Source: Pigmentiphaga sp. NML030171 | GTDB lineage: Bacteria; Pseudomonadota; Gammaproteobacteria; Burkholderiales; Burkholderiaceae_B | Direction of reading: 5' to 3' | DNA: 64,000 nt | NCBI RefSeq assembly: GCF_002188635.1 | Contig: NZ_NINX01000050.1 | Coordinates: 62,001 to 126,000 of the forward strand | Shown here: one piece after another, positions 1-64,000 of the stretch | Numbering within the stretch: position 1 is the first letter of the stretch | Layout of the letters: each line of letters opens with the position of its first letter | Position numbers and translations under genes: made by a program | The notes under the pieces: generated by a model | Databases searched by the model: none | Told to the model about the DNA's origin: nothing | What the model saw: only the letters and a program-made list of their open reading frames with translations

Positions 1-1
1 G

Positions 2-634
2 CGCGAGGCCACGATCGCGACCAACGACTACGGCATCAATCTGGTCTCGCCCATGTTCGTGGCCCTGCTGCCGGTGATCGGCACCACGGCGTTCGTCCTG
101 CTTTGCGCCGAACGGGTGAAGCGTCAACTGGAGATCGCGGCGGCCACCGACTACCTGACCGGCCTGCCGAACCGGCGCACGCTGGTCGAGGACGGGAACA
201 TGGCGTTCCGCCGGACGCGGGCGACCGGCGCCGGCCTGGCGGTCGGGGTGATCGACATCGACCATTTCAAGAGGATCAACGACACCCACGGCCACGGCGT
301 GGGCGACGAGGTGCTGGCCTTCACCGCGGATTGCCTGAAACAGGCGGCGCGCAAGGGCGACCTGGTCGCGCGCACGGGCGGCGAGGAGTTCGTGGTGCTG
401 ATGGACGACCTGGACCTGCCGGCGGCAGTCGCGGCGCTCGAGCGTATCCGCGTCGCCGTGGCGGACAGCCGCTTCAGCATCGACGGCGCGCCGGTGCCCA
501 TCACGATTTCGGCAGGCGTGGCCAGCTGCGAGCCGCGCGACCGGGATTTCGACGACGTGTTCCGCCGGGCCGACCGGGCGCTTTATCTGGCCAAGCTGGC
601 CGGGCGGGACCGCGTGAAGCAGGCGGTGGCCTAG
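2..634 (+). CDS. Diguanylate cyclase, GGDEF domain (5'-truncated)
   Basis: This is the C-terminal part of a membrane-linked diguanylate cyclase, which makes the second messenger c-di-GMP from two GTP. The reading frame is open to the window edge, so the start lies outside; the first Met codon in view (53) is probably internal. A hydrophobic helix (around LLPVIGTTAFVLLC) is followed directly by a GGDEF domain that begins at TDYLTGLPNRR. The active-site motif is GGEEF, a catalytically competent variant. An inhibitory I-site RxxD (RKGD) lies five residues before it, so product feedback is expected. The sensory part is not visible, so the input signal is unknown. It converges on tphR with only 8 bases between the stop codons. 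Confidence 0.9.
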   Translation, partial: REATIATNDYGINLVSPMFVALLPVIGTTAFVLLCAERVKRQLEIAAATDYLTGLPNRRTLVEDGNMAFRRTRATGAGLAVGVIDIDHFKRINDTHGHGVGDEVLAFTADCLKQAARKGDLVARTGGEEFVVLMDDLDLPAAVAALERIRVAVADSRFSIDGAPVPITISAGVASCEPRDRDFDDVFRRADRALYLAKLAGRDRVKQAVA

Positions 635-642
635 GCACTGCG

Positions 643-1422
643 CTAGAGCATGGCGCTGAGCATCCGGCGGCCACCCAGCAGTTCGGGCAGCAGGACCTCC
701 ACCATCCTGTCCAGCGTATAGCGGCCGGTGCCCGCTACCAGGCTCATCGCCGCGACGGTGCGTCCGGCCTGATCGTGGATGGGAACAGCGATGGAGCGCA
801 GGCCCAGTTCGAGTTCCTCGTCGCTGGTGGCATAACCCAGGCGCCGCGTTTCCTCCAGCACCGCCGTCAGTTCGGGGATCCCCGTGCGGGTGCGGGGCGT
901 GAGCGCGCGCCGCGGCATGCGGCCCAGCAGGCGCGCGATTTCCTCGTCCGGCAGGGCGGCCATCAGCACGCGTCCGGTGGCCGCGCAATGGGCGGGCAGG
1001 CGCGAGCCCATGCCCAGGCCGTCCGATAGGCTGCGCCGGGTCGCGGCGCGCGCCACGAAGACGACTTCGCCGCCGTCCAGCACGGCCAGGGAACTGGATT
1101 CCTTGGTGCGCTCGCTGATGGTTTCCAGCACCGGCTGGACCAGCTTGGGCAGGGGGCTGGAGCTGACATAGGCGTGCCCCAGGCGCAGCGCGCGGGGCGC
1201 CAGCCGGAAGTACCTGCCGTCGCTTTCCACATAGCCCAGCCGTTGCAGCGTCAGCAGTGAACGGCGCGCCGTGGCGCGCGGATGCCCGGTGATCTCGGCC
1301 GCCTCGCTCAGGGTGAGCGGGCCGCTGCGCAGGCCGAAGGCCTCGATGATCGCCAGGCCTTTCTCCAGGCCGGCGACGTATTCCTTGTCTTCTTTGCTGC
1401 GGGGTTCGGGCACGGTGCTCAT
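643..1422 (-). CDS. tphR: IclR-family regulator of terephthalate operon (TphR-like)
   Basis: This is a 259-residue IclR-type regulator: an N-terminal winged helix-turn-helix (about residues 20-80, containing LTLSEAAEITGHPRATARR) followed by a C-terminal effector-binding domain. The chosen start gives MSTVPEPRSKEDKEY, which matches the usual family length; a longer reading frame to 1785 would run through the divergent promoter and into tphC. The gene is divergent from tphC-A2-A3-B-A1, the arrangement known for tphR in Comamonas, where TphR activates the operon in response to terephthalate. Two perfect inverted repeats lie in the shared intergenic region. The effector is inferred from context. 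Confidence 0.88.
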   Translation of the reverse strand: MSTVPEPRSKEDKEYVAGLEKGLAIIEAFGLRSGPLTLSEAAEITGHPRATARRSLLTLQRLGYVESDGRYFRLAPRALRLGHAYVSSSPLPKLVQPVLETISERTKESSSLAVLDGGEVVFVARAATRRSLSDGLGMGSRLPAHCAATGRVLMAALPDEEIARLLGRMPRRALTPRTRTGIPELTAVLEETRRLGYATSDEELELGLRSIAVPIHDQAGRTVAAMSLVAGTGRYTLDRMVEVLLPELLGGRRMLSAML

Positions 1423-1433
1423 GGTCGCGAGGT

Positions 1434-1448
1434 GTTCGTTTTGCGAAC
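1434..1448. promoter_or_regulatory. Inverted repeat, candidate TphR operator 1
   Basis: A perfect dyad, GTTCG-5 nt-CGAAC, lies 12 bases upstream of the tphR start codon, where binding would allow autoregulation. Its half-site matches that of the second dyad at 1482. The role is inferred from position and symmetry. Confidence 0.6.
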
Positions 1449-1481
1449 ATTCTAACCACTTTTCTTGATCGTGGGATATCT

Positions 1482-1497
1482 GCGAACTAACGTTCGC
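1482..1497. promoter_or_regulatory. Inverted repeat, candidate TphR operator 2
   Basis: A perfect dyad, GCGAAC-4 nt-GTTCGC, lies 41 bases upstream of the tphC start. It uses the same half-site as the dyad at 1434 with the arms in the opposite order. The position suits activation of the tph operon by the divergent IclR regulator. Confidence 0.6.
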
Positions 1498-1537
1498 TTT
1501 GCGACTTTCTGTTCGATTTATCCAAACGAGGTCAAGG

Positions 1538-2512
1538 ATGAGACAAACTGCATGGACAGCCTGTGCCGTCGCGGTATGGGCGGCGATCGCCAGCCCGGCG
1601 CAGGCCGACGACGGCGCTTTCCCCAATCGCCCGGTACGCATCGTCGTGCCTTTCTCGGCCGGGGGCACGGCCGATGTGCTGCCCCGCATCATCGGCGAGA
1701 AGCTCAACGCGGCATGGGGCCAGCCCGTCATCATCGACAACCGGCCGGGCGCGGGCGGCAATATCGGCGCCGACATGGTGGCCAAGGCGGCGCCCGACGG
1801 CTACACGCTGATGGCCACGCCGCCGGCGCCGCTGACCATCAACCAGTATCTGTACAAGAACCTGCCGTTCGATCCCGAGCGCTTCGCGCCGGTGACCGTG
1901 CTGGCGCGCGTGCCCAACGTGCTGGCCGTCAAGACCGGCCTGCCGGTGAAGTCGGCGCAGGATTTCATCGGCTATGCCCGCAAGAACGGCGGGCAGGTGA
2001 CCGTGGCGACGCAGGGCAACGGCACGACCTCGCACCTGACGGGTGCCCTGGTCGCGGCCCAGGCCGGCCTAGATTTCGTGTTCGTGCCGTACAAGGGCAC
2101 GGCGCCGGCGCTGGCCGACCTGATGGGCGGACAGGTGGACGCCTTCTTCGACAACATCAGTTCGACCTTTCGCCAGCATGAGTCGGGCAAGGTGCGCATC
2201 CTGGCCGTGACCAGCGCGCAGCGCAGCCCCTTGCTGCCGAAGACGCCGACGCTGGCCGAGTCGGGGCTGCCCGGCTTCGACGTCAGCACCTGGTTCGGCG
2301 TGGTCGCGCCGGCCGGCACGCCACCCGAGGTGGTACGCAAGCTCAACGCCGCCATCGTCGAGGTACTGAAGATGCCCGACGTCAGGCAGAAGTTCATCGA
2401 GCAAGGCGCCGAAGTCGTCGGCGACACGCCGGCCCAGATGGCCGAATTCATGCGCGCCGAGCGCGCCAAGTGGAAGCAGGCCATCGACACGGCCGACGTC
2501 ACCATCAACTGA
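1538..2512 (+). CDS. tphC: Terephthalate-binding periplasmic receptor (TphC, Bug/TctC family)
   Basis: This is a 324-residue Bug-family solute receptor. An N-terminal signal peptide ([23 protein letters not shown]) is followed by the family start [16 protein letters not shown] and the GxGG ligand loop ([11 protein letters not shown]). The start at 1538 is preferred over an in-frame ATG at 1499 because it gives a clean signal peptide. In Comamonas the first gene of the tph operon encodes TphC, which hands terephthalate to a TctAB-type membrane transporter. Its position here, divergent from tphR and 23 bases before tphA2, matches that role. No TctA/TctB genes are in this window, so the membrane partner must be elsewhere. 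Confidence 0.88.
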
Positions 2513-2535
2513 TGCTTGCAGCAACGAGGAAGTCC

Positions 2536-3780
2536 ATGTCCCACAGCGAAACCCAAGAATCCCGGCGGACCTGGGAGCCGGGCCTGACCCGCGTGCCTTA
2601 CTGGCTCTACCGCGACCAGGAAATCCACGAGGCCGAGCAACGGCGCGTCTTCCAGGGGCCGACCTGGAACTACCTGTGCCTGGAGGCCGAGATTCCCGAG
2701 CCCGGCTCCTATCGCACCACCTTCGTGGGCGCCATGCCGGTCATCGTGGCCCGCGACGAGGACGGCGAACTGCAGGCTTTCGAAAACCGCTGCGCCCACC
2801 GCGGCGCGCTGATCGCGTTGGAGGACGAAGGCAAGACGCGCGATTTCGCCTGTGTCTACCACGCCTGGCGCTATGACCTGCAGGGCAACCTGCGCGGCGT
2901 CGCGTTCCAGCAGGGCGTGAACGGCAAGGGCGGCATGCCGCCGGAGTTCCGCATGGAAGACCATCACCCGCGCAAGCTGCGCACCGCCAGCGTGGCGGGC
3001 ATGGTGTTCGGCAGCCTGGACGAGGACGTGCCGCCGATCGAGGAGTACCTGGGCGACGAGATCCTGGAGCGTATCGAGCGCGTGCTGTGCAAGCCGGTGG
3101 AGGTGATCGGCCGCTTCAAGCAGACCATTCCGAACAACTGGAAGCTGTACATGGAGAACGTCAAGGACTCCTACCACGCCAGCCTGCTGCACGTGTTCTT
3201 CACCACCTTCAACATCAACCGCCTGTCGCAGAAGGGCGGGGTGATCGTGAGCGAGACCGGCGCCCACCACGTCAGCTATTCCAAGGTCTCGCACCAGCCG
3301 CAGCCCAATGCCGAATACAGCGCCGAAAAACTGCGCTCGGACAAGGAGGGCTATGCGCTGGCCGACCCGAGCATGCTGGACGGCTGCGACGAGTTCGGCG
3401 ACGGCGTGACCTTGCAGATCCTGTCGGTGTTCCCCGGCTTCGTGCTGGCGCAGATCCAGAACACCCTGGCGATTCGCCAGATCCTGCCGGACGGGCTGGA
3501 CCGGACGGTGTTGAACTGGACCTACCTGGGGTTCCAGGACGACACGCCGGAACTGCGGCGCATGCGGTTGAAGCAGTCCAACCTGACCGGGCCGGCCGGA
3601 TTCGTTTCCATGGAGGATGGCGCGGTGGGTGGCTTCGTGCAGCGCGGCATCGCGGGCAGCGATGGCCAGGCGGCCGTGCTGGAAATGGGAGGCAGCGGCA
3701 TCGAGACGCAGGAGAACCGCACCACCGAAGCGTCGGTGCGCGGTTTCTGGAACGCCTATCGCGGCTATATGGAGATCTGA
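2536..3780 (+). CDS. tphA2: Terephthalate 1,2-dioxygenase, large oxygenase subunit
   Basis: This 414-residue Rieske non-haem iron oxygenase alpha subunit dihydroxylates terephthalate to the cis-dihydrodiol DCD. The Rieske ligands are Cys86-x-His88 and Cys106-x2-His109. The mononuclear iron triad is His214, His219 and Asp361, with the bridging Asp211 in DSYHASLLH. Long stretches agree with Comamonas TphA2 as I recall it, for example [24 protein letters not shown] and KPVEVIGRF. The two arginines that bind the substrate carboxylates there (R309, R390) align with Arg314 and Arg395 here. A GAGGA ribosome site precedes the ATG. The gene is followed by the small subunit, the diol dehydrogenase and the reductase in the canonical order. 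Confidence 0.93.
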
Positions 3781-3785
3781 AGAGC

Positions 3786-4259
3786 ATGGCCGAATTTACG
3801 CAAGAGCGGCTGGGCGCGCTGAACGCCGCCTACGCGCGCTGCATCGACAACGACGAGGTCGAGGCCTGGCCGGCGTTCTTCCAGGAGCGCTGCCTGTACG
3901 TCATCAATACCGCCGAGAACCACGCGGCGGGCATGCAGGCGGGCGTGATCTATGCCGACACGCGCGCCATGCTGCGGGACCGCGTATCGGCGCTGCGCGA
4001 GGCCAACGTCTACGAGCGCCACCGTTATCGCCACATCGTCGGACTGCCGTTCATGCTGGGCGTGCAGGACGGGGTGGCCAGCGTCGAGACGCCGTTCCTC
4101 GTGGTGCGCATCATGCGCGACGGCGCCACCGAGGTGTTCGCCTCGGGCCGCTACCAGGATCGCGTGGTCGAGGGCGCGGACGGGCAGTTGAGCTTCGCCG
4201 AGCGGCTGGTCATCTGCGACAGCCGGAACTTCGATACCCTGCTGGCGATACCGCTATGA
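3786..4259 (+). CDS. tphA3: Terephthalate 1,2-dioxygenase, small oxygenase subunit
   Basis: This is a 157-residue beta subunit of a ring-hydroxylating dioxygenase (NTF2-like fold), which forms the structural part of the oxygenase hexamer with TphA2. Motifs typical of this family are visible: WPAFFQERC, ISALREANxYERHRYRH in the form VSALREANVYERHRYRH, and EVFASGRY. The size is close to Comamonas TphA3 (about 154 residues). It starts five bases after the tphA2 stop and overlaps tphB by the four bases ATGA, which indicates translational coupling within the tph operon. Confidence 0.92.
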   Translation: MAEFTQERLGALNAAYARCIDNDEVEAWPAFFQERCLYVINTAENHAAGMQAGVIYADTRAMLRDRVSALREANVYERHRYRHIVGLPFMLGVQDGVASVETPFLVVRIMRDGATEVFASGRYQDRVVEGADGQLSFAERLVICDSRNFDTLLAIPL

Positions 4260-5263
4260 GCGCCGACGCCCGACCATCCGCCGGAACCGTGCGCAAGCGC
4301 ATTGCCATCGCGCTGGGCGATGCCAACGGCATCGGCCCGGAGATCGCCGTCAAGGCCGTCCACGCGCTGCGCGGCGCCCCGGTCGATTGCGTGCTGGTGG
4401 GCGATGGCTTCGTGTTGCGCGAGCAGGTGGCGCGCCACGCTCCCGGCATGGCGCTGGCGGCCTTCGACCCGGGCGCGGCGCGCCTGCCGGACCAGGTGTC
4501 GTGGGCCGAGGTGGCGGCGCTGCCGCCGTCGGAGTATCGGCCGGGCGAGGTGCGCGCCGCCGCGGGCGCGGCCATGGTGGCCTACGTGCGCGAGGCGGTG
4601 CGGCTGGCCCGCGCCGGCCTGGTCGATGCCGTGGTCGGCTGTCCGCATTCGGAGACATCCGTGGCGCGGGCCGGCATTGCGTTCTCGGGCTATCCGGGGC
4701 TGATCGCGCAACTGACGGGGACGCCGGCCGACCGGGTGTTCCTGATGCTGGTCACGCCCGACCTCAGGATCGGCCACGTGACGCTGCACGAACCGGTGCG
4801 GCATGCACTGGCCCGGCTGGACACGCAACTGGTCGTGGACGCGGCGCTGGCCGTCATCGACGGCGCGCGGGCGATCGGCATCGAGCGGCCGCGCCTGGGC
4901 ATTTTCGGCATCAATCCGCACGCGGGCGAGGGCGGTCTGTTCGGCGACGAGGACCAGGCCATCACCGAGCCCGCGGTGGCGCGCCTGCGCGCCATGGGCC
5001 TGGAGGTGGACGGTCCCCAAGGAGCAGACCTGATGCTGGCGCAACGCGGGCATGACGTGTACCTGGCCATGTTCCACGACCAGGGGCACATTCCCGTCAA
5101 GCTGCTGAGCCCCCGCCAGGCCAGCGCGCTTTCCCTGGGCGGCGGCGTGCGTTTCAGCAGCGTCGGGCACGGCTGCGCCTTCGACATCGCCGGACAGGGC
5201 ACGGCCGACCCGGCCGCGGTATTGCGTACCGTGCGCCTGTTGGCCGGGCTGGCCGATCACTAG
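4256..5263 (+). CDS. tphB: DCD dehydrogenase of terephthalate pathway (TphB, PdxA-like)
   Basis: This 335-residue enzyme of the PdxA metal-dependent dehydrogenase family should oxidise and decarboxylate the dihydrodiol DCD (1,2-dihydroxy-3,5-cyclohexadiene-1,4-dicarboxylate) to protocatechuate. Visible motifs are ALGDANGIGPEIAVKA near the N-terminus, FGINPHAGEGGLFG in the centre, and HDQGHIPVKLL, whose histidines belong to the divalent metal site. Sequence family alone could also mean pyridoxine-synthesis PdxA, but its place between tphA3 and tphA1 and its resemblance to Comamonas TphB (for example GIAFSGYP and MLHDQGHIP-like blocks) decide for TphB. Its start overlaps the tphA3 stop. Confidence 0.9.
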   Translation: MSADARPSAGTVRKRIAIALGDANGIGPEIAVKAVHALRGAPVDCVLVGDGFVLREQVARHAPGMALAAFDPGAARLPDQVSWAEVAALPPSEYRPGEVRAAAGAAMVAYVREAVRLARAGLVDAVVGCPHSETSVARAGIAFSGYPGLIAQLTGTPADRVFLMLVTPDLRIGHVTLHEPVRHALARLDTQLVVDAALAVIDGARAIGIERPRLGIFGINPHAGEGGLFGDEDQAITEPAVARLRAMGLEVDGPQGADLMLAQRGHDVYLAMFHDQGHIPVKLLSPRQASALSLGGGVRFSSVGHGCAFDIAGQGTADPAAVLRTVRLLAGLADH

Positions 5264-5278
5264 GTCCGCCGGACCGGG

Positions 5279-6307
5279 ATGGAATCCATGCAATACACCA
5301 TACGCATCGATCAACGAGACATCGAATTTCCCTGCGAGGACGGCCAGACCGTCCTGGACGGCGCGCTGGCCGCCGGCTACGAGATCCCGTATTCCTGCCG
5401 CACCGGCATCTGCGGCAGTTGCCGGGGCCGCATCGTGCGCGGGGACCTCCGCGGCGGCGCCGGCGAGGGCGTGCTGGACGACGACGAGCGGCGCGAGGGC
5501 GGGACGCTGCTGTGCCAGGCCCGGCCCTGTTCCGACCTGGACGTGGCGGTGCGCGACATCGAGCGCCGCGATCCCGCCGCCAGCAAGACCGTGGCCGCCA
5601 AGGTCTACCGGCTGGCGCGCGCCGCCCACGACGTGACGGTGCTGCATCTGCGTTTTCCCGCCGGCACGCGGGTGCGCTTCAAGGCGGGGCAGTACCTGCA
5701 CGTGCGGATGGCGGACGGCACCATACGCCATTTCTCGATGGCCAATCCGCCGCAGCAGAGCGACGGCGTGGAGCTGCACATCCGCCACGTTCCAGGCGGG
5801 AAGTTCTCGGGCTACCTGGCGGAGTCGGTGCAGGCCGGCCAGTTGCTGGACGTGTCGCTGCCGTTCGGCGATTTCTACCTGCGCGAGACCGGCCGGCCGG
5901 CGGTGCTGGTGGCCAGCGGCACGGGTTTCGCCCCCATCAAGTCCATGGTGGAGGACGCCATCAAGCGCAAGCTCGAGCGGCCGATGACGCTTTACTGGGG
6001 CGCGCGCCGGGAAGAGGACTTGTACCTGGCGGACCTGCCGCGCAAATGGGCCGACAAGCACGGCTGGTTCCGCTTCGTGCCCGTGCTGTCCGACAGCCCG
6101 CCGGACGAAGGCTGGCAGGGCCGCCGCGGGTTCGTCCACCAGGCGGTGATGGACGACTTCGCCTCGCTGGCGGATCACGAGGTCTATGCCTGTGGCTCGC
6201 CCGCGATGATAAGCGCGGCGCGCCAGGGCTTCGTGCACGAGCGGGGATTGGCCACCGACCGCTTCCATTGCGACGCATTCGTGCCCATGGCGCCGCAGGC
6301 GGCGTAG
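5279..6307 (+). CDS. tphA1: Terephthalate 1,2-dioxygenase, reductase component
   Basis: This 342-residue electron-transfer component passes electrons from NAD(P)H to the TphA2A3 oxygenase. The N-terminal chloroplast-type ferredoxin domain has its [2Fe-2S] cysteines in SCRTGICGSC and LLCQARP. The FAD domain carries RHFSMANPP, and the nucleotide domain carries ASGTGFAPIKS and YACGSPAM. An alternative ATG at 5288 (MQYTIRID) is equally plausible, because neither start has a strong ribosome site. This is the last gene of the canonical tph order and has a 15-base gap from tphB. Confidence 0.9.
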   Translation: MESMQYTIRIDQRDIEFPCEDGQTVLDGALAAGYEIPYSCRTGICGSCRGRIVRGDLRGGAGEGVLDDDERREGGTLLCQARPCSDLDVAVRDIERRDPAASKTVAAKVYRLARAAHDVTVLHLRFPAGTRVRFKAGQYLHVRMADGTIRHFSMANPPQQSDGVELHIRHVPGGKFSGYLAESVQAGQLLDVSLPFGDFYLRETGRPAVLVASGTGFAPIKSMVEDAIKRKLERPMTLYWGARREEDLYLADLPRKWADKHGWFRFVPVLSDSPPDEGWQGRRGFVHQAVMDDFASLADHEVYACGSPAMISAARQGFVHERGLATDRFHCDAFVPMAPQAA

Positions 6308-6378
6308 CCGCCGCATCCCTCGGGGCCTCCGCCCCCCGGCTGTGCCAGAATGAGGCGTCGTCGGGGTGCGGAGGTTTC

Positions 6379-7305
6379 ATGGACTGGATTCAACGCCTGC
6401 GTGTCAGGCAACTGTATGTGTTGGTCTCTCTTCACGAGACGGCCAACCTCAGCCTGACCGCGGCGCGGATGCACATGACCCAGCCCGCGTTGTCCAAATG
6501 GCTGCGCGAGCTGGAAACCGACCTGGGCGTGGAGCTGTTCGAGCGGCACTCGCGCGGGCTGGTGCCCACGCGTTTCTGCGATACGCTGGTCGAGCACGCG
6601 CGGGTGGTGCTGGGGGAGCTGGAACGCACCGGCGAGACGCTGCGCGCGATGAGCGACGGCTCGGACGGGCAGTTGCTGGTCGGCACCACGCCCATCGGGA
6701 CCAGCGGACTGCTGCCCGCCTGCCTGGGCAACTACCGCCGCCTGCGGCCGGGCATCTGCACCGTCGTCCACGAGAATTCGCTGGAGAAGCTGCTGCCCCA
6801 GCTCAAGGAGGGCAGGCTCGATTGCATCGTGTCCCGCATCGAGGCGCCGGTCGATCCGGCGGTCGTGGCCGAGCCGCTGCTGGACGAAGGTATATGCGTG
6901 GTGGCCAGCCGGGGCCACCCGCTGGCGCGGCTGCGCAAGGTGAGCTGGGCTCAGGCCCGCGACTATCCGTGGGCGATGCCCCAGTCGGGCACGCCCCTGC
7001 GGCGCGAGATGGAACTGGCCCTGGCCGCGGTGGGCGAGCCGCCGCCGCGCGCCGCCATCGAGGCTTCGTCGGTGGTGCTGATCGCCTCGCTGCTGCAGGA
7101 CGACGAGATGCTGGCGGTGATGTCGGACGCCGTGGTGCAGGCGCTGTCCCGGCTGGAGCGGCTGAAGGTCCTGCCTCTGGCGCTGGGACGCCGGGCCACG
7201 GTGGGCGTGCTGCGGCGGGCGGGCACGATGCCGACGCCCGTGCTGGAGGATTTCCTGTCCTGCCTCAGGCATGCGGCCCAGGCGGTCGGCCGGCGGCCGG
7301 AATAA
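6379..7305 (+). CDS. LysR-family transcriptional regulator
   Basis: This 308-residue LysR regulator has an N-terminal winged helix-turn-helix (about residues 5-65, with LSLTAARMHMTQPALSKWLR) and a periplasmic-binding-like effector domain. A GGAGG-like ribosome site sits five bases before the ATG. It lies 71 bases after tphA1 in the same direction and 93 bases before a Bug receptor and a sulfatase. It may therefore control the downstream pair rather than the tph genes, which already have tphR. The N-terminal part resembles GbpR/Cbl-like regulators of aromatic or sugar-acid uptake. The effector is unknown. Confidence 0.85.
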   Translation: MDWIQRLRVRQLYVLVSLHETANLSLTAARMHMTQPALSKWLRELETDLGVELFERHSRGLVPTRFCDTLVEHARVVLGELERTGETLRAMSDGSDGQLLVGTTPIGTSGLLPACLGNYRRLRPGICTVVHENSLEKLLPQLKEGRLDCIVSRIEAPVDPAVVAEPLLDEGICVVASRGHPLARLRKVSWAQARDYPWAMPQSGTPLRREMELALAAVGEPPPRAAIEASSVVLIASLLQDDEMLAVMSDAVVQALSRLERLKVLPLALGRRATVGVLRRAGTMPTPVLEDFLSCLRHAAQAVGRRPE

Positions 7306-7398
7306 CCAGAATTCATGGCAGCGGGCCCATTAGTCATTATCCAGTCCGGGCCCTTGCATCCATACTCCGGGCACAAATCCATCATGCAAGGAGACAAC

Positions 7399-8370
7399 AT
7401 GGGTGCGACCCGTATCCTCGTCGCGGCCTGTGCCACATTCGCCGTGGCCGCGACCGCCGCCGCGCAGCCGGCGGCCTTTCCGTCCCGTCCCGTGCGCATC
7501 GTCGTGCCTTTCGCCCCGGGCGGTGCCGTGGATGTGATGACGCGGCAACTGGCGCGCGTGATGTCCGAGCAGCAGGGCTATACCGTCATCGTCGAGAACA
7601 AGCCCGGCGCCTCCGGCCTGATCGCCTCCGAGGCGGTGGCCAAATCCGCGCCCGACGGCTACACGCTGCTGATGGCGACCTCGAACACGCATGACGTGAA
7701 CAGCTTTCTGTTCAAGCAACTGCCCTACGACCCGGTCAAGGACTTCGCGCCGGTGGCGATGGTGGCCGACAACGTCGTGGTGCTGCTGGCGCACCGGTCG
7801 TTCCCGGCGACGACGTTCCAGGAAGCGGTGGCACTGATCCGCAAGACGCCCGGCAAGTACAGCTATGCCTCGCCCGGGTCGGGCACGGTCCATCACATGG
7901 GCATGGAACTGCTGAAGGCGGCCGCCCACCTGGACGTGGTGCACGTGGGCTACAAGGGTGCCGGTCCCGCCATGGCCGACCTGGCGGCCGGACACGTGCC
8001 GCTGATGATGGGCGGCATCGCGCCCGCGGCGCCGTTCATCAAGTCGGGCGCGGTGCGCGTGCTGGCCGTGGCCAACCCCGAGCCGTTCCCCACGCTGCCC
8101 GGCGTGCCGCTGTTCAAGGACGTGGCGCCGGAGGTGTCCGTGACCTCGTGGATGGGCTTGACGGCGCCGGCCGGCACGCCCGCCGCCGTGGTCGACCGGA
8201 TCAATGCCGACGTGCGCAAGGCACTGGACAAGCCGGGTTTCGCGCAGACCATGGCCGAGCTGGGCATGGTGCCCCGCCCGATGAGCCCGGCCGACATGGG
8301 CCGCCAGATCGCCGCCGACATGCCCAAGTGGAAGCGGGCGGTGCAGATTTCCGGCGCCACCGCCGAATGA
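7399..8370 (+). CDS. Bug/TctC-family periplasmic solute receptor
   Basis: This 323-residue receptor has a signal peptide (MGATRILVAACATFAVAATAAAQ) and the Bug hallmark [16 protein letters not shown]. The start at 7399 follows an AAGGAGA ribosome site; the frame is open further upstream but has no such site. Bug proteins bind small carboxylated or aromatic anions in the periplasm. The gene overlaps the following sulfatase by ATGA, so its ligand is probably the sulfatase substrate or product. That link is inference. No membrane subunits are adjacent. Confidence 0.87.
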   Translation: MGATRILVAACATFAVAATAAAQPAAFPSRPVRIVVPFAPGGAVDVMTRQLARVMSEQQGYTVIVENKPGASGLIASEAVAKSAPDGYTLLMATSNTHDVNSFLFKQLPYDPVKDFAPVAMVADNVVVLLAHRSFPATTFQEAVALIRKTPGKYSYASPGSGTVHHMGMELLKAAAHLDVVHVGYKGAGPAMADLAAGHVPLMMGGIAPAAPFIKSGAVRVLAVANPEPFPTLPGVPLFKDVAPEVSVTSWMGLTAPAGTPAAVVDRINADVRKALDKPGFAQTMAELGMVPRPMSPADMGRQIAADMPKWKRAVQISGATAE

Positions 8371-9983
8371 GCCCGGCCGACTACGCTTCGATGGAATCCC
8401 CGATGCCGCAATCGCAACGCCCCGTCAATTTCCTGTTGTTCATCACCGACCAGCATCGCGCCGACCATTTGGGCGCCTATGGCAACCGTGTCGTCGCCAC
8501 GCCCAACCTGGACGCGCTGGCCGCCGCCGGCTGGCGCGGCGACGAGATGCACGTCGCCACGCCCATCTGCATGCCCAACCGCGCCAGCCTGCTGACCGGG
8601 CGCTACCCCTCGGCCCATGGCGCGCGCCACAACGGCATTCCGCTCGACCTGCAATCGGCCACCTTCGTGGACGTGCTGCGCCAGGCCGGCTACCGCACCT
8701 CGCTGGTGGGCAAGGCGCATTTCCAGAACATGACGGACAATCCGCCGCCGTGGCCGCCCAATCCCGCCGACCGGCTGGCGCGCGAGGCGAAGGTGCGCGG
8801 GCCCGGGCGCTACGACCAGGAGAACCGCAACAAGTGGCTGACCCAGGAGGGCTACGACCTCGACTATCCGTTCTACGGCTTCGAGGACGTGGACCTGGTG
8901 GACGATCACAGCGACTCCGTCCACGGCCACTACCGCCAATGGCTGCGCCGGCACCATCCCGAGGTGGAGGCCCTGATCGGGCCGAAGGCCGCCACGCCCG
9001 CGCCGGACTACGTGCTGACCTCGTTCGGCCAGGCCTGGCGCACGGCGGTGCCCGAGGAGCTCTATCCCAGCGCCTACATCGCCGACCGCACCATCGAGCG
9101 CCTGGAGCGCGCCGGCGGCCAGCCGTTCTTCATCCAGTGCTCGTTCCCCGATCCCCACCATCCCTTCACGCCGCCGGGCAAGTACTGGGACATGTACGAC
9201 CCCGACGAAATGAAGCTGCCGCCGTCCTTCCACACCGGCGAGGCGCCGCTGCCCCACGTCGAATGGCTGTACCGGCAGCGCGACAGCGGCAAGGCGGTCA
9301 AGCATACGCCCGCCATCTTCGCCTGCACCGAACGCGAGGCCAAGGAGGCGCTGGCGCTGAACTACGGGTCGATCACCAACATCGACCACCAGATCGGCCG
9401 GGTACTGGCGGCGCTGAAGCGGCTGGGGCTGGAGAACGACACGGTGGTGATCTTCACCAGCGACCACGGCGACTATCTGGGCGACCACCAGTTGATGCTG
9501 AAGGGCCCCATCCACTATCGCGGCCTGGTGCGGGTGCCGTTCATCTGGCATGACCCGCGGCAGCCGGTGCGGGGCGCCGGCAGCGCACTGGCCAGCACCA
9601 TCGACGTCGCGCCCACGATCCTGGCGCGCGCGGGCGTGGCCGGCTTCAATGGCATCCAGGGCAAGAGCCTGCTGGACGTCATGGCCGACAAGGCCGAGCG
9701 CGTGCGCGAACACCTGATGATCGAGGAAGAGGGCCAGCGCGTCATCCTGGGCTTCGATGCCCGCATCCGCTGCCGTACCCTGCGTTCGGACCGCTATCGC
9801 CTGACGATCTACGACGGCGCCGAGTGGGGCGAGCTGTACGACCTGGAACGGGATCCCATCGAGGCCAGGAACCTGTGGGACGATGCCGGGTACGCGGGCG
9901 TGAAGGCCGACATGATGCAGGCCCTGGCGCGCGACATGCTCCATCACATTGACACCAGTCCCTATCCCGACGCGCTAGCGTAG
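8367..9983 (+). CDS. Type I (formylglycine) sulfatase family hydrolase
   Basis: This 538-residue member of the sulfatase/alkaline phosphatase superfamily should hydrolyse a sulfate ester or related phospho/phosphonate ester. Cys68 lies in CMPNRASLLTGR, which fits the CxPxR signature for conversion to formylglycine. Metal-site motifs are FITDQHRADHLG near the N-terminus and FTSDHGDYLGDHQ near 360. No signal peptide is visible, so it is probably cytoplasmic. The start at 8367 overlaps the Bug stop; in-frame ATGs at 8391 and 8403 are alternatives, the latter starting right before the conserved core. No formylglycine-generating enzyme is in the window. The substrate is unknown; an aryl sulfate would suit the surroundings. 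Confidence 0.85.
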   Translation: MSPADYASMESPMPQSQRPVNFLLFITDQHRADHLGAYGNRVVATPNLDALAAAGWRGDEMHVATPICMPNRASLLTGRYPSAHGARHNGIPLDLQSATFVDVLRQAGYRTSLVGKAHFQNMTDNPPPWPPNPADRLAREAKVRGPGRYDQENRNKWLTQEGYDLDYPFYGFEDVDLVDDHSDSVHGHYRQWLRRHHPEVEALIGPKAATPAPDYVLTSFGQAWRTAVPEELYPSAYIADRTIERLERAGGQPFFIQCSFPDPHHPFTPPGKYWDMYDPDEMKLPPSFHTGEAPLPHVEWLYRQRDSGKAVKHTPAIFACTEREAKEALALNYGSITNIDHQIGRVLAALKRLGLENDTVVIFTSDHGDYLGDHQLMLKGPIHYRGLVRVPFIWHDPRQPVRGAGSALASTIDVAPTILARAGVAGFNGIQGKSLLDVMADKAERVREHLMIEEEGQRVILGFDARIRCRTLRSDRYRLTIYDGAEWGELYDLERDPIEARNLWDDAGYAGVKADMMQALARDMLHHIDTSPYPDALA

Positions 9984-10014
9984 AGACCTCCGTCAGGAAC
10001 TGACGCGTCCCCGA

Positions 10015-10092
10015 CCCAGGGCACCGCGGATCCGGCTTTGCCGGTCCGCCAGTGCCGCCCCCTGGGGGGCGCGCGTAAGCGCGTAGGGGGGG
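10015..10092 (-). repeat. Dispersed intergenic stem-loop repeat, copy A
   Basis: Read on the minus strand, this element has the order C-tract, TACGC, a GCCCCC/GGGGGC hairpin, then a 37-nt stem-loop (10020-10056) and CCCTGGG. The stem-loop has outer arms GGCAC/GTGCC and core CCGGC-AAA-GCCGG. It lies between the convergent sulfatase and Bug genes and begins two bases after the Bug stop codon. Copies B (33204) and D (57314) have the same layout with compensated stem changes. Confidence 0.8.
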
Positions 10093-10093
10093 A

Positions 10094-11068
10094 TCAGTCC
10101 AGGGTAATCTTGAGGTCGCGGATCAGTTTTTGCCAGAGGTCGCTTTCGCTCTTGACCAGGGCGGCGTATTCCTGGGGCGTGCTGCCGACGGGCTCGATGC
10201 CGAACTCGACCAGCTTCTTGTTCACGGCCGGGGTCTTGATGGCGGCGGTGACTTGTTTCTGCAGCGTGGCGATGACCTCGGGCGGTGTGTTCGCGGGGGC
10301 GACCATGCCGACCTGGGCCGAGGCTTCCACGCCCTGGATGCCCAGTTCCGCGAAGGTAGGCACGTCGGGCAACTGCGGCAGGCGCGTGGGGTTGGCCACG
10401 GCCAGCGGACGGACCTTGTGGCCCTTGATGAAGGCGTTGCCGGCGGCGAGGTCGGTCATCATGGCCGGCAACTGGCCGCCCGCCACGTCGACCAGCGCGG
10501 GCGCGGCGCCGCGATAGGCGATGTGCAGCATGCGCATGCCGGTGCGTTCCTTCAAGAGCTCCATGGCCAGGTGGTGCGGGCTGCCCGCGCCGGCCGAGGC
10601 GTAGCTGTACTTGCCAGGCTGGCTCTTGACCTTGGCGATGAAATCCTTGGCGTCCTTGAACTCGGTGTTCGGCCCCACGATCAGGATCATGGGGAACTTG
10701 CCCATGAGCGTGACGGGCGCCAGGTCGCGCGTGGGGTTGTAGCTCAGGTTCTTGTACAGGGCGGGGTTGAACACCAGCGTGCCGTTGTCGGCCGACAGCA
10801 CCGTGTAGCCGTCGGGCGCGGCGCGCGCCGTCTCGACCGCGCCGATGGCCGTGTTGCCGCCGGGCTTGTTGTCGACCACGACGGGCTGCTTGATGATCTC
10901 GGACAACTGGGCGCCGATGGTGCGGGCCAGGAAGTCGGAGCCGCCGCCCACCGCGTAGGGAACGATCCAACGGACGGGCTTGGAGGGATAGGCGTCGGCC
11001 GCCGCGGCCGCGCCGGTCCAGAGGACCAGCGTCGAAGCCGCCAGTGCCGTCGTCCACGTATTTTTCAT
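10094..11068 (-). CDS. Bug/TctC-family periplasmic solute receptor
   Basis: This 324-residue receptor has a signal peptide (MKNTWTTALAASTLVLWTGAAAAADA) followed by YPSKPVRWIVPYAVGGGSD, the usual Bug opening. AAGGAG lies just upstream of the ATG. The gene lies 19 bases downstream of fahA on the same strand and so appears to be the last gene of an hmgA-fahA-bug operon. It may bind homogentisate, a related phenylacetate or a pathway product; that is inference from context. The closest alternatives in the window are the other seven Bug proteins, none of which sits beside homogentisate genes. Confidence 0.86.
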   Translation of the reverse strand: MKNTWTTALAASTLVLWTGAAAAADAYPSKPVRWIVPYAVGGGSDFLARTIGAQLSEIIKQPVVVDNKPGGNTAIGAVETARAAPDGYTVLSADNGTLVFNPALYKNLSYNPTRDLAPVTLMGKFPMILIVGPNTEFKDAKDFIAKVKSQPGKYSYASAGAGSPHHLAMELLKERTGMRMLHIAYRGAAPALVDVAGGQLPAMMTDLAAGNAFIKGHKVRPLAVANPTRLPQLPDVPTFAELGIQGVEASAQVGMVAPANTPPEVIATLQKQVTAAIKTPAVNKKLVEFGIEPVGSTPQEYAALVKSESDLWQKLIRDLKITLD

Positions 11069-11087
11069 GCTTGTCTCCTTGGAATTG

Positions 11088-12377
11088 TCATGCTTGGGGC
11101 AAAGCGGGCAGGATGGTGCCGGCGCACGAGCCGAAGCCTACGCGGTAGCCGTCGCCCTGGCACCAGCCGGTCAGGATGACTTCATCGCCGTCCTCGATGA
11201 AGGCGCGGGTCGCCCCGCCGATGTCCACCGGATGCTTGCCGTTGACGGTAAGTTCCAGCAGCGACCCGTACGAGCCGGCGTCGGGCCCGCTGATCGTGCC
11301 GGATCCCATCAGGTCCCCCACCCGGGTGTTGCAGCCGGACACCGTATGGTGCGCCAGTTGCTGAGCCATCGTCCAGTACATGTACTTGAAGTTGGTGGCG
11401 GCGAGGGTGGCGGCCTGTTCCCGGCCTTGCGGGCGCAGCGAGACTTCCAGGTGGATGTCGAAGGCGTGCTGGCCGTCGTGGCGCAGGTAGGGCAGGGGTT
11501 CAGGTTCCTGGCGGGGCTGCCGGGTGCGGAAGGGGGCCAGGGCGTCCATCGTGACTACCCAGGGCGAGATGGTGGTGGCGAAGCCCTTGGCGTTGAAGGG
11601 GCCCAGCGGCACGTATTCCCAGGCCTGGATGTCGCGGGCGCTCCAGTCGTTCAGCAGGACCATGCCGAAGATGCGCGATTCGGCCTCGTCGCTGGACACC
11701 GGTTCGGCCATGCCGTTGGGCACGCCGACGAAGAAGCCGGTCTCCAGTTCGAAGTCCAGCTTCAGGCAGGGCGAAAACACCGGCCTTTCCTGGTCGGGAA
11801 GCTTGATCTGCCCGTTGGGACGCCGCACGGGCGTGCCGCTGACGACCACCGACGAGGCGCGGCCGTTGTAGCCGATGGGGATCTCCAGCCAGTTCGGCAG
11901 CAGCGCGTTCTTGGGATCGCGGAACAGGGCGCCGACGTTGGTCGCGTGTTCCTTCGAGGAATAGAAGTCGGTATAGCCGGGGATCTCGACCGGCAGCAGC
12001 AACGTGGCGCCTGCCTGCGGCACCAGCGCCCGGGCGCGCGCCGCGGCGTCGTCGCGCAGGGTGGCGGTATCGGCGGCCAGCAGCGTGCTGACCTGGCCGC
12101 GCACGCTGCGCCAGGTGTCCCGGCCGGCGGCCATGAAGGCGTTCAGGCTGCCCGCGGCGAACAGGGGGCGGGGCGTGCGCAGCAGGCCGGTCTGTTCGAG
12201 GCGGGCCAGGTCCAGGATCTGGTCGCCGATGGCCACGCCCACCCGGGCGTCGGCGTCCGCGGACGGCTTGAATACGCCGTAGGGCAGGTTCTGGATGGGG
12301 AAGTGGCTGTCGGCGGCATTGGCCGACTCGACCCAGCTTTTCAGGCCGGGGGCGATCGTGGGATCGGCGGAGTTCAT
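11088..12377 (-). CDS. fahA: Fumarylacetoacetase
   Basis: This 429-residue enzyme hydrolyses fumarylacetoacetate to fumarate and acetoacetate, the last step of the homogentisate pathway of tyrosine and phenylalanine breakdown. The N-terminal block ([13 protein letters not shown]) and the catalytic-domain motif [15 protein letters not shown] followed by LGPFNAKGF are typical of full-length fumarylacetoacetases. The start MNSADPT overlaps the hmgA stop by ATGA and has a GGAG ribosome site. A longer frame to 12419 would overlap hmgA more deeply and is not favoured. Maleylacetoacetate isomerase (maiA) is not adjacent. Confidence 0.95.
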
Positions 12378-13705
12378 CGGGTCTCCGGGGAAAAATGCTT
12401 GGTCAGGTTCTGCCAGCACTGGAAGTACTGGCTTTGCAATTGGGCCGTGTCCAGCGCGTAGCGGGTGGGCTTGATGACGTGGCGGGTCTCGAACATGAAC
12501 GCCATCGTATCGCCGACCTTGTGCGGCCGGGAGGTGTCCGCGCGCGAGGCTTTCTCGAAGGTGTCGCCGTCGGGGCCGTGGCCCGTCATGCAGTTGTGCA
12601 GGCTGGCGCCGCCCGGCACGAAGCCCTCGGCCTTGGCATCGTAGGCGCCGTGCACCAGGCCCATGAATTCGCTGGCCACGTTGCGGTGGAACCAGGGCGG
12701 GCGGAAGGTGTCCTCGGCCGCCAGCCAGCGCGGCGGGAAGATGACGAAATCCAGCGAGTCCACGCCCGGGGTGTCGCTGGGGGCGTGCAGCACCAGGAAG
12801 ATGGACGGATCGGGATGGTCGTAGCTGATCGAGCCTATGGTGTTGAAGCGCCGCAGGTCGTACTTGTAGGGGGCGTAGTTGCCGTGCCAGGCCACGACGT
12901 CCAGCGGCGAATGGCCGATGTCGGCGCGCCAGAGGCGGCCGCCGAACTTGGCCACCAGCTCGAAGCGGCCTTCGCGGTCTTCATAGCCGGCGCGGGGCGT
13001 CAGGAAGTCGCGCGGGTTGGCGAGGCCGTTGGAGCCGATCACCCCCAGGTCCGGCAGGCGCAGCAGTGCGCCGAAGTTTTCGCAGATGTAGCCGCGTGCC
13101 TCGCCGTCGGGCAGCGACACCTGGAAGCGGCAGCCGCGCGGCACGACCGCGATCTCCTGCGGTTCGAGGTCGATCACGCCCAGCTCGGTGGCGATGCGCA
13201 GGCGGCCTTGCTGCGGCACGATCAGCAGTTCGCCGTCGGCGCTGTAGAAATAGCGGTCCCGCATGGAGCGGTTGGCGGCGTAAAGGTGGATGGCGCAGCC
13301 CTGCATGGCGTCGGCCGAACCGTTGCCCGCCATGGTGATCCAGCCGTCGACGAAATCGGTCGGCGCCTGCGGCATGGGCAGAGGATCCCAACGCAACTGG
13401 TTGGGCGAAGTCGGCGGTACCTGGCTGAAATCGCTCACCAGGCGCGGGCTTTCCATGGGTTCGAAGGGCAGGTGCACCGCGGCGGGACGTATCCGGTACA
13501 GCCACGACCGGCGATTGTGGCTGCGCGGCGCGGTGAAGGCCGTGCCGGACAATTGCTCGGCATACAGTCCGTAAGGGGCGCGTTGCGGGGAGTTGCGTCC
13601 CACGGGCAGGGCGCCTGGCAGGGCTTCGGTGGCGAACTCATTGCCGAAGCCCGACATGTAGCCGGTGCTGGCGGCGGTTTCGGCGGGGTGGGCAGGCGTG
13701 GTCAT
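12374..13705 (-). CDS. hmgA: Homogentisate 1,2-dioxygenase
   Basis: This 443-residue enzyme cleaves the homogentisate ring to 4-maleylacetoacetate with Fe(II) and O2. Typical blocks are [19 protein letters not shown] near the N-terminus, [18 protein letters not shown], and the iron-binding region [16 protein letters not shown], which provides His and Glu ligands. The length is usual for the family. It is the first gene of the hmgA-fahA-bug operon and is divergent from an IclR-type regulator; three TTACG...CGTAA palindromes fill the intergenic region. Confidence 0.96.
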
Positions 13706-13731
13706 GGTCGTCTTCGGTAGGGGAGCGGGAT

Positions 13732-13746
13732 TTACGTTGAAAGTAA
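13732..13746. promoter_or_regulatory. Candidate HmgR operator, copy 1 (imperfect)
   Basis: TTACG-5 nt-AGTAA is an imperfect dyad 27 bases upstream of the hmgA start. It has the same spacing as the better copies at 13752 and 13811. Repression of hmgA by the divergent IclR regulator is the likely function. Confidence 0.55.
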
Positions 13747-13751
13747 TACGT

Positions 13752-13766
13752 TTACGTTAAGCGTAA
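13752..13766. promoter_or_regulatory. Candidate HmgR operator, copy 2
   Basis: TTACG-TTAAG-CGTAA is a perfect 5-bp-arm dyad, five bases beyond copy 1. The two dyads are spaced 20 bases centre to centre, about two helical turns, so both could lie on the same DNA face near the hmgA promoter. Confidence 0.65.
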
Positions 13767-13810
13767 TTTTTGTTGGCTGCGGCGTCAAGTAATTACGTCA
13801 TGCGTGCTAG

Positions 13811-13829
13811 GATTACGTTAAACGTAATC
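13811..13829. promoter_or_regulatory. Candidate HmgR operator, copy 3 (19-bp palindrome)
   Basis: GATTACGTT-A-AACGTAATC is a perfect odd palindrome ending 13 bases before the GTG start of the regulator gene. Its position suits autorepression. It shares the TTACGTTAA core with copy 2. Confidence 0.7.
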
Positions 13830-13842
13830 GTGCGAGGGCGGC

Positions 13843-14670
13843 GTGGCCACCAAGGAAAGAACGGACGCGGGCGAGGACGAGGCGCCCGCGCGCGCGGGCA
13901 GCGGAGTGCAGGCGCTGGAAACCGGCCTGACGGTGCTCGACGCCTTCGCCGACGTCGTTCGCCCCATGATGCTCAAGGAAGTCGCCCTGGCGGCCGGCAT
14001 GCATCCGGCCAAGGTGCATCGCTACCTGGCCAGCTTCGTCAAGCGCGGCTACGTGGAGCAGGATCCGCAGGGGCGCTACAGCCTGGGGCGCGGCGCGCTG
14101 CGCATCGGCCTGGCCAGCCTGGCCTCCCTGGACGCCGTCCGGCTGGTCACGCCGCTGCTGGACGAGCTCAGCAACGCGCTGGGCGAGACCGTGCTGGCGG
14201 CGGTCTGGGGCAACCGCGGGCCCACCGTGGTGCAGTGGCGCGACTCGCCCCGGCCGGTCATGGTGAACGTGCGCCCCGGGTCGGTCCTGCCGTTGCTGTC
14301 GTCGGCCACCGGGCGGGTGTTCGCCGCCTTCATGGAGCCGCCGCTGACAGCGTCGCTGGTCGAGGAAGAGCTGAAGGAGCGGGCGGCCGAGGGCGCATAC
14401 CCCTCGGACGACCGGGAAGTCGCGGAACTGCTGGACGGCGTGCGCGCGCTGCACCTGGGCCGAGTCACCGGCGACGTCCTGCCCGGCGTGGACTCGGTCA
14501 GCTCCCCCGTCTTCGACTACGACTCGCGCATGGTGCTGGCCATCACCGCCCTGGGCAACAGCGCCCGCTTCGATTCCGACCCCGCCGGCCCCATAGCCAC
14601 CGCGGTCCGCCAGGCCGCCGCAACCCTGTCCCATCGCCTGGGTTACCCGGGCGCCGCCAGGTCCTCATAA
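13843..14670 (+). CDS. hmgR: IclR-family regulator of homogentisate genes (HmgR-like)
   Basis: This 275-residue IclR-type repressor starts at GTG with a GAGGG ribosome site. The winged helix-turn-helix spans about residues 25-85 (LKEVALAAGMHPAKVHRYLA) and the effector domain follows. It is divergent from hmgA-fahA and has three matching palindromes in the 137-base gap, so control of homogentisate breakdown is likely, as known for HmgR in Pseudomonas putida (homogentisate is the inducer there). The gene symbol is by analogy of context; direct orthology was not tested. Confidence 0.8.
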   Translation: MATKERTDAGEDEAPARAGSGVQALETGLTVLDAFADVVRPMMLKEVALAAGMHPAKVHRYLASFVKRGYVEQDPQGRYSLGRGALRIGLASLASLDAVRLVTPLLDELSNALGETVLAAVWGNRGPTVVQWRDSPRPVMVNVRPGSVLPLLSSATGRVFAAFMEPPLTASLVEEELKERAAEGAYPSDDREVAELLDGVRALHLGRVTGDVLPGVDSVSSPVFDYDSRMVLAITALGNSARFDSDPAGPIATAVRQAAATLSHRLGYPGAARSS

Positions 14671-14671
14671 G

Positions 14672-14694
14672 AAAAAGCCGCTCGACAGAGCGGC
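14672..14694 (-). terminator. Rho-independent terminator (minus strand)
   Basis: A stem of GCCGCTC and GAGCGGC with a 4-base loop (14677-14694) is followed on the minus strand by five T. It lies 130 bases beyond the stop codon of the leftward VWA lipoprotein gene and just after the rightward hmgR stop, so it probably ends the leftward transcript. Confidence 0.7.
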
Positions 14695-14823
14695 AAATGA
14701 CTGCACCCAACACCAGTATGACCCTGGCGAAGGATGGCGCGAACTCCGTACCATCCCCAATATCGCGGGTTCGTGATCAATCTGAATCTGCGAATATTTC
14801 CGCTCTTCAAGACCCCCCGAGGC

Positions 14824-16038
14824 TCAATACTCCGCCGTAAGCGTGATCTCCCCGCGGATGTCCGTGCCGTTGTTGATGACCACGCGTACGGTCTTGGGCT
14901 TGCCGTCCGCCTTGCCGCGATAGGTGACGATGTAGCCGCCGGCCGCGACTTCGGCGATGGGCAGGTCGATCAGGCTGAATTCCTTTTCGTCCCATTCGAA
15001 GTAGGCTCCGCCGGTGCCCGCGGCGCCCGCGAAAACCTTCATGTCGGTGTGCTGCCGCGGATTGTCGATCGCCGGCGATACCACGTGCACGACAGCCTTG
15101 CCCTTGAGCTTGGTGATGAGATCGGCCGCCAGAGGAGGGATCCAGCGACCGCTGATGCTGGCCTCGGAATAGGTCGATCCGTTGTGCGATACCACATCGG
15201 TGACCACGATCAGCACGCGTTGTGCGCCGGTACGCCAGGGCGTCTTGTCGTAGGCGAACTGCAGTGCGCCGACTCCGTTCTCGGGGCCGTCGCCGCCCCC
15301 CGTCGCGGTTTCCTCGGTGATGAACTGCTTGAACTTGGCGAAATCGGTGGTGGGCGCGAAGACCTGGCGTTCGCTCGGGTCGAAGGCCGGCGGCTGGGTG
15401 CTGCCCGTGCCGAGGCGCGGGGAGCCGGTGGTCTTGGTGTCGAACGCATCGCCGAAGGTGACCGCGCCCAGCTGGACGTCCAGGCCGCTCTTGCCGAGAA
15501 AGTCGGCGAACTCGATGATGGACGTCTGCACGCTCTTGAGGGCGCCGCTCATGCTGCCCGTCGTGTCGAACACGAACACCACGTCCGCCTTGGCTCGCGT
15601 CGAATCCTCGCCGATGCGGCGCACGGTGTGGCCCTTGACGATGCCGTTCTCCACCACGACGAAGTCATCCGCTTCCAGGTCGGGAACGCCCGCGCGCGTC
15701 AGGTTCGCGCGGGTGGCCGCAAACTTGTTGGGACCGGAGCGCATGGACAACTGCCGGGCCGACAAGGTCGTGGCGGTCGGCGCGGCGAAACCCGCGATGT
15801 TGATGTCGAACAGGCCGCTGCCATCGGTCCTAGCGGCGACGGACCCGGCCGCCGTGATGGTGGGATCGGTGATCGGCGCGGGCGGCTTGGCGGTGCTGTC
15901 GGCGTAGGGGTCGGGCGGCGGCGGGGTGCCCGGGTCGCCTCCGCCGCTCGAGGTGACCGCCCCGTCTCCGCCGCAGCCCGCGAGGAATCCCGCGACCAGC
16001 AGCGCCATCAATCCATTCCTGGAAAACAGTTTCATCAT
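14824..16038 (-). CDS. VWA-domain lipoprotein
   Basis: This 404-residue protein is probably an envelope lipoprotein. The signal peptide ends in a lipobox (FLAGC, Cys about residue 22), followed by a low-complexity Gly/Pro/Ser linker and a short Ig-like or beta-rich region. A von Willebrand factor A domain starts near residue 155 with the MIDAS motif DTTGSMS, where a metal ion usually helps bind a protein partner. The start MMKLFSRNG has an AGGGAG ribosome site. It is flanked by unrelated genes and appears to be monocistronic. The partner and role are unknown; adhesion or envelope assembly is possible. Confidence 0.82.
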   Translation of the reverse strand: MMKLFSRNGLMALLVAGFLAGCGGDGAVTSSGGGDPGTPPPPDPYADSTAKPPAPITDPTITAAGSVAARTDGSGLFDINIAGFAAPTATTLSARQLSMRSGPNKFAATRANLTRAGVPDLEADDFVVVENGIVKGHTVRRIGEDSTRAKADVVFVFDTTGSMSGALKSVQTSIIEFADFLGKSGLDVQLGAVTFGDAFDTKTTGSPRLGTGSTQPPAFDPSERQVFAPTTDFAKFKQFITEETATGGGDGPENGVGALQFAYDKTPWRTGAQRVLIVVTDVVSHNGSTYSEASISGRWIPPLAADLITKLKGKAVVHVVSPAIDNPRQHTDMKVFAGAAGTGGAYFEWDEKEFSLIDLPIAEVAAGGYIVTYRGKADGKPKTVRVVINNGTDIRGEITLTAEY

Positions 16039-16283
16039 CGTGCTCCCTGACGTCCCCCCCTGGGGGCGCATGCCATGAATGCGCGGCGCGCGGACCATCC
16101 TGGTGAAAGAGGGTGGGCCGTGCGACGCGGACTGGTGTTGAACCGCGGTCCGAATCGGATCAGGGGTTCGTGCAGGGGATGGTAGGGAGGAACCGCAGGC
16201 CGCTGAATATGGCAAACGGCGGGCCGGAACTAGGCCGAAAGGGGGAGGGGAGCCGCGCCTCGGGCGTGGGCGCGGCGAGGGAA

Positions 16284-16586
16284 TCAGGCGATTTCGTAGT
16301 CGACCATGCAGCCGGAGCTGAGATAGCGATCCATCCTGGCGCGCGTTTCCATGTGGACCGGATGGGCGTGATAGGCCTGCAGTGCGTCGCGGTCGGTGAA
16401 TACCGTGTAGACCACGACGTCCAGCGCCTTGCTGGACGTGCTGAAGTTCAGGCCCGCCTCGGATTCCAGCAGGCCCGGGATGCGTCCGCGCTGTGCCGCG
16501 ATGGTTTCGCGGATGATGGCGAAGACCGATTCGCGGGTCTCGCCTTCCTCGAGTTTCAAGCGCCACATGGCGATGTGCTTGATCAT
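16284..16586 (-). CDS. Dabb-family (stress-responsive A/B barrel) protein
   Basis: This 100-residue protein starts MIKHIAMWRLK and ends with a DRDALQAYHAHPVHM block, the typical pattern of the Dabb dimeric ferredoxin-like barrel fold. These small proteins have varied roles, from stress response to cyclases and decarboxylases in secondary metabolism. No catalytic role can be read here. It lies 35 bases downstream of a methyltransferase gene on the same strand and may be cotranscribed with it. Confidence 0.8.
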   Translation of the reverse strand: MIKHIAMWRLKLEEGETRESVFAIIRETIAAQRGRIPGLLESEAGLNFSTSSKALDVVVYTVFTDRDALQAYHAHPVHMETRARMDRYLSSGCMVDYEIA

Positions 16587-16621
16587 GGAAGCTCCTTGGT
16601 GCGTGCGTGGAAGTGGTTCGT

Positions 16622-17758
16622 CTAGCGCGCCGCGAGCCGCCACAGCGCCGTGGTTTCGGCGGCCCGGGCCGCGTGCAGCGGGTCGTTCCCGTCCCGGACC
16701 TTGGGATGGCGGGGGCGGGTCTCGATCCGGTCGATCACCCGCAGGCCGGCGTTCTCCACCAGGGACAGCAGTTCGTCCCGGGAGCGCAGGCCCAGGTGTT
16801 CGGCCAGGTCCGACAGGATCAGCCAGCCTTCGCCTTGCGGTGCCAGATGTGCGGCCAGCCCGGCCAGGAAGCCGCGCAGCATGCGGCTGTCGGGGTCGAA
16901 GACCGCGCGGTCCAGGCCTGCGTGCGCGGGGCCGGGCACCCAGGGAGGGTTGCAGACGATGAGTTGCGCGCGGCCCGGGGGAAAGAGATCGGCCGCTTCG
17001 ACGCGGACACGGTCCGCCACGCCGAGCCGGTCGATGTTTTCGTGCGCGCAGGCCAGCGCGCGGGGATCGGCGTCGGTCGCCACGATGCGGCGCACGCCGC
17101 GCCGGGCCAGCACGGCGGCCAGGACGCCGGTGCCGGTGCCGATGTCGAAGGCGGTGTCCTGGCCGGGCAGCGGCGCCTGGGCCACCAGATCCACGTATTC
17201 GCCGCGTATCGGCGAGAAGACTCCGTGATGCGGATGGATGCGGGCGCCGAGCGCCGCCACGGGCACGCCTTTCTTGCGCCATTCGTGGGCGCCGACCACG
17301 CCCTGCAATTCACGCAGCGAGACCACGGCGTCGCGGCCGATCTCGCCGTAGGCTTCCCGGCAGGCCTGCCGCACGTCGGGCGCCCGCCGCAGCGGAATGC
17401 CGAAATCCGCGTCCAGGGGTACCAGCAGCATGCCCAGCGCACGTGCCCGTTGCAACTGGGCCTGCCGGTACAGATGGAAGGTCTGGGTGATGGTCGCGCC
17501 CGGCTTGAACGGCCGGCGGTCCGCTCGCCGCGCCATGGCCTGCAGCAACAGGCGGGCGTTCTGGAAGTCGCCCCGCCACAACAGCGCCGTGCCTTCGCAG
17601 GCCAGGCGGTATGCCTGGTCGGCCGGCATGCGGTCGTCGGCGGCCGCGACGCGCCGGGGAGGAGGATGCCCCCCGGCCGACAGCCATGCCGCCTCGCGGG
17701 GTTCGGGATCGTTCCAGTGCAGGATGTCGTCGGCAGTCGTCACGGCGGGAAAAGGCAA
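16622..17758 (-). CDS. SAM-dependent methyltransferase, HemK/RsmC-like
   Basis: This 378-residue protein has an N-terminal region without a clear match and a C-terminal class I methyltransferase domain. The SAM-binding motif is FDIGTGTGVLAAVLARRG, and the motif NPPW that follows (IVCNPPWVPGP) is typical of enzymes that methylate an amino group on glutamine or a nucleobase. Substrates could therefore be a protein glutamine or rRNA. The order downstream of another methyltransferase gene on the same strand (gap 18 bases) suggests cotranscription. Confidence 0.8.
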   Translation of the reverse strand: MPFPAVTTADDILHWNDPEPREAAWLSAGGHPPPRRVAAADDRMPADQAYRLACEGTALLWRGDFQNARLLLQAMARRADRRPFKPGATITQTFHLYRQAQLQRARALGMLLVPLDADFGIPLRRAPDVRQACREAYGEIGRDAVVSLRELQGVVGAHEWRKKGVPVAALGARIHPHHGVFSPIRGEYVDLVAQAPLPGQDTAFDIGTGTGVLAAVLARRGVRRIVATDADPRALACAHENIDRLGVADRVRVEAADLFPPGRAQLIVCNPPWVPGPAHAGLDRAVFDPDSRMLRGFLAGLAAHLAPQGEGWLILSDLAEHLGLRSRDELLSLVENAGLRVIDRIETRPRHPKVRDGNDPLHAARAAETTALWRLAAR

Positions 17759-17776
17759 GGGCGAAGGGGGCCGAGT

Positions 17777-18409
17777 CTACTCCATCGGCGCGGCCCGGCG
17801 CCGCCAGACCGTGGCGAGCCAGGGTTGCTGGGCGCGGGGCAGGCCGGCGGGCCGGTAATAATGTTCGAGTTCGTCGAAGCCGGCGGCGTCCAGGTAGCGG
17901 CGCCATTGCTCCAGGTCGTGGTAGACGCCGTAGCGGCCCCGGTTCCAGCCTTCCTCGTTGTTGCCGCGCGGGTTGGAGCAGAACAGCACGCCGCCGGGCT
18001 TGAGCGTGCCGCGCAGCGCCGCCAGCACGCGCGGCAGGTCCTGGCTGGGGATGTGGAACATCGAGGCGTTGGCGAAGATGCCGTCGAAGCGGCCGGCGGG
18101 CAGGTCCAGCGCCAGGAAGTCCTGGCACCATACCTCGCAGCCGCTGTGCGAGCGCGCCATGGCGGCGAAGGACGGCGAGCCGTCCAGGCCCACGGCCTCG
18201 TGGCCGCGCTCGCGGAAGGTTTTCAGGTCGCGGCCCGGCCCGCACCCGAAGTCCAGGATGGCCAGGGGCGGGGGCGCGGCGAGGTGCCGCAGCAGCGCGT
18301 CGATGTTCTGCCCGACGTCGTGGTCGCGCGTGCCCTCCCAGAAGGCGGCGGCGTTCCGTTCGTAGTAGTCCAGCGTGGGGGCGGAAATGTCTCGGTGGGG
18401 GTCGGTCAT
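17777..18409 (-). CDS. Class I SAM-dependent methyltransferase
   Basis: This 210-residue protein is a compact class I methyltransferase with motif I ILDFGCGPGRDL, an acidic residue in VGLDGS at the end of the second strand, and FANASMFHIP as the post-motif strand. It has no extra domain. It is the first gene of a leftward group with the larger methyltransferase and the Dabb protein and is divergent from gor (75-base gap). The substrate cannot be read from the sequence. Confidence 0.83.
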   Translation of the reverse strand: MTDPHRDISAPTLDYYERNAAAFWEGTRDHDVGQNIDALLRHLAAPPPLAILDFGCGPGRDLKTFRERGHEAVGLDGSPSFAAMARSHSGCEVWCQDFLALDLPAGRFDGIFANASMFHIPSQDLPRVLAALRGTLKPGGVLFCSNPRGNNEEGWNRGRYGVYHDLEQWRRYLDAAGFDELEHYYRPAGLPRAQQPWLATVWRRRAAPME

Positions 18410-18484
18410 GGGGTTCGGCGGCGTGGGCCGTGCGGGTTATGATCCAGGGCCTACGTATACGATCTTGTCGCGGAGACCTGCCTG

Positions 18485-19840
18485 ATGCCTGCGTTCGACT
18501 ACGACCTTATCACCATTGGCGCCGGTTCGGGCGGCGTGGCCGGTTCGCGCCGGGCCGCGTCGTACGGCGCCCGCGTGGCGATCTGCGAGGACGGCCGGGT
18601 GGGCGGGACCTGCGTCATCCGCGGCTGCGTGCCCAAGAAACTGCTGATGTACGGCTCGCAGTTCGCCGATGCCTTCCAGGACGCGGCCGGCTACGGCTGG
18701 AGCGTCCCGGACGCGAGCCTGGACTGGGGCGCCCTGGTGGCCGCCAAGAACCGCGAGATCGATCGCCTGGAAGGCATCTACCGCCGGATGCTGGACCAGG
18801 CCGGCGTGACGCTGATCGAAGGCCGGGCCGTAGTGGTGGACCCGCATACGGTCGAGGTCGCCGGCAAGCGCCATACGGCCGAGCGCATCATGATCGCCAC
18901 CGGCGGCCATCCCGTGCTGCCCGACATCCCCGGCATCGAACTGGCGATCACCTCGAACGAGGCGCTGTCGCTGGACAAGCTTCCGGATGACGTGCTGATC
19001 GTGGGCGGCGGCTATATCGCGCTGGAATTCGCGGGCATCTTCCGCGGCGCCGGCGCGCGCGTGACCCTGGCCATCCGGCGTGACCAGGTGCTGGGCGGAT
19101 TCGACCAGGACATCCGCCAGAGCGTGGCCGAAGGGCTGCAGCGGCGCGGCGTCGTCATCCGGCCGCACACCCGCGTGGTGGGAATGGCGCGGCGCGACGG
19201 CCGCATCGCCGTGCAGATCGACGATGGCGAGATCTTGATGGTCGACCAGGCGATGATGGCCACGGGCCGCGCGCCCAATACCCGCGGCCTGGGGCTGGAG
19301 GCCTGCGGCGTGGCGCTGGGCGAGCGCGGCGAGATCAAGGTGGACGGCCAGTCGCGCACCAGCGTGCCCAGCATCTACGCCGTCGGCGACGTTACCGACC
19401 GCCTGAACCTGACGCCCTGGGCCATCGCCGAAGGGCGGGCCCTGGCCGAGACGCTGTACAACGACAATCCCATGCAGGCCGATGCCGAGAACGTGCCCGC
19501 GGCCGTATTCAGCCAGCCGCCGGTGGCCACGGTCGGCCTGTCCGAAGAAGATGCCCGCAAGCGCTACGGCAAGGTCCGCGTCTATCGTTCGCGCTTCCGG
19601 CCGATGAAGAACACGCTGTCGGGCCGCGACGAACAGACCATGATGAAGCTGGTCGTGGACGACGCCAGCGACCGGGTGGTGGGCTGCCACATGGTCGGCC
19701 CCGATGGCCCCGAAATCATCCAGGGCCTGGCCATCGCGATGAAATGCGGCGCGACCAAGCGGCAGTTCGACCAGACCATAGGCCTGCACCCGACGGCGGC
19801 CGAGGAGTTCGTCACCATGCGCGAGCCGGTCGGCGCCTGA
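18485..19840 (+). CDS. gor: Glutathione-disulfide reductase
   Basis: This 451-residue FAD flavoenzyme reduces glutathione disulfide with NADPH in the cytoplasm. The FAD motif is ITIGAGSGGVAGS and the redox-active disulfide is in GGTCVIRGCVPKK. A second nucleotide motif is VGGGYIALEFAG, followed by arginines (AIRRDQ) that suit NADPH. The C-terminal HPTAAEEFVTM carries the catalytic His-Glu. The VIRG variant between the cysteines is common in proteobacterial and plant-type enzymes. The gene is followed after 11 bases by a BKACE-family gene. Confidence 0.93.
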   Translation: MPAFDYDLITIGAGSGGVAGSRRAASYGARVAICEDGRVGGTCVIRGCVPKKLLMYGSQFADAFQDAAGYGWSVPDASLDWGALVAAKNREIDRLEGIYRRMLDQAGVTLIEGRAVVVDPHTVEVAGKRHTAERIMIATGGHPVLPDIPGIELAITSNEALSLDKLPDDVLIVGGGYIALEFAGIFRGAGARVTLAIRRDQVLGGFDQDIRQSVAEGLQRRGVVIRPHTRVVGMARRDGRIAVQIDDGEILMVDQAMMATGRAPNTRGLGLEACGVALGERGEIKVDGQSRTSVPSIYAVGDVTDRLNLTPWAIAEGRALAETLYNDNPMQADAENVPAAVFSQPPVATVGLSEEDARKRYGKVRVYRSRFRPMKNTLSGRDEQTMMKLVVDDASDRVVGCHMVGPDGPEIIQGLAIAMKCGATKRQFDQTIGLHPTAAEEFVTMREPVGA

Positions 19841-19851
19841 GAGAAGGAAAA

Positions 19852-20706
19852 ATGAACATGCCCGCTTCCGCCCCGTCCAGCCTGGATGCCCCGCTGATCG
19901 TCACCGTGGCGCCCAACGGGGCCTACAAGAAGACCGCCGACCACGCCGCGGTGCCGGTCACCCCCGGCCAACTGGCCGAGACCGCCAAGCGCTGCCTGGA
20001 CGCCGGCGCGGCCATGCTGCACATGCACGTGCGCAAGGCCGACCAGTCGCACAGCCTGGAGCCCGAGGCCTACCTGGCCGCCACGCGCGCCGTGCGCCAG
20101 GCCGTGGGCAACGAACTGGTGGTGCAGATCACCACAGAAGCCGCGGGCGTGTACGCTCCCGACGAACAGGTCGCCTCGGTGATGGCCGTCAAGCCCGAGG
20201 CCGTGTCCGTGGGGCTGCGCGAGATCGCGCTGGGCCCGCAGGCCGATGCCCGCGTCGCCTCGCTGTTTTCCTGGCTGGCCCGGGAAAGGGTCATGACCCA
20301 GGTCATCCTGTACGACACCGGCGACGTCGAACGCTGGATGGACTACCGCCGCCAGGGCGTGGTGCCCGACGCGCCGTGGTTCGTGCTGTTCGTGCTGGGG
20401 CGCTACAGCGCCGGCCAGACCTCGTCGCCGTCCGACCTGCTGCCTTTCCTGGCCGCCTACGACCATGCCCATCCATGGGCCATGTGCGCGTTCGGCCGCC
20501 ACGAGCACGCCTGCGCGGCGGCGGCGGCCGCGCTGGGCGGGCATGCGCGCGTGGGGTTCGAGAACAACCTGTACTTGCGCGATGGATCCGTCGCCGGCGA
20601 CAACGCCGCGCTGGTGCGGCAGGTGGCCGAGGTCGCCGGTGCGCTGGGGCGCAGGATGGCGACCGCGGACCAGGTGCGCGCGCTGTTCCTGGGCGACGAG
20701 CGCTAG
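19852..20706 (+). CDS. BKACE-family beta-keto acid cleavage enzyme
   Basis: This 284-residue protein belongs to the BKACE (formerly DUF849) family of zinc TIM-barrel enzymes. They condense a beta-keto acid with acetyl-CoA and cleave it to acetoacetate and a new CoA ester; Kce of lysine fermentation is the founder. Family features are IVTVAPNGAYKK near the N-terminus, the zinc ligands in HMHVRKAD, and GFENNLYLRDG near the C-terminus. An AAGGA ribosome site precedes the ATG, 11 bases after gor. The substrate is not readable. Confidence 0.85.
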   Translation: MNMPASAPSSLDAPLIVTVAPNGAYKKTADHAAVPVTPGQLAETAKRCLDAGAAMLHMHVRKADQSHSLEPEAYLAATRAVRQAVGNELVVQITTEAAGVYAPDEQVASVMAVKPEAVSVGLREIALGPQADARVASLFSWLARERVMTQVILYDTGDVERWMDYRRQGVVPDAPWFVLFVLGRYSAGQTSSPSDLLPFLAAYDHAHPWAMCAFGRHEHACAAAAAALGGHARVGFENNLYLRDGSVAGDNAALVRQVAEVAGALGRRMATADQVRALFLGDER

Positions 20707-20731
20707 GCTCGCGCCCGCCGCATCCGCCGGA

Positions 20732-21694
20732 TCAATCCAGGCGGATGTCCGCGGCCCGCACGATTTCTCCCCACTTGGCCGCTTCGGCGCTGCGGTACTT
20801 GGCGAAGTCCGCCGGCGTGCCGCCTAGCGGCTCGGTGCCCGAGGCCGCCAGTTCCTGCTTGTAGTCGGCGCTGGACAGGATCTTGTTGACGGCCTTGTTC
20901 AGCGTGTCCACCGTGGCGGCCGGCGTCGAGGCCGGGGCGACCAGGCCGAACCACGCTTCGGAGGCAAAGCCCGGCAGCGTCTCGGCCACGGTGGGGATGT
21001 CCTCCATGCCCTTCACGCGCCTGGGCGAAGCGACACCCAGCGCCCGCATCTTGCCGCCCTTGACGAAGGGCAGCGTGCTGGGGGAATTGTCGAACATCAC
21101 CTGCACCACGCCCCCCATGAGGTCGGTCGCCGCCGGCGCGCTGCCGCGATAGGGAATGTGCTGGATGCCGATGCCCGCCTGGGTCTTCAGGAGTTCCATC
21201 GTGAGATGGCTGGTGGTGCCGTTGCCCTGCGAGCCGTACGACAGCTTGCCCGGGTGCTTGCGCGCGTAGTCCACCAGTTCGGCCACCGTCTTGAACGGCG
21301 CGGACGGATTGGCCACCAGCATGATGGGCACCGCGGCCACCAGGGCGACCGGCGCGAAGCTGGTGGCCGGGTCGTAGCCGGGGTTCTTGTACAGGTGCTG
21401 GTTGATGCTGAGCGGGCCGGCGGTGGACAGCAGCAGCGTGTAGCCGTCGGGCTGGGCGCGTGCGACGGCCTGCGCGCCGATGTTGCCGCCGGCGCCGGGA
21501 CGGTTCTCGACGACCACCGTCTGCTTGAGTTCCGTTCCCAGGCGCGCCGCCAGCGACCGGGCGATGATGTCCGTCGTGCCGCCCGGCGGGAAGGGAACGA
21601 CGAAGGTGATGGGTTTTTCGGGATAGGCGGCGTGGGCGGACGCGCCGGCGGCAAGCATGGCCGCGGCCAGCAGGAAGCGCGGGTTCAAGGGCAT
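20732..21694 (-). CDS. Bug/TctC-family periplasmic solute receptor
   Basis: This 320-residue receptor has a signal peptide (MPLNPRFLLAAAMLAAGASAHA) and the family opening YPEKPITFVVPFPPGG, with the loop [10 protein letters not shown]. It is the last gene of a leftward group after a carboxymuconolactone-decarboxylase-like gene and a PDC-lactonase-like gene, so a carboxylated aromatic or ring-cleavage product is a reasonable ligand guess. It converges on the BKACE gene with a 25-base gap. Confidence 0.87.
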   Translation of the reverse strand: MPLNPRFLLAAAMLAAGASAHAAYPEKPITFVVPFPPGGTTDIIARSLAARLGTELKQTVVVENRPGAGGNIGAQAVARAQPDGYTLLLSTAGPLSINQHLYKNPGYDPATSFAPVALVAAVPIMLVANPSAPFKTVAELVDYARKHPGKLSYGSQGNGTTSHLTMELLKTQAGIGIQHIPYRGSAPAATDLMGGVVQVMFDNSPSTLPFVKGGKMRALGVASPRRVKGMEDIPTVAETLPGFASEAWFGLVAPASTPAATVDTLNKAVNKILSSADYKQELAASGTEPLGGTPADFAKYRSAEAAKWGEIVRAADIRLD

Positions 21695-21735
21695 GGGGGG
21701 TCTCCTGGATATTTATGGTGGGGAAGGGGCGCGGA

Positions 21736-22617
21736 TCACGCCTGCCGCGGCACAGGCTCGAAGCCGTACAGCGCCTGCGGGTTGTCGACGAGCATCCGGT
21801 GGCGGTCGGCCGCGTCGGGTACCCAGAGCGGGATGAGGTCGACCAGGTCGCCGTCGTTGGGCATCGGGCCGGTATGGATGGGATGGGGCCAGTTGCTGCC
21901 CCAGATCATGCGATCGGGGCGCGCGGCCACCACGCGGTGGATCATCGGCAGCATGTCGGCGTGCGGGTAGGGCTGGCTGGACAATCGATACAGGCTGGCC
22001 AGCTTGATCCAGCAGCGGTCGGTGTCCAGCAGCGACATCACCGTCGCGAAGGACGCCGAATCCAGCCCCTCGTCCGCGCGGATGCGCGCCAGGTGATCCA
22101 GCACGTAGTGGCAACGCAGCCCGCGCAGCCGGTCGGCGACAGCCACCAGTTCCTCGGAACGGTGAAAGTGCAGCAGCAGGTGCCAGCCCATTTCGTCGGC
22201 CTCGGCGGCCAGGGCTTCCAACTGGTCGAAGCCTACGCCGCCGGAGACCACGGTCGACATCCGGAAGCCGCGTACGCCCCGCGCATGCAGCGCCTCGCGC
22301 TCGCGCAGCGGCGTGCCGGGCGGCAGCACGGCGATGCCCTTGATGCGGGGGCCGAGCCGTTCCATGGCGTCCAGCATCGCGGCGTTGTCCGTGCCGTGGG
22401 CGCCGCCCTGGACCAGCACGCCGCGGTCGAATCCCAGCGTGGCCAGCATGTCGCGGTACTGGTCGGCCGAGCAGTCTTCCGGCGTATAGCTGCGGTCGGG
22501 CGAGAACGGGAAGCGGTCCCGGGGACCGAAGATATGGGCGTGGCAGTCGCAGGAGCCGGGGGGCACGGCGAAGGCGGGCGCGCGGGTATCGCGGTCCGGG
22601 CCGGGGCAGGCTTGCAT
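21736..22617 (-). CDS. Amidohydrolase-family lactonase, LigI-like
   Basis: This 293-residue TIM-barrel protein resembles 2-pyrone-4,6-dicarboxylate lactonase (LigI). The first strand motif CDCHAHIFGP gives His26 and His28, and DHLAR gives His175, all matching LigI positions as I recall them. The catalytic Asp of LigI (in WGTDWPHP) is replaced by Asn242 in WGSNWPHP; the codon AAC is unambiguous at 21892-21894. The protein could be a lactonase with altered chemistry, or act on another lactone. It is cotranscribed with a carboxymuconolactone-decarboxylase-like gene and a Bug gene. Confidence 0.8.
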   Translation of the reverse strand: MQACPGPDRDTRAPAFAVPPGSCDCHAHIFGPRDRFPFSPDRSYTPEDCSADQYRDMLATLGFDRGVLVQGGAHGTDNAAMLDAMERLGPRIKGIAVLPPGTPLREREALHARGVRGFRMSTVVSGGVGFDQLEALAAEADEMGWHLLLHFHRSEELVAVADRLRGLRCHYVLDHLARIRADEGLDSASFATVMSLLDTDRCWIKLASLYRLSSQPYPHADMLPMIHRVVAARPDRMIWGSNWPHPIHTGPMPNDGDLVDLIPLWVPDAADRHRMLVDNPQALYGFEPVPRQA

Positions 22618-22631
22618 GGCGGGTTCCTTGT

Positions 22632-23081
22632 TCAGGCCTGGGCGGCCAGTTCGCGCTCGCGTTCGGCGATGCGGATCAGCATCTCGGCGCCGCGGTTGGC
22701 GGCCGAGACACCCCGGAATACGAAGGCCAGGTTCACCACGGCCTGCATCTCGTGCCAGCTTGCGCCGGCGCGGCGGGCGGCCACGCCATGGATGACCGCG
22801 GCGTCGCTCAGCTCGGCCACCAGCATGGCGAAGATCAGCAACTGCACCTGCTTGTCGTCGAAATGGGCGGTCTCCAGCGCGTGCGCCCGGACCTTCTCCT
22901 GCAACTCCACCATGAGCGGATCCAGCGCGCCGGTCACGTCCAGCCGGGCCTCGACCCGCGGGGGCAGGAAACCGGCCATCTGGCGGTAGCTGGCGGCGCG
23001 CTCTTCCTTGGTGGCGAGGGGGTCGGCATAGGAGCCGAAGGTTTGCTGGACGAAATCCGGATCGGGACGCGAGCGCTGCAT
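22632..23081 (-). CDS. Carboxymuconolactone decarboxylase family protein
   Basis: This 149-residue all-helical protein belongs to the CMD/AhpD family. The central helix carries VIHGVAARRAGASWHEM. It lacks the CxxC pair of the peroxidase-type AhpD members, so a decarboxylase-like or structural role is more likely. It is the first gene of the leftward group CMD - LigI-like hydrolase - Bug (14- and 41-base gaps), which looks like a set for handling a ring-cleavage lactone. The divergent GntR gene is probably its regulator. Confidence 0.8.
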   Translation of the reverse strand: MQRSRPDPDFVQQTFGSYADPLATKEERAASYRQMAGFLPPRVEARLDVTGALDPLMVELQEKVRAHALETAHFDDKQVQLLIFAMLVAELSDAAVIHGVAARRAGASWHEMQAVVNLAFVFRGVSAANRGAEMLIRIAERERELAAQA

Positions 23082-23093
23082 GAAATCTCCTTG

Positions 23094-23153
23094 ATCGATT
23101 TAAATATAGTAATCGATTATTTTTTGTTTCTTCAATTTTTTGTTTTCATCGAT
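23094..23153. promoter_or_regulatory. AT-rich divergent promoter with three ATCGAT sites
   Basis: In the 143-base gap between the CMD operon and the GntR gene, ATCGAT occurs at 23094, 23112 and 23148, spaced by 18 and 36 bases. The middle one lies in the perfect palindrome TAATCGATTA (23110-23119). The stretch is far more AT-rich than its surroundings. It is a likely binding region for the divergent GntR regulator. Confidence 0.5.
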
Positions 23154-23224
23154 AATTCTTACGAGGACGTATCGAAGCCGCTAGAATGCACGTTGCGCCA
23201 CGCGCTTTCATTCCGAGTTCCAGC

Positions 23225-23929
23225 ATGACCACACTGACCGATACGTCTTCCGCAAGCGCCCCCACGCTGTCCACCACCCTGGTCGAGGCCCTGCGGGGTT
23301 CGATTCTTGGCGGCACGCTGCTGCCCGGCAGCAAGCTCAGGCTGGACGAGTTGCGCGAGCAGTACGACGTCAGCCTGAGCCCGCTGCGCGAAGCGCTGAC
23401 GCGCCTGGTGTCCGACGGGCTGGTCGTGACCAACGACAAGAAGGGCTACCGGGTGGCGCCGGTCTCGGCCGACGATTTCCGCGAGGTCACGGCCCTGCGG
23501 ATGAACCTGGAGGTCATGGCCCTGGGCGAGTCGATCCGGCGCGGCGACGAAAACTGGGAAGATGCGCTGGTGGCCGCGTACCACCGGTTGAGCCGGCTCG
23601 AGGCCGCGGACCGCAGCGGCGACAAGCTGCCGGCCTGGGAGAAGGCGCACCGCACCTTCCACATCACCTTGTTTTCGGCCTGCGGCATGCCGCTGCTGCT
23701 GCGTTTTTGCAATACGCTGCATGACCTGAGCGACCGCTACCGCCGCCTGTTCCTGGCCAGCAATTCGCCCGACCGGAACGTGCCGGCGGAGCACGAGGCC
23801 ATCTACCAGGCCGCCCTGGGCCGCAATGCCGAACTGGCGTGCGACATCCTGCGGCAGCACCTGTCGCGTACGGGGACGAATCTATTGAGCGTGCTGCCGG
23901 ACGGGGAGTCCGGCGCGGCCGGCCGTTGA
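23225..23929 (+). CDS. GntR-family regulator (FCD domain)
   Basis: This 234-residue regulator has an N-terminal winged helix-turn-helix (LRGSILGGTLLPGSKLR, then YDVSLSPLREALTRL) and a helical FCD effector domain that normally binds a carboxylate through a metal site (the His of HRTFHITL fits). The start MTTLTDTSS is chosen as the more usual length; an in-frame ATG at 23186 is possible and neither has a strong ribosome site. It is divergent from the CMD - LigI-like - Bug group, which it probably controls. Confidence 0.85.
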   Translation: MTTLTDTSSASAPTLSTTLVEALRGSILGGTLLPGSKLRLDELREQYDVSLSPLREALTRLVSDGLVVTNDKKGYRVAPVSADDFREVTALRMNLEVMALGESIRRGDENWEDALVAAYHRLSRLEAADRSGDKLPAWEKAHRTFHITLFSACGMPLLLRFCNTLHDLSDRYRRLFLASNSPDRNVPAEHEAIYQAALGRNAELACDILRQHLSRTGTNLLSVLPDGESGAAGR

Positions 23930-23933
23930 CCGC

Positions 23934-24743
23934 TCAGTTGGCGGGCGGGTAGCCCCGGCTGCCCAGCAGCGACGACAGGTCGCGCGCGGCCTGCAGGACG
24001 ACCTGTTCGGTGCGGGTGCGGGAATCGGCATCGGTGCCGAATGCCGCCTCGGGGCCCGCCACGCTGATGGCCGCGGCGGCCTCGCCCAGCGCGCCGAACA
24101 CGGGCGCGGCGCAGGAGTTGATGCCTTGCTCGAATCCCGAGAAGCTCCAGGCACAGCCGCGTTCGCGGTCGGCCGCCAGTTGGGCGCGCAGCTTGCCGGC
24201 CTGGGCCGCCGCCGCGGGATCCGCGGCCAGCAGCGCATCCAGAATGGCCGGCGGTTGCCAGGCCAGCAGCATGCGGCCCGGCGTGGTCAGGTGCGCGGCG
24301 ACGCGGCTGCCGACGCGCACGCTGCTGATCAGGCCGGCCTCGGGCATGTCGCGCAGCAGGTAGACGACGTGGCCGCCATCGAGCGCGGCCAGGTAGGCGG
24401 AGACGTTCAACTGGCGCCGCACGTCGGCCAGCACCCGGCGGCCCAGGTCCAGCATGTCGTTGGCCGCGGTGGCGGCGGTGGCCAGTTTCAGGAACGGGAG
24501 GCCGATGCGGTGCCCCCCCTGGGGCAGGGCTTCCAGCACGCCTTCGTGTTCCAGCGTGGCGATCAGCCGCATGACCGTGACGCGGTTGACGTCGATGCTG
24601 CGGCCGACCTCGCTCAGGTTGGACGTACTGCCGCCGTCGACCACGTAGCGCAACAGCCGGAACGCCCTGACCACCGGCGAGACCAGGGCGCCGGGCTTGC
24701 CGGCGGATTCGTCGCTGTCCAGGGGTTCTGCGGAAAATGACAT
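23934..24743 (-). CDS. IclR-family transcriptional regulator
   Basis: This 269-residue IclR-type regulator has a winged helix-turn-helix at about residues 22-85 (SNLSEVGRSIDVNRVTVMR) and a C-terminal effector domain ending with CAAPVFGALGEAAAAISVAGP. It follows the flavin hydroxylase gene by six bases on the same strand, so the two form an operon and the regulator probably controls that hydroxylase. A perfect TGAAC-5 nt-GTTCA dyad upstream of the hydroxylase is a candidate operator. Confidence 0.87.
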   Translation of the reverse strand: MSFSAEPLDSDESAGKPGALVSPVVRAFRLLRYVVDGGSTSNLSEVGRSIDVNRVTVMRLIATLEHEGVLEALPQGGHRIGLPFLKLATAATAANDMLDLGRRVLADVRRQLNVSAYLAALDGGHVVYLLRDMPEAGLISSVRVGSRVAAHLTTPGRMLLAWQPPAILDALLAADPAAAAQAGKLRAQLAADRERGCAWSFSGFEQGINSCAAPVFGALGEAAAAISVAGPEAAFGTDADSRTRTEQVVLQAARDLSSLLGSRGYPPAN

Positions 24744-24749
24744 GGAAGA

Positions 24750-25877
24750 TCAGGCCAGGGGCACGGTCCAGGCATTGTATTCGTACACCCAGTCGGCATT
24801 GCCGCCTTCCTTGAGCCAGTTGTTGCCGCGCGAGCCGATCTGGACCCGCGCGGTGCGGTCGTGGCGGGCGGCCTCGTAGCGCTTGAGGGCTTGCGCGGGC
24901 GCATCGGGGGTGTCCGCCAGGTAGCGGGCCAGCACCACGGCATCCTCGATCGCCATGCCGGCGCCCTGGGCCATGAAGGGCATCATGGGATGGCAGGCGT
25001 CGCCCAGCAGGGTGATGTTTCCGCGCGACCAGGAAGGCAGCGGGTCGCGCACGTACAGCGCGGACTTCAGCACTTCGTCGCAGGCCGCGAGCAGCGCGCG
25101 CGCCTCGGGATGGAAATCGGCGTAGGAGGCACGCAGTTCGTCGACGCTGCCCGGCATGGTCCACGACTCATGGCGCCAGCTGTCCTGGGGCGTGGTGGCG
25201 AAGATGAAGATATCGCGGCCCAGGTTGAGCGGGAAGGTGACGATCTGGGTCTCGGGATTGGGGCCCCACCACTTGGTGAAGGCGCCCAGGTTGGGCACGC
25301 CTTCCAGGCGCGAGGCCGGCACCACGGCGCGATAGGCCACCACGCCGGTGAAGTCGGGATACTCGTCGCCCAGGAGGTGCTTGCGGACCGTGGAGTGGAT
25401 GCCGTCCGCGCCGACCAGCACGTCCACGCGCTGGGACGTGCCGTCCTCGAAGCGTACGGTGATGCCGTCCGCGCCTTCGTCTATGCCCACGGTGCGCTTG
25501 CCGAGGTGGATCGTGGCGGCGGGCACGGCCTGCTCCAGCGCGGCCAGCAGGTCGGCCCGGTGCATGGTCAGCTGGGGCGCGCCATAGCGCGTTTCGGCGG
25601 CCTGCGACATTTCCAGGCGGGAGGTTTCCTCGCCCGTATCCCAGGTGCGGCTGATGCGGTGCGTGGGGCGGGCCGCGGTCTTGCGCAGTTCGTCGCCCAC
25701 GCCCAGGCCATCCAGCGCCAGCACGGCGTTCGGGGTGAGGTTGATGTCGGCGCCGACGCGCGCGAACCTGGGGGCCTGCTCGAAAACCACCGATTCCAGG
25801 CCGAGCTTGCGCAGGGCGATCGCCGCTGCCAGCCCGCCTATGCCTGCGCCGCTGATACCGATGAGGGGCGATGCCAT
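24750..25877 (-). CDS. FAD-dependent aromatic hydroxylase (salicylate hydroxylase-like)
   Basis: This 375-residue single-component flavin monooxygenase should use NAD(P)H and O2 to hydroxylate an aromatic acid. The Rossmann motif GISGAGIGGLAAAIAL opens the protein, the DG motif is in VLVGADGIHSTVR, and the GD motif is in LLGDACHPMMPFMAQG. The start at 25877 has an AGGAGA ribosome site; an upstream in-frame ATG at 25910 lacks one. Similar enzymes act on salicylate, 3-hydroxybenzoate or 6-hydroxynicotinate. The substrate cannot be fixed here. An IclR gene follows in the same operon. Confidence 0.85.
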   Translation of the reverse strand: MASPLIGISGAGIGGLAAAIALRKLGLESVVFEQAPRFARVGADINLTPNAVLALDGLGVGDELRKTAARPTHRISRTWDTGEETSRLEMSQAAETRYGAPQLTMHRADLLAALEQAVPAATIHLGKRTVGIDEGADGITVRFEDGTSQRVDVLVGADGIHSTVRKHLLGDEYPDFTGVVAYRAVVPASRLEGVPNLGAFTKWWGPNPETQIVTFPLNLGRDIFIFATTPQDSWRHESWTMPGSVDELRASYADFHPEARALLAACDEVLKSALYVRDPLPSWSRGNITLLGDACHPMMPFMAQGAGMAIEDAVVLARYLADTPDAPAQALKRYEAARHDRTARVQIGSRGNNWLKEGGNADWVYEYNAWTVPLA

Positions 25878-26233
25878 GGAACTTCTCCTGTGCCGTGCTG
25901 CGTTGTACAAAAATGAACGATAAGTTCAAAAAATTCTAAAGAGGCGGCAACCGGATGTCAATGGGAAAAACACCTGCGCCTGGCCAGGAAAGGGCACGCA
26001 CGCAGGCGCCGCTGTGACGAGGAAACAACTTGAGACGGGCGCGAGCGCCCGGGCGCGCGGTCGATGGTACAGTCCTGCCAAAACAAGGCTGGTGTCATGT
26101 CTGAGAGCGGATCGCATCCCCGGGCCAAGGCGGCCCACGTCGTCACTTTCCCCGTAATGGCCGCCGCCGGGCCGGCTCGCGGATCCGCGCCGCGAGGGCC
26201 GCTTCCTCGATCCGCCCGGTGACGAGGCCGGGC
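25878..26233. other. 356-base intergenic region between divergent genes
   Basis: This gap separates the leftward flavin hydroxylase from the rightward DUF2207 gene. It holds an IclR-type dyad (25914-25928), an A-rich stretch just beyond it that suits the hydroxylase promoter, and a small GC-rich hairpin (26037-26050). A 41-codon frame at 26097-26222 shows no family features and is not called. No clear promoter for the rightward gene was found. Confidence 0.6.
25914..25928. promoter_or_regulatory. Inverted repeat, candidate IclR operator
   Basis: TGAAC-GATAA-GTTCA is a perfect dyad 36 bases upstream of the hydroxylase start. It has the same 5-5-5 layout as the dyad at 1434, although the half-site differs, and it lies where a repressor would block the promoter. 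Confidence 0.55.
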
Positions 26234-28081
26234 ATGAGATCCTGTCTGCTGGCCCTGTGCTGGCTGTTCGTCCTGGCCGGGCCGGCGCGCGCGGACGAAC
26301 GCATCCTCGAATTCTTCAGCGACATCAAGGTCGAGCGCAGCGGCGACCTCCTGGTGACCGAGAACCTGCGCGTACGCTCCGAAGGCAAGCAGATCAAGTA
26401 CGGATTGCAGCGGGATTTCGCGCGCTTGTACCGGCGCGCCGATGGCAGCCGCGCGGCCGCCGGGCTGGACGTCGTCTCGGTGCGGCGCGACGGCCGGGCC
26501 GAACCGTTCGTTTCGTCGCGCCTGCGGGACGGCGTGCGGATCTCCACCGGCCGTCCGGACGTGGTGTTCCGTCCCGGCGAATACCAGTACACCCTGGTGT
26601 ATCGCGTCACGCGGCAGTTGCAGGCGGCCGGCGCCGAGGACAGGCTGGCCTGGGACGTGACGGGCACGGATTGGTCCCTGCCCATCGACCGGGTGCGCGT
26701 GCGGGTCGTGCTGCCGTCGGACGAACCGGTCCGGCAGGCCGCGGTGGCCGGCGGCGCCGGCGCGCCGGGGCGGGTGCAGGAAAAGGAGGCCGGACGCGTG
26801 GTGTTCGTCTCCACGCGCGTGCTGGAGCCAGGCCAGAACATGACGGTCGAACTCGGTTGGCCGGCGGGCGAGGTGCGGCGGCCTGGGCCGCTCAAGGCCT
26901 GGTGGTACGGTGTGCAGGACCACGCCGAGTTCTGGGTCGCCGGCGTCGGGCTCGCGCTGCTGCTGCTTTATTACCTGGCCGCCGCCACGCAGGCGTGGCG
27001 GCTGGGGCGGCATGACAGGACGCCGCAGGCCGATCCGCCGGAAGGCCTGTCCGCGCCCGCGCTGCGCTACGTATACCGCAAGGGCTATGACCGCTGGGCC
27101 TTCCTGTCCGGCATGATGGAATTGCTGGCCCGCCGTTCGGTGCAGGTGCTGGAGCGGGCGGACGGACGCTATCTCGAGCGCCTTCCCAACCAGACCGGCA
27201 GCGATGCGCGCCACGATCCGCTGCTCAACGCCATGCTGGGCCGTTTTTTCGCGGGCGGCCGCACCCTGCTGCGCCTGGACGGACTGTACCGGCGCTGCTA
27301 CGACGAAGCGCAAGGCGGCCAGCGTGAATGGCTGGACGAGGCCTATGCCCGCTCGCTGTTCGTGGTCTACGGCGATCGCGCGCGCAAGGGGGCCTATCTC
27401 TGGATCGCCATGACGGTGGCCCTGGTCGGACTCGCCATCGTCCGCGAGGGCAATCCGCTGTCGTGGGCCGCCTGGGGCATCCTGCTGCCGCTGCCCGCGG
27501 TGCCGGCCTGGTTCGCGGTCTATGCGCAGTGGCGGGCCGGGGCGACCAGCCTGGCGAGCCGCACGGTGCTGAGCGTGCTGGGACTGCTGTGCCTGGCGGG
27601 CGGGCTCGCGGTGCTGGCCACGCACGTGGAGTCGGCCAGGCTGCTGCTGATCGGGCTGGCGCCGCTGGCCTCGCTGGTGCTGGTGTGCGCGGGCTTTCTC
27701 GGCCTGCGCGGCTATACCGCGCAAGGGCGGGCCCTGCGGGCCCGGATAGACGGCTTCCGCAGGTTCCTCGCCCGTCCGCCGGTCCTTGCGCCGGCCGATG
27801 CGGAAAGCGCGCTCGCCCGCTACGAACGTTACCTGCCGCATGCGCTGGCCCTGGGCGTGGATCGCCGCTGGGCGGCCGCGCATGCGGCGCAGGCGCGAAG
27901 CGCGGCCTCTGCCGCGCGGGTAGACATGCAGGCCCGCTATGGCGGCCTCCACGACCCGCTGGCCCGGCCGCGCGCGGTGATGCGCACGCTGGACCGCTGG
28001 GCCGCCAAGGCCTCGCCGGTTCGCGCCCCGCGCACCGCGCGCGGCGGGGATGCGGAAGAGGCCGGCGAAGGCCGGCGGTAA
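26234..28081 (+). CDS. DUF2207 domain membrane protein
   Basis: This 615-residue predicted membrane protein begins with a signal peptide (MRSCLLALCWLFVLAGPARA). A long extracytoplasmic domain follows, typical of DUF2207 (ERILEFFSDIKVERSGDLLVTE), then a transmembrane helix around residue 240 (GVGLALLLLYYLAA), a cytoplasmic stretch and further hydrophobic helices around residues 395-500. The start at ATG 26234 follows GAGG; an in-frame GTG at 26219 is the alternative. The function of the family is unknown. In many genomes such genes sit beside lemA, but no lemA is visible here. The next gene is map, 26 bases on. Confidence 0.83.
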   Translation: MRSCLLALCWLFVLAGPARADERILEFFSDIKVERSGDLLVTENLRVRSEGKQIKYGLQRDFARLYRRADGSRAAAGLDVVSVRRDGRAEPFVSSRLRDGVRISTGRPDVVFRPGEYQYTLVYRVTRQLQAAGAEDRLAWDVTGTDWSLPIDRVRVRVVLPSDEPVRQAAVAGGAGAPGRVQEKEAGRVVFVSTRVLEPGQNMTVELGWPAGEVRRPGPLKAWWYGVQDHAEFWVAGVGLALLLLYYLAAATQAWRLGRHDRTPQADPPEGLSAPALRYVYRKGYDRWAFLSGMMELLARRSVQVLERADGRYLERLPNQTGSDARHDPLLNAMLGRFFAGGRTLLRLDGLYRRCYDEAQGGQREWLDEAYARSLFVVYGDRARKGAYLWIAMTVALVGLAIVREGNPLSWAAWGILLPLPAVPAWFAVYAQWRAGATSLASRTVLSVLGLLCLAGGLAVLATHVESARLLLIGLAPLASLVLVCAGFLGLRGYTAQGRALRARIDGFRRFLARPPVLAPADAESALARYERYLPHALALGVDRRWAAAHAAQARSAASAARVDMQARYGGLHDPLARPRAVMRTLDRWAAKASPVRAPRTARGGDAEEAGEGRR

Positions 28082-28107
28082 AATCGGGCAAACACGGAGT
28101 TCCCCGC

Positions 28108-28875
28108 ATGGCAATCACCCTCAAGTCCCCGCAGGAAATCGAAGCGATGCGCGTGGCGGGCGGCATGGCGGCCGAGGTCCTGGAGATGATAGGCGAGTAT
28201 GTCCAGCCGGGCGTCTCGACCGAAGAACTCGACCGCCGCTGCTACGAATACATCACCCAGGTCCAGAAGGCCATTCCCGCCAACGTCGGCTACCACGGCT
28301 TTCCCAAGACGCTGTGCACGTCCATCAACGGCGTGGTCTGCCACGGCATACCCAAGCCCGAGGACGTGCTGCGCGACGGCGACATCATCAACATCGACGT
28401 CACCGTGATCCGGGACGGCTGGCACGGCGACACGAGCCGCATGTTCTACGCCGGCACGCCGTCGCCGGAGGCCGAGCGCCTGGTCAACGTCACGCTGGAA
28501 AGCATGCTGCGCGGCATCGCCGCGGTGCGGCCGGGCGCGACGCTGGGCGACGTGGGCGCGGCCATCCAGACCTATGCCGAAGATGCCGGGTTCTCGGTGG
28601 TGCGCGATTTCTGCGGGCACGGCATCGGCCGCAAGTACCACGAGGCGCCCCAGGTACTGCACTACGGCCGGCCGAACAGCGGCCTGCGCCTGAAGAAGGG
28701 GATGGTGTTCACCATCGAGCCCATGCTCAACGCCGGGCGCCACGAGGTACAGGTGCTGGACGACGACTGGACCGTGGTGACCGTGGACGGTTCGTGGTCC
28801 GCGCAGTGGGAGCACATGGTGGCCGTGACGGACGACGGCTACGATATCCTGACCGCCTGGCCGAACCGCCGCTGA
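28108..28875 (+). CDS. map: Type I methionine aminopeptidase
   Basis: This 255-residue cytoplasmic metalloprotease removes the N-terminal Met from new proteins. The metal ligands are in NIDVTV, DTSRMF, CGHGIGRKYHE, FTIEPML and WEHMVAVT. The start MAITLKSPQEIE has a GGAG ribosome site and the usual length. A zinc-finger N-terminal extension is absent, as expected for the bacterial type Ia enzyme. It stands between a DUF2207 gene and folC rather than beside rpsB. Confidence 0.95.
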   Translation: MAITLKSPQEIEAMRVAGGMAAEVLEMIGEYVQPGVSTEELDRRCYEYITQVQKAIPANVGYHGFPKTLCTSINGVVCHGIPKPEDVLRDGDIINIDVTVIRDGWHGDTSRMFYAGTPSPEAERLVNVTLESMLRGIAAVRPGATLGDVGAAIQTYAEDAGFSVVRDFCGHGIGRKYHEAPQVLHYGRPNSGLRLKKGMVFTIEPMLNAGRHEVQVLDDDWTVVTVDGSWSAQWEHMVAVTDDGYDILTAWPNRR

Positions 28876-28988
28876 GATTTCCGTTCTGTCCGTGGCCCGC
28901 AGCGCCGGGCCATGCCGTTCCCGCCGCCGCGTCCGTATCGGCGCGGCGCGTGTTTCCCAGTCATCCTCTTGTCCTGCCGGTCGTATCC

Positions 28989-30314
28989 ATGCCGTCTTCC
29001 GCTTCCGCTTCACGCCCCGACGCCCACAGCCCCCTGGCGCAGTGGCTGGCCTATCTCGAATCCATCCACAGCCGGCCGATAGACATGGGCCTGGACCGCG
29101 TGCGCGAGGTGGCCGGGCGCCTGGGGCTGGCCCTGGATGCGGTCACCATCGTGGTGGGGGGCACCAACGGCAAGGGCTCGACCTGCGCCATGCTCGAGGC
29201 CATGCTGCTGAGCGCCGGGTACAAGGTCGGGCTCTACACCTCGCCGCACCTGCTGGATTTCAACGAACGGGCGCGCGTGAACGGCGAACCCGCCAGCGAC
29301 GCCGCGCTGACCGAGCAGTTCGCCGCCGTGGACGCGGCCCGTGGCGATACGTCGCTGACTTATTTCGAACTGACCACGCTCGCCATCCTGCGTCTGTTCG
29401 CGCAGTCGGGGCTGGACGCGGTCATCCTGGAAGTCGGGCTGGGCGGCCGCCTGGACGCGGTCAACATCGTCGACGCGGACTGCGCCATCGTGACGAGCGT
29501 CGACCTGGACCATGTCGAGTGGCTGGGCGACGACCGCGAGAAGATCGGCTGGGAGAAAGCCCACATCTACCGCCCCGGCAAGCCCGCCATCTGCGCCGAT
29601 CCCATGCCGCCGCAATCGCTGGTGGACTACGCCGGGAGCATAGGCGCCGACCTCTGGCGCTTCGGGCGCGACTACAACTACGCGGGCGACAAGCAGCAAT
29701 GGAACTATGGCGGCCGCCACCAGCGCCGCAACGCGCTGGCCTATCCGGCGCTGCGCGGCGCCAACCAGTTGCTGAACGCTTCGGCGGCGCTGGCCGCGCT
29801 CGAGGCCCTGCACGACCGGCTGCCGGTGCCCCAGCAGGCGGTGCGGCTGGGCCTGTTGCAGGTGCAATTGCCCGGCCGCTTCCAGATCCTGCCCGGGCAG
29901 CCCACGGTGATCCTGGACGTGGCGCACAACCCCCACGCCGCCGCCGTGCTGGCCGACAACCTCGACAACATGGGGTTTTATCCGTACACCTATGCGGTGT
30001 TCGGGATGCTGGGCGACAAGGACATCGACGGTGTCATCGCCAAGCTGGGCGACCGCGTCGACCATTGGTATTGCGCCGGCCTGCCCGGGCCGCGCGGGCT
30101 GGGCGGCGAGGAGCTGGCCGCGCGCCTGCGGGCCCGAGGCGTCAAGGAAGACAAGGACTCGTCGATCCAGGCCTACGCCGACCCCGCCGCGGCCTATGCG
30201 GCGGCGCGGGAAAGGATGGGCGAGGGTGATAGAATCCTGGTCTTCGGATCTTTCCTTACCGTGGCAGGCGTGTTGGCGTCGATGCGTGCGGCCAGGCCCG
30301 CCCGCGCGGTCTGA
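28989..30314 (+). CDS. folC: Folylpolyglutamate synthase / dihydrofolate synthase
   Basis: This 441-residue Mur-ligase-type enzyme adds glutamate to dihydropteroate and folates using ATP. The P-loop is VVGGTNGKGSTCAMLE. The folate-binding loop is YTSPHLLDFNERARVNG, and the ligase middle domain carries LEVGLGGRLDAVN. The C-terminal domain includes ILDVAHNPHAA. Its ribosome site is weak, so the exact start (28989) is less sure than the family. It begins the common betaproteobacterial order folC - SPOR - cvpA - purF. Confidence 0.94.
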   Translation: MPSSASASRPDAHSPLAQWLAYLESIHSRPIDMGLDRVREVAGRLGLALDAVTIVVGGTNGKGSTCAMLEAMLLSAGYKVGLYTSPHLLDFNERARVNGEPASDAALTEQFAAVDAARGDTSLTYFELTTLAILRLFAQSGLDAVILEVGLGGRLDAVNIVDADCAIVTSVDLDHVEWLGDDREKIGWEKAHIYRPGKPAICADPMPPQSLVDYAGSIGADLWRFGRDYNYAGDKQQWNYGGRHQRRNALAYPALRGANQLLNASAALAALEALHDRLPVPQQAVRLGLLQVQLPGRFQILPGQPTVILDVAHNPHAAAVLADNLDNMGFYPYTYAVFGMLGDKDIDGVIAKLGDRVDHWYCAGLPGPRGLGGEELAARLRARGVKEDKDSSIQAYADPAAAYAAARERMGEGDRILVFGSFLTVAGVLASMRAARPARAV

Positions 30315-30320
30315 GCCGGA

Positions 30321-30340
30321 GCCCCCTCAGGGGGCGGCGC
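30321..30340 (+). repeat. Partial copy of intergenic repeat (hairpin module)
   Basis: A GCCCCC-TCA-GGGGGC hairpin followed by GGCGC lies seven bases after the folC stop. It matches the first module of repeat copy B at 33218-33238 except for one base in the loop, but the 37-nt stem-loop is missing. Confidence 0.55.
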
Positions 30341-30374
30341 AAGACCCTGCCGCCCGTTTCAGCCGGACGTATCA

Positions 30375-31163
30375 ATGGGATTGCTCGAGCGCAAGAAGAA
30401 GGCGGCCACGACCACGGCCAAATCCAGCCGCGCCGGCTATGCAGCCGGGGCCGATTCGCAGGATCCCGCCCAGGAAGCGCGCCGCCGCGCCAGGCGCCGC
30501 CTGGTAGGCGCCATCGCCCTGGTCCTGGCGGCGGTCGTCGTGCTGCCCATGGTGCTCGATTCCGAGCCGCCCATGCTGCCGGACGACATCCCCATCCAGA
30601 TTCCCGACCGCAACCTGGCCACGCCCGAACCGGTGGCCAAGGCGCCGGCACCCGAGGCGCCCGCCGCGCCGCCTCCGGCCGAGACGCCCGCGCCGCAGCC
30701 CAAGCCGGAGCCCGCGGCGCCCCCCGCGCCCAAGCCGGAGCCTCCGAAGCCCGAGGCGCCCAAGCCCGAGCCGGCGAAGCCGCTGGCCCAGCCCGAACCT
30801 CCCAAGCCCGCGCCGCCCAAGCCGGCGCCCAGCGACACGGCCCGCGCCGATGCCGCGCGCGCCGAGGCTGCCCGGGCCCGCGCCTTGCTGGAAGGCGGCA
30901 CGTCCGCCCCGGCGGCGCCCAAGCCCGACAGCAAGGGCAGTTTCGCGGTGCAGATCGCGGCGTTTTCCACCGAGGAGCGCGCCAACGACATGCGCGACCG
31001 GCTCAGCGCCGCAGGCATCAAGAGTTTCACCGAGCGCGTGAAGACCGGCAAGGGCGACGTGTTCCGCGTCCGGGTCGGTCCCTTCGCCTCGCGCGAGGCG
31101 GCCGATGCCGCCCGGGCGCGTGTCAGCTCGGCCGGTTTCAGTAGTTCCATCGTGCCGCTGTGA
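30375..31163 (+). CDS. dedD: SPOR-domain inner-membrane protein (DedD-like)
   Basis: This 262-residue protein has a short basic cytoplasmic N-terminus, one transmembrane helix at about residues 41-59 (LVGAIALVLAAVVVLPMVL), and a long Pro/Ala/Lys-rich linker with repeated KPEPP and KPEAPKPE-type units. A C-terminal SPOR domain (about residues 190-262, starting SFAVQIAAFSTEERA) follows. SPOR domains bind denuded septal glycan strands, so a role in cell division is expected. DedD is a name by analogy with the gammaproteobacterial gene in the same folC-dedD-cvpA-purF order. It overlaps cvpA by the stop/start GTGA. Confidence 0.87.
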   Translation: MGLLERKKKAATTTAKSSRAGYAAGADSQDPAQEARRRARRRLVGAIALVLAAVVVLPMVLDSEPPMLPDDIPIQIPDRNLATPEPVAKAPAPEAPAAPPPAETPAPQPKPEPAAPPAPKPEPPKPEAPKPEPAKPLAQPEPPKPAPPKPAPSDTARADAARAEAARARALLEGGTSAPAAPKPDSKGSFAVQIAAFSTEERANDMRDRLSAAGIKSFTERVKTGKGDVFRVRVGPFASREAADAARARVSSAGFSSSIVPL

Positions 31164-31648
31164 CCAGTTTCGACTACGGCGTCCTGCTGATCCTGGGCGC
31201 GTCGGTGGTGATCGGCCTGTTCCGCGGCCTGGTGAAGGAAGTCCTGTCGTTGATCGCCTATGTCGCCGCATTCGTGGTGGCGGTGCGCTACGGACCGCTG
31301 GCCTACGAGTGGCTGGCGGCGTATATCGAGAATTCGGGCCTGCGCGCGATCGTGGCCTACGCGGGCGTGTTCATTGCCGTGCTGCTGGCGGTAGGCCTGG
31401 TCAACGTGGCGCTGGGGCTGCTGCTCAAGGCCACCGGCTTGTCGCTGGCCGATCGCGGCCTGGGTGCCGTGTTCGGCCTGGTGCGCGGCGTGGTCATCGT
31501 GATGGTCCTGGTGGTGGCGGCGGGATTCACGCCCTTGCCCAAGGAGCCGTGGTGGACCGGAGCCGTCCTGTCTCCCTATGCGGAAGAGGGCGTGCGGGCG
31601 GTCAAGCCGTATGTGCCGGAACAGTTCGCGGACTGGATCCGCTATTAA
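31160..31648 (+). CDS. cvpA: CvpA family membrane protein
   Basis: This 162-residue protein has four predicted membrane helices, starting with FDYGVLLILGASVVIGLFRG. It belongs to the CvpA family, named for colicin V production in Escherichia coli. It starts at GTG, overlapping the SPOR gene stop, and lies 29 bases upstream of purF, the classical order. Its biochemical role is not settled; envelope homeostasis has been proposed. Confidence 0.92.
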   Translation: MTSFDYGVLLILGASVVIGLFRGLVKEVLSLIAYVAAFVVAVRYGPLAYEWLAAYIENSGLRAIVAYAGVFIAVLLAVGLVNVALGLLLKATGLSLADRGLGAVFGLVRGVVIVMVLVVAAGFTPLPKEPWWTGAVLSPYAEEGVRAVKPYVPEQFADWIRY

Positions 31649-31677
31649 GAAGTTTGTGCTGCTGATAAGAGGCTCTC

Positions 31678-33198
31678 ATGTGTGGAATCGTCGGTGTCGT
31701 CTCGCACGCGCCGGTTAATCAGTTGCTCTACGACAGTCTGCTGCTGCTGCAGCATCGCGGTCAGGATGCGGCGGGCATCGCCACGTCCCAGGGCAATACC
31801 TTCAATATGTACAAGGCGCATGGCCTGGTCCGCGACGTCTTCCGTACGCGCAACATGCGTTCGCTGCCCGGAAACTCGGGCATCGGCCAGGTCCGCTACC
31901 CGACCGCCGGTTCCAGCTCCAGCGCGGAAGAAGCCCAGCCGTTCTACGTCAACGCGCCGTTCGGCATCACCTTCGCCCACAACGGCAACCTGACCAACTG
32001 GGAGTCGCTGCGCGAGGAACTGTTCCGCGTCGACCGCCGCCACATGAACACCAATTCCGATTCGGAAGTGCTGCTCAATGTGCTGGCGCACGAGCTGCAG
32101 CGCGCCTCGAACGGCGTGTCGCTGGACGAGGACGCCATCTTCCGGGCCGTGTCGGCGGTGCACAAGCGCGTGCGCGGCGCCTATGCGGTGGTGGCCGAGA
32201 TCGCCGGCTACGGCATGCTGGCCTTCCGCGACCCCTACGGCATCCGGCCCCTGTGCCTGGGCAAGGTCGAGACCGAGGGCGGCGTCGAGTGGATGGTGGC
32301 CTCGGAGTCGGTCACGCTCGAAGGCATGGGCTTCAAGTTCGAGCGCGACGTGGCGCCCGGCGAAGCCGTGTTCATCGACCTGAACGGCCGCTTTACCTCG
32401 CGCCAGTGCGCGGACAACCCGCAACTGAGCCCCTGCATCTTCGAATACGTCTATTTCGCGCGGCCCGATTCGCTGATGGACGGCGTGTCGGTATACAGCG
32501 CGCGCCTGCGCATGGGCGAATACCTGGCGGACAAGGTTGCCCGCAACTTGCGCCTGGGCGACGTCGACGTGGTGATGCCGATTCCCGACTCGGCCCGGCC
32601 GGCGGCGATGCAGCTGGCCGCGCGGCTGAACCTGGACTACCGCGAGGGGTTCATCAAGAACCGCTATGTCGGCCGTACCTTCATCATGCCCGGCCAGGCG
32701 GTGCGCAAGAAGTCCGTGCGCCAGAAGCTCAACGCCATGAGCGAGGAGTTCAAGGGCAAGAACGTGCTGATCGTGGACGACTCCATCGTCCGCGGCACCA
32801 CCAGCGGCGAGATCGTCGAGATGGCCCGCGCGGCGGGGGCCAACAAGGTGTTCTTCGCGTCGGCGGCGCCTCCGGTGCGCTTCCCGAACGTGTACGGCAT
32901 CGACATGCCCACCCGCAGCGAACTGATCGCCCATGGCCGCTCCGACGAGGAGATCGCCCGGGTGATCGGCGCCGACGCGCTGATCTACCAGGACCTGGCC
33001 GCCATGCGCCAGGCAGTCAGCGACATGAATCCGGCGCTGACCCAGTTCGAGTCGTCGTGCTTCGACGGGCATTACGTGACGGGCGACGTGACGCCGGAGT
33101 ACCTGGACCACATCGAGCGCATGCGCAAGAGCCGTGGCGAGGAAAGCGGGGCCGGCGGCCTGCGCGTCAACATGGGCTCCGCCGCGAACGAAATGTGA
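31678..33198 (+). CDS. purF: Amidophosphoribosyltransferase
   Basis: This 506-residue enzyme makes 5-phosphoribosylamine from PRPP and glutamine, the first step of purine synthesis. The nucleophilic Cys2 follows the initiator Met directly (MCGIVGVVS), so there is no propeptide. The N-terminal glutaminase domain has RYPTAGSS and HNGNLTNW. The PRPP loop in the C-terminal domain is [16 protein letters not shown]. It is followed by repeat copy B and a strong terminator, so it closes the folC-dedD-cvpA-purF unit. Confidence 0.97.
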
Positions 33199-33203
33199 CC
33201 CCA

Positions 33204-33274
33204 CCCCCCTACGCCCGCCCCCTCAAGGGGGCGGCGCTGGCGGACCGGCAAAGCCGGATCCGCGGCGCCCTGGG
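33204..33274 (+). repeat. Dispersed intergenic stem-loop repeat, copy B
   Basis: Layout: C-tract with TACGC, a GCCCCC/GGGGGC hairpin, then a 37-nt stem-loop (33233-33269) with outer arms GGCGC/GCGCC, inner GCGGA/TCCGC and core CCGGC-AAA-GCCGG, then CTGGG. It starts five bases after the purF stop codon and precedes the terminator. The two outer-stem differences from copy A are compensated. Confidence 0.8.
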
Positions 33275-33282
33275 CCGATATG

Positions 33283-33311
33283 AGCGGAGGTTTTTGCCTC
33301 CGCTTTTTTTT
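33283..33311 (+). terminator. Rho-independent terminator after purF
   Basis: The stem AGCGGAGG / CCTCCGCT (33283-33304) with a 6-base loop is followed by seven T. It is the strongest canonical terminator in the window and ends the folC-purF transcript. The remaining 170 bases up to cysI are AT-richer than their surroundings and contain two CCGGTC hexamers 17 bases apart, which may belong to the cysI promoter region. Confidence 0.85.
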
Positions 33312-33481
33312 AGATCTTTTTCTGTATATGCACATTACGAACCGGTCGTTTTATTCATAAGCCGGTCTTTGTAAGCTGCAAGCCTGGGTGCGCGCCCGCG
33401 CGGGATACGCATGCCCGCTCCGGCCCGAAGCGTCGGCGCGCTCCGCCCATCGCCAATCGGCCACATCTAGAGGCTTGCTGC

Positions 33482-35215
33482 ATGTACCAGTATCAACCCG
33501 TCGATCAGTTGCTGGTCGATCAACGCGTCGCCCAGTTCCGTGACCAGACGCGGCGTTTCCTGAACGGGCAACTCAGCGAAGACGACTTTCGCACGCTGCG
33601 CCTGCAGAACGGCCTGTATATCCAGCGCCACGCGCCCATGCTGCGGATCGCCGTGCCCTACGGCATGCTGGCCTCGCGCCAGCTCCGCACGCTGGCATAC
33701 ATCGCACGCAAGTGGGACCGCGGCTACGGGCATTTCAGCACCCGGCAGAACATGCAGTTCAACTGGCCCAAGCTGGAAGACGTGCCCGACATCCTGGCCG
33801 AACTGGCCAAGGTGCAGATGCACTCGATCCAGACCAGCGGCAACGACATCCGCAACACGACCACGGACCAGTTCGCCGGCGTCGCGCCGGACGAGATCGT
33901 CAATCCCCTGGTCTGGTGCGAACTGATCCGGCAGTGGTCCACCTTCCATCCCGAGTTCGCGTTCCTGCCCCGCAAGTTCAAGATCGCGGTCAGCGGCGCG
34001 GTCACCGACCGGGCCGCGGTGGGCGTGCACGACATCGGCCTGCAGGCGGTCGAGCAGGACGGCGAGATCGGTTTTCGCGTCTGGGCGGGCGGCGGCCTGG
34101 GGCGCACGCCGCTGGTGGGGCAACTGATCAACCCGTACGTGCCCTGGCAGCACCTTCTGACCTATCTGCAGGCCATCCTGCGGGTCTACAACCTGCATGG
34201 CCGGCGCGACAACAAGTTCAAGGCGCGCATCAAGATCCTGGTCAAGGAATTGACGCCGCAGGTGTTCGCCGAAGAGGTCGAACGCGAATGGCAGCATCTG
34301 AAGGACGGCCCGGAGACGGTCACCGCCGAGCGGATCCAGGCCATCGCCGAGCGCTTCACGGCGACGCCTTATGCCGCCGACCCGGGCCCGGACACGTCGG
34401 CCCAGCACGCCGGCAATGACCCGCGCTTCGCGCGCTGGCTGCGGCGCAATACCCATCACCACAAGGTCCACGGCTATGCCGCCGTGACGCTGTCGCTCAA
34501 GCGCACGGGCGTGCCGCCGGGCGACATCACCGCCGACCAGATGGACGCGGTGGCCGACCTGGCCGACCGCTACAGCTTCGGCGAGATGCGCGTCTCGCAC
34601 GAGCAGAACCTGGTGTTCACCGACGTGGCGCGAAGCCAGCTCTACGAACTGTGGAAGGAGCTCGACCAACTGGGCCTGGCCACGCCCAACATCGGTTTCC
34701 TGACCAACATCATCGCCTGCCCGGGCGGCGACTTCTGTGCGCTGGCCAACGCGGTGTCGATACCGGTGGCCGAGGCGATCCAGCGCCGCTTCGACGACCT
34801 CGACTACCTGCACGAGATCGGCGAACTGGACCTGAACATCTCCGGCTGCATCAATTCCTGCGGGCATCACCACGTGGGCCACATCGGCATCCTGGGCGTG
34901 GACAAGGCCGGCGAGGAGTGGTACCAGGTCACGCTGGGCGGCCGCCAGAGCGGGGCCGCCAAGCCGCTGCCGGACATCGAATCCATGCGGGGCGCCGGCG
35001 CGGCGATCGGCCGCGTCATCGGCCCGTCGTTCGCGCGCGAGGAAGTGGCCGACGTGGTCGCCACGCTGGTGGAGACCTACATCGACCTGCGCGACAGCGA
35101 CGCCGAGCGCTTCATCGACGTGGTCGAGCGCGTGGGCATCGATCCCTTCAAGACCCGCGTCTACGCCGAGCGCCAGCAGGCCAAGGCGGCCCAGGTGGAG
35201 GCCGCTCATGTCTGA
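33482..35215 (+). CDS. cysI: Assimilatory sulfite reductase haemoprotein (nitrite/sulfite reductase)
   Basis: This 577-residue sirohaem/[4Fe-4S] enzyme reduces sulfite to sulfide for cysteine synthesis. The two ferrodoxin-like halves are visible, and the cluster cysteines lie in CPGGDFC and SGCINSCGHHH. An arginine-rich sirohaem region includes STRQNMQFNWP. It is followed by a DUF934 gene (8-base overlap) and cobA, which supplies sirohaem precursor, so sulfite rather than nitrite is the likely substrate. A GAGG ribosome site lies before the ATG. No flavoprotein partner (cysJ) is in the window. Confidence 0.9.
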   Translation: MYQYQPVDQLLVDQRVAQFRDQTRRFLNGQLSEDDFRTLRLQNGLYIQRHAPMLRIAVPYGMLASRQLRTLAYIARKWDRGYGHFSTRQNMQFNWPKLEDVPDILAELAKVQMHSIQTSGNDIRNTTTDQFAGVAPDEIVNPLVWCELIRQWSTFHPEFAFLPRKFKIAVSGAVTDRAAVGVHDIGLQAVEQDGEIGFRVWAGGGLGRTPLVGQLINPYVPWQHLLTYLQAILRVYNLHGRRDNKFKARIKILVKELTPQVFAEEVEREWQHLKDGPETVTAERIQAIAERFTATPYAADPGPDTSAQHAGNDPRFARWLRRNTHHHKVHGYAAVTLSLKRTGVPPGDITADQMDAVADLADRYSFGEMRVSHEQNLVFTDVARSQLYELWKELDQLGLATPNIGFLTNIIACPGGDFCALANAVSIPVAEAIQRRFDDLDYLHEIGELDLNISGCINSCGHHHVGHIGILGVDKAGEEWYQVTLGGRQSGAAKPLPDIESMRGAGAAIGRVIGPSFAREEVADVVATLVETYIDLRDSDAERFIDVVERVGIDPFKTRVYAERQQAKAAQVEAAHV

Positions 35216-35726
35216 GTCGCAGCAAGCCGCCACGCTGATCCGGCACCGCAACCTGGAGGTCGACACCTGGAAGCGTTTCGAGCCCACCGAGACCCGGCCG
35301 CTGCCGGCCGATGACGAGGACTGGCTCGTGCCGCTGTCCGTGTGGCGGTCGGCGCGCGCCGAGCTGCGCGGACGCCGCCGGCCCGTGGGGGTGCTGCTGG
35401 GGCCCGCCGACGATCCCGCCGAGCTGGCCGAGGAGGGCAGGATAGACCCGACCGGACTGGCGCTGATCGCGGTCGATTTTCCCATCTACACCGATGGCCG
35501 GGGCTATTCCATCGCCTACCTGCTGCGTACGCGGCTGGGCTGGCAGGGGGAGCTGCGAGCCGTGGGCGACGTGATGATAGACACCGTCCACTACCAGGCC
35601 CGCTCGGGTTTCGACAGCTTCGCGATCAAGCCCGGCCACGATCCCGAGCAGGCCCTGCGGGCTTTCGGCACCTTCACGGCCGCCTACCAGCAAAGCTATC
35701 CGGTTCCCGCCGCGCGGCAGGGTTGA
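35208..35726 (+). CDS. DUF934 protein, sulfur assimilation
   Basis: This 172-residue protein belongs to DUF934, a family almost always encoded next to cysI in proteobacteria that lack CysJ. It has been suggested to help electron delivery to CysI, but no activity is established. Visible family blocks are LPADDEDWLVPL and AVDFPIYTDGRGYSIAYLLR, with GDVMIDTVHYQARSGFD. Its start overlaps the end of cysI, which indicates translational coupling, and cobA follows after three bases. Confidence 0.88.
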   Translation: MSESQQAATLIRHRNLEVDTWKRFEPTETRPLPADDEDWLVPLSVWRSARAELRGRRRPVGVLLGPADDPAELAEEGRIDPTGLALIAVDFPIYTDGRGYSIAYLLRTRLGWQGELRAVGDVMIDTVHYQARSGFDSFAIKPGHDPEQALRAFGTFTAAYQQSYPVPAARQG

Positions 35727-35729
35727 TCC

Positions 35730-36491
35730 ATGGGCAAAGTCTATCTGGTGGGCGCGGGCCCTGGCGCGGCGGACTTGCTGACCGTGCGCGCGGCCCGGTT
35801 GCTGCAGCAGGCCGACGTGGTCTTCCATGACGCGCTGGTGGACGGCGAGGTGCTGGCGCTGGCCCCCCGGGCCCAACTCGTGGCCGTGGGCAAGCGCTGC
35901 GGGCAGTTGTCCACGGTGCAGCAGTTCATCAACCGCCAACTGGTCGATGCCGCCCGCCGGCATGCCTGCGTGGTGCGGCTCAAGGGGGGCGACCCCATGC
36001 TGTTCGGGCGCGCGCAAGAGGAGATCGCCGCCCTGGCCAAGGCGGGCATCGAGGTCGAGGTGGTGCCCGGCATCAGCGCGGCCTTCGGCGCCAGTTCGGC
36101 GCTGGGCCTGTCGCTGACGCGCCGCGGCCTGAGCCGCAGCGTCGTGTTCCTGACGCCCGCCGTGGGCAGCGGCGAGCGTCCCCACGCCTGGGCGGACGCC
36201 GCCCGGGGCGCCGATACCGTGGTGCTGTACATGGCCAGCCGCCAAGCCGAGGCGATCGCCCAGGGGCTGATGGCCACCGGCATGCCGCCGGGACGTCCGG
36301 CGGTGCTGGTCGAGAATGCCAGCCTGCCGGCCCAGCGCGTGCTGCCGACCACGCTGGGGCGCCTGCCCGAGGCCGCGCAGCAGCTGGGCACGGGTCCGGC
36401 GCTCATCATGGTGGGCGAGATCTACGCCGAACTGCTCGAGCAGGCCGCGGGCCGCCTGGAAGCGGAAACGAGGCGGACGGCTGCGGCCTGA
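35730..36491 (+). CDS. cobA: Uroporphyrinogen-III C-methyltransferase
   Basis: This 253-residue SAM-dependent enzyme methylates uroporphyrinogen III to precorrin-2, the branch point to sirohaem and cobalamin. The family motifs are VYLVGAGPGAADLLT at the N-terminus and VRLKGGDPMLFGRAQEE in the middle, and VVPGISAAFGA follows. The CysG oxidase/chelatase part is absent. Clustering with cysI points to a role in making the sirohaem of sulfite reductase. Confidence 0.93.
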   Translation: MGKVYLVGAGPGAADLLTVRAARLLQQADVVFHDALVDGEVLALAPRAQLVAVGKRCGQLSTVQQFINRQLVDAARRHACVVRLKGGDPMLFGRAQEEIAALAKAGIEVEVVPGISAAFGASSALGLSLTRRGLSRSVVFLTPAVGSGERPHAWADAARGADTVVLYMASRQAEAIAQGLMATGMPPGRPAVLVENASLPAQRVLPTTLGRLPEAAQQLGTGPALIMVGEIYAELLEQAAGRLEAETRRTAAA

Positions 36492-36515
36492 CTTCATTTC
36501 TCTTACACTTCGGTC

Positions 36516-37223
36516 ATGTTGATCGAAGACTACGGACTCGCGCTGGGCAAGAGTTTCCTGTTTTCCCTGGCGACACTGCTCCCCATCCTGAATCCCACGG
36601 CGACGGCACCGATATTCCTGTCCCTGACCGAGGGCGCTTCCCCCGGCGTGCGGGAGGTGCTCGCGGCCCGCATCGCCCGCAACGTTCTCCTGCTGCTGTT
36701 CGCGGCGATGCTGATCGGGTCCATCGTGCTCGATTTCTTCGGCATCTCGCTGGCCATCGTCCGCGTGGGCGGGGGGCTGCTGGTGGTCGCGAGCGCCTGG
36801 CGCCTGCTCAACTCCAGCGATGGCGGCGCGGAGCGCTCGGCCCGCCTGGCCGAGGGTTTCACCGTTGAAATGGCCAACCGCCGGGCCTTCTATCCCCTGA
36901 CGTTCCCCATCGCCTGCGGTCCGGGCTCCATCGCCGCGGCCATCACCGTGGGGGCGAGCCTGCACGATCACGCCTCGCTGTTCATCAGCGGCACCCGCAT
37001 CGCCGGCGCGGTGCTGGGGCTGTCGCTGGTGGCGGCATCGGTGCTGCTGTGTTTCCGTTATGCCCAGCAGTTGCTGCGTCTGCTGGGCGATACGGGAACT
37101 GTCGTGTTCCTGCGCTTGTCAGCATTCATTCTGCTTTGCCTCGGGGTCCAGATCGTATGGGATGGGGCCTCCGAACTGCTCCTGAGCGTACTGCGCCAGG
37201 TCCCGCTGCACCCACCTACCTGA
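36516..37223 (+). CDS. MarC family membrane protein
   Basis: This 235-residue protein has six predicted membrane helices and the MarC-family opening FLFSLATLLPILNPTATAP. The second half repeats the pattern with FPIACGPGSIAAAITVG. The transport or other function of the family is not established; an old link to multiple antibiotic resistance was not confirmed. It stands 24 bases after cobA and 21 bases before dsbB on the same strand. Confidence 0.9.
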   Translation: MLIEDYGLALGKSFLFSLATLLPILNPTATAPIFLSLTEGASPGVREVLAARIARNVLLLLFAAMLIGSIVLDFFGISLAIVRVGGGLLVVASAWRLLNSSDGGAERSARLAEGFTVEMANRRAFYPLTFPIACGPGSIAAAITVGASLHDHASLFISGTRIAGAVLGLSLVAASVLLCFRYAQQLLRLLGDTGTVVFLRLSAFILLCLGVQIVWDGASELLLSVLRQVPLHPPT

Positions 37224-37244
37224 GAGCCCTCGCGGCCTTTATCC

Positions 37245-37760
37245 ATGAAAACCGTACTCGTTGATCGCCTGCTCGCATTCGCCGCCATCGCCAGCCTGGG
37301 AGCCGTGGCGGTCGCGCTGGTGTCGCAGCACGTCTTCGACATGCAGCCCTGCGCCTGGTGCGTGCTGCAACGCCTGATCTATCTCGCGATTGCGGTATTC
37401 GCAGTGCTGGGGCTGGTTCTTCGCCGGCTGGCGGCGGCGCAGAAGGCCTGCGCCGGCATCGTGGCGGTGCTGGCGCTGGCCGGCGTCGCCACCGCCATCT
37501 ACCAGCACAACGTGGCGTCCCAGCTGATGAGCTGCGACCAGACCTTCGCCGACCGCTTCATGACGGGCTCGGGCCTGGATGGGGCGCTGCCCGCGGTGTT
37601 CGGCATCTATGCGACCTGCGCCGACGCGGCGGTGGACCTGCTGGGCGTACGATACGAGATATGGAGCGTGCTGCTGTTCGCGGTGCTGGCCGTGGCAGGC
37701 ATTGCCGCCCTGATGCTGCGCCGGCGTCCGCGATCGCTGTTCGCGGGCGGCGCCCAATAG
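37245..37760 (+). CDS. dsbB: Disulfide bond formation protein DsbB
   Basis: This 171-residue inner-membrane protein has four helices and reoxidises periplasmic DsbA by passing electrons to quinone. The first periplasmic loop has the cysteine pair in QPCAWCVLQR. The second loop has the cysteines in MSCDQTF and YATCADAA. The length and topology are normal. The gene lies between marC and a crotonase-family gene. Confidence 0.93.
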   Translation: MKTVLVDRLLAFAAIASLGAVAVALVSQHVFDMQPCAWCVLQRLIYLAIAVFAVLGLVLRRLAAAQKACAGIVAVLALAGVATAIYQHNVASQLMSCDQTFADRFMTGSGLDGALPAVFGIYATCADAAVDLLGVRYEIWSVLLFAVLAVAGIAALMLRRRPRSLFAGGAQ

Positions 37761-37769
37761 GAGTCCGTC

Positions 37770-38906
37770 ATGCAGGCCCGCGCCACGCCTCCGGTCCACT
37801 TCCGTGAAATCTCCGCCGGCGGAGGGCGGCGCCTGGGCGTGGCCACGCTCGATGCGCAGGCCACGCTCAATGCCCTGTCGCTGGAAATGGCCGAAAGCCT
37901 GGCGGCGCAGCTCGATGCCTGGGCCGCCGATCCGGCCATCGCGGTCGTGGTGCTGGAAGGGGAAGGGCGCGCGCTATGCGCCGGCGGCGACCTGCGAAGC
38001 GTGTACCGCGAGATGCTCGAACACCGGGGCGACGGTCCGCCGCGCCGCATCGCCCGTTTCTTCGAGCGCGAATACGGCCTGAACCACGCGATCCATGTCT
38101 ATCCCAAGCCGCTGCTGTGCTGGGGCAACGGCATCGTCATGGGCGGGGGCATGGGCCTGCTGATGGGCGCGAGCCACCGCGTCGTCACGGAAACGTCGCG
38201 CCTGGCCATGCCCGAGATCGTCATCGGCCTGTTTCCCGACGTGGGCATGTCCTGGGCCCTGAACCGCATGCCGGGCAAGTCGGGCCTGTTCCTGGGGCTG
38301 ACCGGCGCGACGCTGCAAGCCGCCGACGCGCTGTTCGCCGGCTGGGCCGACTACCACATCGCCCATGCCCGCAAGCAGCAGGTGCTGGATGCGCTGGCCA
38401 GGCAGGCCTGGGCCGGCGATCGCCGCACCGACGACCTCCTGCTGCACGACGTGCTCGATGCCTGCCACGCCGCCCCGGATCCGGCGGAAGGCCCGTTGCG
38501 GCGCAATCTGGATGCCGTGGCGGCGCTGTGCCGGGCACCGGCGCTGGACGACGTCATCGGCGCCATCCTGCAATACGACGGCGGGGACCCGTGGCTGGAG
38601 GGGGCGCGCGATGCCCTGGCCAAGGGCGCGCCGAGCACCGCGCGGCTGGCCTGGGAACTGCAGCATCGCACGCGCCATATGTCGCTGGCCCAGGTCTTCC
38701 AGCTGGAGTACCAGGTCGCCCTGTGGTGCTGTACCCGCGGCGACTTCCAGGAAGGCATCCGGGCCTTGCTGATCGACAAGGACCGCCGTCCCGCCTGGAA
38801 GGCCACTCATGGGACCGAGGTCGGGGCCGCCTGGGCCGACCGGGCCTTCCGCGACATGGCCGCGGATTTTCCCGTGCCGGCTTCGTTGCGGGCCCTGGCC
38901 GGATAG
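37770..38906 (+). CDS. Crotonase-family protein, 3-hydroxyisobutyryl-CoA hydrolase-like
   Basis: This 378-residue protein belongs to the enoyl-CoA hydratase/isomerase superfamily and looks like the long 3-hydroxyisobutyryl-CoA hydrolase branch. The oxyanion-hole region is GNGIVMGGGMGLLMGASH. The stretch MPEIVIGLFPDVGMSW holds the Glu and Asp typical of the hydrolases, and a C-terminal extension (PVPASLRALAG) is also usual. The hydrolase works in valine breakdown, but no other valine genes are near, so a related CoA ester is possible. An AGGAG ribosome site precedes the ATG, nine bases after dsbB. Confidence 0.83.
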   Translation: MQARATPPVHFREISAGGGRRLGVATLDAQATLNALSLEMAESLAAQLDAWAADPAIAVVVLEGEGRALCAGGDLRSVYREMLEHRGDGPPRRIARFFEREYGLNHAIHVYPKPLLCWGNGIVMGGGMGLLMGASHRVVTETSRLAMPEIVIGLFPDVGMSWALNRMPGKSGLFLGLTGATLQAADALFAGWADYHIAHARKQQVLDALARQAWAGDRRTDDLLLHDVLDACHAAPDPAEGPLRRNLDAVAALCRAPALDDVIGAILQYDGGDPWLEGARDALAKGAPSTARLAWELQHRTRHMSLAQVFQLEYQVALWCCTRGDFQEGIRALLIDKDRRPAWKATHGTEVGAAWADRAFRDMAADFPVPASLRALAG

Positions 38907-38925
38907 CGGCCGCGAGCCTGCCGCC

Positions 38926-39615
38926 GTGTCCCGGTCCGAGCGCCTGTTCGCCTTGCTCCAGGCCCTGCGGCGCCGCAGGCGGCCGGTCAGCGGGCGGCTG
39001 CTGGCCGAGGAGATGGGCGTCAGCCTGCGTACGCTCTATCGCGACATCGCCAGCCTGCAGGCCCAGGGTGCCCAGATCGAGGGCGAGCCCGGCCTGGGCT
39101 ACGTGCTGAAACCGGGTTTCCTGCTGCCCCCCATGATGTTCTCGGAAGAAGAGATCGAGGCTCTGGTGCTGGGGTCGCGATGGGTGGCCCGCCGCACCGA
39201 CGGGCCGCTGGCCTGGGCGGCCCGCAATGCCCTGGCCAAGATCGCCGCCGTCCTGCCCGACGAGCTGCGCCGCGGCCTGGATACGTCCGCGCTGCTGGTG
39301 GGGCCGGCGTTCGCCCAGGAGCGGGTGGACCTGTCCGAGATCCGCCGTGCGATCCGTGCCGAACACAAGCTCGACATCGTCTACCGCGACGGCGACGGCG
39401 CCGCCTCGCATCGCCTCATCTGGCCGTTCGGCCTGGGGTTCTTCGAGCAGTCGCGCGTGGTGCTGGGCTGGTGCGAACTGCGCCAGGATTTCCGCCATTT
39501 CCGGACCGACCGCATCCAGGCCATGACCGCCACGGACCAGCGCTACCCGCGCCGGCGCCAGGCCTTGCTGAAGGCATGGCGCGAGAAAGAGGGCATTCCT
39601 CCACAGGAAGTTTGA
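38926..39615 (+). CDS. HTH/WYL-domain transcriptional regulator (YafY-like)
   Basis: This 229-residue regulator has an N-terminal DeoR-type helix-turn-helix (SGRLLAEEMGVSLRTLYRDI) and a C-terminal WYL domain that senses a small ligand or nucleic acid. The start is taken as GTG 38926 (VSRSERLF), because the frame upstream overlaps the preceding gene and has no family features. A perfect 23-base dyad begins at its stop codon, upstream of a VOC-fold gene, so it probably controls itself and that gene. Confidence 0.83.
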   Translation: MSRSERLFALLQALRRRRRPVSGRLLAEEMGVSLRTLYRDIASLQAQGAQIEGEPGLGYVLKPGFLLPPMMFSEEEIEALVLGSRWVARRTDGPLAWAARNALAKIAAVLPDELRRGLDTSALLVGPAFAQERVDLSEIRRAIRAEHKLDIVYRDGDGAASHRLIWPFGLGFFEQSRVVLGWCELRQDFRHFRTDRIQAMTATDQRYPRRRQALLKAWREKEGIPPQEV

Positions 39616-39637
39616 TGCTGCCAGAAATTGGCAGCAT
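39615..39637. promoter_or_regulatory. Perfect inverted repeat between WYL regulator and VOC gene
   Basis: ATGCTGCCA-GAAAT-TGGCAGCAT has 9-base arms and a 5-base spacer. It starts on the last base of the WYL regulator stop codon and ends 42 bases before the VOC gene. No T-run follows, so it is more likely an operator than a terminator. Confidence 0.65.
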
Positions 39638-39679
39638 GGGTCGCTATCCTGGACACGTCTACCAACCAGGAGCGACTTC

Positions 39680-40054
39680 ATGGACCATCCCAACTTCGTC
39701 ATTCTCTACGTCGACCAACCCGAGGCCAGCGGCCGGTTCTATGCGGACCTGCTGGGCGCCCGCCCGATCGAATCCTCGCCCACCTTCGTGCTGTTCGCGC
39801 TGGATACCGGCCTGATGCTCGGCCTGTGGTCGCGGCACACCGTCGAGCCGCCGCCCGGCGCGCCGGCCGGCGGCAGCGAACTCGTCTTGCGCATGGACAG
39901 CTACGAGGCGGTCGACGCGCGCTGCGCGGACTGGACGGCGCGCGGCATTTCGCTGCTCATGCCTCCCACGACCCTGGAGTTCGGCCGCTCCTTCGTCGCG
40001 CGGGATCCGGACGGGCATCGGTTGCGCGTGTTCGCCCCCGAAGCGGCACGATAG
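39680..40054 (+). CDS. Glyoxalase/VOC superfamily protein
   Basis: This 124-residue protein has the paired beta-alpha-beta-beta-beta fold of the vicinal oxygen chelate family: FVILYVDQPEASGRFYADLLG at the start and RSFVARDPDGHRLRVF at the end. It could bind a metal and act on a small electrophile, or bind an antibiotic. A strong AGGAG site precedes the ATG. The dyad upstream and the WYL regulator suggest inducible expression. It converges on the CocE-like gene with only 4 bases between stop codons. Confidence 0.85.
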   Translation: MDHPNFVILYVDQPEASGRFYADLLGARPIESSPTFVLFALDTGLMLGLWSRHTVEPPPGAPAGGSELVLRMDSYEAVDARCADWTARGISLLMPPTTLEFGRSFVARDPDGHRLRVFAPEAAR

Positions 40055-40058
40055 CCTG

Positions 40059-41777
40059 TCAGTCGCTGGCGGGGATGATGGGCAGCGTCAGATAGGACGC
40101 CTGTTCCGGTCCGCTGTACACGGTGGTACGGCCCTGGAAATCCTCGCCGCCGCGATCCGCGGGGTCGGTATGGGTGAGCCGGCCCTTGATGCCTTCGAAT
40201 TCGAAATCCCTGCCTTGTATCGTCAGGCGCAGGCGGTAGCCGCGCGGGATGACGATGGAGGTGGGCCAGATTTCGAGGTCGAGGGGATAGGCGGTACCGG
40301 GTTCGATCTTCTGGACCTCGTCGTGCGCATGGAAGATCCGGTAAGGCATGGACATCTGTTCGTCGACCTTGCGGTGCGAGGCGCGCAGCCATCCCCGGGT
40401 CAGAGGCGTCGGTTCGTGGGCGCCGTCGAAGACGATTTCCTTGCCGTCGGGATCGAAAAGCCGGAGGACGGCGAAGAGGTCGGCATCCCGGGTGGAGGAG
40501 GACACCCAGATGCGCAGCGGGATGAAGCCGGTGATCTCGGTCGTGGCTTCGAAGGGCGGGGTGGTGAAGTCCAGGTGCTCGTGCTGGGCCTGAAAGCCGG
40601 CGCTGGCGGCTTGGGCGGGAGCGGCGGTATCGAGGGTCGCGTTGCCCGGATGCAGGTAGAACCTGGTCCACCGGGTGCGCGCGAGCGGAAACTCGTGTTC
40701 GGCGCGGCGGATTTCGCCCTCTACGGTCCGGATGGACAGCAGGACGGGCGGGGTCTGGTCCCAGCCGTTGGGCAGGCCTTTCAGGAAGTGATCGAAGAAT
40801 TGTTTTTGCAGCGCGATGTAGCGGGGCAGGTAGAAGCTTTCGTAGTGGGTGCCGATGTGCATCGACAGCCATTTCTGCGTGGAGCCGGCACGCAGGTAGC
40901 CTTCGATGTTGCCGCGCAGGTGGTTGCCGGGGCCTCCCCAGTTGCCGGCGGACAGGACGGGGACGGTGATGCGGGAAAGGTCGGGCGTGCGTTCCTTGTG
41001 CCAGGCGTCGCACAAGCCGTGCCGCGCCATTTCCGCGGGATAGTCGCTGCGGTTGGCGGCCAGCAGGGCTGCGCTCAGCGCGGGGCCGGTCGTGGGCTGG
41101 CCGTCGTCGCGGTCGCGATAGGGGGTATCGCCGTTGCCATGCTGGTTGGACAGCACCTGCTTGGGCCACCATGAGTTCAGGAAGCCGTTGCTGCGGATGC
41201 CGCCATGGTAGCCGTAGTCGCGGTAGTGGTCGGACCGGCCCTCCCAGGGCACGATGGCGGCCAGGTGCCTGGGACGCAGCGCGGCGACACGCCATTGGGT
41301 GGCGGCATAGTACGAGATGCCGATCAGGCCGACCTTGCCGTTGCTCCAGGATTGCGTGCCGGCCCACTCGATGGCGTCGCGGTAGTCCTGGATTTCGCGC
41401 GGCGACATGGGGTCGAGGTAGCCCGGCGACTTGCCGCTGCCGCGCGCGTCGACGTGGATGACGACGTAGCCGTCGGGCACCCACCGCTCGGGGTCCACGG
41501 TTTCCCAGCGCAGGTAGCGGCCAGTGGAGCCGTCCTGGCACAGGCCGGGATGCAGGCGCTGCAGTTTCTCCCATTGCGGCTTGAAGCCGTCGGCGAAGTG
41601 GACGTCCTTGCCGTATACCCCCTGGGCCATGACGACAGGGTAGCGCCCCGGTTCGGCGGGGCGGAAAACGTTCGCCTTCAGGACGATGCCGTCGTCCATC
41701 GGGATCTCGACGTCTTTTTCGAAGACGAGGGCATGGGGGGCGGCTCGATGCCGGGCTGGGGTGTTCGGTTCGGTCAC
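40059..41777 (-). CDS. CocE/NonD-family alpha/beta hydrolase (X-Pro peptidase S15-like)
   Basis: This 572-residue hydrolase has an S15-type alpha/beta domain with the nucleophile Ser in GLIGISYYAA and the RGSGKSPG block before it, and a C-terminal jelly-roll domain (STRDADLFAVLRLFDP). Members cleave esters, amides or X-Pro peptides; cocaine esterase CocE is the best-known member. No signal peptide is seen. The start is GTG 41777 with a GGAG ribosome site; the frame upstream runs through the neighbouring Bug gene. It follows that Bug gene on the same strand (22 bases), so the receptor may deliver its substrate or product. Confidence 0.85.
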   Translation of the reverse strand: MTEPNTPARHRAAPHALVFEKDVEIPMDDGIVLKANVFRPAEPGRYPVVMAQGVYGKDVHFADGFKPQWEKLQRLHPGLCQDGSTGRYLRWETVDPERWVPDGYVVIHVDARGSGKSPGYLDPMSPREIQDYRDAIEWAGTQSWSNGKVGLIGISYYAATQWRVAALRPRHLAAIVPWEGRSDHYRDYGYHGGIRSNGFLNSWWPKQVLSNQHGNGDTPYRDRDDGQPTTGPALSAALLAANRSDYPAEMARHGLCDAWHKERTPDLSRITVPVLSAGNWGGPGNHLRGNIEGYLRAGSTQKWLSMHIGTHYESFYLPRYIALQKQFFDHFLKGLPNGWDQTPPVLLSIRTVEGEIRRAEHEFPLARTRWTRFYLHPGNATLDTAAPAQAASAGFQAQHEHLDFTTPPFEATTEITGFIPLRIWVSSSTRDADLFAVLRLFDPDGKEIVFDGAHEPTPLTRGWLRASHRKVDEQMSMPYRIFHAHDEVQKIEPGTAYPLDLEIWPTSIVIPRGYRLRLTIQGRDFEFEGIKGRLTHTDPADRGGEDFQGRTTVYSGPEQASYLTLPIIPASD

Positions 41778-41799
41778 GATCGGGTCTCCGCTTGTGTGG

Positions 41800-42786
41800 C
41801 TATTGTTTTTCGATCCTGGCGGCTTGCATGATGTCGGTGTAGGTCGCGGTTTCCTTGGCGAGGTAGTTCGCCATGTCCTGGGGCGACCCGCCCGCCACGT
41901 CCAGCCCCATGGAGGCAAGGCGCTCCTTGATCGCGGGCGAGGCCAGCGCGTCGTTGAAGGCGCGGTTCAGCTTGGCCACGATCTCGGGCGGCGTGCCCGC
42001 CGGGGCCAGCGCCCCCTGCCAGCCACCCTGGACTTCATAGCCGGCGACGCCGGCTTCCTCCATCGTCGGCACGTCGGGCAATTGCGGGAAACGCGTCGAG
42101 CCGGTCACGGCGATCGCGCGCAGCGTTCCGCTCTTGACCTGTTCGATCGCCGAGACCGGGTTGAGGAAGGCCAGCTTCACTTCGCCGGACATGACCGCAT
42201 TCATGGCGGGGGCGGCGCCCTTGTAGGGGACGTGTACCAGGTGGGTGCCCGCCTTGTAGTTGAAGTACTCGGCGACCAGGTGCATGGTGTTGCCGATGCC
42301 GGCCGAGCCGTAGGGGATGTTGGAGTTGGCCGGCTTGGCGAGCTTGACCAGGTCCTGCACGGTCTTGACCGGCAGGGAGGGCGTGACCACGAGTACCTGG
42401 CCGCGCGTCGATCCCACCAGCACGACGGGGACGAAATCCTTGGCGGTGTCGTAGGGCAGGGACTTGTACAGCAGGGGATTGATGACGTGCGAGCCGGTCG
42501 TGTAGAGCAGGGTATAGCCGTCGGCCGGCGCCTTGGCCACGAGCTCCGACGCGATGATGGAGTTGGCTCCCGCGCGGTTCTCCACGATGACCGCCTGCTT
42601 GAGCCGCTTGCCCATTTCCTGGGCCAGGATGCGCGACACGGTGTCGGGGTTGCCGCCGGGCGAAAAGGGCAGGATCAGCTTGATGGGACGGTCGGGAAAC
42701 GTGTCGCCGCCGGCGGCGGGCGCGGCGATGGTCAGGGCTGCGAGGCAGGCTGTGGAAAGCCCAGCCAGAAAAACCGGGTTCTTCAT
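41800..42786 (-). CDS. Bug/TctC-family periplasmic solute receptor
   Basis: This 328-residue receptor has a signal peptide (MKNPVFLAGLSTACLAALTIAAP) and FPDRPIKLILPFSPGG. The start at 42786 follows GAGGAGGAAC; an earlier frame start lacks one. It is divergent from the hydroxycinnamoyl-CoA lyase-like operon across a 258-base region that holds the CCTTATATAAAGT motif and several TCGATAAA-type sequences. It is cotranscribed with the CocE-like hydrolase. The ligand is unknown. Confidence 0.86.
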   Translation of the reverse strand: MKNPVFLAGLSTACLAALTIAAPAAGGDTFPDRPIKLILPFSPGGNPDTVSRILAQEMGKRLKQAVIVENRAGANSIIASELVAKAPADGYTLLYTTGSHVINPLLYKSLPYDTAKDFVPVVLVGSTRGQVLVVTPSLPVKTVQDLVKLAKPANSNIPYGSAGIGNTMHLVAEYFNYKAGTHLVHVPYKGAAPAMNAVMSGEVKLAFLNPVSAIEQVKSGTLRAIAVTGSTRFPQLPDVPTMEEAGVAGYEVQGGWQGALAPAGTPPEIVAKLNRAFNDALASPAIKERLASMGLDVAGGSPQDMANYLAKETATYTDIMQAARIEKQ

Positions 42787-42976
42787 GATGTGTTCCTCCT
42801 CCATGGCGGTATTCCCGACGGGATCGGGACGCGCCTCTTGTCGTTGTCGTTCAGGCGGTCTGGAAAAAAAATCGATAAAACTCTGAATGAAAATTTTTGT
42901 CGATAAAATTATATGGATAAAAACAATATCGACGATCAAGGAAAACCCCGAGCCATCGCCGGATAAAAGAATGTTT

Positions 42977-43003
42977 CCTTATATAAAGTAATCTTATATA
43001 ATG
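42977..43003 (+). promoter_or_regulatory. Tandem CTTATATAA operator/promoter of the CoA-catabolic operon
   Basis: Two copies of CTTATATAA start at 42978 and 42993, 15 bases apart; the second contains a good -10 box TATAAT at 42997. The 13-mer CCTTATATAAAGT at 42977 recurs once, inverted, at 55231 in the TetR/hydrolase divergent region. It is a likely TetR operator that overlaps the promoter. Confidence 0.6.
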
Positions 43004-43044
43004 ACTCGTACGCAATTCATCCGGCATCCACGAGGAGACAAGCC

Positions 43045-43887
43045 ATGAGCACCAGCCAGACCGCCGCCCAGTCCAACGACCAATCGCCCGTACTCGTCGA
43101 TTTCGAAGACGGCATCGCATGGGTCACCTTGAACCGGCCCACGAAACGCAACGCCATCAACCCGGGCATCGTCTACAACATGGTCCGGGTGCTGGAGGAA
43201 CTCGAGGCGGACGACCGCTGCAAGGTCCTGGTGCTGACCGGCGCGGGCGACGCGTTCTCGGCCGGCATGGACCTGCGCGAATACTTCCGCGGCACGGACA
43301 ACGATCCCAAGGAACGCATCAAGCTGTATCGCGCCAACGCCCAGTGGCAATGGCGCCAGTTGCGCTTCTACGCCAAGCCCACCATCGCCATGGTCAACGG
43401 CTGGTGCTTCGGCGGCGCCTTCACGCCGCTGGTGTCCTGCGACCTGGCGATCGCCGCCGAGGAAGCGCAGTTCGGGCTCTCCGAGATCAACTGGGGCATC
43501 ATCCCGGCCGGCGTCGTCAGCCGCGCGGTGGCCTCGCTGGTGCGCGAACGCGAAGCCATGTACTACGTGATGACGGGCGAAACCTTCGACGGCCGCCGCG
43601 CCGCGGATATCGGCCTGGTCAACGAGGCCGTGCCGCGCGAGCGCCTGCGCGAGCGGACCCGTCAACTGGCCAAGGTCCTGATGGAAAAGAACCCCACCGT
43701 GCTGCGCACGGCCAAGATCGCCCATCGCATGGCGGCCGAAATGAGCTGGGAGCAGGCGACCGATTACCTGATGGCCAAGGTCGACCAGTCCACCTTCCAC
43801 GATCCCGAGCGCGGCCGCGACAATGCCATGAAGCAATTCCTGGACGAGAAGTCGTTCAAGCCCGGCCTCGGCGCGTATCAGCGCTAA
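43045..43887 (+). CDS. Hydroxycinnamoyl-CoA hydratase/lyase homologue (crotonase family)
   Basis: This 280-residue protein resembles the hydroxycinnamoyl-CoA hydratase-lyase (HCHL) of Pseudomonas fluorescens along its length. HCHL hydrates and then cleaves feruloyl-CoA or 4-coumaroyl-CoA to an aromatic aldehyde and acetyl-CoA. Shared blocks include AMVNGWCFGGAF, FGLSEINWGI and GMKQFLDxKSxKPGLxAY-like C-terminus. Tyr80 and Glu147 match the HCHL residues Y75 and E143, but Tyr239 is replaced by Met243 in DYLMAK. The phenol-binding tyrosine is thus missing, so the substrate may be a different arylpropenoyl-CoA. It heads an operon of CoA ligase, acyl-CoA dehydrogenase and molybdenum hydroxylase genes. 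Confidence 0.8.
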   Translation: MSTSQTAAQSNDQSPVLVDFEDGIAWVTLNRPTKRNAINPGIVYNMVRVLEELEADDRCKVLVLTGAGDAFSAGMDLREYFRGTDNDPKERIKLYRANAQWQWRQLRFYAKPTIAMVNGWCFGGAFTPLVSCDLAIAAEEAQFGLSEINWGIIPAGVVSRAVASLVREREAMYYVMTGETFDGRRAADIGLVNEAVPRERLRERTRQLAKVLMEKNPTVLRTAKIAHRMAAEMSWEQATDYLMAKVDQSTFHDPERGRDNAMKQFLDEKSFKPGLGAYQR

Positions 43888-43908
43888 GACGGCACGAAGG
43901 GGTATCGC

Positions 43909-46029
43909 ATGTCTTCATTCGCTCTGGACCGCCTGCTGCGGCCCAAGTCGATCGCCGTGGTCGGCGCTTCGCCCGAGCCGGGTTCGGTCAGCGGCCTGCT
44001 GTTGGCCAACCTGCAGCGCTTCGGCTATGCCGGGCAACTGCATCTGGTCAGCCGCAGCCGGGACGAAGTCAACGGCATCCGCTGTTTCAAGTCCATCGAC
44101 GAACTGCCGGAAGGCGTGGACGTGGCCGTGCTGGTGGTGCCGCAGGTGGCGGTGGCCGATTCCGTCGCGGCCTGCGGGCGCCGGGGCGTGGGCGCGGCGG
44201 TGGTGTTCGCCTCGGGTTTTGCCGAAATGGGCGACGAAGGCCGGGCCGCGCAGGAGGCCATGGCCGCCATCGCGCACCGCCATGGCGTGGCGGTGCTGGG
44301 GCCCAACTGCCTGGGGTTCATCAATTTCGCGGATGCCGTCCCGCTGACCTTCGAGCCGGTGCAGCCGGCGCCGGTCCGCAGCGGTCCGCGCATAGGCATC
44401 GTGGCCCAGAGCGGCGCGATGAGCGGCAACCTGCGCCAGGCCTTCCTGGGGCGCGGGCTGGGGGTTTCGTTCTCGATCTCGACCGGCAACGAAGCGGTGC
44501 TGGGCGCCGAGGATTTCCTGTCCGCGCTGGTCGATGCGCCCGACGTCGACGCTTTTGCGGTGTTCGTCGAAATGCTGCGCAAGCCCGCCGAATTCCTGCG
44601 CGTGGCGAGCCGCGCGCGCGAGCTGGGCAAGCCCATCGTGCTGATGCACCCGGGCCGCAGCCAGCGCGCCCGCGAGGCGGCCAAGTCGCACACGGGCGCA
44701 TTGGCGGGCGACCACCAGGTCATGCGCACGCTGGTCGAGCGCGAAGGCGTGGTGGTGGTCGACAGCATGGACGAAATGTTCGATGTGACGGCCATCCTGG
44801 CGCGCTACCCGCAGCCCGTGACCGAAGGCCGGGCCGCCGTGGCCTCGAACTCGGGCGCCCTGCGCGGACTGGCGCTGGATTTCTGCGAAGACATCGGCCT
44901 GCAACTGGCCGATTTCCAGCCCGCCACGATGCAGGCCTTGTCGCAGATCCTGCCGGACTTCATGGCGCCCGACAATCCGCTGGACCTGACGGCGATCGGC
45001 ATGCAGAAACCGGAGATCTTCGGGCTGTCGGCGCGGGCCATCCTGGACGATCCCGGCGTGGGGAGCCTGATCATGCCGCTGATGGGCGGCTCGCCCGCGC
45101 AGCAAGTGGCCAAGGCGGATTCACTGTTGCCGGTGATGCAGGCATCGCGCAAGCCGGTGTGCTTCGTCATCATGGGCGACAGCGGCCCGCTGGGCAGCGA
45201 ATTCCTGGAGCGGGTCCATGCGAGCGGCATGCCGTTCCTGCGGTCGCCCGACCGCGCCATGCGTGCCATGGCCCACGTGCACCGCTACGGACGCCTGCAC
45301 GCCGAGGCGGCCGAACGCAGCGGGGCGGAATCCGGCCTGCGCCGCGACGATCTTCAGCCGGGGCCGCTGGCCGAGTTCAAGGGCAAGCAATGGCTGCGCG
45401 AGCTGGGCATCTCCACGCCACGGGGCGGGCTGGCCCGCACGCCGGCCGAAGCCGAGGCGCTGGCGCGCGAGATCGGCTATCCGGTGGTGCTCAAGGCCCA
45501 GGCCGACACGCTCATGCACAAGAGCGACGTGGGCGGCGTGGCGGTCAACCTGCGCGATGCCGCGGCGCTGGGCGATGCGTGGCAGCGCATCCAATCCTCG
45601 GTGGCCCGGCATTGCCCGGATATCGCGCTGGACGGCATGCTGGTCGAGGCCATGTCCAGCCCCGGCCTGGAACTGGTGGTGGGCGGGCGCCGCGATCCCA
45701 ATTGGGGCGTGGTGACGCTGGTGGGGCTGGGCGGGATATGGATCGAGGCCTTGCACGACGTACGCCTTTTGCCGCCCGACCTGACCGAGGCGCAGATCAT
45801 GCGTGAACTGCAGCGCCTGAAGGGCGCCAAACTACTGTCCGGCCTGCGCGGCGCGCCGCCGGTGGACGTGGCGGCGGTCGCGGCCGTGGTGCGGCGCCTG
45901 TCCGCGCTGATGCTGGCCAATCCCGGGATCGCGGAGATCGACATCAATCCGCTGATTGCCTTGCCCGCGGGCAAGGGCGTCGTGGCCCTGGACGCGCTGT
46001 TCGTCATGGACGCGGCGCCGGCGTCCTGA
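43909..46029 (+). CDS. NDP-forming acyl-CoA synthetase (acetate-CoA ligase family)
   Basis: This 706-residue single-chain enzyme forms an acyl-CoA from a carboxylate, CoA and ATP with release of ADP. Domain order is a CoA-binding domain (SIAVVGASPEPGSVSG), a succinyl-CoA-synthetase-like part with the phospho-His motif SHTGALAGDH near residue 260, and a C-terminal ATP-grasp domain (about residues 490-700, with GYPVVLKAQADTLMHKSDVGG). It lies 21 bases after the HCHL homologue, where an activating ligase for an aryl-propanoate would be expected. In most HCHL clusters the ligase is the AMP-forming type, so this is a different solution. Confidence 0.83.
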   Translation: MSSFALDRLLRPKSIAVVGASPEPGSVSGLLLANLQRFGYAGQLHLVSRSRDEVNGIRCFKSIDELPEGVDVAVLVVPQVAVADSVAACGRRGVGAAVVFASGFAEMGDEGRAAQEAMAAIAHRHGVAVLGPNCLGFINFADAVPLTFEPVQPAPVRSGPRIGIVAQSGAMSGNLRQAFLGRGLGVSFSISTGNEAVLGAEDFLSALVDAPDVDAFAVFVEMLRKPAEFLRVASRARELGKPIVLMHPGRSQRAREAAKSHTGALAGDHQVMRTLVEREGVVVVDSMDEMFDVTAILARYPQPVTEGRAAVASNSGALRGLALDFCEDIGLQLADFQPATMQALSQILPDFMAPDNPLDLTAIGMQKPEIFGLSARAILDDPGVGSLIMPLMGGSPAQQVAKADSLLPVMQASRKPVCFVIMGDSGPLGSEFLERVHASGMPFLRSPDRAMRAMAHVHRYGRLHAEAAERSGAESGLRRDDLQPGPLAEFKGKQWLRELGISTPRGGLARTPAEAEALAREIGYPVVLKAQADTLMHKSDVGGVAVNLRDAAALGDAWQRIQSSVARHCPDIALDGMLVEAMSSPGLELVVGGRRDPNWGVVTLVGLGGIWIEALHDVRLLPPDLTEAQIMRELQRLKGAKLLSGLRGAPPVDVAAVAAVVRRLSALMLANPGIAEIDINPLIALPAGKGVVALDALFVMDAAPAS

Positions 46030-46059
46030 GGGCGCCGCGCTTGTACGGAGAGCAATCTT

Positions 46060-47223
46060 ATGTCGTCATTCGATAGCGAGACCTTTCCTCAGTTGATGGA
46101 CTCGGTCGAGCGCTTCATCCGCCAACGCCTGATGCCGCTGGAGCGGCAGGTGGAGGAAAAGGAGGAAGTGCCGCCCGAGGTCATCGAGGAAATGAAGCAA
46201 ATGGGCCTGTTCGGCCTGGGGATTCCCGAGGCCTACGGCGGCTGCGAACTGGACCTGATGCAGGAATTGCAGGTGCAGATGGCCTTCAGCTATACCTCGC
46301 CGGCCTTCCGGCTGGTGTTCTGGCCCAACGTGGGCATAGGCAGCAAGGGCCTGGTGCTGGCCGGTACCGAGGAGCAGAAGCAGAAGTATCTGCCGGGCCT
46401 GGCCAGCGGCGAGCTGCGCGCGGCATTCTGCCTGACCGAACCCGACGCCGGTTCGGACGCGGCCAGCCTGAGGACGCGTGCCGAGCGCGACGGCGACATG
46501 CTGGTCATCAACGGCACCAAGCGCTTCATCACCAACGCCACGCGTGCCCACGTCTTCACCGTCATGGCGCGCACCGACCCGTCCCGTCCGGGCGCGGCCG
46601 GCATCAGCGCCATCCTGGTCGATCGGGATACGCCGGGGCTGCACATAGGCAAGTCCGAGAAGAAGCTGGGCCAGCGCGGCTCGCCCATCAGCGACGTGAT
46701 CTTCGAGAACGTGCGGGTGCCGGTATCCAACGTGATAGGCGGGGAGCCCGCGCTGGGGCAGGGGTTCAGGACCGCCATGCAGGTGCTGGATCACGGCCGC
46801 ATCAGCGTGGCGGCCTCGGGGCTAGGCATGGCGCGCCGGTTGATCGACGAGGCGGCGCGCTACGCCCTGCAGCGCAAGCAGTTCGGCCAGCCCATCTCCG
46901 AATTCCAGCTGGTGCAAGCCATGCTGGCCGATTCCGAAACCGAATACCTGGCCGGACACGCGCTGGTGATGCAGGCGGGCCAGGCCCTGGCGCGCGGAGA
47001 AGACGTGCGCAACCAGGCGGCGGCCGCCAAGTATTTCTGCTCGGAGGCGCTTTCGCGCATCGCCGACCGGGCCCTGCAGATCCACGGTGGCTCGGGCTAC
47101 GTGGCCGATCACCACGTCGAACGCCTGTACCGCGATGCCCGGGCGCTGCGCATCTACGAAGGCACCTCCCAGGTCCTGCAACTGGTCATCGCCCGTACGA
47201 TGCTCAAGCGCTACCAGGATTGA
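46060..47223 (+). CDS. Acyl-CoA dehydrogenase
   Basis: This 387-residue FAD enzyme should introduce an alpha,beta double bond into an acyl-CoA. The FAD/substrate block is AFCLTEPDAGSDAASL, and the catalytic Glu lies in RIYEGTSQVLQLVIA near the C-terminus, the position used by medium- and short-chain enzymes. It is the third gene of the HCHL operon. Coupled with the ligase and the lyase it could turn an aryl-propanoyl-CoA into an aryl-propenoyl-CoA for cleavage. That coupling is inference. Confidence 0.88.
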   Translation: MSSFDSETFPQLMDSVERFIRQRLMPLERQVEEKEEVPPEVIEEMKQMGLFGLGIPEAYGGCELDLMQELQVQMAFSYTSPAFRLVFWPNVGIGSKGLVLAGTEEQKQKYLPGLASGELRAAFCLTEPDAGSDAASLRTRAERDGDMLVINGTKRFITNATRAHVFTVMARTDPSRPGAAGISAILVDRDTPGLHIGKSEKKLGQRGSPISDVIFENVRVPVSNVIGGEPALGQGFRTAMQVLDHGRISVAASGLGMARRLIDEAARYALQRKQFGQPISEFQLVQAMLADSETEYLAGHALVMQAGQALARGEDVRNQAAAAKYFCSEALSRIADRALQIHGGSGYVADHHVERLYRDARALRIYEGTSQVLQLVIARTMLKRYQD

Positions 47224-47227
47224 GCGC

Positions 47228-47251
47228 CATTTTCGACACTTATCGAAAATG
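47228..47251. promoter_or_regulatory. Inverted repeat after the acyl-CoA dehydrogenase gene
   Basis: CATTTTCGA-CACTTA-TCGAAAATG is a perfect dyad with 9-base arms, four bases after the stop codon. Only a weak T-rich stretch follows, so it may be an operator for the downstream molybdenum hydroxylase genes or an inefficient terminator. Confidence 0.5.
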
Positions 47252-47364
47252 TTTGTGAGGCCATCGCAAACCCGTGTTTCAGCCTTTGCGGTGTTTCTTC
47301 TACAGTTAGCGGGGATCAGGCGGCGCGGCATGTCGCGGCCGCCCACGATAATGACGGAGACGAT

Positions 47365-48156
47365 GTGTACCCCCTGAGCTATGTGCGTCCGGCCACCTTG
47401 CAGGAAGCGCTGGACTGCCTGGCCCGCGAGCCCGAAGCCCGCCCCCTGTCGGGCGGCATGACCCTGGTGCCCACGCTCAAGCAGCGGCTGGCGGCGCCTT
47501 CGCACCTGGTTGACCTGACGCGCCTGCCGGAGCTGCAAGGCATCTCGCGCGACGGCGACATGCTGAAAATCGGTGCCGCCACGCGCCATGTACACGTGGC
47601 CGAATCGGCCCTGGTGGGCGAGACCATTCCGGGCCTGGCGGCCCTGGCCGGCCTGATCGCCGATCCGCAGGTGCGCAACCGCGGCACCATGGGCGGATCG
47701 GTGGCCAACAACGATCCCTCCGCCGACTATCCGGCCGCCGTGCTGGGGCTGGGGGCGACCGTGGTCAGCAGCGGCCGGCGCATCGCCGCCGACGATTTCT
47801 TTACCGGCATGTTCGAGACCGCGCTGGTCCCGGGCGAGATCATCGTGGGCTTCGAGTTTCCCATTCCTCGCCGCAGCGCTTATGCCAAGTATCGCCACAA
47901 GGCCACGGGCTACGCGGTAACGGGCGTGTTCATCGCCGATACCGCGCAGGGCGTGCGGGTGGCGGTGACCGGGGCCGGGCCCTGTGTTTTCCGCTGGCAC
48001 GAGGCGGAGGCGGCGCTGGCCGGCGGCGACGCCGGGGCGCTGGCCACGGTTCCCCTGGATGCCGATGAACTGAACGACGACCGCGCGGGCAGCGCCGCCT
48101 ATCGCGCCAACCTGGTGAGGGTGATGGCGCGGCGCGCCTGGGCGCAATTATCTTGA
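47365..48156 (+). CDS. Molybdenum hydroxylase FAD subunit (CoxM-type)
   Basis: This 263-residue subunit binds FAD and passes electrons from the molybdenum site of a xanthine-dehydrogenase-family hydroxylase. FAD-binding motifs are ARPLSGGMTLVPTLKQR near the N-terminus and NRGTMGGSVANNDPSAD in the centre. The start is GTG with GGAG upstream. CoxG-, CoxS- and CoxL-type genes follow, in the order M-G-S-L. The substrate of the complex is discussed under the large subunit. Confidence 0.88.
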   Translation: MYPLSYVRPATLQEALDCLAREPEARPLSGGMTLVPTLKQRLAAPSHLVDLTRLPELQGISRDGDMLKIGAATRHVHVAESALVGETIPGLAALAGLIADPQVRNRGTMGGSVANNDPSADYPAAVLGLGATVVSSGRRIAADDFFTGMFETALVPGEIIVGFEFPIPRRSAYAKYRHKATGYAVTGVFIADTAQGVRVAVTGAGPCVFRWHEAEAALAGGDAGALATVPLDADELNDDRAGSAAYRANLVRVMARRAWAQLS

Positions 48157-48199
48157 ATCGCGGACGGCCCGGAGCGAGGCCGAGCAAGGTGGAGAAGTC

Positions 48200-48651
48200 A
48201 TGGAACTGAAAGGATCGCATACGTTGCGGGCGCCCCGCGAACGGGTATGGGAATACCTGAACACCCCGGAAATCCTGCAGGCATGCGTGCCCGGCTGCGA
48301 ATCGTTCACCGCCGGAGCGGCGCAGGACGAGTACGCCGCCGTGGTGGTGGCCGCCATCGGCCCGGTGAAGGCGCGCTTCAAGGGGACCCTGAGCATCGCG
48401 GACAAGCGCCCGCCGCAGGGCTATCGCATCGTCGGCCAGGGCGACGGCGGCATCGCCGGCTTCGGGAAAATGGTGGCCGATGTCGAGCTGGCCGAAGACG
48501 GGGAGGGCACGGTGCTGACCTACGTGGCGCAGGCCCAGGTCGGCGGCAAGCTCGCGCAGATAGGCGCGCGGCTGGTGGGCTCGGTCGCCAACAAGATGGC
48601 GGCCGAGTTCTTCGAACGCTTCAGCGCCAAGGTGGAAGAGAAGGTCGCGCC

Positions 48652-48655
<4 letters not shown>
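48200..48655 (+). CDS. CoxG/SRPBCC family protein
   Basis: This 151-residue START-like (SRPBCC) protein is of the CoxG type (GSHTLRAPRERVWEYLNTPE, then VPGCESF). In CO-oxidising bacteria CoxG is thought to help recruit the enzyme to the membrane, but related genes accompany many other molybdenum hydroxylases. It is placed between the FAD and the iron-sulfur subunit and overlaps the latter by ATGA. No hydrophobic anchor is visible. Confidence 0.85.
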
Positions 48656-49141
<486 letters not shown>

Positions 49142-49149
<8 letters not shown>

Positions 49150-51502
49150 CCGATTGGTCGGCCAGCCGCGCCCGCGCGCCGAAGACCAGCGGCTGGTGCG
49201 GGGCCAGGGCCGCTATACCGACGACGTGAATCTGCCCGGCCAGGCCTACGGCGCATTCGTGCGGTCCACGCATGCCCATGCCATCATCCGCGGCATCGAC
49301 ATCGAGGCGGCGGCGCAGGCGCCCGGGGTGATCGCCGTGCTGCGCGGCCAGGATTACCTGGATGACGGCCTGCGCGGCATGGACCACATTCCCAATCCCG
49401 CCGATGCCATTGCCTTCAAGGAGCGCGCCTTCCAGCATTCGCTGACCGGCAGCATTTTCAATCAGCGGCATCTGCCCTTGGTGGTGGATCGCGTGCGCCA
49501 CGTCGGCGAGCCGGTGGTGCTGGTGGTGGCCCGCAGCATGCGCGAGGCGCGCGATGCCTGCGAAATGGTGCAGATCGACTATGAGCCCTTGCCCGCCGTG
49601 GTGGACGCGGTGCAGGCAATGGAAGACGGGGCGCCGCAATTGTGGGACGGCGCCCCGCGCAATCTGTGCTTCCAGGCCCGGGTGGGCGATGAGGCCGCGG
49701 TGCGCGAAGCCTTTGCCCGCGCCCATTGCGTCGTGCGCCGGGAATTTCGCAACAGCCGCGTCGTCAATTGCCAGATGGAGCCGCGCTCGGCGCTGGGCAG
49801 CTTCGACGCCAGTTCCGGCGAATACCTGCTGATCTCGGGTAGCCAGGGCGTGACGCGCCAGCAGATGTGCATCGCCGATGCATTGGGGATATCCCCGGCG
49901 AAATTGCGGGTGGTGTCGCCTGACGTGGGCGGCGGCTTCGGTCCGCGCAGTTGCGTGAATCCCGATCAGCTTGCGGTGCTGTGGGCCGCGCGCCGCGTCG
50001 GGCAACCGGTGAAATGGACCAGCGACCGCAACGAGGCCTTCCTGTCCGACTACCAGGGGCGCGACCAGGTCATACGGGCGGCCATCGCATTCGATGCGCA
50101 AGGACGCATCCTGGGCATAGACAACGAGATCATCGGCAATATCGGCGCCCATACCGTGTCGTATGTGCCGCTGGCCAACGGCTCGCGCATCATGACCACG
50201 GTCTACCACGTGCCCGCGGCCACGGCGCTGCTGTCCGCGGTGCTCACGAACACGCCGCCAACCGGTCCTTATCGGGGCGCGGGCCGTCCGGAAGCCACGC
50301 ATGTGATGGAACGCATGCTGGATATCGCCGCCGACGAGATGGGCATGGACCGCATCGAACTGCGCCGGCGCAATCTCATCCAGCCGGCGCAGATGCCGTA
50401 TCGCAGTCCCATGGGGCTGACCTACGACAGCGGCAGCTTCGCCGCCAACATGGAGCGGGCCCTGGTGGTATCGCAGTGGAGCGAGGCGGAGCAGCGCAAG
50501 CGCGATGCGCGCGCGCGCGGCAAATTGCTGGGCACGGGGCTGGCCAATTATGTGGAGTCGCCGGTGGGCGCGCCGCGCGAGCGCATCGAGATCACCATAG
50601 GCACCGACGGCAGTGTCGACTTCGTGGTCGGCACGCAAAGCACGGGGCAAGGACACGAGACCAGCTTCGTCCAGGTGCTGGCCGACGAGCTGGGCGTGCC
50701 GTTCGAGGCCGTGACCATGCGCACCGGCGATTCACGCTTCGTCAAGGTGGGCGGCGGTTCGCATTCGGACCGTTCCATGCGCCTGGTGGGCCACCTGCTG
50801 GTGCAGGCCGGCGAGCGCCTGCGGTCCACGGCGCTGTCGGCCGCGGCATCGATGTGGGGCCTCCAGGTGCAGGACCTGTGCTACGAGGACGGCCGGGTGC
50901 GCGACCAGGCCGGGCAGCATGTGGCTGGCCTGGGCGAGATCGCGGCCCATATCGGGCGCGAAGGCATGCCCGGCAATCCGGAAGAGCGCCGTTTTTTCGC
51001 CGAGGCCGAGTTCAACGGCCGCATCGCCGCCCATCCCACGGGCACGGCGGTGTGCGAACTGGAGATCGATCCCGAGACCGGCGACGTGGAGATCGTGCGC
51101 TATACGTCCATCGACGACGTCGGACGCCCGATCAATCCGCTCATCGTCGAAGGCCAGGTGCATGGCGGCCTGGCGCAAGGCATAGGGCAGGCCTTTTTCG
51201 AGGACTACCATGTCGATCCGGAAAGCGGACAGATCTTCAGCGGTTCGTACATGGACTACGGCGTGGCGCGCGCGGGGGCGATTCCGCGGCGCTTCGACGT
51301 GGAGCTGACCGAAGACCGCACCCACGGCAACGCGCTGGGGGTGAAAGGCGGCGGAGAGAGCGGCATCACGCCTGCCACGGCCGCCATTTTCAACGCGCTG
51401 GCCGATGCGCTGCGCGGCATCACGCGCGAGGAACTGCCCATGCCGGCCACGCCCGCCGCGATCTGGTCGGCCATACAACGCGCACAAGGAGTACAGCCAT
51501 GA
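49142..51502 (+). CDS. Molybdenum hydroxylase large subunit (xanthine dehydrogenase family)
   Basis: This 786-residue subunit binds the molybdopterin cofactor. The active-site loop reads GPYRGAGRPEA; the form-I CO dehydrogenase loop AYRCSFR with its Cys is absent, so CO is not the likely substrate. The C-terminal motif GVKGGGESGITPA supplies the catalytic Glu of the family. Aldehydes or N-heterocycles are the usual substrates. In this operon an aromatic aldehyde made by the HCHL homologue would be a fitting one; that is inference. The start is the ATG that overlaps the CoxS-type gene. Confidence 0.87.
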
Positions 51503-52233
51503 GCGAGCCGGTATCGGTACGCAGCCATTCGGGCCTGCTGGATATCGTGTTGAACACCCCCGAGAACGGCAATCTCATGAGCGCAGAGATGGGCCGGCTG
51601 ATCATCGATGCCGTCTCCAACCTGGACGAGCAGGTCCGTTTGATCCGCCTGTCGGGCGAGGGCGAGGATTTCTGCGCCGGGCGGGTCTCGCCCATGCCCA
51701 GGCCGGGCTCGACGCCGACCGGCGAGGCTCTGCGGCGCAATGTGGCGATGCCGGCGCTCGCGCTGTACGACGCGCTCAAGACGGCGCCGGTGCCGGTGCT
51801 GTCCGTCGTGCATGGCAAGGCCTATGGCGTCGGCTGCGCCCTGGCGGGCGTGTGCGACATCACGCTGGCCGCGGAAGACGCGAGCTTCCAGATTCCCGAG
51901 ATGGAGCGCGACATTCCTCCTGCCCTGGTGATGTCGGCGCTGATCGGCCGGGTGCCGATGAAGACGATCGCGCGCATGGTGCTGACGCGGGACCTGGTGG
52001 GCGCCCGCGAGGCCTGGCAGGCCGGTTTGGCCAGCGAGGTCGTCCCGCGCGCCGAGCTGCGGTCGCGGGCCGACCGCATCGCGGCCACGATCCTGGAGTG
52101 CAGCCCGGTCACGGTGCGCGCGGTCAAGCAATTCATGGAGCTGGCGCCGGGACTGCCGGTAGGCACCTCCAGCAGCCTCGCCGGGCACCTGTCCGGCACC
52201 GCGCTATCGGCCAAGTTCGAGCGCCCGGCGTGA
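51499..52233 (+). CDS. Enoyl-CoA hydratase/isomerase family protein
   Basis: This 244-residue crotonase-fold protein has the oxyanion block VVHGKAYGVGCALAGVCDI, while the usual hydratase glutamates are not clearly present in FQIPEMERDIPPAL. An isomerase, lyase or decarboxylase is therefore possible. It overlaps the molybdenum hydroxylase gene by ATGA, so it belongs to the same operon. It is not a duplicate of the HCHL homologue at 43045; the sequences differ strongly outside the fold. Confidence 0.8.
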   Translation: MSEPVSVRSHSGLLDIVLNTPENGNLMSAEMGRLIIDAVSNLDEQVRLIRLSGEGEDFCAGRVSPMPRPGSTPTGEALRRNVAMPALALYDALKTAPVPVLSVVHGKAYGVGCALAGVCDITLAAEDASFQIPEMERDIPPALVMSALIGRVPMKTIARMVLTRDLVGAREAWQAGLASEVVPRAELRSRADRIAATILECSPVTVRAVKQFMELAPGLPVGTSSSLAGHLSGTALSAKFERPA

Positions 52234-52262
52234 CGACACGCTTTCGAGAGGAGACGACATCG

Positions 52263-53225
52263 ATGAAGAAGTGCCTTGCCGCGTTTGCCGCGATCACCCT
52301 GATGGCCGGCGCGCCGGCCCTGGCCGCCGACTACCCCGTGCGGCCCGTACGCATGTTGCTGGGATATCCCGCCGGCAGCGGCATCGACAATGTGGCGCGC
52401 CAGGTGGCTGCGGGATTGGAAAAGGAGCTCGGCCAGCCGGTGGTGGTGGAAAACAAGGCCGGCGCGCTCGGCAACCTGGCCGCCGACTTCGTGGCCAAGG
52501 CGCCTGCCGACGGCTACACCATCCTGTTCACGCCGAACTCCACCCATGCGGCCAACGTCCATTTGTTCAAGAAGCTGCCCTTCGATCCCATCAAGGATTT
52601 CGCGCCGGTGGGCACGGTGGCCAGCCTGGGGTTCGTCCTGCTGGTGGCGCCCGAACACACCAAGGTCGACAACGTCGCGCAGTTGACCAAGATGCTCAAG
52701 GATCAGCCCGGCAAGTATTCGTGGGGCAGCGGCAACGCCACGGGACAGGTGGCGGGAGAACTCTACAAGACACTGGCCGGCGTCGATGCCGTCAACGTGC
52801 CTTACAAGGGCGTGCCGCCGGCCATGACCGACCTGATCGGGGGGCGGGTGAGTTTCCTGTTTGCCGACGCGACGCTGGCCATTCCCCAGCTCAAGGGGGG
52901 CCGCGTGAAGGCGCTGGCGGTGACGGGCAGCAAGCGGCCCACGTCGTTGCCCGATGTGCCCACCATGGCCGAAGCCGGGGTGCAAGGCTACGACCTGGGG
53001 GGATGGTTCGGCATCTTTCTGCCCGCCAATCCGCCCGAGTCCGTGCGCAAGACGCTGAGCGCCGCGTTGCTCAAGGTCACCGGCAGCCCCGAGATGGCCC
53101 GCTTTCTGCGTGGCATCGGCGCCGAACCCCTGAGTGGAGGGCCGGACGATCTCGCGCGGGTGGTGGCGGTCGATACCGAGAAGTGGGGGCGCATTATCCG
53201 CGCCGCGGGCATGACCGTCGAATGA
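52263..53225 (+). CDS. Bug/TctC-family periplasmic solute receptor
   Basis: This 320-residue receptor starts MKKCLAAFAAITLMAGAPALA, a clear signal peptide, followed by YPVRPVRMLLGYPAGSGID. The opening is unusual, because the family PFxxGG block is replaced by GYPAGSG, so the ligand pocket entrance may differ. GAGAGGAG precedes the ATG. It is 29 bases after the crotonase gene and 21 before the SDR gene, well inside the CoA operon, and probably captures the operon substrate. Confidence 0.86.
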   Translation: MKKCLAAFAAITLMAGAPALAADYPVRPVRMLLGYPAGSGIDNVARQVAAGLEKELGQPVVVENKAGALGNLAADFVAKAPADGYTILFTPNSTHAANVHLFKKLPFDPIKDFAPVGTVASLGFVLLVAPEHTKVDNVAQLTKMLKDQPGKYSWGSGNATGQVAGELYKTLAGVDAVNVPYKGVPPAMTDLIGGRVSFLFADATLAIPQLKGGRVKALAVTGSKRPTSLPDVPTMAEAGVQGYDLGGWFGIFLPANPPESVRKTLSAALLKVTGSPEMARFLRGIGAEPLSGGPDDLARVVAVDTEKWGRIIRAAGMTVE

Positions 53226-53246
53226 CGGGCAACGGACGGGGCAAAC

Positions 53247-53978
53247 ATGCGAAGTCTTGAGGATCGCGTCGCGATCGTGACCGGCGCCAGTTCCGGCATA
53301 GGCCGGGCCGTGGCGGTGGCGTTCGGCCAGGCCGGCGCGCGCGTGGTGCTGGCCGCCCGCAGCCGGGATGCCTTGGACGAGACGGCACGGATGGTACGCG
53401 AGGCGGGCGGCGAGGCGCTCGCCTGCGTCACCGATGTCGGCCGTGAGGAAGACGTGGCGCGATTGTTCGGCGCGGCGCTTGCCGCCCATGGCCGCGTGGA
53501 CGTGCTGGTCAACAACGCCGGCGTCACCACCAGTCAGCCTATCGAGGACATGAGCCTGGACACCTGGCGCAGCGTCCTCGATGTGAACCTGACCGGTGCT
53601 TTCCTTTGCAGCCGCGAGGCCTTTCGGGTCATGAAGCCGCGGCGCCAGGGACGCATCATCAACATTGGCAGCGTGGCGGCCAAGGTGCCGAGGCCGGACT
53701 CGGTGCCGTACACGACGACCAAGCACGGCTTGTCCGGCATGACCCATGCGCTGGCGCTGGACGGACGGGCGCACGGCATCGCGGTCAGCGTGCTGCATCC
53801 CGGCGTGACCGAGTCGGCGCTGGCCGCCAAGTCCGGCCGCAAGTTCGAACCCGGCGAGTTGATGAAGGCCGAGGACGTGGCCCGCGTCGTGCTGCTGATG
53901 GCCAGCCTGCCGCCCGAAGTGAATTTTTACGAAGGCACGATGTTTCCGCTGTCCATGCCTTTGCTGGGTAGGGGCTAA
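53247..53978 (+). CDS. Short-chain dehydrogenase/reductase
   Basis: This 243-residue NAD(P)-dependent oxidoreductase has the cofactor motif VTGASSGIGRA, the NNAG motif in LVNNAGVTT, and the active-site YTTTKHG with Ser in IINIGSVAAK. Classical SDRs of this type include 3-oxoacyl reductases and alcohol dehydrogenases. It is the last catabolic gene of the operon that starts with the HCHL homologue. The substrate is not readable. Confidence 0.88.
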   Translation: MRSLEDRVAIVTGASSGIGRAVAVAFGQAGARVVLAARSRDALDETARMVREAGGEALACVTDVGREEDVARLFGAALAAHGRVDVLVNNAGVTTSQPIEDMSLDTWRSVLDVNLTGAFLCSREAFRVMKPRRQGRIINIGSVAAKVPRPDSVPYTTTKHGLSGMTHALALDGRAHGIAVSVLHPGVTESALAAKSGRKFEPGELMKAEDVARVVLLMASLPPEVNFYEGTMFPLSMPLLGRG

Positions 53979-53989
53979 AATCCCGAGGC

Positions 53990-54391
53990 ATGAACGCCTC
54001 GTTTCCCATCCGCAAGGAATGCCCGCCCGGCGCCTGTATCTGCGAACGCGACCATTTGCTGGCCGACCCGCAGGGCGATAGGCGCATTCTTCTTTTGACC
54101 AAGGAAGAAGAGAAGCGGCTGGTGGCTCGCCTCGAGGCCCTGGCCTCCCTGGAGGACCTGATGGCGATGCAGGCGCGCATGCATGCGCAACTGGGTATCG
54201 TGCTGCATATCGAGCCCAGCGCCAACGAAGTCCGTACGGTGCGCGGTATCGCCATCGAACTGGCGGAACAGCGGGGCTTGTGCCGCAAGACGCGTGAGGC
54301 CATTCCCGCCGCGATCCGCCGCTGCTTCGAACGCACGCCCGGGATCGTCTACGCCTTGCTCGATTCGCGCGACCTGTTGGGAGGGGCGTAG
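53990..54391 (+). CDS. Hypothetical protein with N-terminal cysteine cluster
   Basis: I do not recognise this 133-residue protein. It begins MNASFPIRKECPPGACICERD; three cysteines in CPPGACIC lie close together, and a later pair occurs at LCRKTR and RRCFER, which could form a metal site. The middle is charged and helical (LTKEEEKRLVARLEALASLEDL). It starts 11 bases after the SDR gene on the same strand and converges on the TetR gene. The coding frame has normal codon use for the window. The role is unknown. Confidence 0.65.
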   Translation: MNASFPIRKECPPGACICERDHLLADPQGDRRILLLTKEEEKRLVARLEALASLEDLMAMQARMHAQLGIVLHIEPSANEVRTVRGIAIELAEQRGLCRKTREAIPAAIRRCFERTPGIVYALLDSRDLLGGA

Positions 54392-54426
54392 CCCGCACGG
54401 CGGGCCGCGCCGCATGGCGTCGCCGC

Positions 54427-55119
54427 TCAGTCGGTGGATGCCAGCGCCTGCCGTTCGGCGTCCATGGGCGCCAGCCCCTCGATAGCCAGGCGCAGCAGCG
54501 CGCGCAGCGAGGCCAGGCCGACGCCGGGGCGCGGCGTGGGCTGGCTGAGCCAGCGCCGCACTTCGGCCAGATAGATGGTGACGAACAACGAGGCGATGAG
54601 CTCGGGGGCCGCGTTGCTGCCTATTTGCCCCTGCTCCTGTTTGCGCCGCACCACGTCGGCCAGCATGGCGTAAATGTTGGCGCGGCGGGCGTAGAAACGG
54701 CGCGTTTCCTCGCCACGGTCGCTGCTGCGAGCCAGGAAGTCCGAGGTGGCCTGCACGGCCGGCCGCGAGATCTGCGGATGCCTGGCCCAGTAGCGGTACC
54801 GCAGCTCAAAGAAAGCCATGAGCAATTCGATCAACGGGCCGTCCCGCTGTAGCACCCTGGCGCCTTTGTCGTTCACGGCATCCAGGTCGTTGTTGACGAT
54901 CATCATCAACAGATCGAGCTTGTCCTCGGCGTAGACGAAGATGGTTCCGATGGCCACTTCGGCGCGCTGCGCGATCTCGCGCGTGGTCGCCGCGTCGTAG
55001 CCTTTTTCCAGGAAGATGTCGCGCGCTGCGTGCTTGATGCGCCGCAGCTTGTCGAGTTTGGCGCGCTCGCGCAAGCCCAGTTCCTGGTTCGGGGACGACG
55101 AAGCGGATGGATTCTTCAT
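54427..55119 (-). CDS. TetR/AcrR-family transcriptional regulator
   Basis: This 230-residue regulator has an N-terminal helix-turn-helix (AARDIFLEKGYDAATTREIA) followed by IGTIFVYAEDKLDLL and an all-helical ligand domain. It is divergent from an alpha/beta hydrolase - Bug pair. The 13-base motif ACTTTATATAAGG in the shared gap is the exact reverse complement of a sequence in the promoter of the HCHL operon 12 kb away, so this regulator is the best candidate for controlling both. The effector, possibly an acyl-CoA, is unknown. Confidence 0.85.
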   Translation of the reverse strand: MKNPSASSSPNQELGLRERAKLDKLRRIKHAARDIFLEKGYDAATTREIAQRAEVAIGTIFVYAEDKLDLLMMIVNNDLDAVNDKGARVLQRDGPLIELLMAFFELRYRYWARHPQISRPAVQATSDFLARSSDRGEETRRFYARRANIYAMLADVVRRKQEQGQIGSNAAPELIASLFVTIYLAEVRRWLSQPTPRPGVGLASLRALLRLAIEGLAPMDAERQALASTD

Positions 55120-55230
55120 GAAAGAGCAGGACGCGAAGGAATGAGGGGCGGCGGGGCCGGGCCGCCTATTCTAGAAGAACTCGGCAGGCCTCCCGCGCGA
55201 TGATGCAAGATTCTCTTGATAAGTAAAGAA

Positions 55231-55243
55231 ACTTTATATAAGG
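55231..55243. promoter_or_regulatory. Candidate TetR operator, shared with 42977 site
   Basis: ACTTTATATAAGG is a near-perfect palindrome, identical in reverse complement to 42977-42989. It lies in an AT-rich gap between the TetR gene and the hydrolase gene. A possible -10 (TATTAT) follows at 55247. Confidence 0.6.
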
Positions 55244-55300
55244 TGTTATTATCATAAGCGCCGGATGTCACCGGACGCGAGAGAGACAAGGGTGTACGAA

Positions 55301-56128
55301 ATGGTCGACGCGCTGGGGCAATCCGCCCGGATCCACACCACGGTTGACGATGGCCGGGCCGTAGTCTGGCGGCAATGGGGCGCCGGCCCGCTGGTCGTCC
55401 TCCTGCACGGCAACAGCGGTTCGTGGACGCATTGGGTGCGCAACATCGCCGCTCTGGCCGAACGCTTCACGGTGCTCGTGCCCGATCTGCCCGGCCATGG
55501 CGATTCCGACCTGCCGGCGGGCGACGTGTCGTGCGCCGCTTTCGCCAGTCTGTTGTGGCGCGGCATCGATCAGATCGCGGGTCCCGATGCAAACGTGGCG
55601 CTCGTCGGATTTTCCCTGGGCTCGGTCCTGGGGGAGAGCATGGCGCGGCAACAGCCACTGCGCGTCCGCCAGATACTGTTGTTGCGCGGAGCTTTCACGC
55701 GCACGGTGCCGCGGCCGCCGGAATTGCTGCGTTGGCGCGGCATAGCCGATCCGGCCGAGGCGGCCCGTATCCACCGGCACAACCTTGAAGTTTCCATGTT
55801 CGGCGACGCCGCCCTGGTCGATGACCAGGCCGTCCGGCTGCATGCCGACAACCTGGAGCGTTGCCGGCTGGACACCCGGCCGCTGCTGGCCAGCCGCGAA
55901 CTGGAGGCTTTCCTGGGCCTGCGTTGTCCGGTGCACGGCATTGCCGGCGAACGCGATGTCTACGGCGGCGGCGATGCGCCCGCGCAAGGCCGCGCCCTGC
56001 GCGAGGCGTTGCCGCAGGCTGTCTTCGACATGATTCCCCGGGCGGGCCACTGGGCGGCCTACGAGGCCGCGGATACGGTGAATGCCCTGATGGTGCGGTC
56101 GCTGGAAATGAAACATGATCAAATTTGA
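55301..56128 (+). CDS. Alpha/beta hydrolase fold protein
   Basis: This 275-residue hydrolase has the oxyanion region LLHGNSGSWTHW, the nucleophile elbow VGFSLGS and the terminal His in PRAGHWAAYE. Such proteins cleave esters, lactones or C-C bonds of ring-cleavage products. The start at 55301 is chosen because AAGGG lies eight bases before it; ATG 55265 and GTG 55292 are in-frame alternatives but fall very near the probable transcription start. It is followed by a Bug gene. Confidence 0.82.
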   Translation: MVDALGQSARIHTTVDDGRAVVWRQWGAGPLVVLLHGNSGSWTHWVRNIAALAERFTVLVPDLPGHGDSDLPAGDVSCAAFASLLWRGIDQIAGPDANVALVGFSLGSVLGESMARQQPLRVRQILLLRGAFTRTVPRPPELLRWRGIADPAEAARIHRHNLEVSMFGDAALVDDQAVRLHADNLERCRLDTRPLLASRELEAFLGLRCPVHGIAGERDVYGGGDAPAQGRALREALPQAVFDMIPRAGHWAAYEAADTVNALMVRSLEMKHDQI

Positions 56129-56198
56129 TCGCGTTCAAAAATAAGAAAGGCCGCCACCGAGCGGCAGGACCCATATGGCTATGAGAAAGGAGACTGCA

Positions 56199-57170
56199 AT
56201 GAAGAAGATGATCATGACGGCCCTGGCGACCGCGACCGTGCTGGCCTTGCCGGCGGCGCAGGCGCAAGGGGATTTTCCCAATCGTCCGCTGAGGCTGGTG
56301 GTATCGTTCCCGCCGGGCGGCAGCACGGACCTCATCGCCCGCGTCATGGCACCCGTCATGTCCAAGCAGCTGGGCCAGCAGGTGGTGGTCGAGAACAAGG
56401 GCGGGGCAGGCGGCAACATCGGCGTCGAATCGGTGGTTCGATCGGCGCCCGATGGCTACACGATGGTATTCAGCGGGGCAGGCGCGCTGGGCATCAACAG
56501 CGTGTTGTATCGGACGATGCCTTTCGATCCCGTCAAGGACCTCATCCCGGTCAGCATGGTTGCGAGCTCGCCCTTTGTCTTGGTGGGACCGGCGAACTCG
56601 CCGTACAAGGACGTCAAGGCCCTGCTTGCCGCGGCCAAGGCAGAGCCGGGCAAGCTGTCGATCGGCCATGGCGGCCTGGGCACGGTCATGCACCTGGCCA
56701 GCGAGCTTTTCAATCAGATTGGAGACGTGAAGACCGTCCTGGTGCCCTACAAGGGCACGGGCCCGGCCACCACCGATGCGCTGGCCGGGCAGATTCCGCT
56801 GGCGATGAGCGATACGCCCAGCGCCATGGCATATATCAAGGAAGGGCGCATGAAGGCCTTCGCCGTGACGACGCGCGAACGGTCGAACTCGCTGCCCGAC
56901 GTGCCGACGCTGGACGAGTCGGGCATGAAGGGCTACGAGGCCATGGGCTGGTTCGGGATCGCCGTGCCCGCCGGCACGCCCGAACCCGTCGTCAAGCGCC
57001 TGAACGCGGCGATCCGGGCGGCGCTGAGCGACCCCGGCGTGATCGAACGCGTGCGCGCGGCCGGCGCCGATCCCGCGCCGACCTCGCCCGAAGAGTTCCG
57101 CAAGATCATCGCTACCGATATCTCGAAGTGGGGCGATATCGTGCGCCGGACGGGGTTGAAGCTGGATTAA
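56199..57170 (+). CDS. Bug/TctC-family periplasmic solute receptor
   Basis: This 323-residue receptor has a signal peptide (MKKMIMTALATATVLALPAAQA) and FPNRPLRLVVSFPPGGSTD. AAAGGAGA precedes the ATG; an in-frame ATG at 56175 has no such site. It lies 70 bases after the hydrolase and is probably cotranscribed with it under the TetR operator. Two repeat copies follow its stop codon. Confidence 0.87.
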   Translation: MKKMIMTALATATVLALPAAQAQGDFPNRPLRLVVSFPPGGSTDLIARVMAPVMSKQLGQQVVVENKGGAGGNIGVESVVRSAPDGYTMVFSGAGALGINSVLYRTMPFDPVKDLIPVSMVASSPFVLVGPANSPYKDVKALLAAAKAEPGKLSIGHGGLGTVMHLASELFNQIGDVKTVLVPYKGTGPATTDALAGQIPLAMSDTPSAMAYIKEGRMKAFAVTTRERSNSLPDVPTLDESGMKGYEAMGWFGIAVPAGTPEPVVKRLNAAIRAALSDPGVIERVRAAGADPAPTSPEEFRKIIATDISKWGDIVRRTGLKLD

Positions 57171-57172
57171 GA

Positions 57173-57290
57173 CCCCCCCTACGCGCTGACGCGCGCCCAG
57201 AATGGTGGGCCCCCAGCCGCTACGCGGCAGCCCCCCAAGGGGGCCGGGACCCGCCTTGGGGCGGCCCGGCGCCGGGTCCCGGGGGGCGAT
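57173..57290 (+). repeat. Dispersed intergenic repeat, copy C (divergent form)
   Basis: It begins with the C-tract and TACGC two bases after the Bug stop, contains a GCCCCC/GGGGGC hairpin (57230-57245), and then a longer GC-rich hairpin whose arms CCGGGACCCG and CGGGTCCCGG pair perfectly. The modular order is that of copies A, B and D, but the terminal stem-loop is different. Confidence 0.6.
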
Positions 57291-57313
57291 GCGGGTGGAC
57301 CGGAAGGGAAGCC

Positions 57314-57392
57314 CACCCCCTACGCCCTTCGGGCGCCCCCTTAAGGGGGCGATGCGGGTGGACCGGCGGAGCCGGATCCACCGCATCCTGGG
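57314..57392 (+). repeat. Dispersed intergenic stem-loop repeat, copy D
   Basis: Layout as in copy B: C-tract, TACGC, GCCCCC/GGGGGC hairpin, then a 37-nt stem-loop (57351-57387). The outer arms here are GATGC/GCATC, the middle TGGA/TCCA, and the core CCGGC-GGA-GCCGG. The stem differs from copies A and B at several pairs, and every change is matched on the other arm. It is in tandem with copy C between the Bug gene and a LysR gene. Confidence 0.8.
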
Positions 57393-57437
57393 TCTTGGGG
57401 GGGCGCACGGCTGGGGGAAAACTGAAATAATTGGCGC

Positions 57438-58346
57438 ATGAATATTTCTTTGCGCCAATTGCGGGCTTTTCTGGGGGTGGCGGCATCGGGTAATTTCACC
57501 CGCACCGCCCAGCGTCTGCATCTTAGCCAGGCGGGGCTGAGCGCGACCATTCGCGAACTCGAATCCCAGCTCAATACCCGGTTGTTCGAACGTACCACCC
57601 GCGCGGTGGTGTTGACCGAGGCTGGCCGTGTTTTTCTGCCCGCGGCGGAATTGGTCGAGCGTGAACTCAGCGCCGCGGCGACCCGCCTGCGCGACATGGG
57701 GCGCCAGGAAGGCGCCGCCTTGCGTCTGGCATTCACGCCCTTGATGGCGGCCAATGTCGTGCCGGAGACCATGCGGCGGTTCCTGGCGGACCACCCGCAG
57801 GTCGAGGTCGAGATCATCGCCGGCAGCCCCCTCGAAATCCAGCAACTGGTCGAGACGGGCGAGGCCGATGCGGCGTTCGGCGCGTTTTTTTCCAAGGTGT
57901 CGGGGCTGGTGCGCAAGGCGCTGGCGCCATCGGGGCTGCTGGCGGTTTATGCGCCGGGAAGCTATGCGCCGGTTCCGTCGGCGAAGGGGCGCAAGGACAC
58001 GACCTGGGAGATCCTGCGCGATCAGCCCTATGTGGCGCTGACGGAAGACAGCCCCATTCATCAATTGGCGGAAGAGGCCCTGTTCAAGCACCAGATCAAC
58101 ATCGGCCGCCGCATCGCCGTACAGCACCTGGATACGGCGCTGGGGCTGGCAGAGCAGGGCTTCGGCATCGCCATCATTCCGGAGTTTTCGCAAAGCGCGT
58201 GCGCACGCTACGCCGTGGAGCACCGGGTGATCAGTCCGGCGGTGACTTTCGATTTCTGCTACGTGATGCGGGCGGGGGCGCCCCGGCCCGATACCTTGAC
58301 TGAATTCACCGAGGTCTTCAAGGCCGTGATGGCGACCCGCACGTAG
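57438..58346 (+). CDS. LysR-family transcriptional regulator
   Basis: This 302-residue LysR regulator has the helix-turn-helix at about residues 3-62 (LRQLRAFLGVAASGNFTRTA, then HLSQAGLSATIRELE) and an effector domain. It converges on the aromatic hydroxylase gene (16 bases between stops), so it may regulate that hydroxylase from the opposite strand or act elsewhere. Its own upstream region contains repeat copies C and D. Confidence 0.87.
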   Translation: MNISLRQLRAFLGVAASGNFTRTAQRLHLSQAGLSATIRELESQLNTRLFERTTRAVVLTEAGRVFLPAAELVERELSAAATRLRDMGRQEGAALRLAFTPLMAANVVPETMRRFLADHPQVEVEIIAGSPLEIQQLVETGEADAAFGAFFSKVSGLVRKALAPSGLLAVYAPGSYAPVPSAKGRKDTTWEILRDQPYVALTEDSPIHQLAEEALFKHQINIGRRIAVQHLDTALGLAEQGFGIAIIPEFSQSACARYAVEHRVISPAVTFDFCYVMRAGAPRPDTLTEFTEVFKAVMATRT

Positions 58347-58362
58347 GGGAAGGCGCGGCCGA

Positions 58363-59547
58363 TCAGATGGGCACGGTTTCGACGTCGTAGGTGAAGAGCC
58401 ACTCGTAGCGTTCCTTCACCCGGTCTTCCTGCCATTCGCGGTTCACGTAGGCGGCCGCGCCCTCGGCGTGGGCCAGTTCCCGGTTGTGGAATCGCTTGGC
58501 GTTGGCATTGGCGCCCAGGATGACATTGGCGGTGCGATCCTTGCGTGCCTGCTCGTAGCGTTGCAGCGCCTGCGCCGGGTCCGCGTACTGGCGCAATGCG
58601 CGCGCCAGGATGTAGCCGTCTTCCAGGGCCATGCCCGCGCCTTGCGCGAGGAAAGGCAGCATGGGATGGCAGGCGTCGCCCAGCAGGGTGGCCCGGCCTT
58701 CGCTCCAGCGGGGCATGGGGTCGCGAACCATCAGCGCCCATTTGTAGGGAACGTCGATGGCGCGCACCAGGGTATGCACGTCCTCGTTCCAACCGCGCAA
58801 ATCGTTCAGGCATTCTTCGGTGGTGCCGCGCTCGGTCCAGGACTCGACCTGCCAATCGCTGCGTTCCACGGCCGCGACGAAGTTCACCAGCTTGTAGCCG
58901 TGCAGCGGATAGTGGATGACGTGGGCGCCGGGGCCGACCCAATTCACGCCCACCGGGCGGCTCAGGCGCTCGGGCAGCTTGTCGGCCTCGATCACGCCGC
59001 GCCAGGCGACCAGGCCGGAGAAATCGGGCCGGTCGGCGCCGAACAACTGGCCGCGTACCAGCGAATGCACGCCGTCCGCGCCGACCAGCACGTCGCCCTG
59101 GAAGCTTCGGCCGTCGGCCGTGTAGGCGGTCACGCCGTCGCCGTTCTGCTCGAAGCGCTCGAACTTGGCGCCCAGCACCAGGGCGTCGGGATCGGCGCGC
59201 CGCACGCCGGCGGCGATGGCCTGGTGCAGGTCGGCGCGATGCACGGTCAGGTACGGATAGCCGTAGAGTTCCCGCGATACGTCGCCCAGGTTGAACAGGT
59301 TCCAGGTCTGGCCGGTGTTCCACAGCCGCACGATCTTGCCTTCCGGCTCGCAGGCCTGTTCTCTCAAGTCGCCTTCCAGGCCCAGCGCGTACAGCACGTG
59401 CACGGCGTTGGGCCCGAGTTGTATGCCCGCGCCGACTTCCTTCAATTGCGGGGCTTGTTCCAGGATGCGGACCTGGAAACCTTGTTGGAGCAGGGCGAGG
59501 CCGGCGGTCAGTCCGCCCAGGCCGCCGCCGGCGATGATGATGCGCAT
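58363..59547 (-). CDS. FAD-dependent aromatic hydroxylase (3-hydroxybenzoate 6-hydroxylase-like)
   Basis: This 394-residue single-component flavoprotein monooxygenase has the FAD motif IIIAGGGLGGLTAGLAL, the DG motif in VLVGADGVHSLVR, and LLGDACHPMLPFLAQGAG near residue 280. The overall pattern, including the C-terminal tail with REWQEDRVKERYEWLF, is most like 3-hydroxybenzoate 6-hydroxylases, which form gentisate. No gentisate dioxygenase gene is in the window. It is 3 bases downstream of a Bug gene, so both form an operon. Confidence 0.82.
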   Translation of the reverse strand: MRIIIAGGGLGGLTAGLALLQQGFQVRILEQAPQLKEVGAGIQLGPNAVHVLYALGLEGDLREQACEPEGKIVRLWNTGQTWNLFNLGDVSRELYGYPYLTVHRADLHQAIAAGVRRADPDALVLGAKFERFEQNGDGVTAYTADGRSFQGDVLVGADGVHSLVRGQLFGADRPDFSGLVAWRGVIEADKLPERLSRPVGVNWVGPGAHVIHYPLHGYKLVNFVAAVERSDWQVESWTERGTTEECLNDLRGWNEDVHTLVRAIDVPYKWALMVRDPMPRWSEGRATLLGDACHPMLPFLAQGAGMALEDGYILARALRQYADPAQALQRYEQARKDRTANVILGANANAKRFHNRELAHAEGAAAYVNREWQEDRVKERYEWLFTYDVETVPI

Positions 59548-59550
59548 GAG

Positions 59551-60543
59551 TCAGTCCAGTGTGGTGTTGGTGCGTTTGATCAATTCGGCCCAGCGCTTGG
59601 TGTCGCTCGCCAGGAAGCTGCGGAATTCGTCCGGCGTGGTTTTGATGACGTCCTGGCCGCCGGCCTTCATCTGGCTCATCAGCTCGGGATCGTCCTGGGC
59701 CGCGCGCAGCGCGGCATTGAGCTTTTGAACGACGGCGGCCGGGGTGCCGGCAGGCGCCACCAGGCCGGTCCAGGAATACGATTCGAAATCGCCGCCGAAG
59801 ACTTCGCGCACGGTGGGCACCTGCGGCATGTCGGCCGAGCGCGTGGCGCCGCCGGTGGCAAGTACCTTGGCCCGGCCGCTTTCCAGGTAGGGCCGCACGA
59901 CGGTGATGGTCTCCAGCGTCATGTCGATCTGGCCGCCGATCATGTCCGCCAGCGCCGGCGCTCCGCCTTTGTAGGGAACGTGCAGGATGTTCGCGCCGGA
60001 CACCTCCTTGAACCATTCGCCGGTCAGGTGGTTGATGGAACCGTTGCCGGCGGAACCGTAGGACACCTTGTTCTTGGCGGCATAGGCGACCAGTTCCTGC
60101 AAGGTATTGGCGGGAAAGGCATGGCGCACCACGAGCAGGATGGGGCTGCGCGCCACCAGGCCGATGTGCGCGAAGGATTCCATCGGCGAGTAGGCCAGGT
60201 TGCGGTACAGCCCTGGCGCCACGCCCAGGCTGCTGGTGCTGGCCCACAGCAGGGTGTGGCCATCGGGCTTGGCGCGCGCGACCGAGGCGGAGCCGACCGT
60301 GCCGCCCGCGCCGGCGCGATTCTCGATCACCACGGGTTGGCCGAGTTGTTTCGACAGCGTCTTGCCCACCAGTCGTGCGGTGGTATCGGTGGGACCTCCG
60401 GGCGGGAAAGGCACGACGATGGTGACAGGCCCGGCGGGAAATTCGGCTGCCGCGGCCGATGCGGTGCCGGCCAGGGCCAGTGTTGCCAAGGTGGCGAGGC
60501 ACGCACGCCGCATCGGCATTGCGCGCAGGATCCGCTTGTTCAT
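59551..60543 (-). CDS. Bug/TctC-family periplasmic solute receptor
   Basis: This 330-residue receptor has a signal peptide (a basic start, then RRACLATLATLALAGTASA) and FPAGPVTIVVPFPPGGPTD, with the RAGAGGTVGS loop. It precedes the aromatic hydroxylase gene in the same operon, so a hydroxybenzoate-like aromatic acid is a plausible ligand. The upstream region has a perfect 13-base palindrome, and a MarR gene lies beyond it. Confidence 0.87.
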   Translation of the reverse strand: MNKRILRAMPMRRACLATLATLALAGTASAAAAEFPAGPVTIVVPFPPGGPTDTTARLVGKTLSKQLGQPVVIENRAGAGGTVGSASVARAKPDGHTLLWASTSSLGVAPGLYRNLAYSPMESFAHIGLVARSPILLVVRHAFPANTLQELVAYAAKNKVSYGSAGNGSINHLTGEWFKEVSGANILHVPYKGGAPALADMIGGQIDMTLETITVVRPYLESGRAKVLATGGATRSADMPQVPTVREVFGGDFESYSWTGLVAPAGTPAAVVQKLNAALRAAQDDPELMSQMKAGGQDVIKTTPDEFRSFLASDTKRWAELIKRTNTTLD

Positions 60544-60600
60544 CGATGTCCCCTCATTGTCCGTGTTGGGGGACTATAAAGTGAAGCGATGAGCGAGCTG

Positions 60601-60626
60601 AATCACATAATAATTATGGAATCACA
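60601..60626. promoter_or_regulatory. Palindrome with flanking direct repeats, candidate MarR operator
   Basis: CATAAT-A-ATTATG (60606-60618) is a perfect palindrome between the Bug - hydroxylase operon and the MarR gene. AATCACA occurs on each side (60601 and 60620), 19 bases apart. The position suits control of the operon by the neighbouring MarR protein. Confidence 0.55.
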
Positions 60627-60652
60627 AGGAATTTCGATCAGCGCGATGCACG

Positions 60653-61117
60653 CTATGTGGCGCCGATATGCCGGCTGCGCAAATCGTCGATGACGGTGCG
60701 CAACAATCCGCGAAAGGTCTTGAGCTCCTTGGGGCTGAGGCTGGAGAAGGCCTCCTGCTCGAAGCGGTTCAGCTCGCGCGTGCCGGCCTCGACCACTTCG
60801 CGTCCGGCCGGGGTAAGCGTGATGCGCAGGATGCGCCGATTGCTGGCGTCTTCCCTGCGCTCGAGCAGGCCGCGCTCTTCCAGGGTCGAGAGCAATTGGC
60901 CCATCGACTGGGGAGTGACGTAGAAGCGCCTGGACAGATCCGCGGAGGACAGCTTTTCACGGTGCGCGACCACGGACAGCACGGTGAACTGGATGCCCGT
61001 TACGCCATAGGGCTTGAGCAGGGCGTCGCTGAAGTTGCGGAGGGGATGGTGTACCTGCGAGACCAGGTAGGTGGTGCTGGGACCGCTGAAGGGCTCGGCG
61101 GGTTGGTCGGTAGACAA
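60653..61117 (-). CDS. MarR-family transcriptional regulator
   Basis: This 154-residue winged-helix protein has the MarR pattern: VTGIQFTVLSVVAHREKLS, the recognition helix in RFYVTPQSMGQLLSTLEERG, and the wing RREDASNRRILRITLT. MarR proteins usually bind small phenolic acids and release DNA. It lies upstream of and in the same direction as the Bug - hydroxylase operon and may repress it. The effector is inferred as a hydroxybenzoate-like compound. Confidence 0.85.
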   Translation of the reverse strand: MSTDQPAEPFSGPSTTYLVSQVHHPLRNFSDALLKPYGVTGIQFTVLSVVAHREKLSSADLSRRFYVTPQSMGQLLSTLEERGLLERREDASNRRILRITLTPAGREVVEAGTRELNRFEQEAFSSLSPKELKTFRGLLRTVIDDLRSRHIGAT

Positions 61118-61211
61118 GAATGACTCCGGGAGCGAAGGATTCTTGCAGTGTAAGGCAGACTGATTCGGCGCGCACCGCCGCGGTAGGCGGGGGCGCGCGT
61201 GGCGGCGACGC

Positions 61212-61493
61212 TTACTTGGCGTCGACGGCGTCTTTCAGGACCTTGGCGGCGCTGAAAGCGGGGGCCTTGCGGGCAGCGATCTGGATCGCTTCGCCGGTAC
61301 GGGGGTTGCGGCCCGTCTTGGCGGCTTTTTCTTTCACCGAGAACTTCCCGACGCCAGGCAGCACGACCTCGTCGCCCTTGGCCAGCGTGTCGCGCAGGGC
61401 ATCGCCCAGCGCATCGATGAAGGCTTCGGAGACATTCTTGGGTTGTTGGGTGCGCTCGGCGAGAGCGTCGATCAGTTCCTTCTTGGTGCGCAT
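61212..61493 (-). CDS. HU-family DNA-binding protein
   Basis: This 93-residue protein is a small histone-like architectural DNA-binding protein that dimerises and bends DNA. The family signature is seen in GVGKFSVKEKAAKTGRNPRTG, and the N-terminus MRTKKELIDALAE is typical of the HU fold. It is of the HU rather than IHF type by length and tail. It lies alone, divergent from bioB. Confidence 0.9.
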   Translation of the reverse strand: MRTKKELIDALAERTQQPKNVSEAFIDALGDALRDTLAKGDEVVLPGVGKFSVKEKAAKTGRNPRTGEAIQIAARKAPAFSAAKVLKDAVDAK

Positions 61494-61863
61494 GCGTACT
61501 CCTTGAAAAAATATCGGCAGACGGGCCGGATGGCCCTCTGCCTATGCACAGAGCCGGCATTCAAACAATCTTGGAGCAGAAATGCAAGTCCGGCGGTCAA
61601 CGGCGGCGACCGGCGCAGCGGCGGGCGAGAGCGGCCACTGCGCGGCGGCGCCCGCGAACCCTACCTGAAAAATCCTGCGAAGTTGCAACAGCCGTAGGCG
61701 TCACGTTGGCCGCGACTTCGTTCAAAATCAGGGTGTACGCGGCAAGTTCGCCGATTTTTAAGGCAAAAAACGGATTTTGAATATTTGATGCCGCCGTCCG
61801 GCTTGCTTACCATGTGCGCTGGCGCGGCCCGCGGGCCGCGCCATTCCCCGTGAAGGAGTTCCC
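61494..61863. other. 370-base region between hu-like gene and bioB
   Basis: This divergent region carries the hu promoter near its left end and the bioB leader at its right end. The part at 61716-61790 is AT-rich with several A and T runs and is the best place for promoters. No protein frame with family features was found. The leader ends with a perfect GC-rich palindrome and a strong AAGGAG site (61853). Confidence 0.65.
61820..61843. promoter_or_regulatory. 24-base perfect palindrome in the bioB leader
   Basis: TGGCGCGGCCCG and its exact reverse complement abut with no spacer, ending nine bases before the AAGGAG ribosome site of bioB. It does not resemble the BirA operator consensus and lacks a T-run, so it may be an operator or a stable leader hairpin. 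Confidence 0.6.
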
Positions 61864-62865
61864 ATGCAAGCTGATCCCGCCGTCGCGCCCGCGGCCGCCG
61901 CTGTTACATCTCGCCGCAATTGCGCATCCTGGAACGTCGATGCCGTGCTGGCGCTGTTCGAGCTGCCGTTCGCCGATCTGCTCTATCAGGCGCAGCAGGC
62001 GCACCGGCGCTTCTTCGATCCCAACGCCATCCAGTTGTCGACCCTGCTGTCGATCAAGACCGGCGGGTGCCCCGAGGATTGCTCGTACTGTCCGCAGTCC
62101 TCGCGCTACGACACGGGCGTCGAGACCGAGAAGCTGATGCCGCTGGCCGAGGTGCTGGCGGCGGCCCGGGCCGCCAAGGACAACGGCGCGACGCGGTTCT
62201 GCATGGGTGCGGCCTGGCGCAGCCCCAAGCCGCACCAGGTGGACGCGGTGGCCGACATGGTCAAGGCGGTCAAGGACCTGGGCCTGGAAACCTGCGTGAC
62301 GCTCGGCATGCTGCGCGACGGCCAGGCCGAACAGCTGCGCGAGGCCGGGCTCGACTACTACAACCACAACCTGGATACCTCGCCCGAGTTCTACGGCCGC
62401 GTCATCACGACGCGTACCTACCAGGACCGGCTGGATACGCTGGGGCGCGTGCGCGACGCCGGGATCAAGGTCTGCTGCGGCGGCATCGTGGGCCTGGGCG
62501 AATCGCGCCGCGAGCGGGCGGGCCTGATCGTCCAGCTGGCCAACATGGATCCCTATCCGGAGTCGGTGCCCATCAACAACCTGGTGCGCGTGCAGGGTAC
62601 GCCGCTGGCGGACAACGCCTCGGTGGATCCGTTCGAATTCGTGCGCACCATCGCGGTGGCGCGCATCACCATGCCCGAGGCCGTGGTCCGGCTGTCGGCG
62701 GGGCGCGAGCAGATGGACGACGCCTTGCAGGCCCTGTGCTTCCTGGCCGGCGCCAATTCCATGTTCTACGGCGACAAGCTGCTGGTCACCGAGAACCCGC
62801 AGGCCGAGGCCGACCGCGAGTTGCTGCGGCGGCTGGGCATGCGCGTGGATACGGCCGCGCACTGA
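61864..62865 (+). CDS. bioB: Biotin synthase
   Basis: This 333-residue radical-SAM enzyme inserts sulfur into dethiobiotin. The [4Fe-4S] cluster motif is [17 protein letters not shown]. The substrate-binding stretch is [13 protein letters not shown], and the auxiliary cluster region includes [11 protein letters not shown]. The start has an AAGGAG ribosome site. The N-terminal region before the core (about 20 residues, Ala-rich) is slightly longer than in Escherichia coli BioB. No other biotin gene is adjacent; the next gene, arfB, starts seven bases after the stop. Confidence 0.96.
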
Positions 62866-62872
62866 GGCCCGC

Positions 62873-63295
62873 ATGCCGCTCCTGCATCTGGCTCCCGGGG
62901 TCGCCATCGATGAAGACGAGATCGTCTTCACGATGATCCGCGCGCAGGGGGCGGGCGGACAGAACGTCAACAAGGTGTCGAGCGCGGTTCACCTGCGCTT
63001 CGATCTCGGCGCCTCGTCGCTGCCCGAGGCGTGGAAGGAGGCGCTGATGCAGAAGGCGGACCGGCGCATCTCCAGCGCCGGCGTGGTGGTGATCAAGGCG
63101 CAGGCCTATCGCAGCCAGGAAAAGAACCGCGCCGACGCGCTCGAGCGCCTGGCGGCCCTGCTGGCCTCGGTGGCGGAACCGCCCAAGCCGCGCAAGCCCA
63201 CGCGGCCGACCAAGGGGTCGCAGCAGCGCCGCCTGCAGCGCAAGGTCCGGCATGGCGAGATCAAGCGCATGCGCGGGCGGGTGAACGAGGACTGA
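62873..63295 (+). CDS. arfB: Alternative ribosome-rescue factor ArfB (peptidyl-tRNA hydrolase)
   Basis: This 140-residue protein (YaeJ in Escherichia coli) releases peptides from stalled ribosomes that lack a stop codon in the A site. The GGQ catalytic motif lies in AQGAGGQNVNKVSSAVHL, and the basic C-terminal tail (KGSQQRRLQRKVRHGEIKR) inserts into the empty mRNA channel. It is shorter than class I release factors and lacks codon-recognition domains. It follows bioB after seven bases. Confidence 0.93.
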   Translation: MPLLHLAPGVAIDEDEIVFTMIRAQGAGGQNVNKVSSAVHLRFDLGASSLPEAWKEALMQKADRRISSAGVVVIKAQAYRSQEKNRADALERLAALLASVAEPPKPRKPTRPTKGSQQRRLQRKVRHGEIKRMRGRVNED

Positions 63296-63311
63296 AGCCC
63301 GCGCGGGCGTC

Positions 63312-63872
63312 CTACAGCCCCAGCTTCTTCCAGCCTTCGTGGCCCAGTTCGCGCAGCGTCTCGATGTTGCGTTCGTAGATGCTCTCGGCTTCCGGGAACG
63401 CCTCCACCGCCTTGTCCACGCTGGCCTCGCGCAGCAGGTGCAGGGTGGGGTAGGGCGAGCGGTTGCTGTAGTTCTCGATGTCGTCGGCGCCGGTGCCCGC
63501 GAACTGGTAGTCGGGATGGAAACTGGCGACCTGGATCTCGCCTTCCAGGCCCAGCGCTTCCACGGCGGCGTCGGCCTCGTCCAGGAACTCGTTGTAGTCG
63601 TAGAAATCGGCCAGTGTCCAGGGGTGGATCAGCAGCAGGGTGTCGACCTGTTCCGGGTCGCTCTGCGCCAGCGTGCGCAGGCAGGCGCCCAGTTCCTCGA
63701 GCAGCGCGTCGGGGTCGCGCGCATCGCTGACCACGTACTGGATCTGGCCCTTGGTATGGACGGCCTTGGCGAAGGGACAGAGATTCAGGCCGATGACGGC
63801 CTTCTCCAGCCACGCGCGGGTGGCGTCGATGATGGCCGGATGGGTGAGGGAGTCGGGCGGGGACGTGAACAT
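63312..63872 (-). CDS. DUF1415 family protein
   Basis: This 186-residue protein belongs to DUF1415, a family of unknown function found in proteobacteria. Conserved blocks are WLEKAVIGLNLCPFAKAV near the N-terminus and HPWTLADFYDYNEFLDEAD in the middle, and SFHPDYQFAG with NRSPYPTLHLLRE near the C-terminus. It converges on arfB with a 16-base gap. No catalytic role is known. Confidence 0.87.
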   Translation of the reverse strand: MFTSPPDSLTHPAIIDATRAWLEKAVIGLNLCPFAKAVHTKGQIQYVVSDARDPDALLEELGACLRTLAQSDPEQVDTLLLIHPWTLADFYDYNEFLDEADAAVEALGLEGEIQVASFHPDYQFAGTGADDIENYSNRSPYPTLHLLREASVDKAVEAFPEAESIYERNIETLRELGHEGWKKLGL

Positions 63873-63884
63873 GATGCGTGGGGC

Positions 63885-64000
63885 TCAGCTGATGCGGACC
63901 TCGGGCGAGGCGACCGCCTGTTGTTCGGGCTCGATGTGGATGACGATGGAGCTGCCTTCGATGTAGCCATGGATGGCGGTTTCCAGCCGGTCGCAGATCG
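63885..64000 (-). CDS. C-terminal end of a cation diffusion facilitator-like protein (truncated)
   Basis: Only the last 38 codons lie inside the window; the start is beyond the right edge. The visible tail is ICDRLETAIHGYIEGSSIVI followed by HIEPEQQA. This resembles the cytoplasmic C-terminal domain of cation-efflux (FieF/CzcD-type) transporters, where such a beta strand with HIEP ends the metal-sensing domain. With so little sequence the assignment is tentative. Confidence 0.5.
   Translation of the reverse strand, partial: ICDRLETAIHGYIEGSSIVIHIEPEQQAVASPEVRIS

What the first reader, a model, noticed from the sequence alone, without database searches (positions are those of the whole stretch)
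43045..53978. Unusual CoA-dependent arylpropanoid-type operon with a molybdenum hydroxylase
The operon joins an HCHL homologue, an NDP-forming acyl-CoA ligase, an acyl-CoA dehydrogenase, CoxM/G/S/L-type genes, a second crotonase, a Bug receptor and an SDR. A coherent route would be import, CoA activation, desaturation, cleavage to an aldehyde plus acetyl-CoA, then oxidation of the aldehyde by the molybdenum enzyme instead of an NAD-dependent vanillin dehydrogenase. I do not know a described pathway with this set. It is the best candidate for an undescribed system in the window.
Basis: inference. Interest (0 to 1): 0.85.

Follow-up and report, generated by a model that had tools for sequence, protein, structure and literature searches.

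The report
Arylpropanoid operon with joined molybdenum module
A soil bacterium (Pigmentiphaga) carries a gene set that probably trims the side chain of plant-derived aromatic acids, joined to a molybdenum enzyme that recurs in other bacteria with an uncharacterised crotonase-type partner; the first half is known chemistry, the second half points to an aromatic-degradation step whose reaction is still unknown.

Summary
The ten genes are real, collinear and at the stated place. The host is a Pigmentiphaga close to P. kullae. The first half (NDP-forming CoA ligase, acyl-CoA dehydrogenase, hydroxycinnamoyl-CoA hydratase-lyase) is a FerA/FerB-type arylpropanoid module that groups with alphaproteobacterial genes in a tree. 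The catalytic Glu is kept, but the residue matching Tyr239 of the Pseudomonas enzyme is Met, so the exact acid is open. The second half (CoxM-G-S-L plus the second crotonase, 'ECH2') is a separable module: CoxL-ECH2 pairs co-diverge and recur in Alpha- and Betaproteobacteria, also in stretches without CoA ligase or hydratase-lyase, beside UbiD decarboxylases and ring monooxygenases; many related CoxL genes, however, have no ECH2. The idea that the molybdenum enzyme replaces vanillin dehydrogenase is possible but not shown: Vdh-type genes stand in 1 of 12 CoxL-bearing against 23 of 43 other HCHL loci, but the contrast is not significant within ligase-matched loci (1 of 12 against 4 of 16), and P. 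litoralis keeps another aldehyde dehydrogenase in the same operon. A promoter palindrome with a weaker copy at a TetR gene 12 kb away suggests the regulator. New variant of a known kind.

The parts
42979..43000 (.). operator-like inverted repeat TTATATAAAG-N4-CTTATATA in the HCHL promoter
   Evidence: 0 mismatches, 0.00 expected in 100 shuffles of the window; the only exact match in the 5.86 Mb genome; present with 0-1 mismatches at the HCHL promoter of L009-L014, L129, L130, L189 (L013 and L129 are one genome)
43045..43887 (+). hydroxycinnamoyl-CoA hydratase-lyase type crotonase (HCHL)
   Evidence: NF006588 429.6 bits, cut-off 276; PDB 6p5u, 6l3o, 2j5i best; Met/Tyr/Thr/Glu/Met at the places of 70/75/123/143/239
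43909..46029 (+). NDP-forming acyl-CoA ligase, FerA/ACD type
   Evidence: PF13380+PF13607+PF13549; motif SHTGALAG with His261; 4-hydroxybutyrate-CoA ligase (ADP-forming) nearest in PDB
46060..47223 (+). acyl-CoA dehydrogenase
   Evidence: three Acyl-CoA_dh domains, YEGTSQ with Glu367; caffeyl-CoA reductase CarC fourth among PDB hits
47365..48156 (+). CoxM-type FAD subunit (GTG start)
   Evidence: PF00941, PF03450
48200..48655 (+). CoxG-type membrane anchor
   Evidence: PF06240 117.8 bits; anchoring role from PMC11962113 (passages)
48652..49149 (+). CoxS-type 2x[2Fe-2S] subunit
   Evidence: PF00111, PF01799
49142..51502 (+). CoxL-type molybdopterin subunit, not CO dehydrogenase (loop GPYRGAGRPE)
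   Evidence: PF02738, PF20256, PF01315 (on 49103-51499); below every NCBIfam cut-off listed; motif alignment
51499..52233 (+). ECH2: small crotonase of a CoxL-linked subfamily (F-C-x-G-R invariant in alignment A1)
   Evidence: PF00378 109 bits; alignments; co-divergence with CoxL
52263..53225 (+). Bug/TctC solute receptor
   Evidence: PF03401 213 bits
53247..53978 (+). short-chain dehydrogenase/reductase; 51-55% identical SDRs stand in five HCHL-NDP-ligase loci
   Evidence: PF00106; L018, L021, L023, L025, L027
53990..54391 (+). 133-aa ORF, last gene of the run, no Pfam match
   Evidence: absent from the P. litoralis locus L129
54427..55119 (-). TetR-family regulator, probable repressor of the operon (inferred)
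   Evidence: PF00440 43.3 bits, cut-off 24
55220..55241 (.). related, weaker operator-like site in front of TetR / alpha-beta hydrolase
   Evidence: 3 mismatches; 2-3 mismatches at the matching place in L129, L130, L131, L189
58363..59547 (-). FAD ring monooxygenase (3-hydroxybenzoate 6-hydroxylase-like), possible later step of the same pathway
   Evidence: PF01494; NF006021 314 bits, cut-off 459; 51-63% identical copies in L018, L141, L194, L196, L037 and a 71% match over 225 aa in L195

Best explanation
A catabolic operon joined from two modules, probably repressed by the TetR protein encoded about 12 kb downstream. Module A (ligase, ACAD, HCHL; families shown, reactions inferred) activates a 3-arylpropanoate or arylpropenoate to its CoA ester, desaturates the side chain if needed, then hydrates and cleaves it to acetyl-CoA and an aromatic aldehyde. 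Module B (CoxM-G-S-L and ECH2) oxidises a later aromatic intermediate: the Mo enzyme puts an oxygen on a ring or carbonyl carbon and passes electrons on at the membrane, where CoxG holds it; ECH2 acts on that product (hydrolysis or C-C cleavage; inferred), and an FAD ring monooxygenase such as 58363-59547 prepares ring opening. Bug is the uptake receptor (inferred); the SDR belongs with module A's alphaproteobacterial relatives. Most likely the Mo step is not simply the vanillin-dehydrogenase step.
For: Module A: families and residues. The HCHL tree (75 rows) puts the seven Pigmentiphaga-type rows in a 29-row set with support 98/92; of the other 22 rows one (L017) is betaproteobacterial, two (L027) are unclassified and the rest are alphaproteobacterial (root by midpoint only). 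Same SDR type in L018, L021, L023, L025, L027. Module B as a unit: CoxL and ECH2 overlap or lie within 11 bp in the window, P. litoralis, G542, Paraburkholderia, Rhizobium RU36D, Pararhodobacter, Aminobacter, Sagittula stellata, N. petrolearium, N. galegae; 15 pairs co-diverge, r=0.75, 0 of 5000 permutations as high; 8 of 11 ECH2 places in 330 genomes of the order have CoxL within 10 kb, 7 of 10 without the window's own. Stretches with B but no HCHL or ligase: L124, L141, L195, L196. FAD monooxygenase kin in L141, L195, L196 and in HCHL clusters. Operator.
Against: No substrate or product is shown. The link is one-sided: ECH2 mostly has CoxL near it, but CoxL of about 36-51% identity often has no ECH2: 0 of 9 stretches L142-L150, 0 of 4 L125-L128, 0 of 3 L186-L188, and none in the HCHL loci L026, L037, L065, nor L083 (28% CoxL) (weak generic crotonase matches not counted). 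Profile A1 was built from copies chosen beside CoxL. In the 55 HCHL loci the FAD monooxygenase is not linked with CoxL (3 of 12 against 5 of 43, p=0.35), though in Pigmentiphaga it lies beyond the flank. No CoxM or CoxS in L183, L184, L194, L196, L197 (Aminobacter undecided, contig end). N. petrolearium and N. galegae carry HCHL elsewhere on the same plasmid. The 141-bp gap could mean two transcripts. Vdh-type ALDH is under-represented in CoxL loci overall. The TetR-side site has 3 mismatches, and the reversed control gave 3 matches of that strength in the genome against 9.
Confidence: 0.5

Rival explanations
1. One reading: CoxMGSL is a membrane-linked aromatic aldehyde oxidase that takes the place of NAD-dependent vanillin dehydrogenase right after HCHL.
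For: Vdh-type ALDH in 1 of 12 CoxL loci against 23 of 43 others, p=0.007; best NCBIfam models for CoxL and CoxM are glyceraldehyde dehydrogenase alpha and beta, both below cut-off; no close ortholog of the P. litoralis ALDH in the window's genome, best of 26 hits 55%; in L026 CoxL stands directly before HCHL-ligase-ACAD and a Rieske protein (VanA-like, label recalled) without ALDH; KT2440 vanillin oxidation needs the molybdate transporter (PMC7545826, passage).
Against: 1 of 12 against 4 of 16 within NDP-ligase loci, p=0.36; SSADH-like ALDH stays with CoxL in P. litoralis and in L021, L023, L025, L027; SAGV5 (L009) has both CoxL and a Vdh-type ALDH; module B in stretches without HCHL; does not explain ECH2; L026 CoxL is only 37% identical.
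Confidence: 0.3
2. CoxMGSL-ECH2 works like furoyl-CoA dehydrogenase HmfABC with HmfE: the Mo enzyme hydroxylates a CoA thioester and ECH2 releases or opens it.
For: Same kinds of parts: Mo-dependent three-subunit dehydrogenase, CoA ligase, and a protein proposed to act on the CoA product (PMC6678421, passages; that HmfE is crotonase-like is recalled).
Against: No NDP-type CoA ligase in the 20-34 kb read around the module in G542, Paraburkholderia, N. petrolearium and G166b; other ligase types were only looked for by eye or annotation; no HmfA or HmfE sequence was at hand.
Confidence: 0.1
3. Two unrelated operons that merely touch: HCHL-ligase-ACAD, and CoxMGSL-ECH2-Bug-SDR on its own promoter after the 141-bp gap.
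For: 141-bp gap with a block that by eye is shared by the seven relatives printed; module B occurs alone elsewhere.
Against: Kept together in every Pigmentiphaga locus read that is not cut, although P. litoralis is only 66-82% identical; CoxL near HCHL in 6 of 22 non-Pigmentiphaga NDP loci and 0 of 27 others, p=0.005, though six such host genomes hold 2 to 16 CoxL-like genes.
Confidence: 0.1

Closest known systems
FerA/FerB ferulate pathway of Sphingobium SYK-6 type and LigMet FerA_B3/FerB_B11
   Same: NDP-forming acyl-CoA ligase and an HCHL; the two purified LigMet enzymes turn ferulate into vanillin (PMC5863372, passages).
   Different: Pigmentiphaga adds ACAD, Mo hydroxylase, ECH2, Bug and SDR; residue 239 is Met; the nearby regulator is TetR, where fer has the MarR-type FerC.
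Acinetobacter ADP1 hca operon (recalled; paper not held)
   Same: ligase, acyl-CoA dehydrogenase and hydratase-lyase give access to dihydrocinnamates.
   Different: hca has an AMP-forming ligase and an NAD-dependent aldehyde dehydrogenase; no Mo enzyme.
Furoyl-CoA pathway hmfABCDE
   Same: Mo-dependent dehydrogenase of three subunits, a CoA ligase and a small downstream enzyme (PMC6678421, passages).
   Different: ligase type (recalled), presence of HCHL, ACAD and CoxG; homology of ECH2 with HmfE untested.
Flavonoid clusters fde (Herbaspirillum) and ifc (Variovorax)
   Same: HCHL clusters such as L018 and L025 also hold an FAD monooxygenase, a glyoxalase-fold protein and an alpha/beta hydrolase, classes that ifc has too (PMC11069340, passages).
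   Different: IfcA/FdeE sequences were not compared; in the window's genome glyoxalase and that hydrolase lie on other contigs.
Aerobic CO dehydrogenase (CoxMSL, CoxG)
   Same: subunit make-up and CoxG.
   Different: CODH loop absent and score far below cut-off.

Membership tests
Hydroxycinnamoyl-CoA hydratase-lyase | profile score above the curated cut-off | tested here: met
   NF006588 429.6 bits against 276
Hydroxycinnamoyl-CoA hydratase-lyase | catalytic Glu143 and substrate residues Ser123, Tyr75, Tyr239 (roles recalled) | tested here: inconclusive
   Glu and Tyr75 kept; Ser123 is Thr and Tyr239 is Met in all 9 Pigmentiphaga-type rows (8 genomes); 6p5u, a hydratase/aldolase from a lignin consortium, also has Thr and a non-Tyr
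FerA-type NDP-forming feruloyl-CoA ligase | ACD domain architecture with phospho-His motif | tested here: met
FerA-type NDP-forming feruloyl-CoA ligase | activity on ferulate | not testable with these tools
   needs an assay
CO dehydrogenase form I | NCBIfam cut-off and Cys-bearing active-site loop (motif recalled) | tested here: not met
   421 bits against 991; loop reads GPYRGAGRPE
Xanthine-oxidase-family Mo hydroxylase | MoCoBD domains, 2x[2Fe-2S] and FAD subunits, C-terminal catalytic Glu (role recalled) | tested here: met
   GVKGGGES motif
Aromatic aldehyde oxidase replacing vanillin dehydrogenase | mutual exclusion with Vdh-type ALDH near HCHL | tested here: inconclusive
   p=0.007 overall, p=0.36 within NDP loci; all ALDHs pooled p=0.19
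Furoyl-CoA dehydrogenase HmfABC/HmfE | sequence kinship with HmfA and HmfE | not tested
   no Hmf sequence at hand
fde/ifc flavonoid cluster | FdeE/IfcA and FdeC/IfcB orthologs in the cluster | tested here: inconclusive
   same protein classes near HCHL in some loci; orthology not tested; the glyoxalase family also stands in unrelated places

The most novel reading that the evidence does not exclude
CoxL-ECH2 is an undescribed catalytic couple of aromatic catabolism: a membrane-linked Mo hydroxylase of one CoxL subgroup whose product is handed to a dedicated crotonase with a changed loop (FCxGR), a ring-oxidation step used by several pathways and joined in Pigmentiphaga to CoA-dependent side-chain cleavage.
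Probability: 0.35. Interest if true: 0.65.

Novelty: new variant of a known kind. Interest (0 to 1): 0.47.

Why it matters
If true, a set of Mo hydroxylases that databases call 'xanthine dehydrogenase family' would gain a partner enzyme and a place in the breakdown of plant phenolics, including in Sagittula stellata E-37. It would also show how a side-chain module and a ring module can be joined. The operon is compact and named relatives such as P. kullae and P. litoralis exist, so the question 'what does the Mo enzyme oxidise' can be tested directly.

Tried and rejected
Rejected or weak: CO dehydrogenase (loop and score). A molybdenum-cofactor riboswitch before CoxM: the Rfam scan of 40000-61000 gave one sub-threshold match, elsewhere. 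Sigma-70 promoters and terminators: about as many as in shuffles. 'CoxL and ALDH exclude each other': with all ALDHs pooled p=0.19; only after splitting Vdh-type from SSADH-like did a contrast appear, and I made that split. The glyoxalase protein of P. litoralis as a flavonoid marker: near relatives stand beside unrelated genes in other Burkholderiales. ECH2 model: mean pLDDT 74.5 from 6 sequences, residues 216-229 and 235-244 under 50; Foldseek ranks many crotonases alike, so no function was read from it. Papers: of the ten searches I saw listings only, 5 to 20 titles each, and opened passages of eight papers; none of the listings or passages describes HCHL with a Mo hydroxylase or CoxL with ECH2. 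This covers only the held open library. Two papers were not held.

Dropped rows: 24 of 79 loci under 20 kb were left out of the contingency counts. The HCHL alignment has 79 rows; 9 of the 79 loci have no row because the home-made gene caller missed their HCHL. The tree has 75 rows: two near copies (L129_18, L130_9) and two short rows (L062_1, L066_1) were left out. The gene caller also gave few or no genes on L125-L128, L147, L148 and L199; counts there rest on tblastn. Lower-identity CoxL hits in other genera of the family were followed only in L125-L128.

Full report
OBSERVATION. The ten genes are present, all on the + strand, at the stated coordinates. CoxG/CoxS, CoxS/CoxL and CoxL/ECH2 overlap by 4, 8 and 4 bp; the other gaps are 21-43 bp except 141 bp between ACAD and CoxM. 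The contig belongs to a 5.86 Mb genome (G000); the nearest named relatives for this locus are P. kullae, Alcaligenaceae bacterium SAGV5 and Burkholderiales bacterium 67-32 (98-99% HCHL identity).

CONSERVATION. Of 79 HCHL-bearing loci fetched (106 relatives found, best 80 kept), six are Pigmentiphaga-type and carry the operon; in four of them all ten genes are seen within the flank, the SDR cut by the end. P. humi has no SDR there. In the genus 9 of 11 genomes have this HCHL and 10 of 11 the CoxL.

MODULE A. The HCHL passes its curated cut-off and is 52% identical to a second HCHL of the same genome that sits with an ALDH, a CaiB-type transferase (label from the sequence) and a Bug receptor. 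The residue matching Glu143 is Glu in every one of the 79 rows; Ser123 is Thr and Tyr239 is Met in all nine Pigmentiphaga-type rows (eight genomes), while the Pseudomonas rows have Ser and Tyr. A hydratase/aldolase of the same Thr, non-Tyr kind from a lignin consortium has a solved structure (6p5u), and a FerA/FerB pair of a lignin consortium makes vanillin from ferulate (PMC5863372, passages); that 6p5u is that FerB is my inference. So ferulate-like substrates are possible, but para-OH recognition by Tyr239 (role recalled) is absent. The ligase is of the NDP-forming type with its phospho-His motif. The tree puts the Pigmentiphaga-type HCHLs in a 29-row set (support 98/92) that is otherwise alphaproteobacterial except for one betaproteobacterial bin and two unclassified rows; transfer from Alphaproteobacteria is an inference, since the root is a midpoint.

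MODULE B. CoxL is a xanthine-oxidase-family Mo subunit without the CO dehydrogenase loop. ECH2 is a small crotonase; in an alignment of 12 copies F58, C59, G61, R62, P133 and E134 are invariant. CoxL and ECH2 stand together in Aminobacter, Pararhodobacter, Rhizobium RU36D and on a Sagittula stellata E-37 plasmid, about 4, 9, 11 and 15 kb from the nearest HCHL gene. The Sagittula stretch holds HCHL, two NDP-type ligases (50 and 49% to the window's), two acyl-CoA dehydrogenases and an FAD monooxygenase. Without HCHL or NDP ligase in the stretch read the pair occurs in G542, Paraburkholderia (VOC-fumarylacetoacetase-hydrolase-CoxM-hypothetical at the CoxG place-CoxS-CoxL-ECH2-UbiD), Neorhizobium petrolearium (UbiD-CoxL-ECH2-FAD monooxygenase; the plasmid has HCHL elsewhere) and a second G166 cluster with UbiD, cupin and FAA hydrolases, where ECH2 is divergent from CoxM. 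Fifteen CoxL/ECH2 pairs co-diverge (r=0.75, 0 of 5000 permutations; related copies were not thinned). In a sample of 330 genomes of the order ECH2 occurs at 11 places in 10 genomes and CoxL lies within 10 kb of 8 (in G210 and G463 on the other strand and 6-7 kb away); in 329 genomes of the phylum only the window's genome was found. The converse fails: of 10 CoxL stretches taken from the order (L141-L150) only L141 has ECH2, and L125-L128 and L186-L188 have none. So ECH2 belongs to a part of the CoxL family only. The window's genome holds a second, divergent CoxM-S-L-hydrolase-ECH2-CoxG set.

ALDEHYDE STEP. Of 55 loci of at least 20 kb, CoxL is present in 12 of 28 with an NDP ligase and 0 of 27 without (p=1e-4; 6 of 22 against 0 of 27 without Pigmentiphaga, p=0.005). 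Six host genomes hold 2 to 16 CoxL-like genes, so part of this may be background. Vdh-type ALDH: 1 of 12 CoxL loci, 23 of 43 others (p=0.007), but 1 of 12 against 4 of 16 within NDP loci (p=0.36). The ALDH of P. litoralis is nearest to succinate-semialdehyde dehydrogenase models, below cut-off; those of L018, L021, L023, L025 and L027 are 51-57% identical to it but were not run against NCBIfam. SAGV5 has a Vdh-type ALDH 3.4 kb upstream of HCHL (60% to the Pseudomonas one). The window's genome has 26 ALDH hits, best 55% to the P. litoralis one. So the Mo-for-Vdh idea is neither shown nor excluded.

LATER STEPS. An FAD monooxygenase (58363-59547) has 61, 63, 54, 54 and 51% identical copies in L018, L141, Sagittula, N. 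petrolearium and L037, 42% in L017, and a 71% match over 225 aa in Paraburkholderia, where two hypothetical genes are annotated. In the 55 HCHL loci it is not significantly linked with CoxL (3 of 12 against 5 of 43, p=0.35) and only weakly with the NDP ligase (7 of 28 against 1 of 27, p=0.05). It resembles 3-hydroxybenzoate 6-hydroxylase, below the cut-off. This fits a route by way of a hydroxybenzoate to a hydroquinone-type ring, but also ring hydroxylation of a heterocycle; a CoxG homologue has been proposed as anchor of a 3-hydroxypyridine dehydrogenase (PMC11962113, passages).

REGULATION. The HCHL promoter holds TTATATAAAG-N4-CTTATATA, the only exact match in the genome, with 0-1 mismatches in all nine Pigmentiphaga-type promoter stretches read (L013 and L129 are one genome). 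A weaker copy lies in front of the TetR gene at 55220-55241, at the matching place in four relatives. At up to 3 mismatches the genome has 9 matches against 3 for the reversed control, so the TetR-side site rests on its conservation. TetR control is an inference.

VERDICT. Known chemistry in module A, an uncharacterised Mo-hydroxylase/crotonase couple of part of the CoxL family in module B, joined in one genus. New variant of a known kind.

Noticed in passing
G000:C12:320852-321682 (L123): A second HCHL (52% identical, residues QFVEL at the five active-site places) lies between an aldehyde dehydrogenase and a CaiB-type CoA transferase with a Bug receptor.
   Followed up: partly
G000:C34:117600-123800 (L198): A second, divergent CoxM-CoxS-CoxL-hydrolase-ECH2-CoxG set in the same genome.
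   Followed up: partly
window 53990-54391 (+): 133-aa ORF with a CPPGACIC motif near its start, no Pfam match; kin at the same place in L014, L130 and L131, none in P. litoralis L129.
   Followed up: no
window 47230-47249: Perfect palindrome TTTTCGA-N6-TCGAAAA in the gap between ACAD and CoxM, kept or nearly kept in L009, L010, L011 and L130, lost in L012, L014 and L131.
   Followed up: partly
window 11088-13705: Homogentisate 1,2-dioxygenase and fumarylacetoacetase pair, both above NCBIfam cut-offs.
   Followed up: no
window 40059-42804 (-): CocE/NonD-family hydrolase and Bug receptor divergent from the operon; in SAGV5 (L009) the Bug is kept but the CocE gene is replaced by a ThDP-type enzyme (label recalled), a Vdh-type ALDH and another Bug.
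   Followed up: partly
L194 (Sagittula stellata E-37 plasmid, NZ_CP155730.1): A stretch of about 26 kb with two NDP-type ligases, HCHL, two acyl-CoA dehydrogenases, two GMC oxidoreductases, FAD monooxygenase, CoxL-ECH2 and a TRAP transporter.
   Followed up: partly
L188, L037: CoxL without CoxM, CoxS or ECH2 beside a MetE-like protein, glyoxalase-fold protein, FAA hydrolase and HCHL-ligase-ACAD in Beijerinckiaceae and Rhizobiales bins.
   Followed up: no
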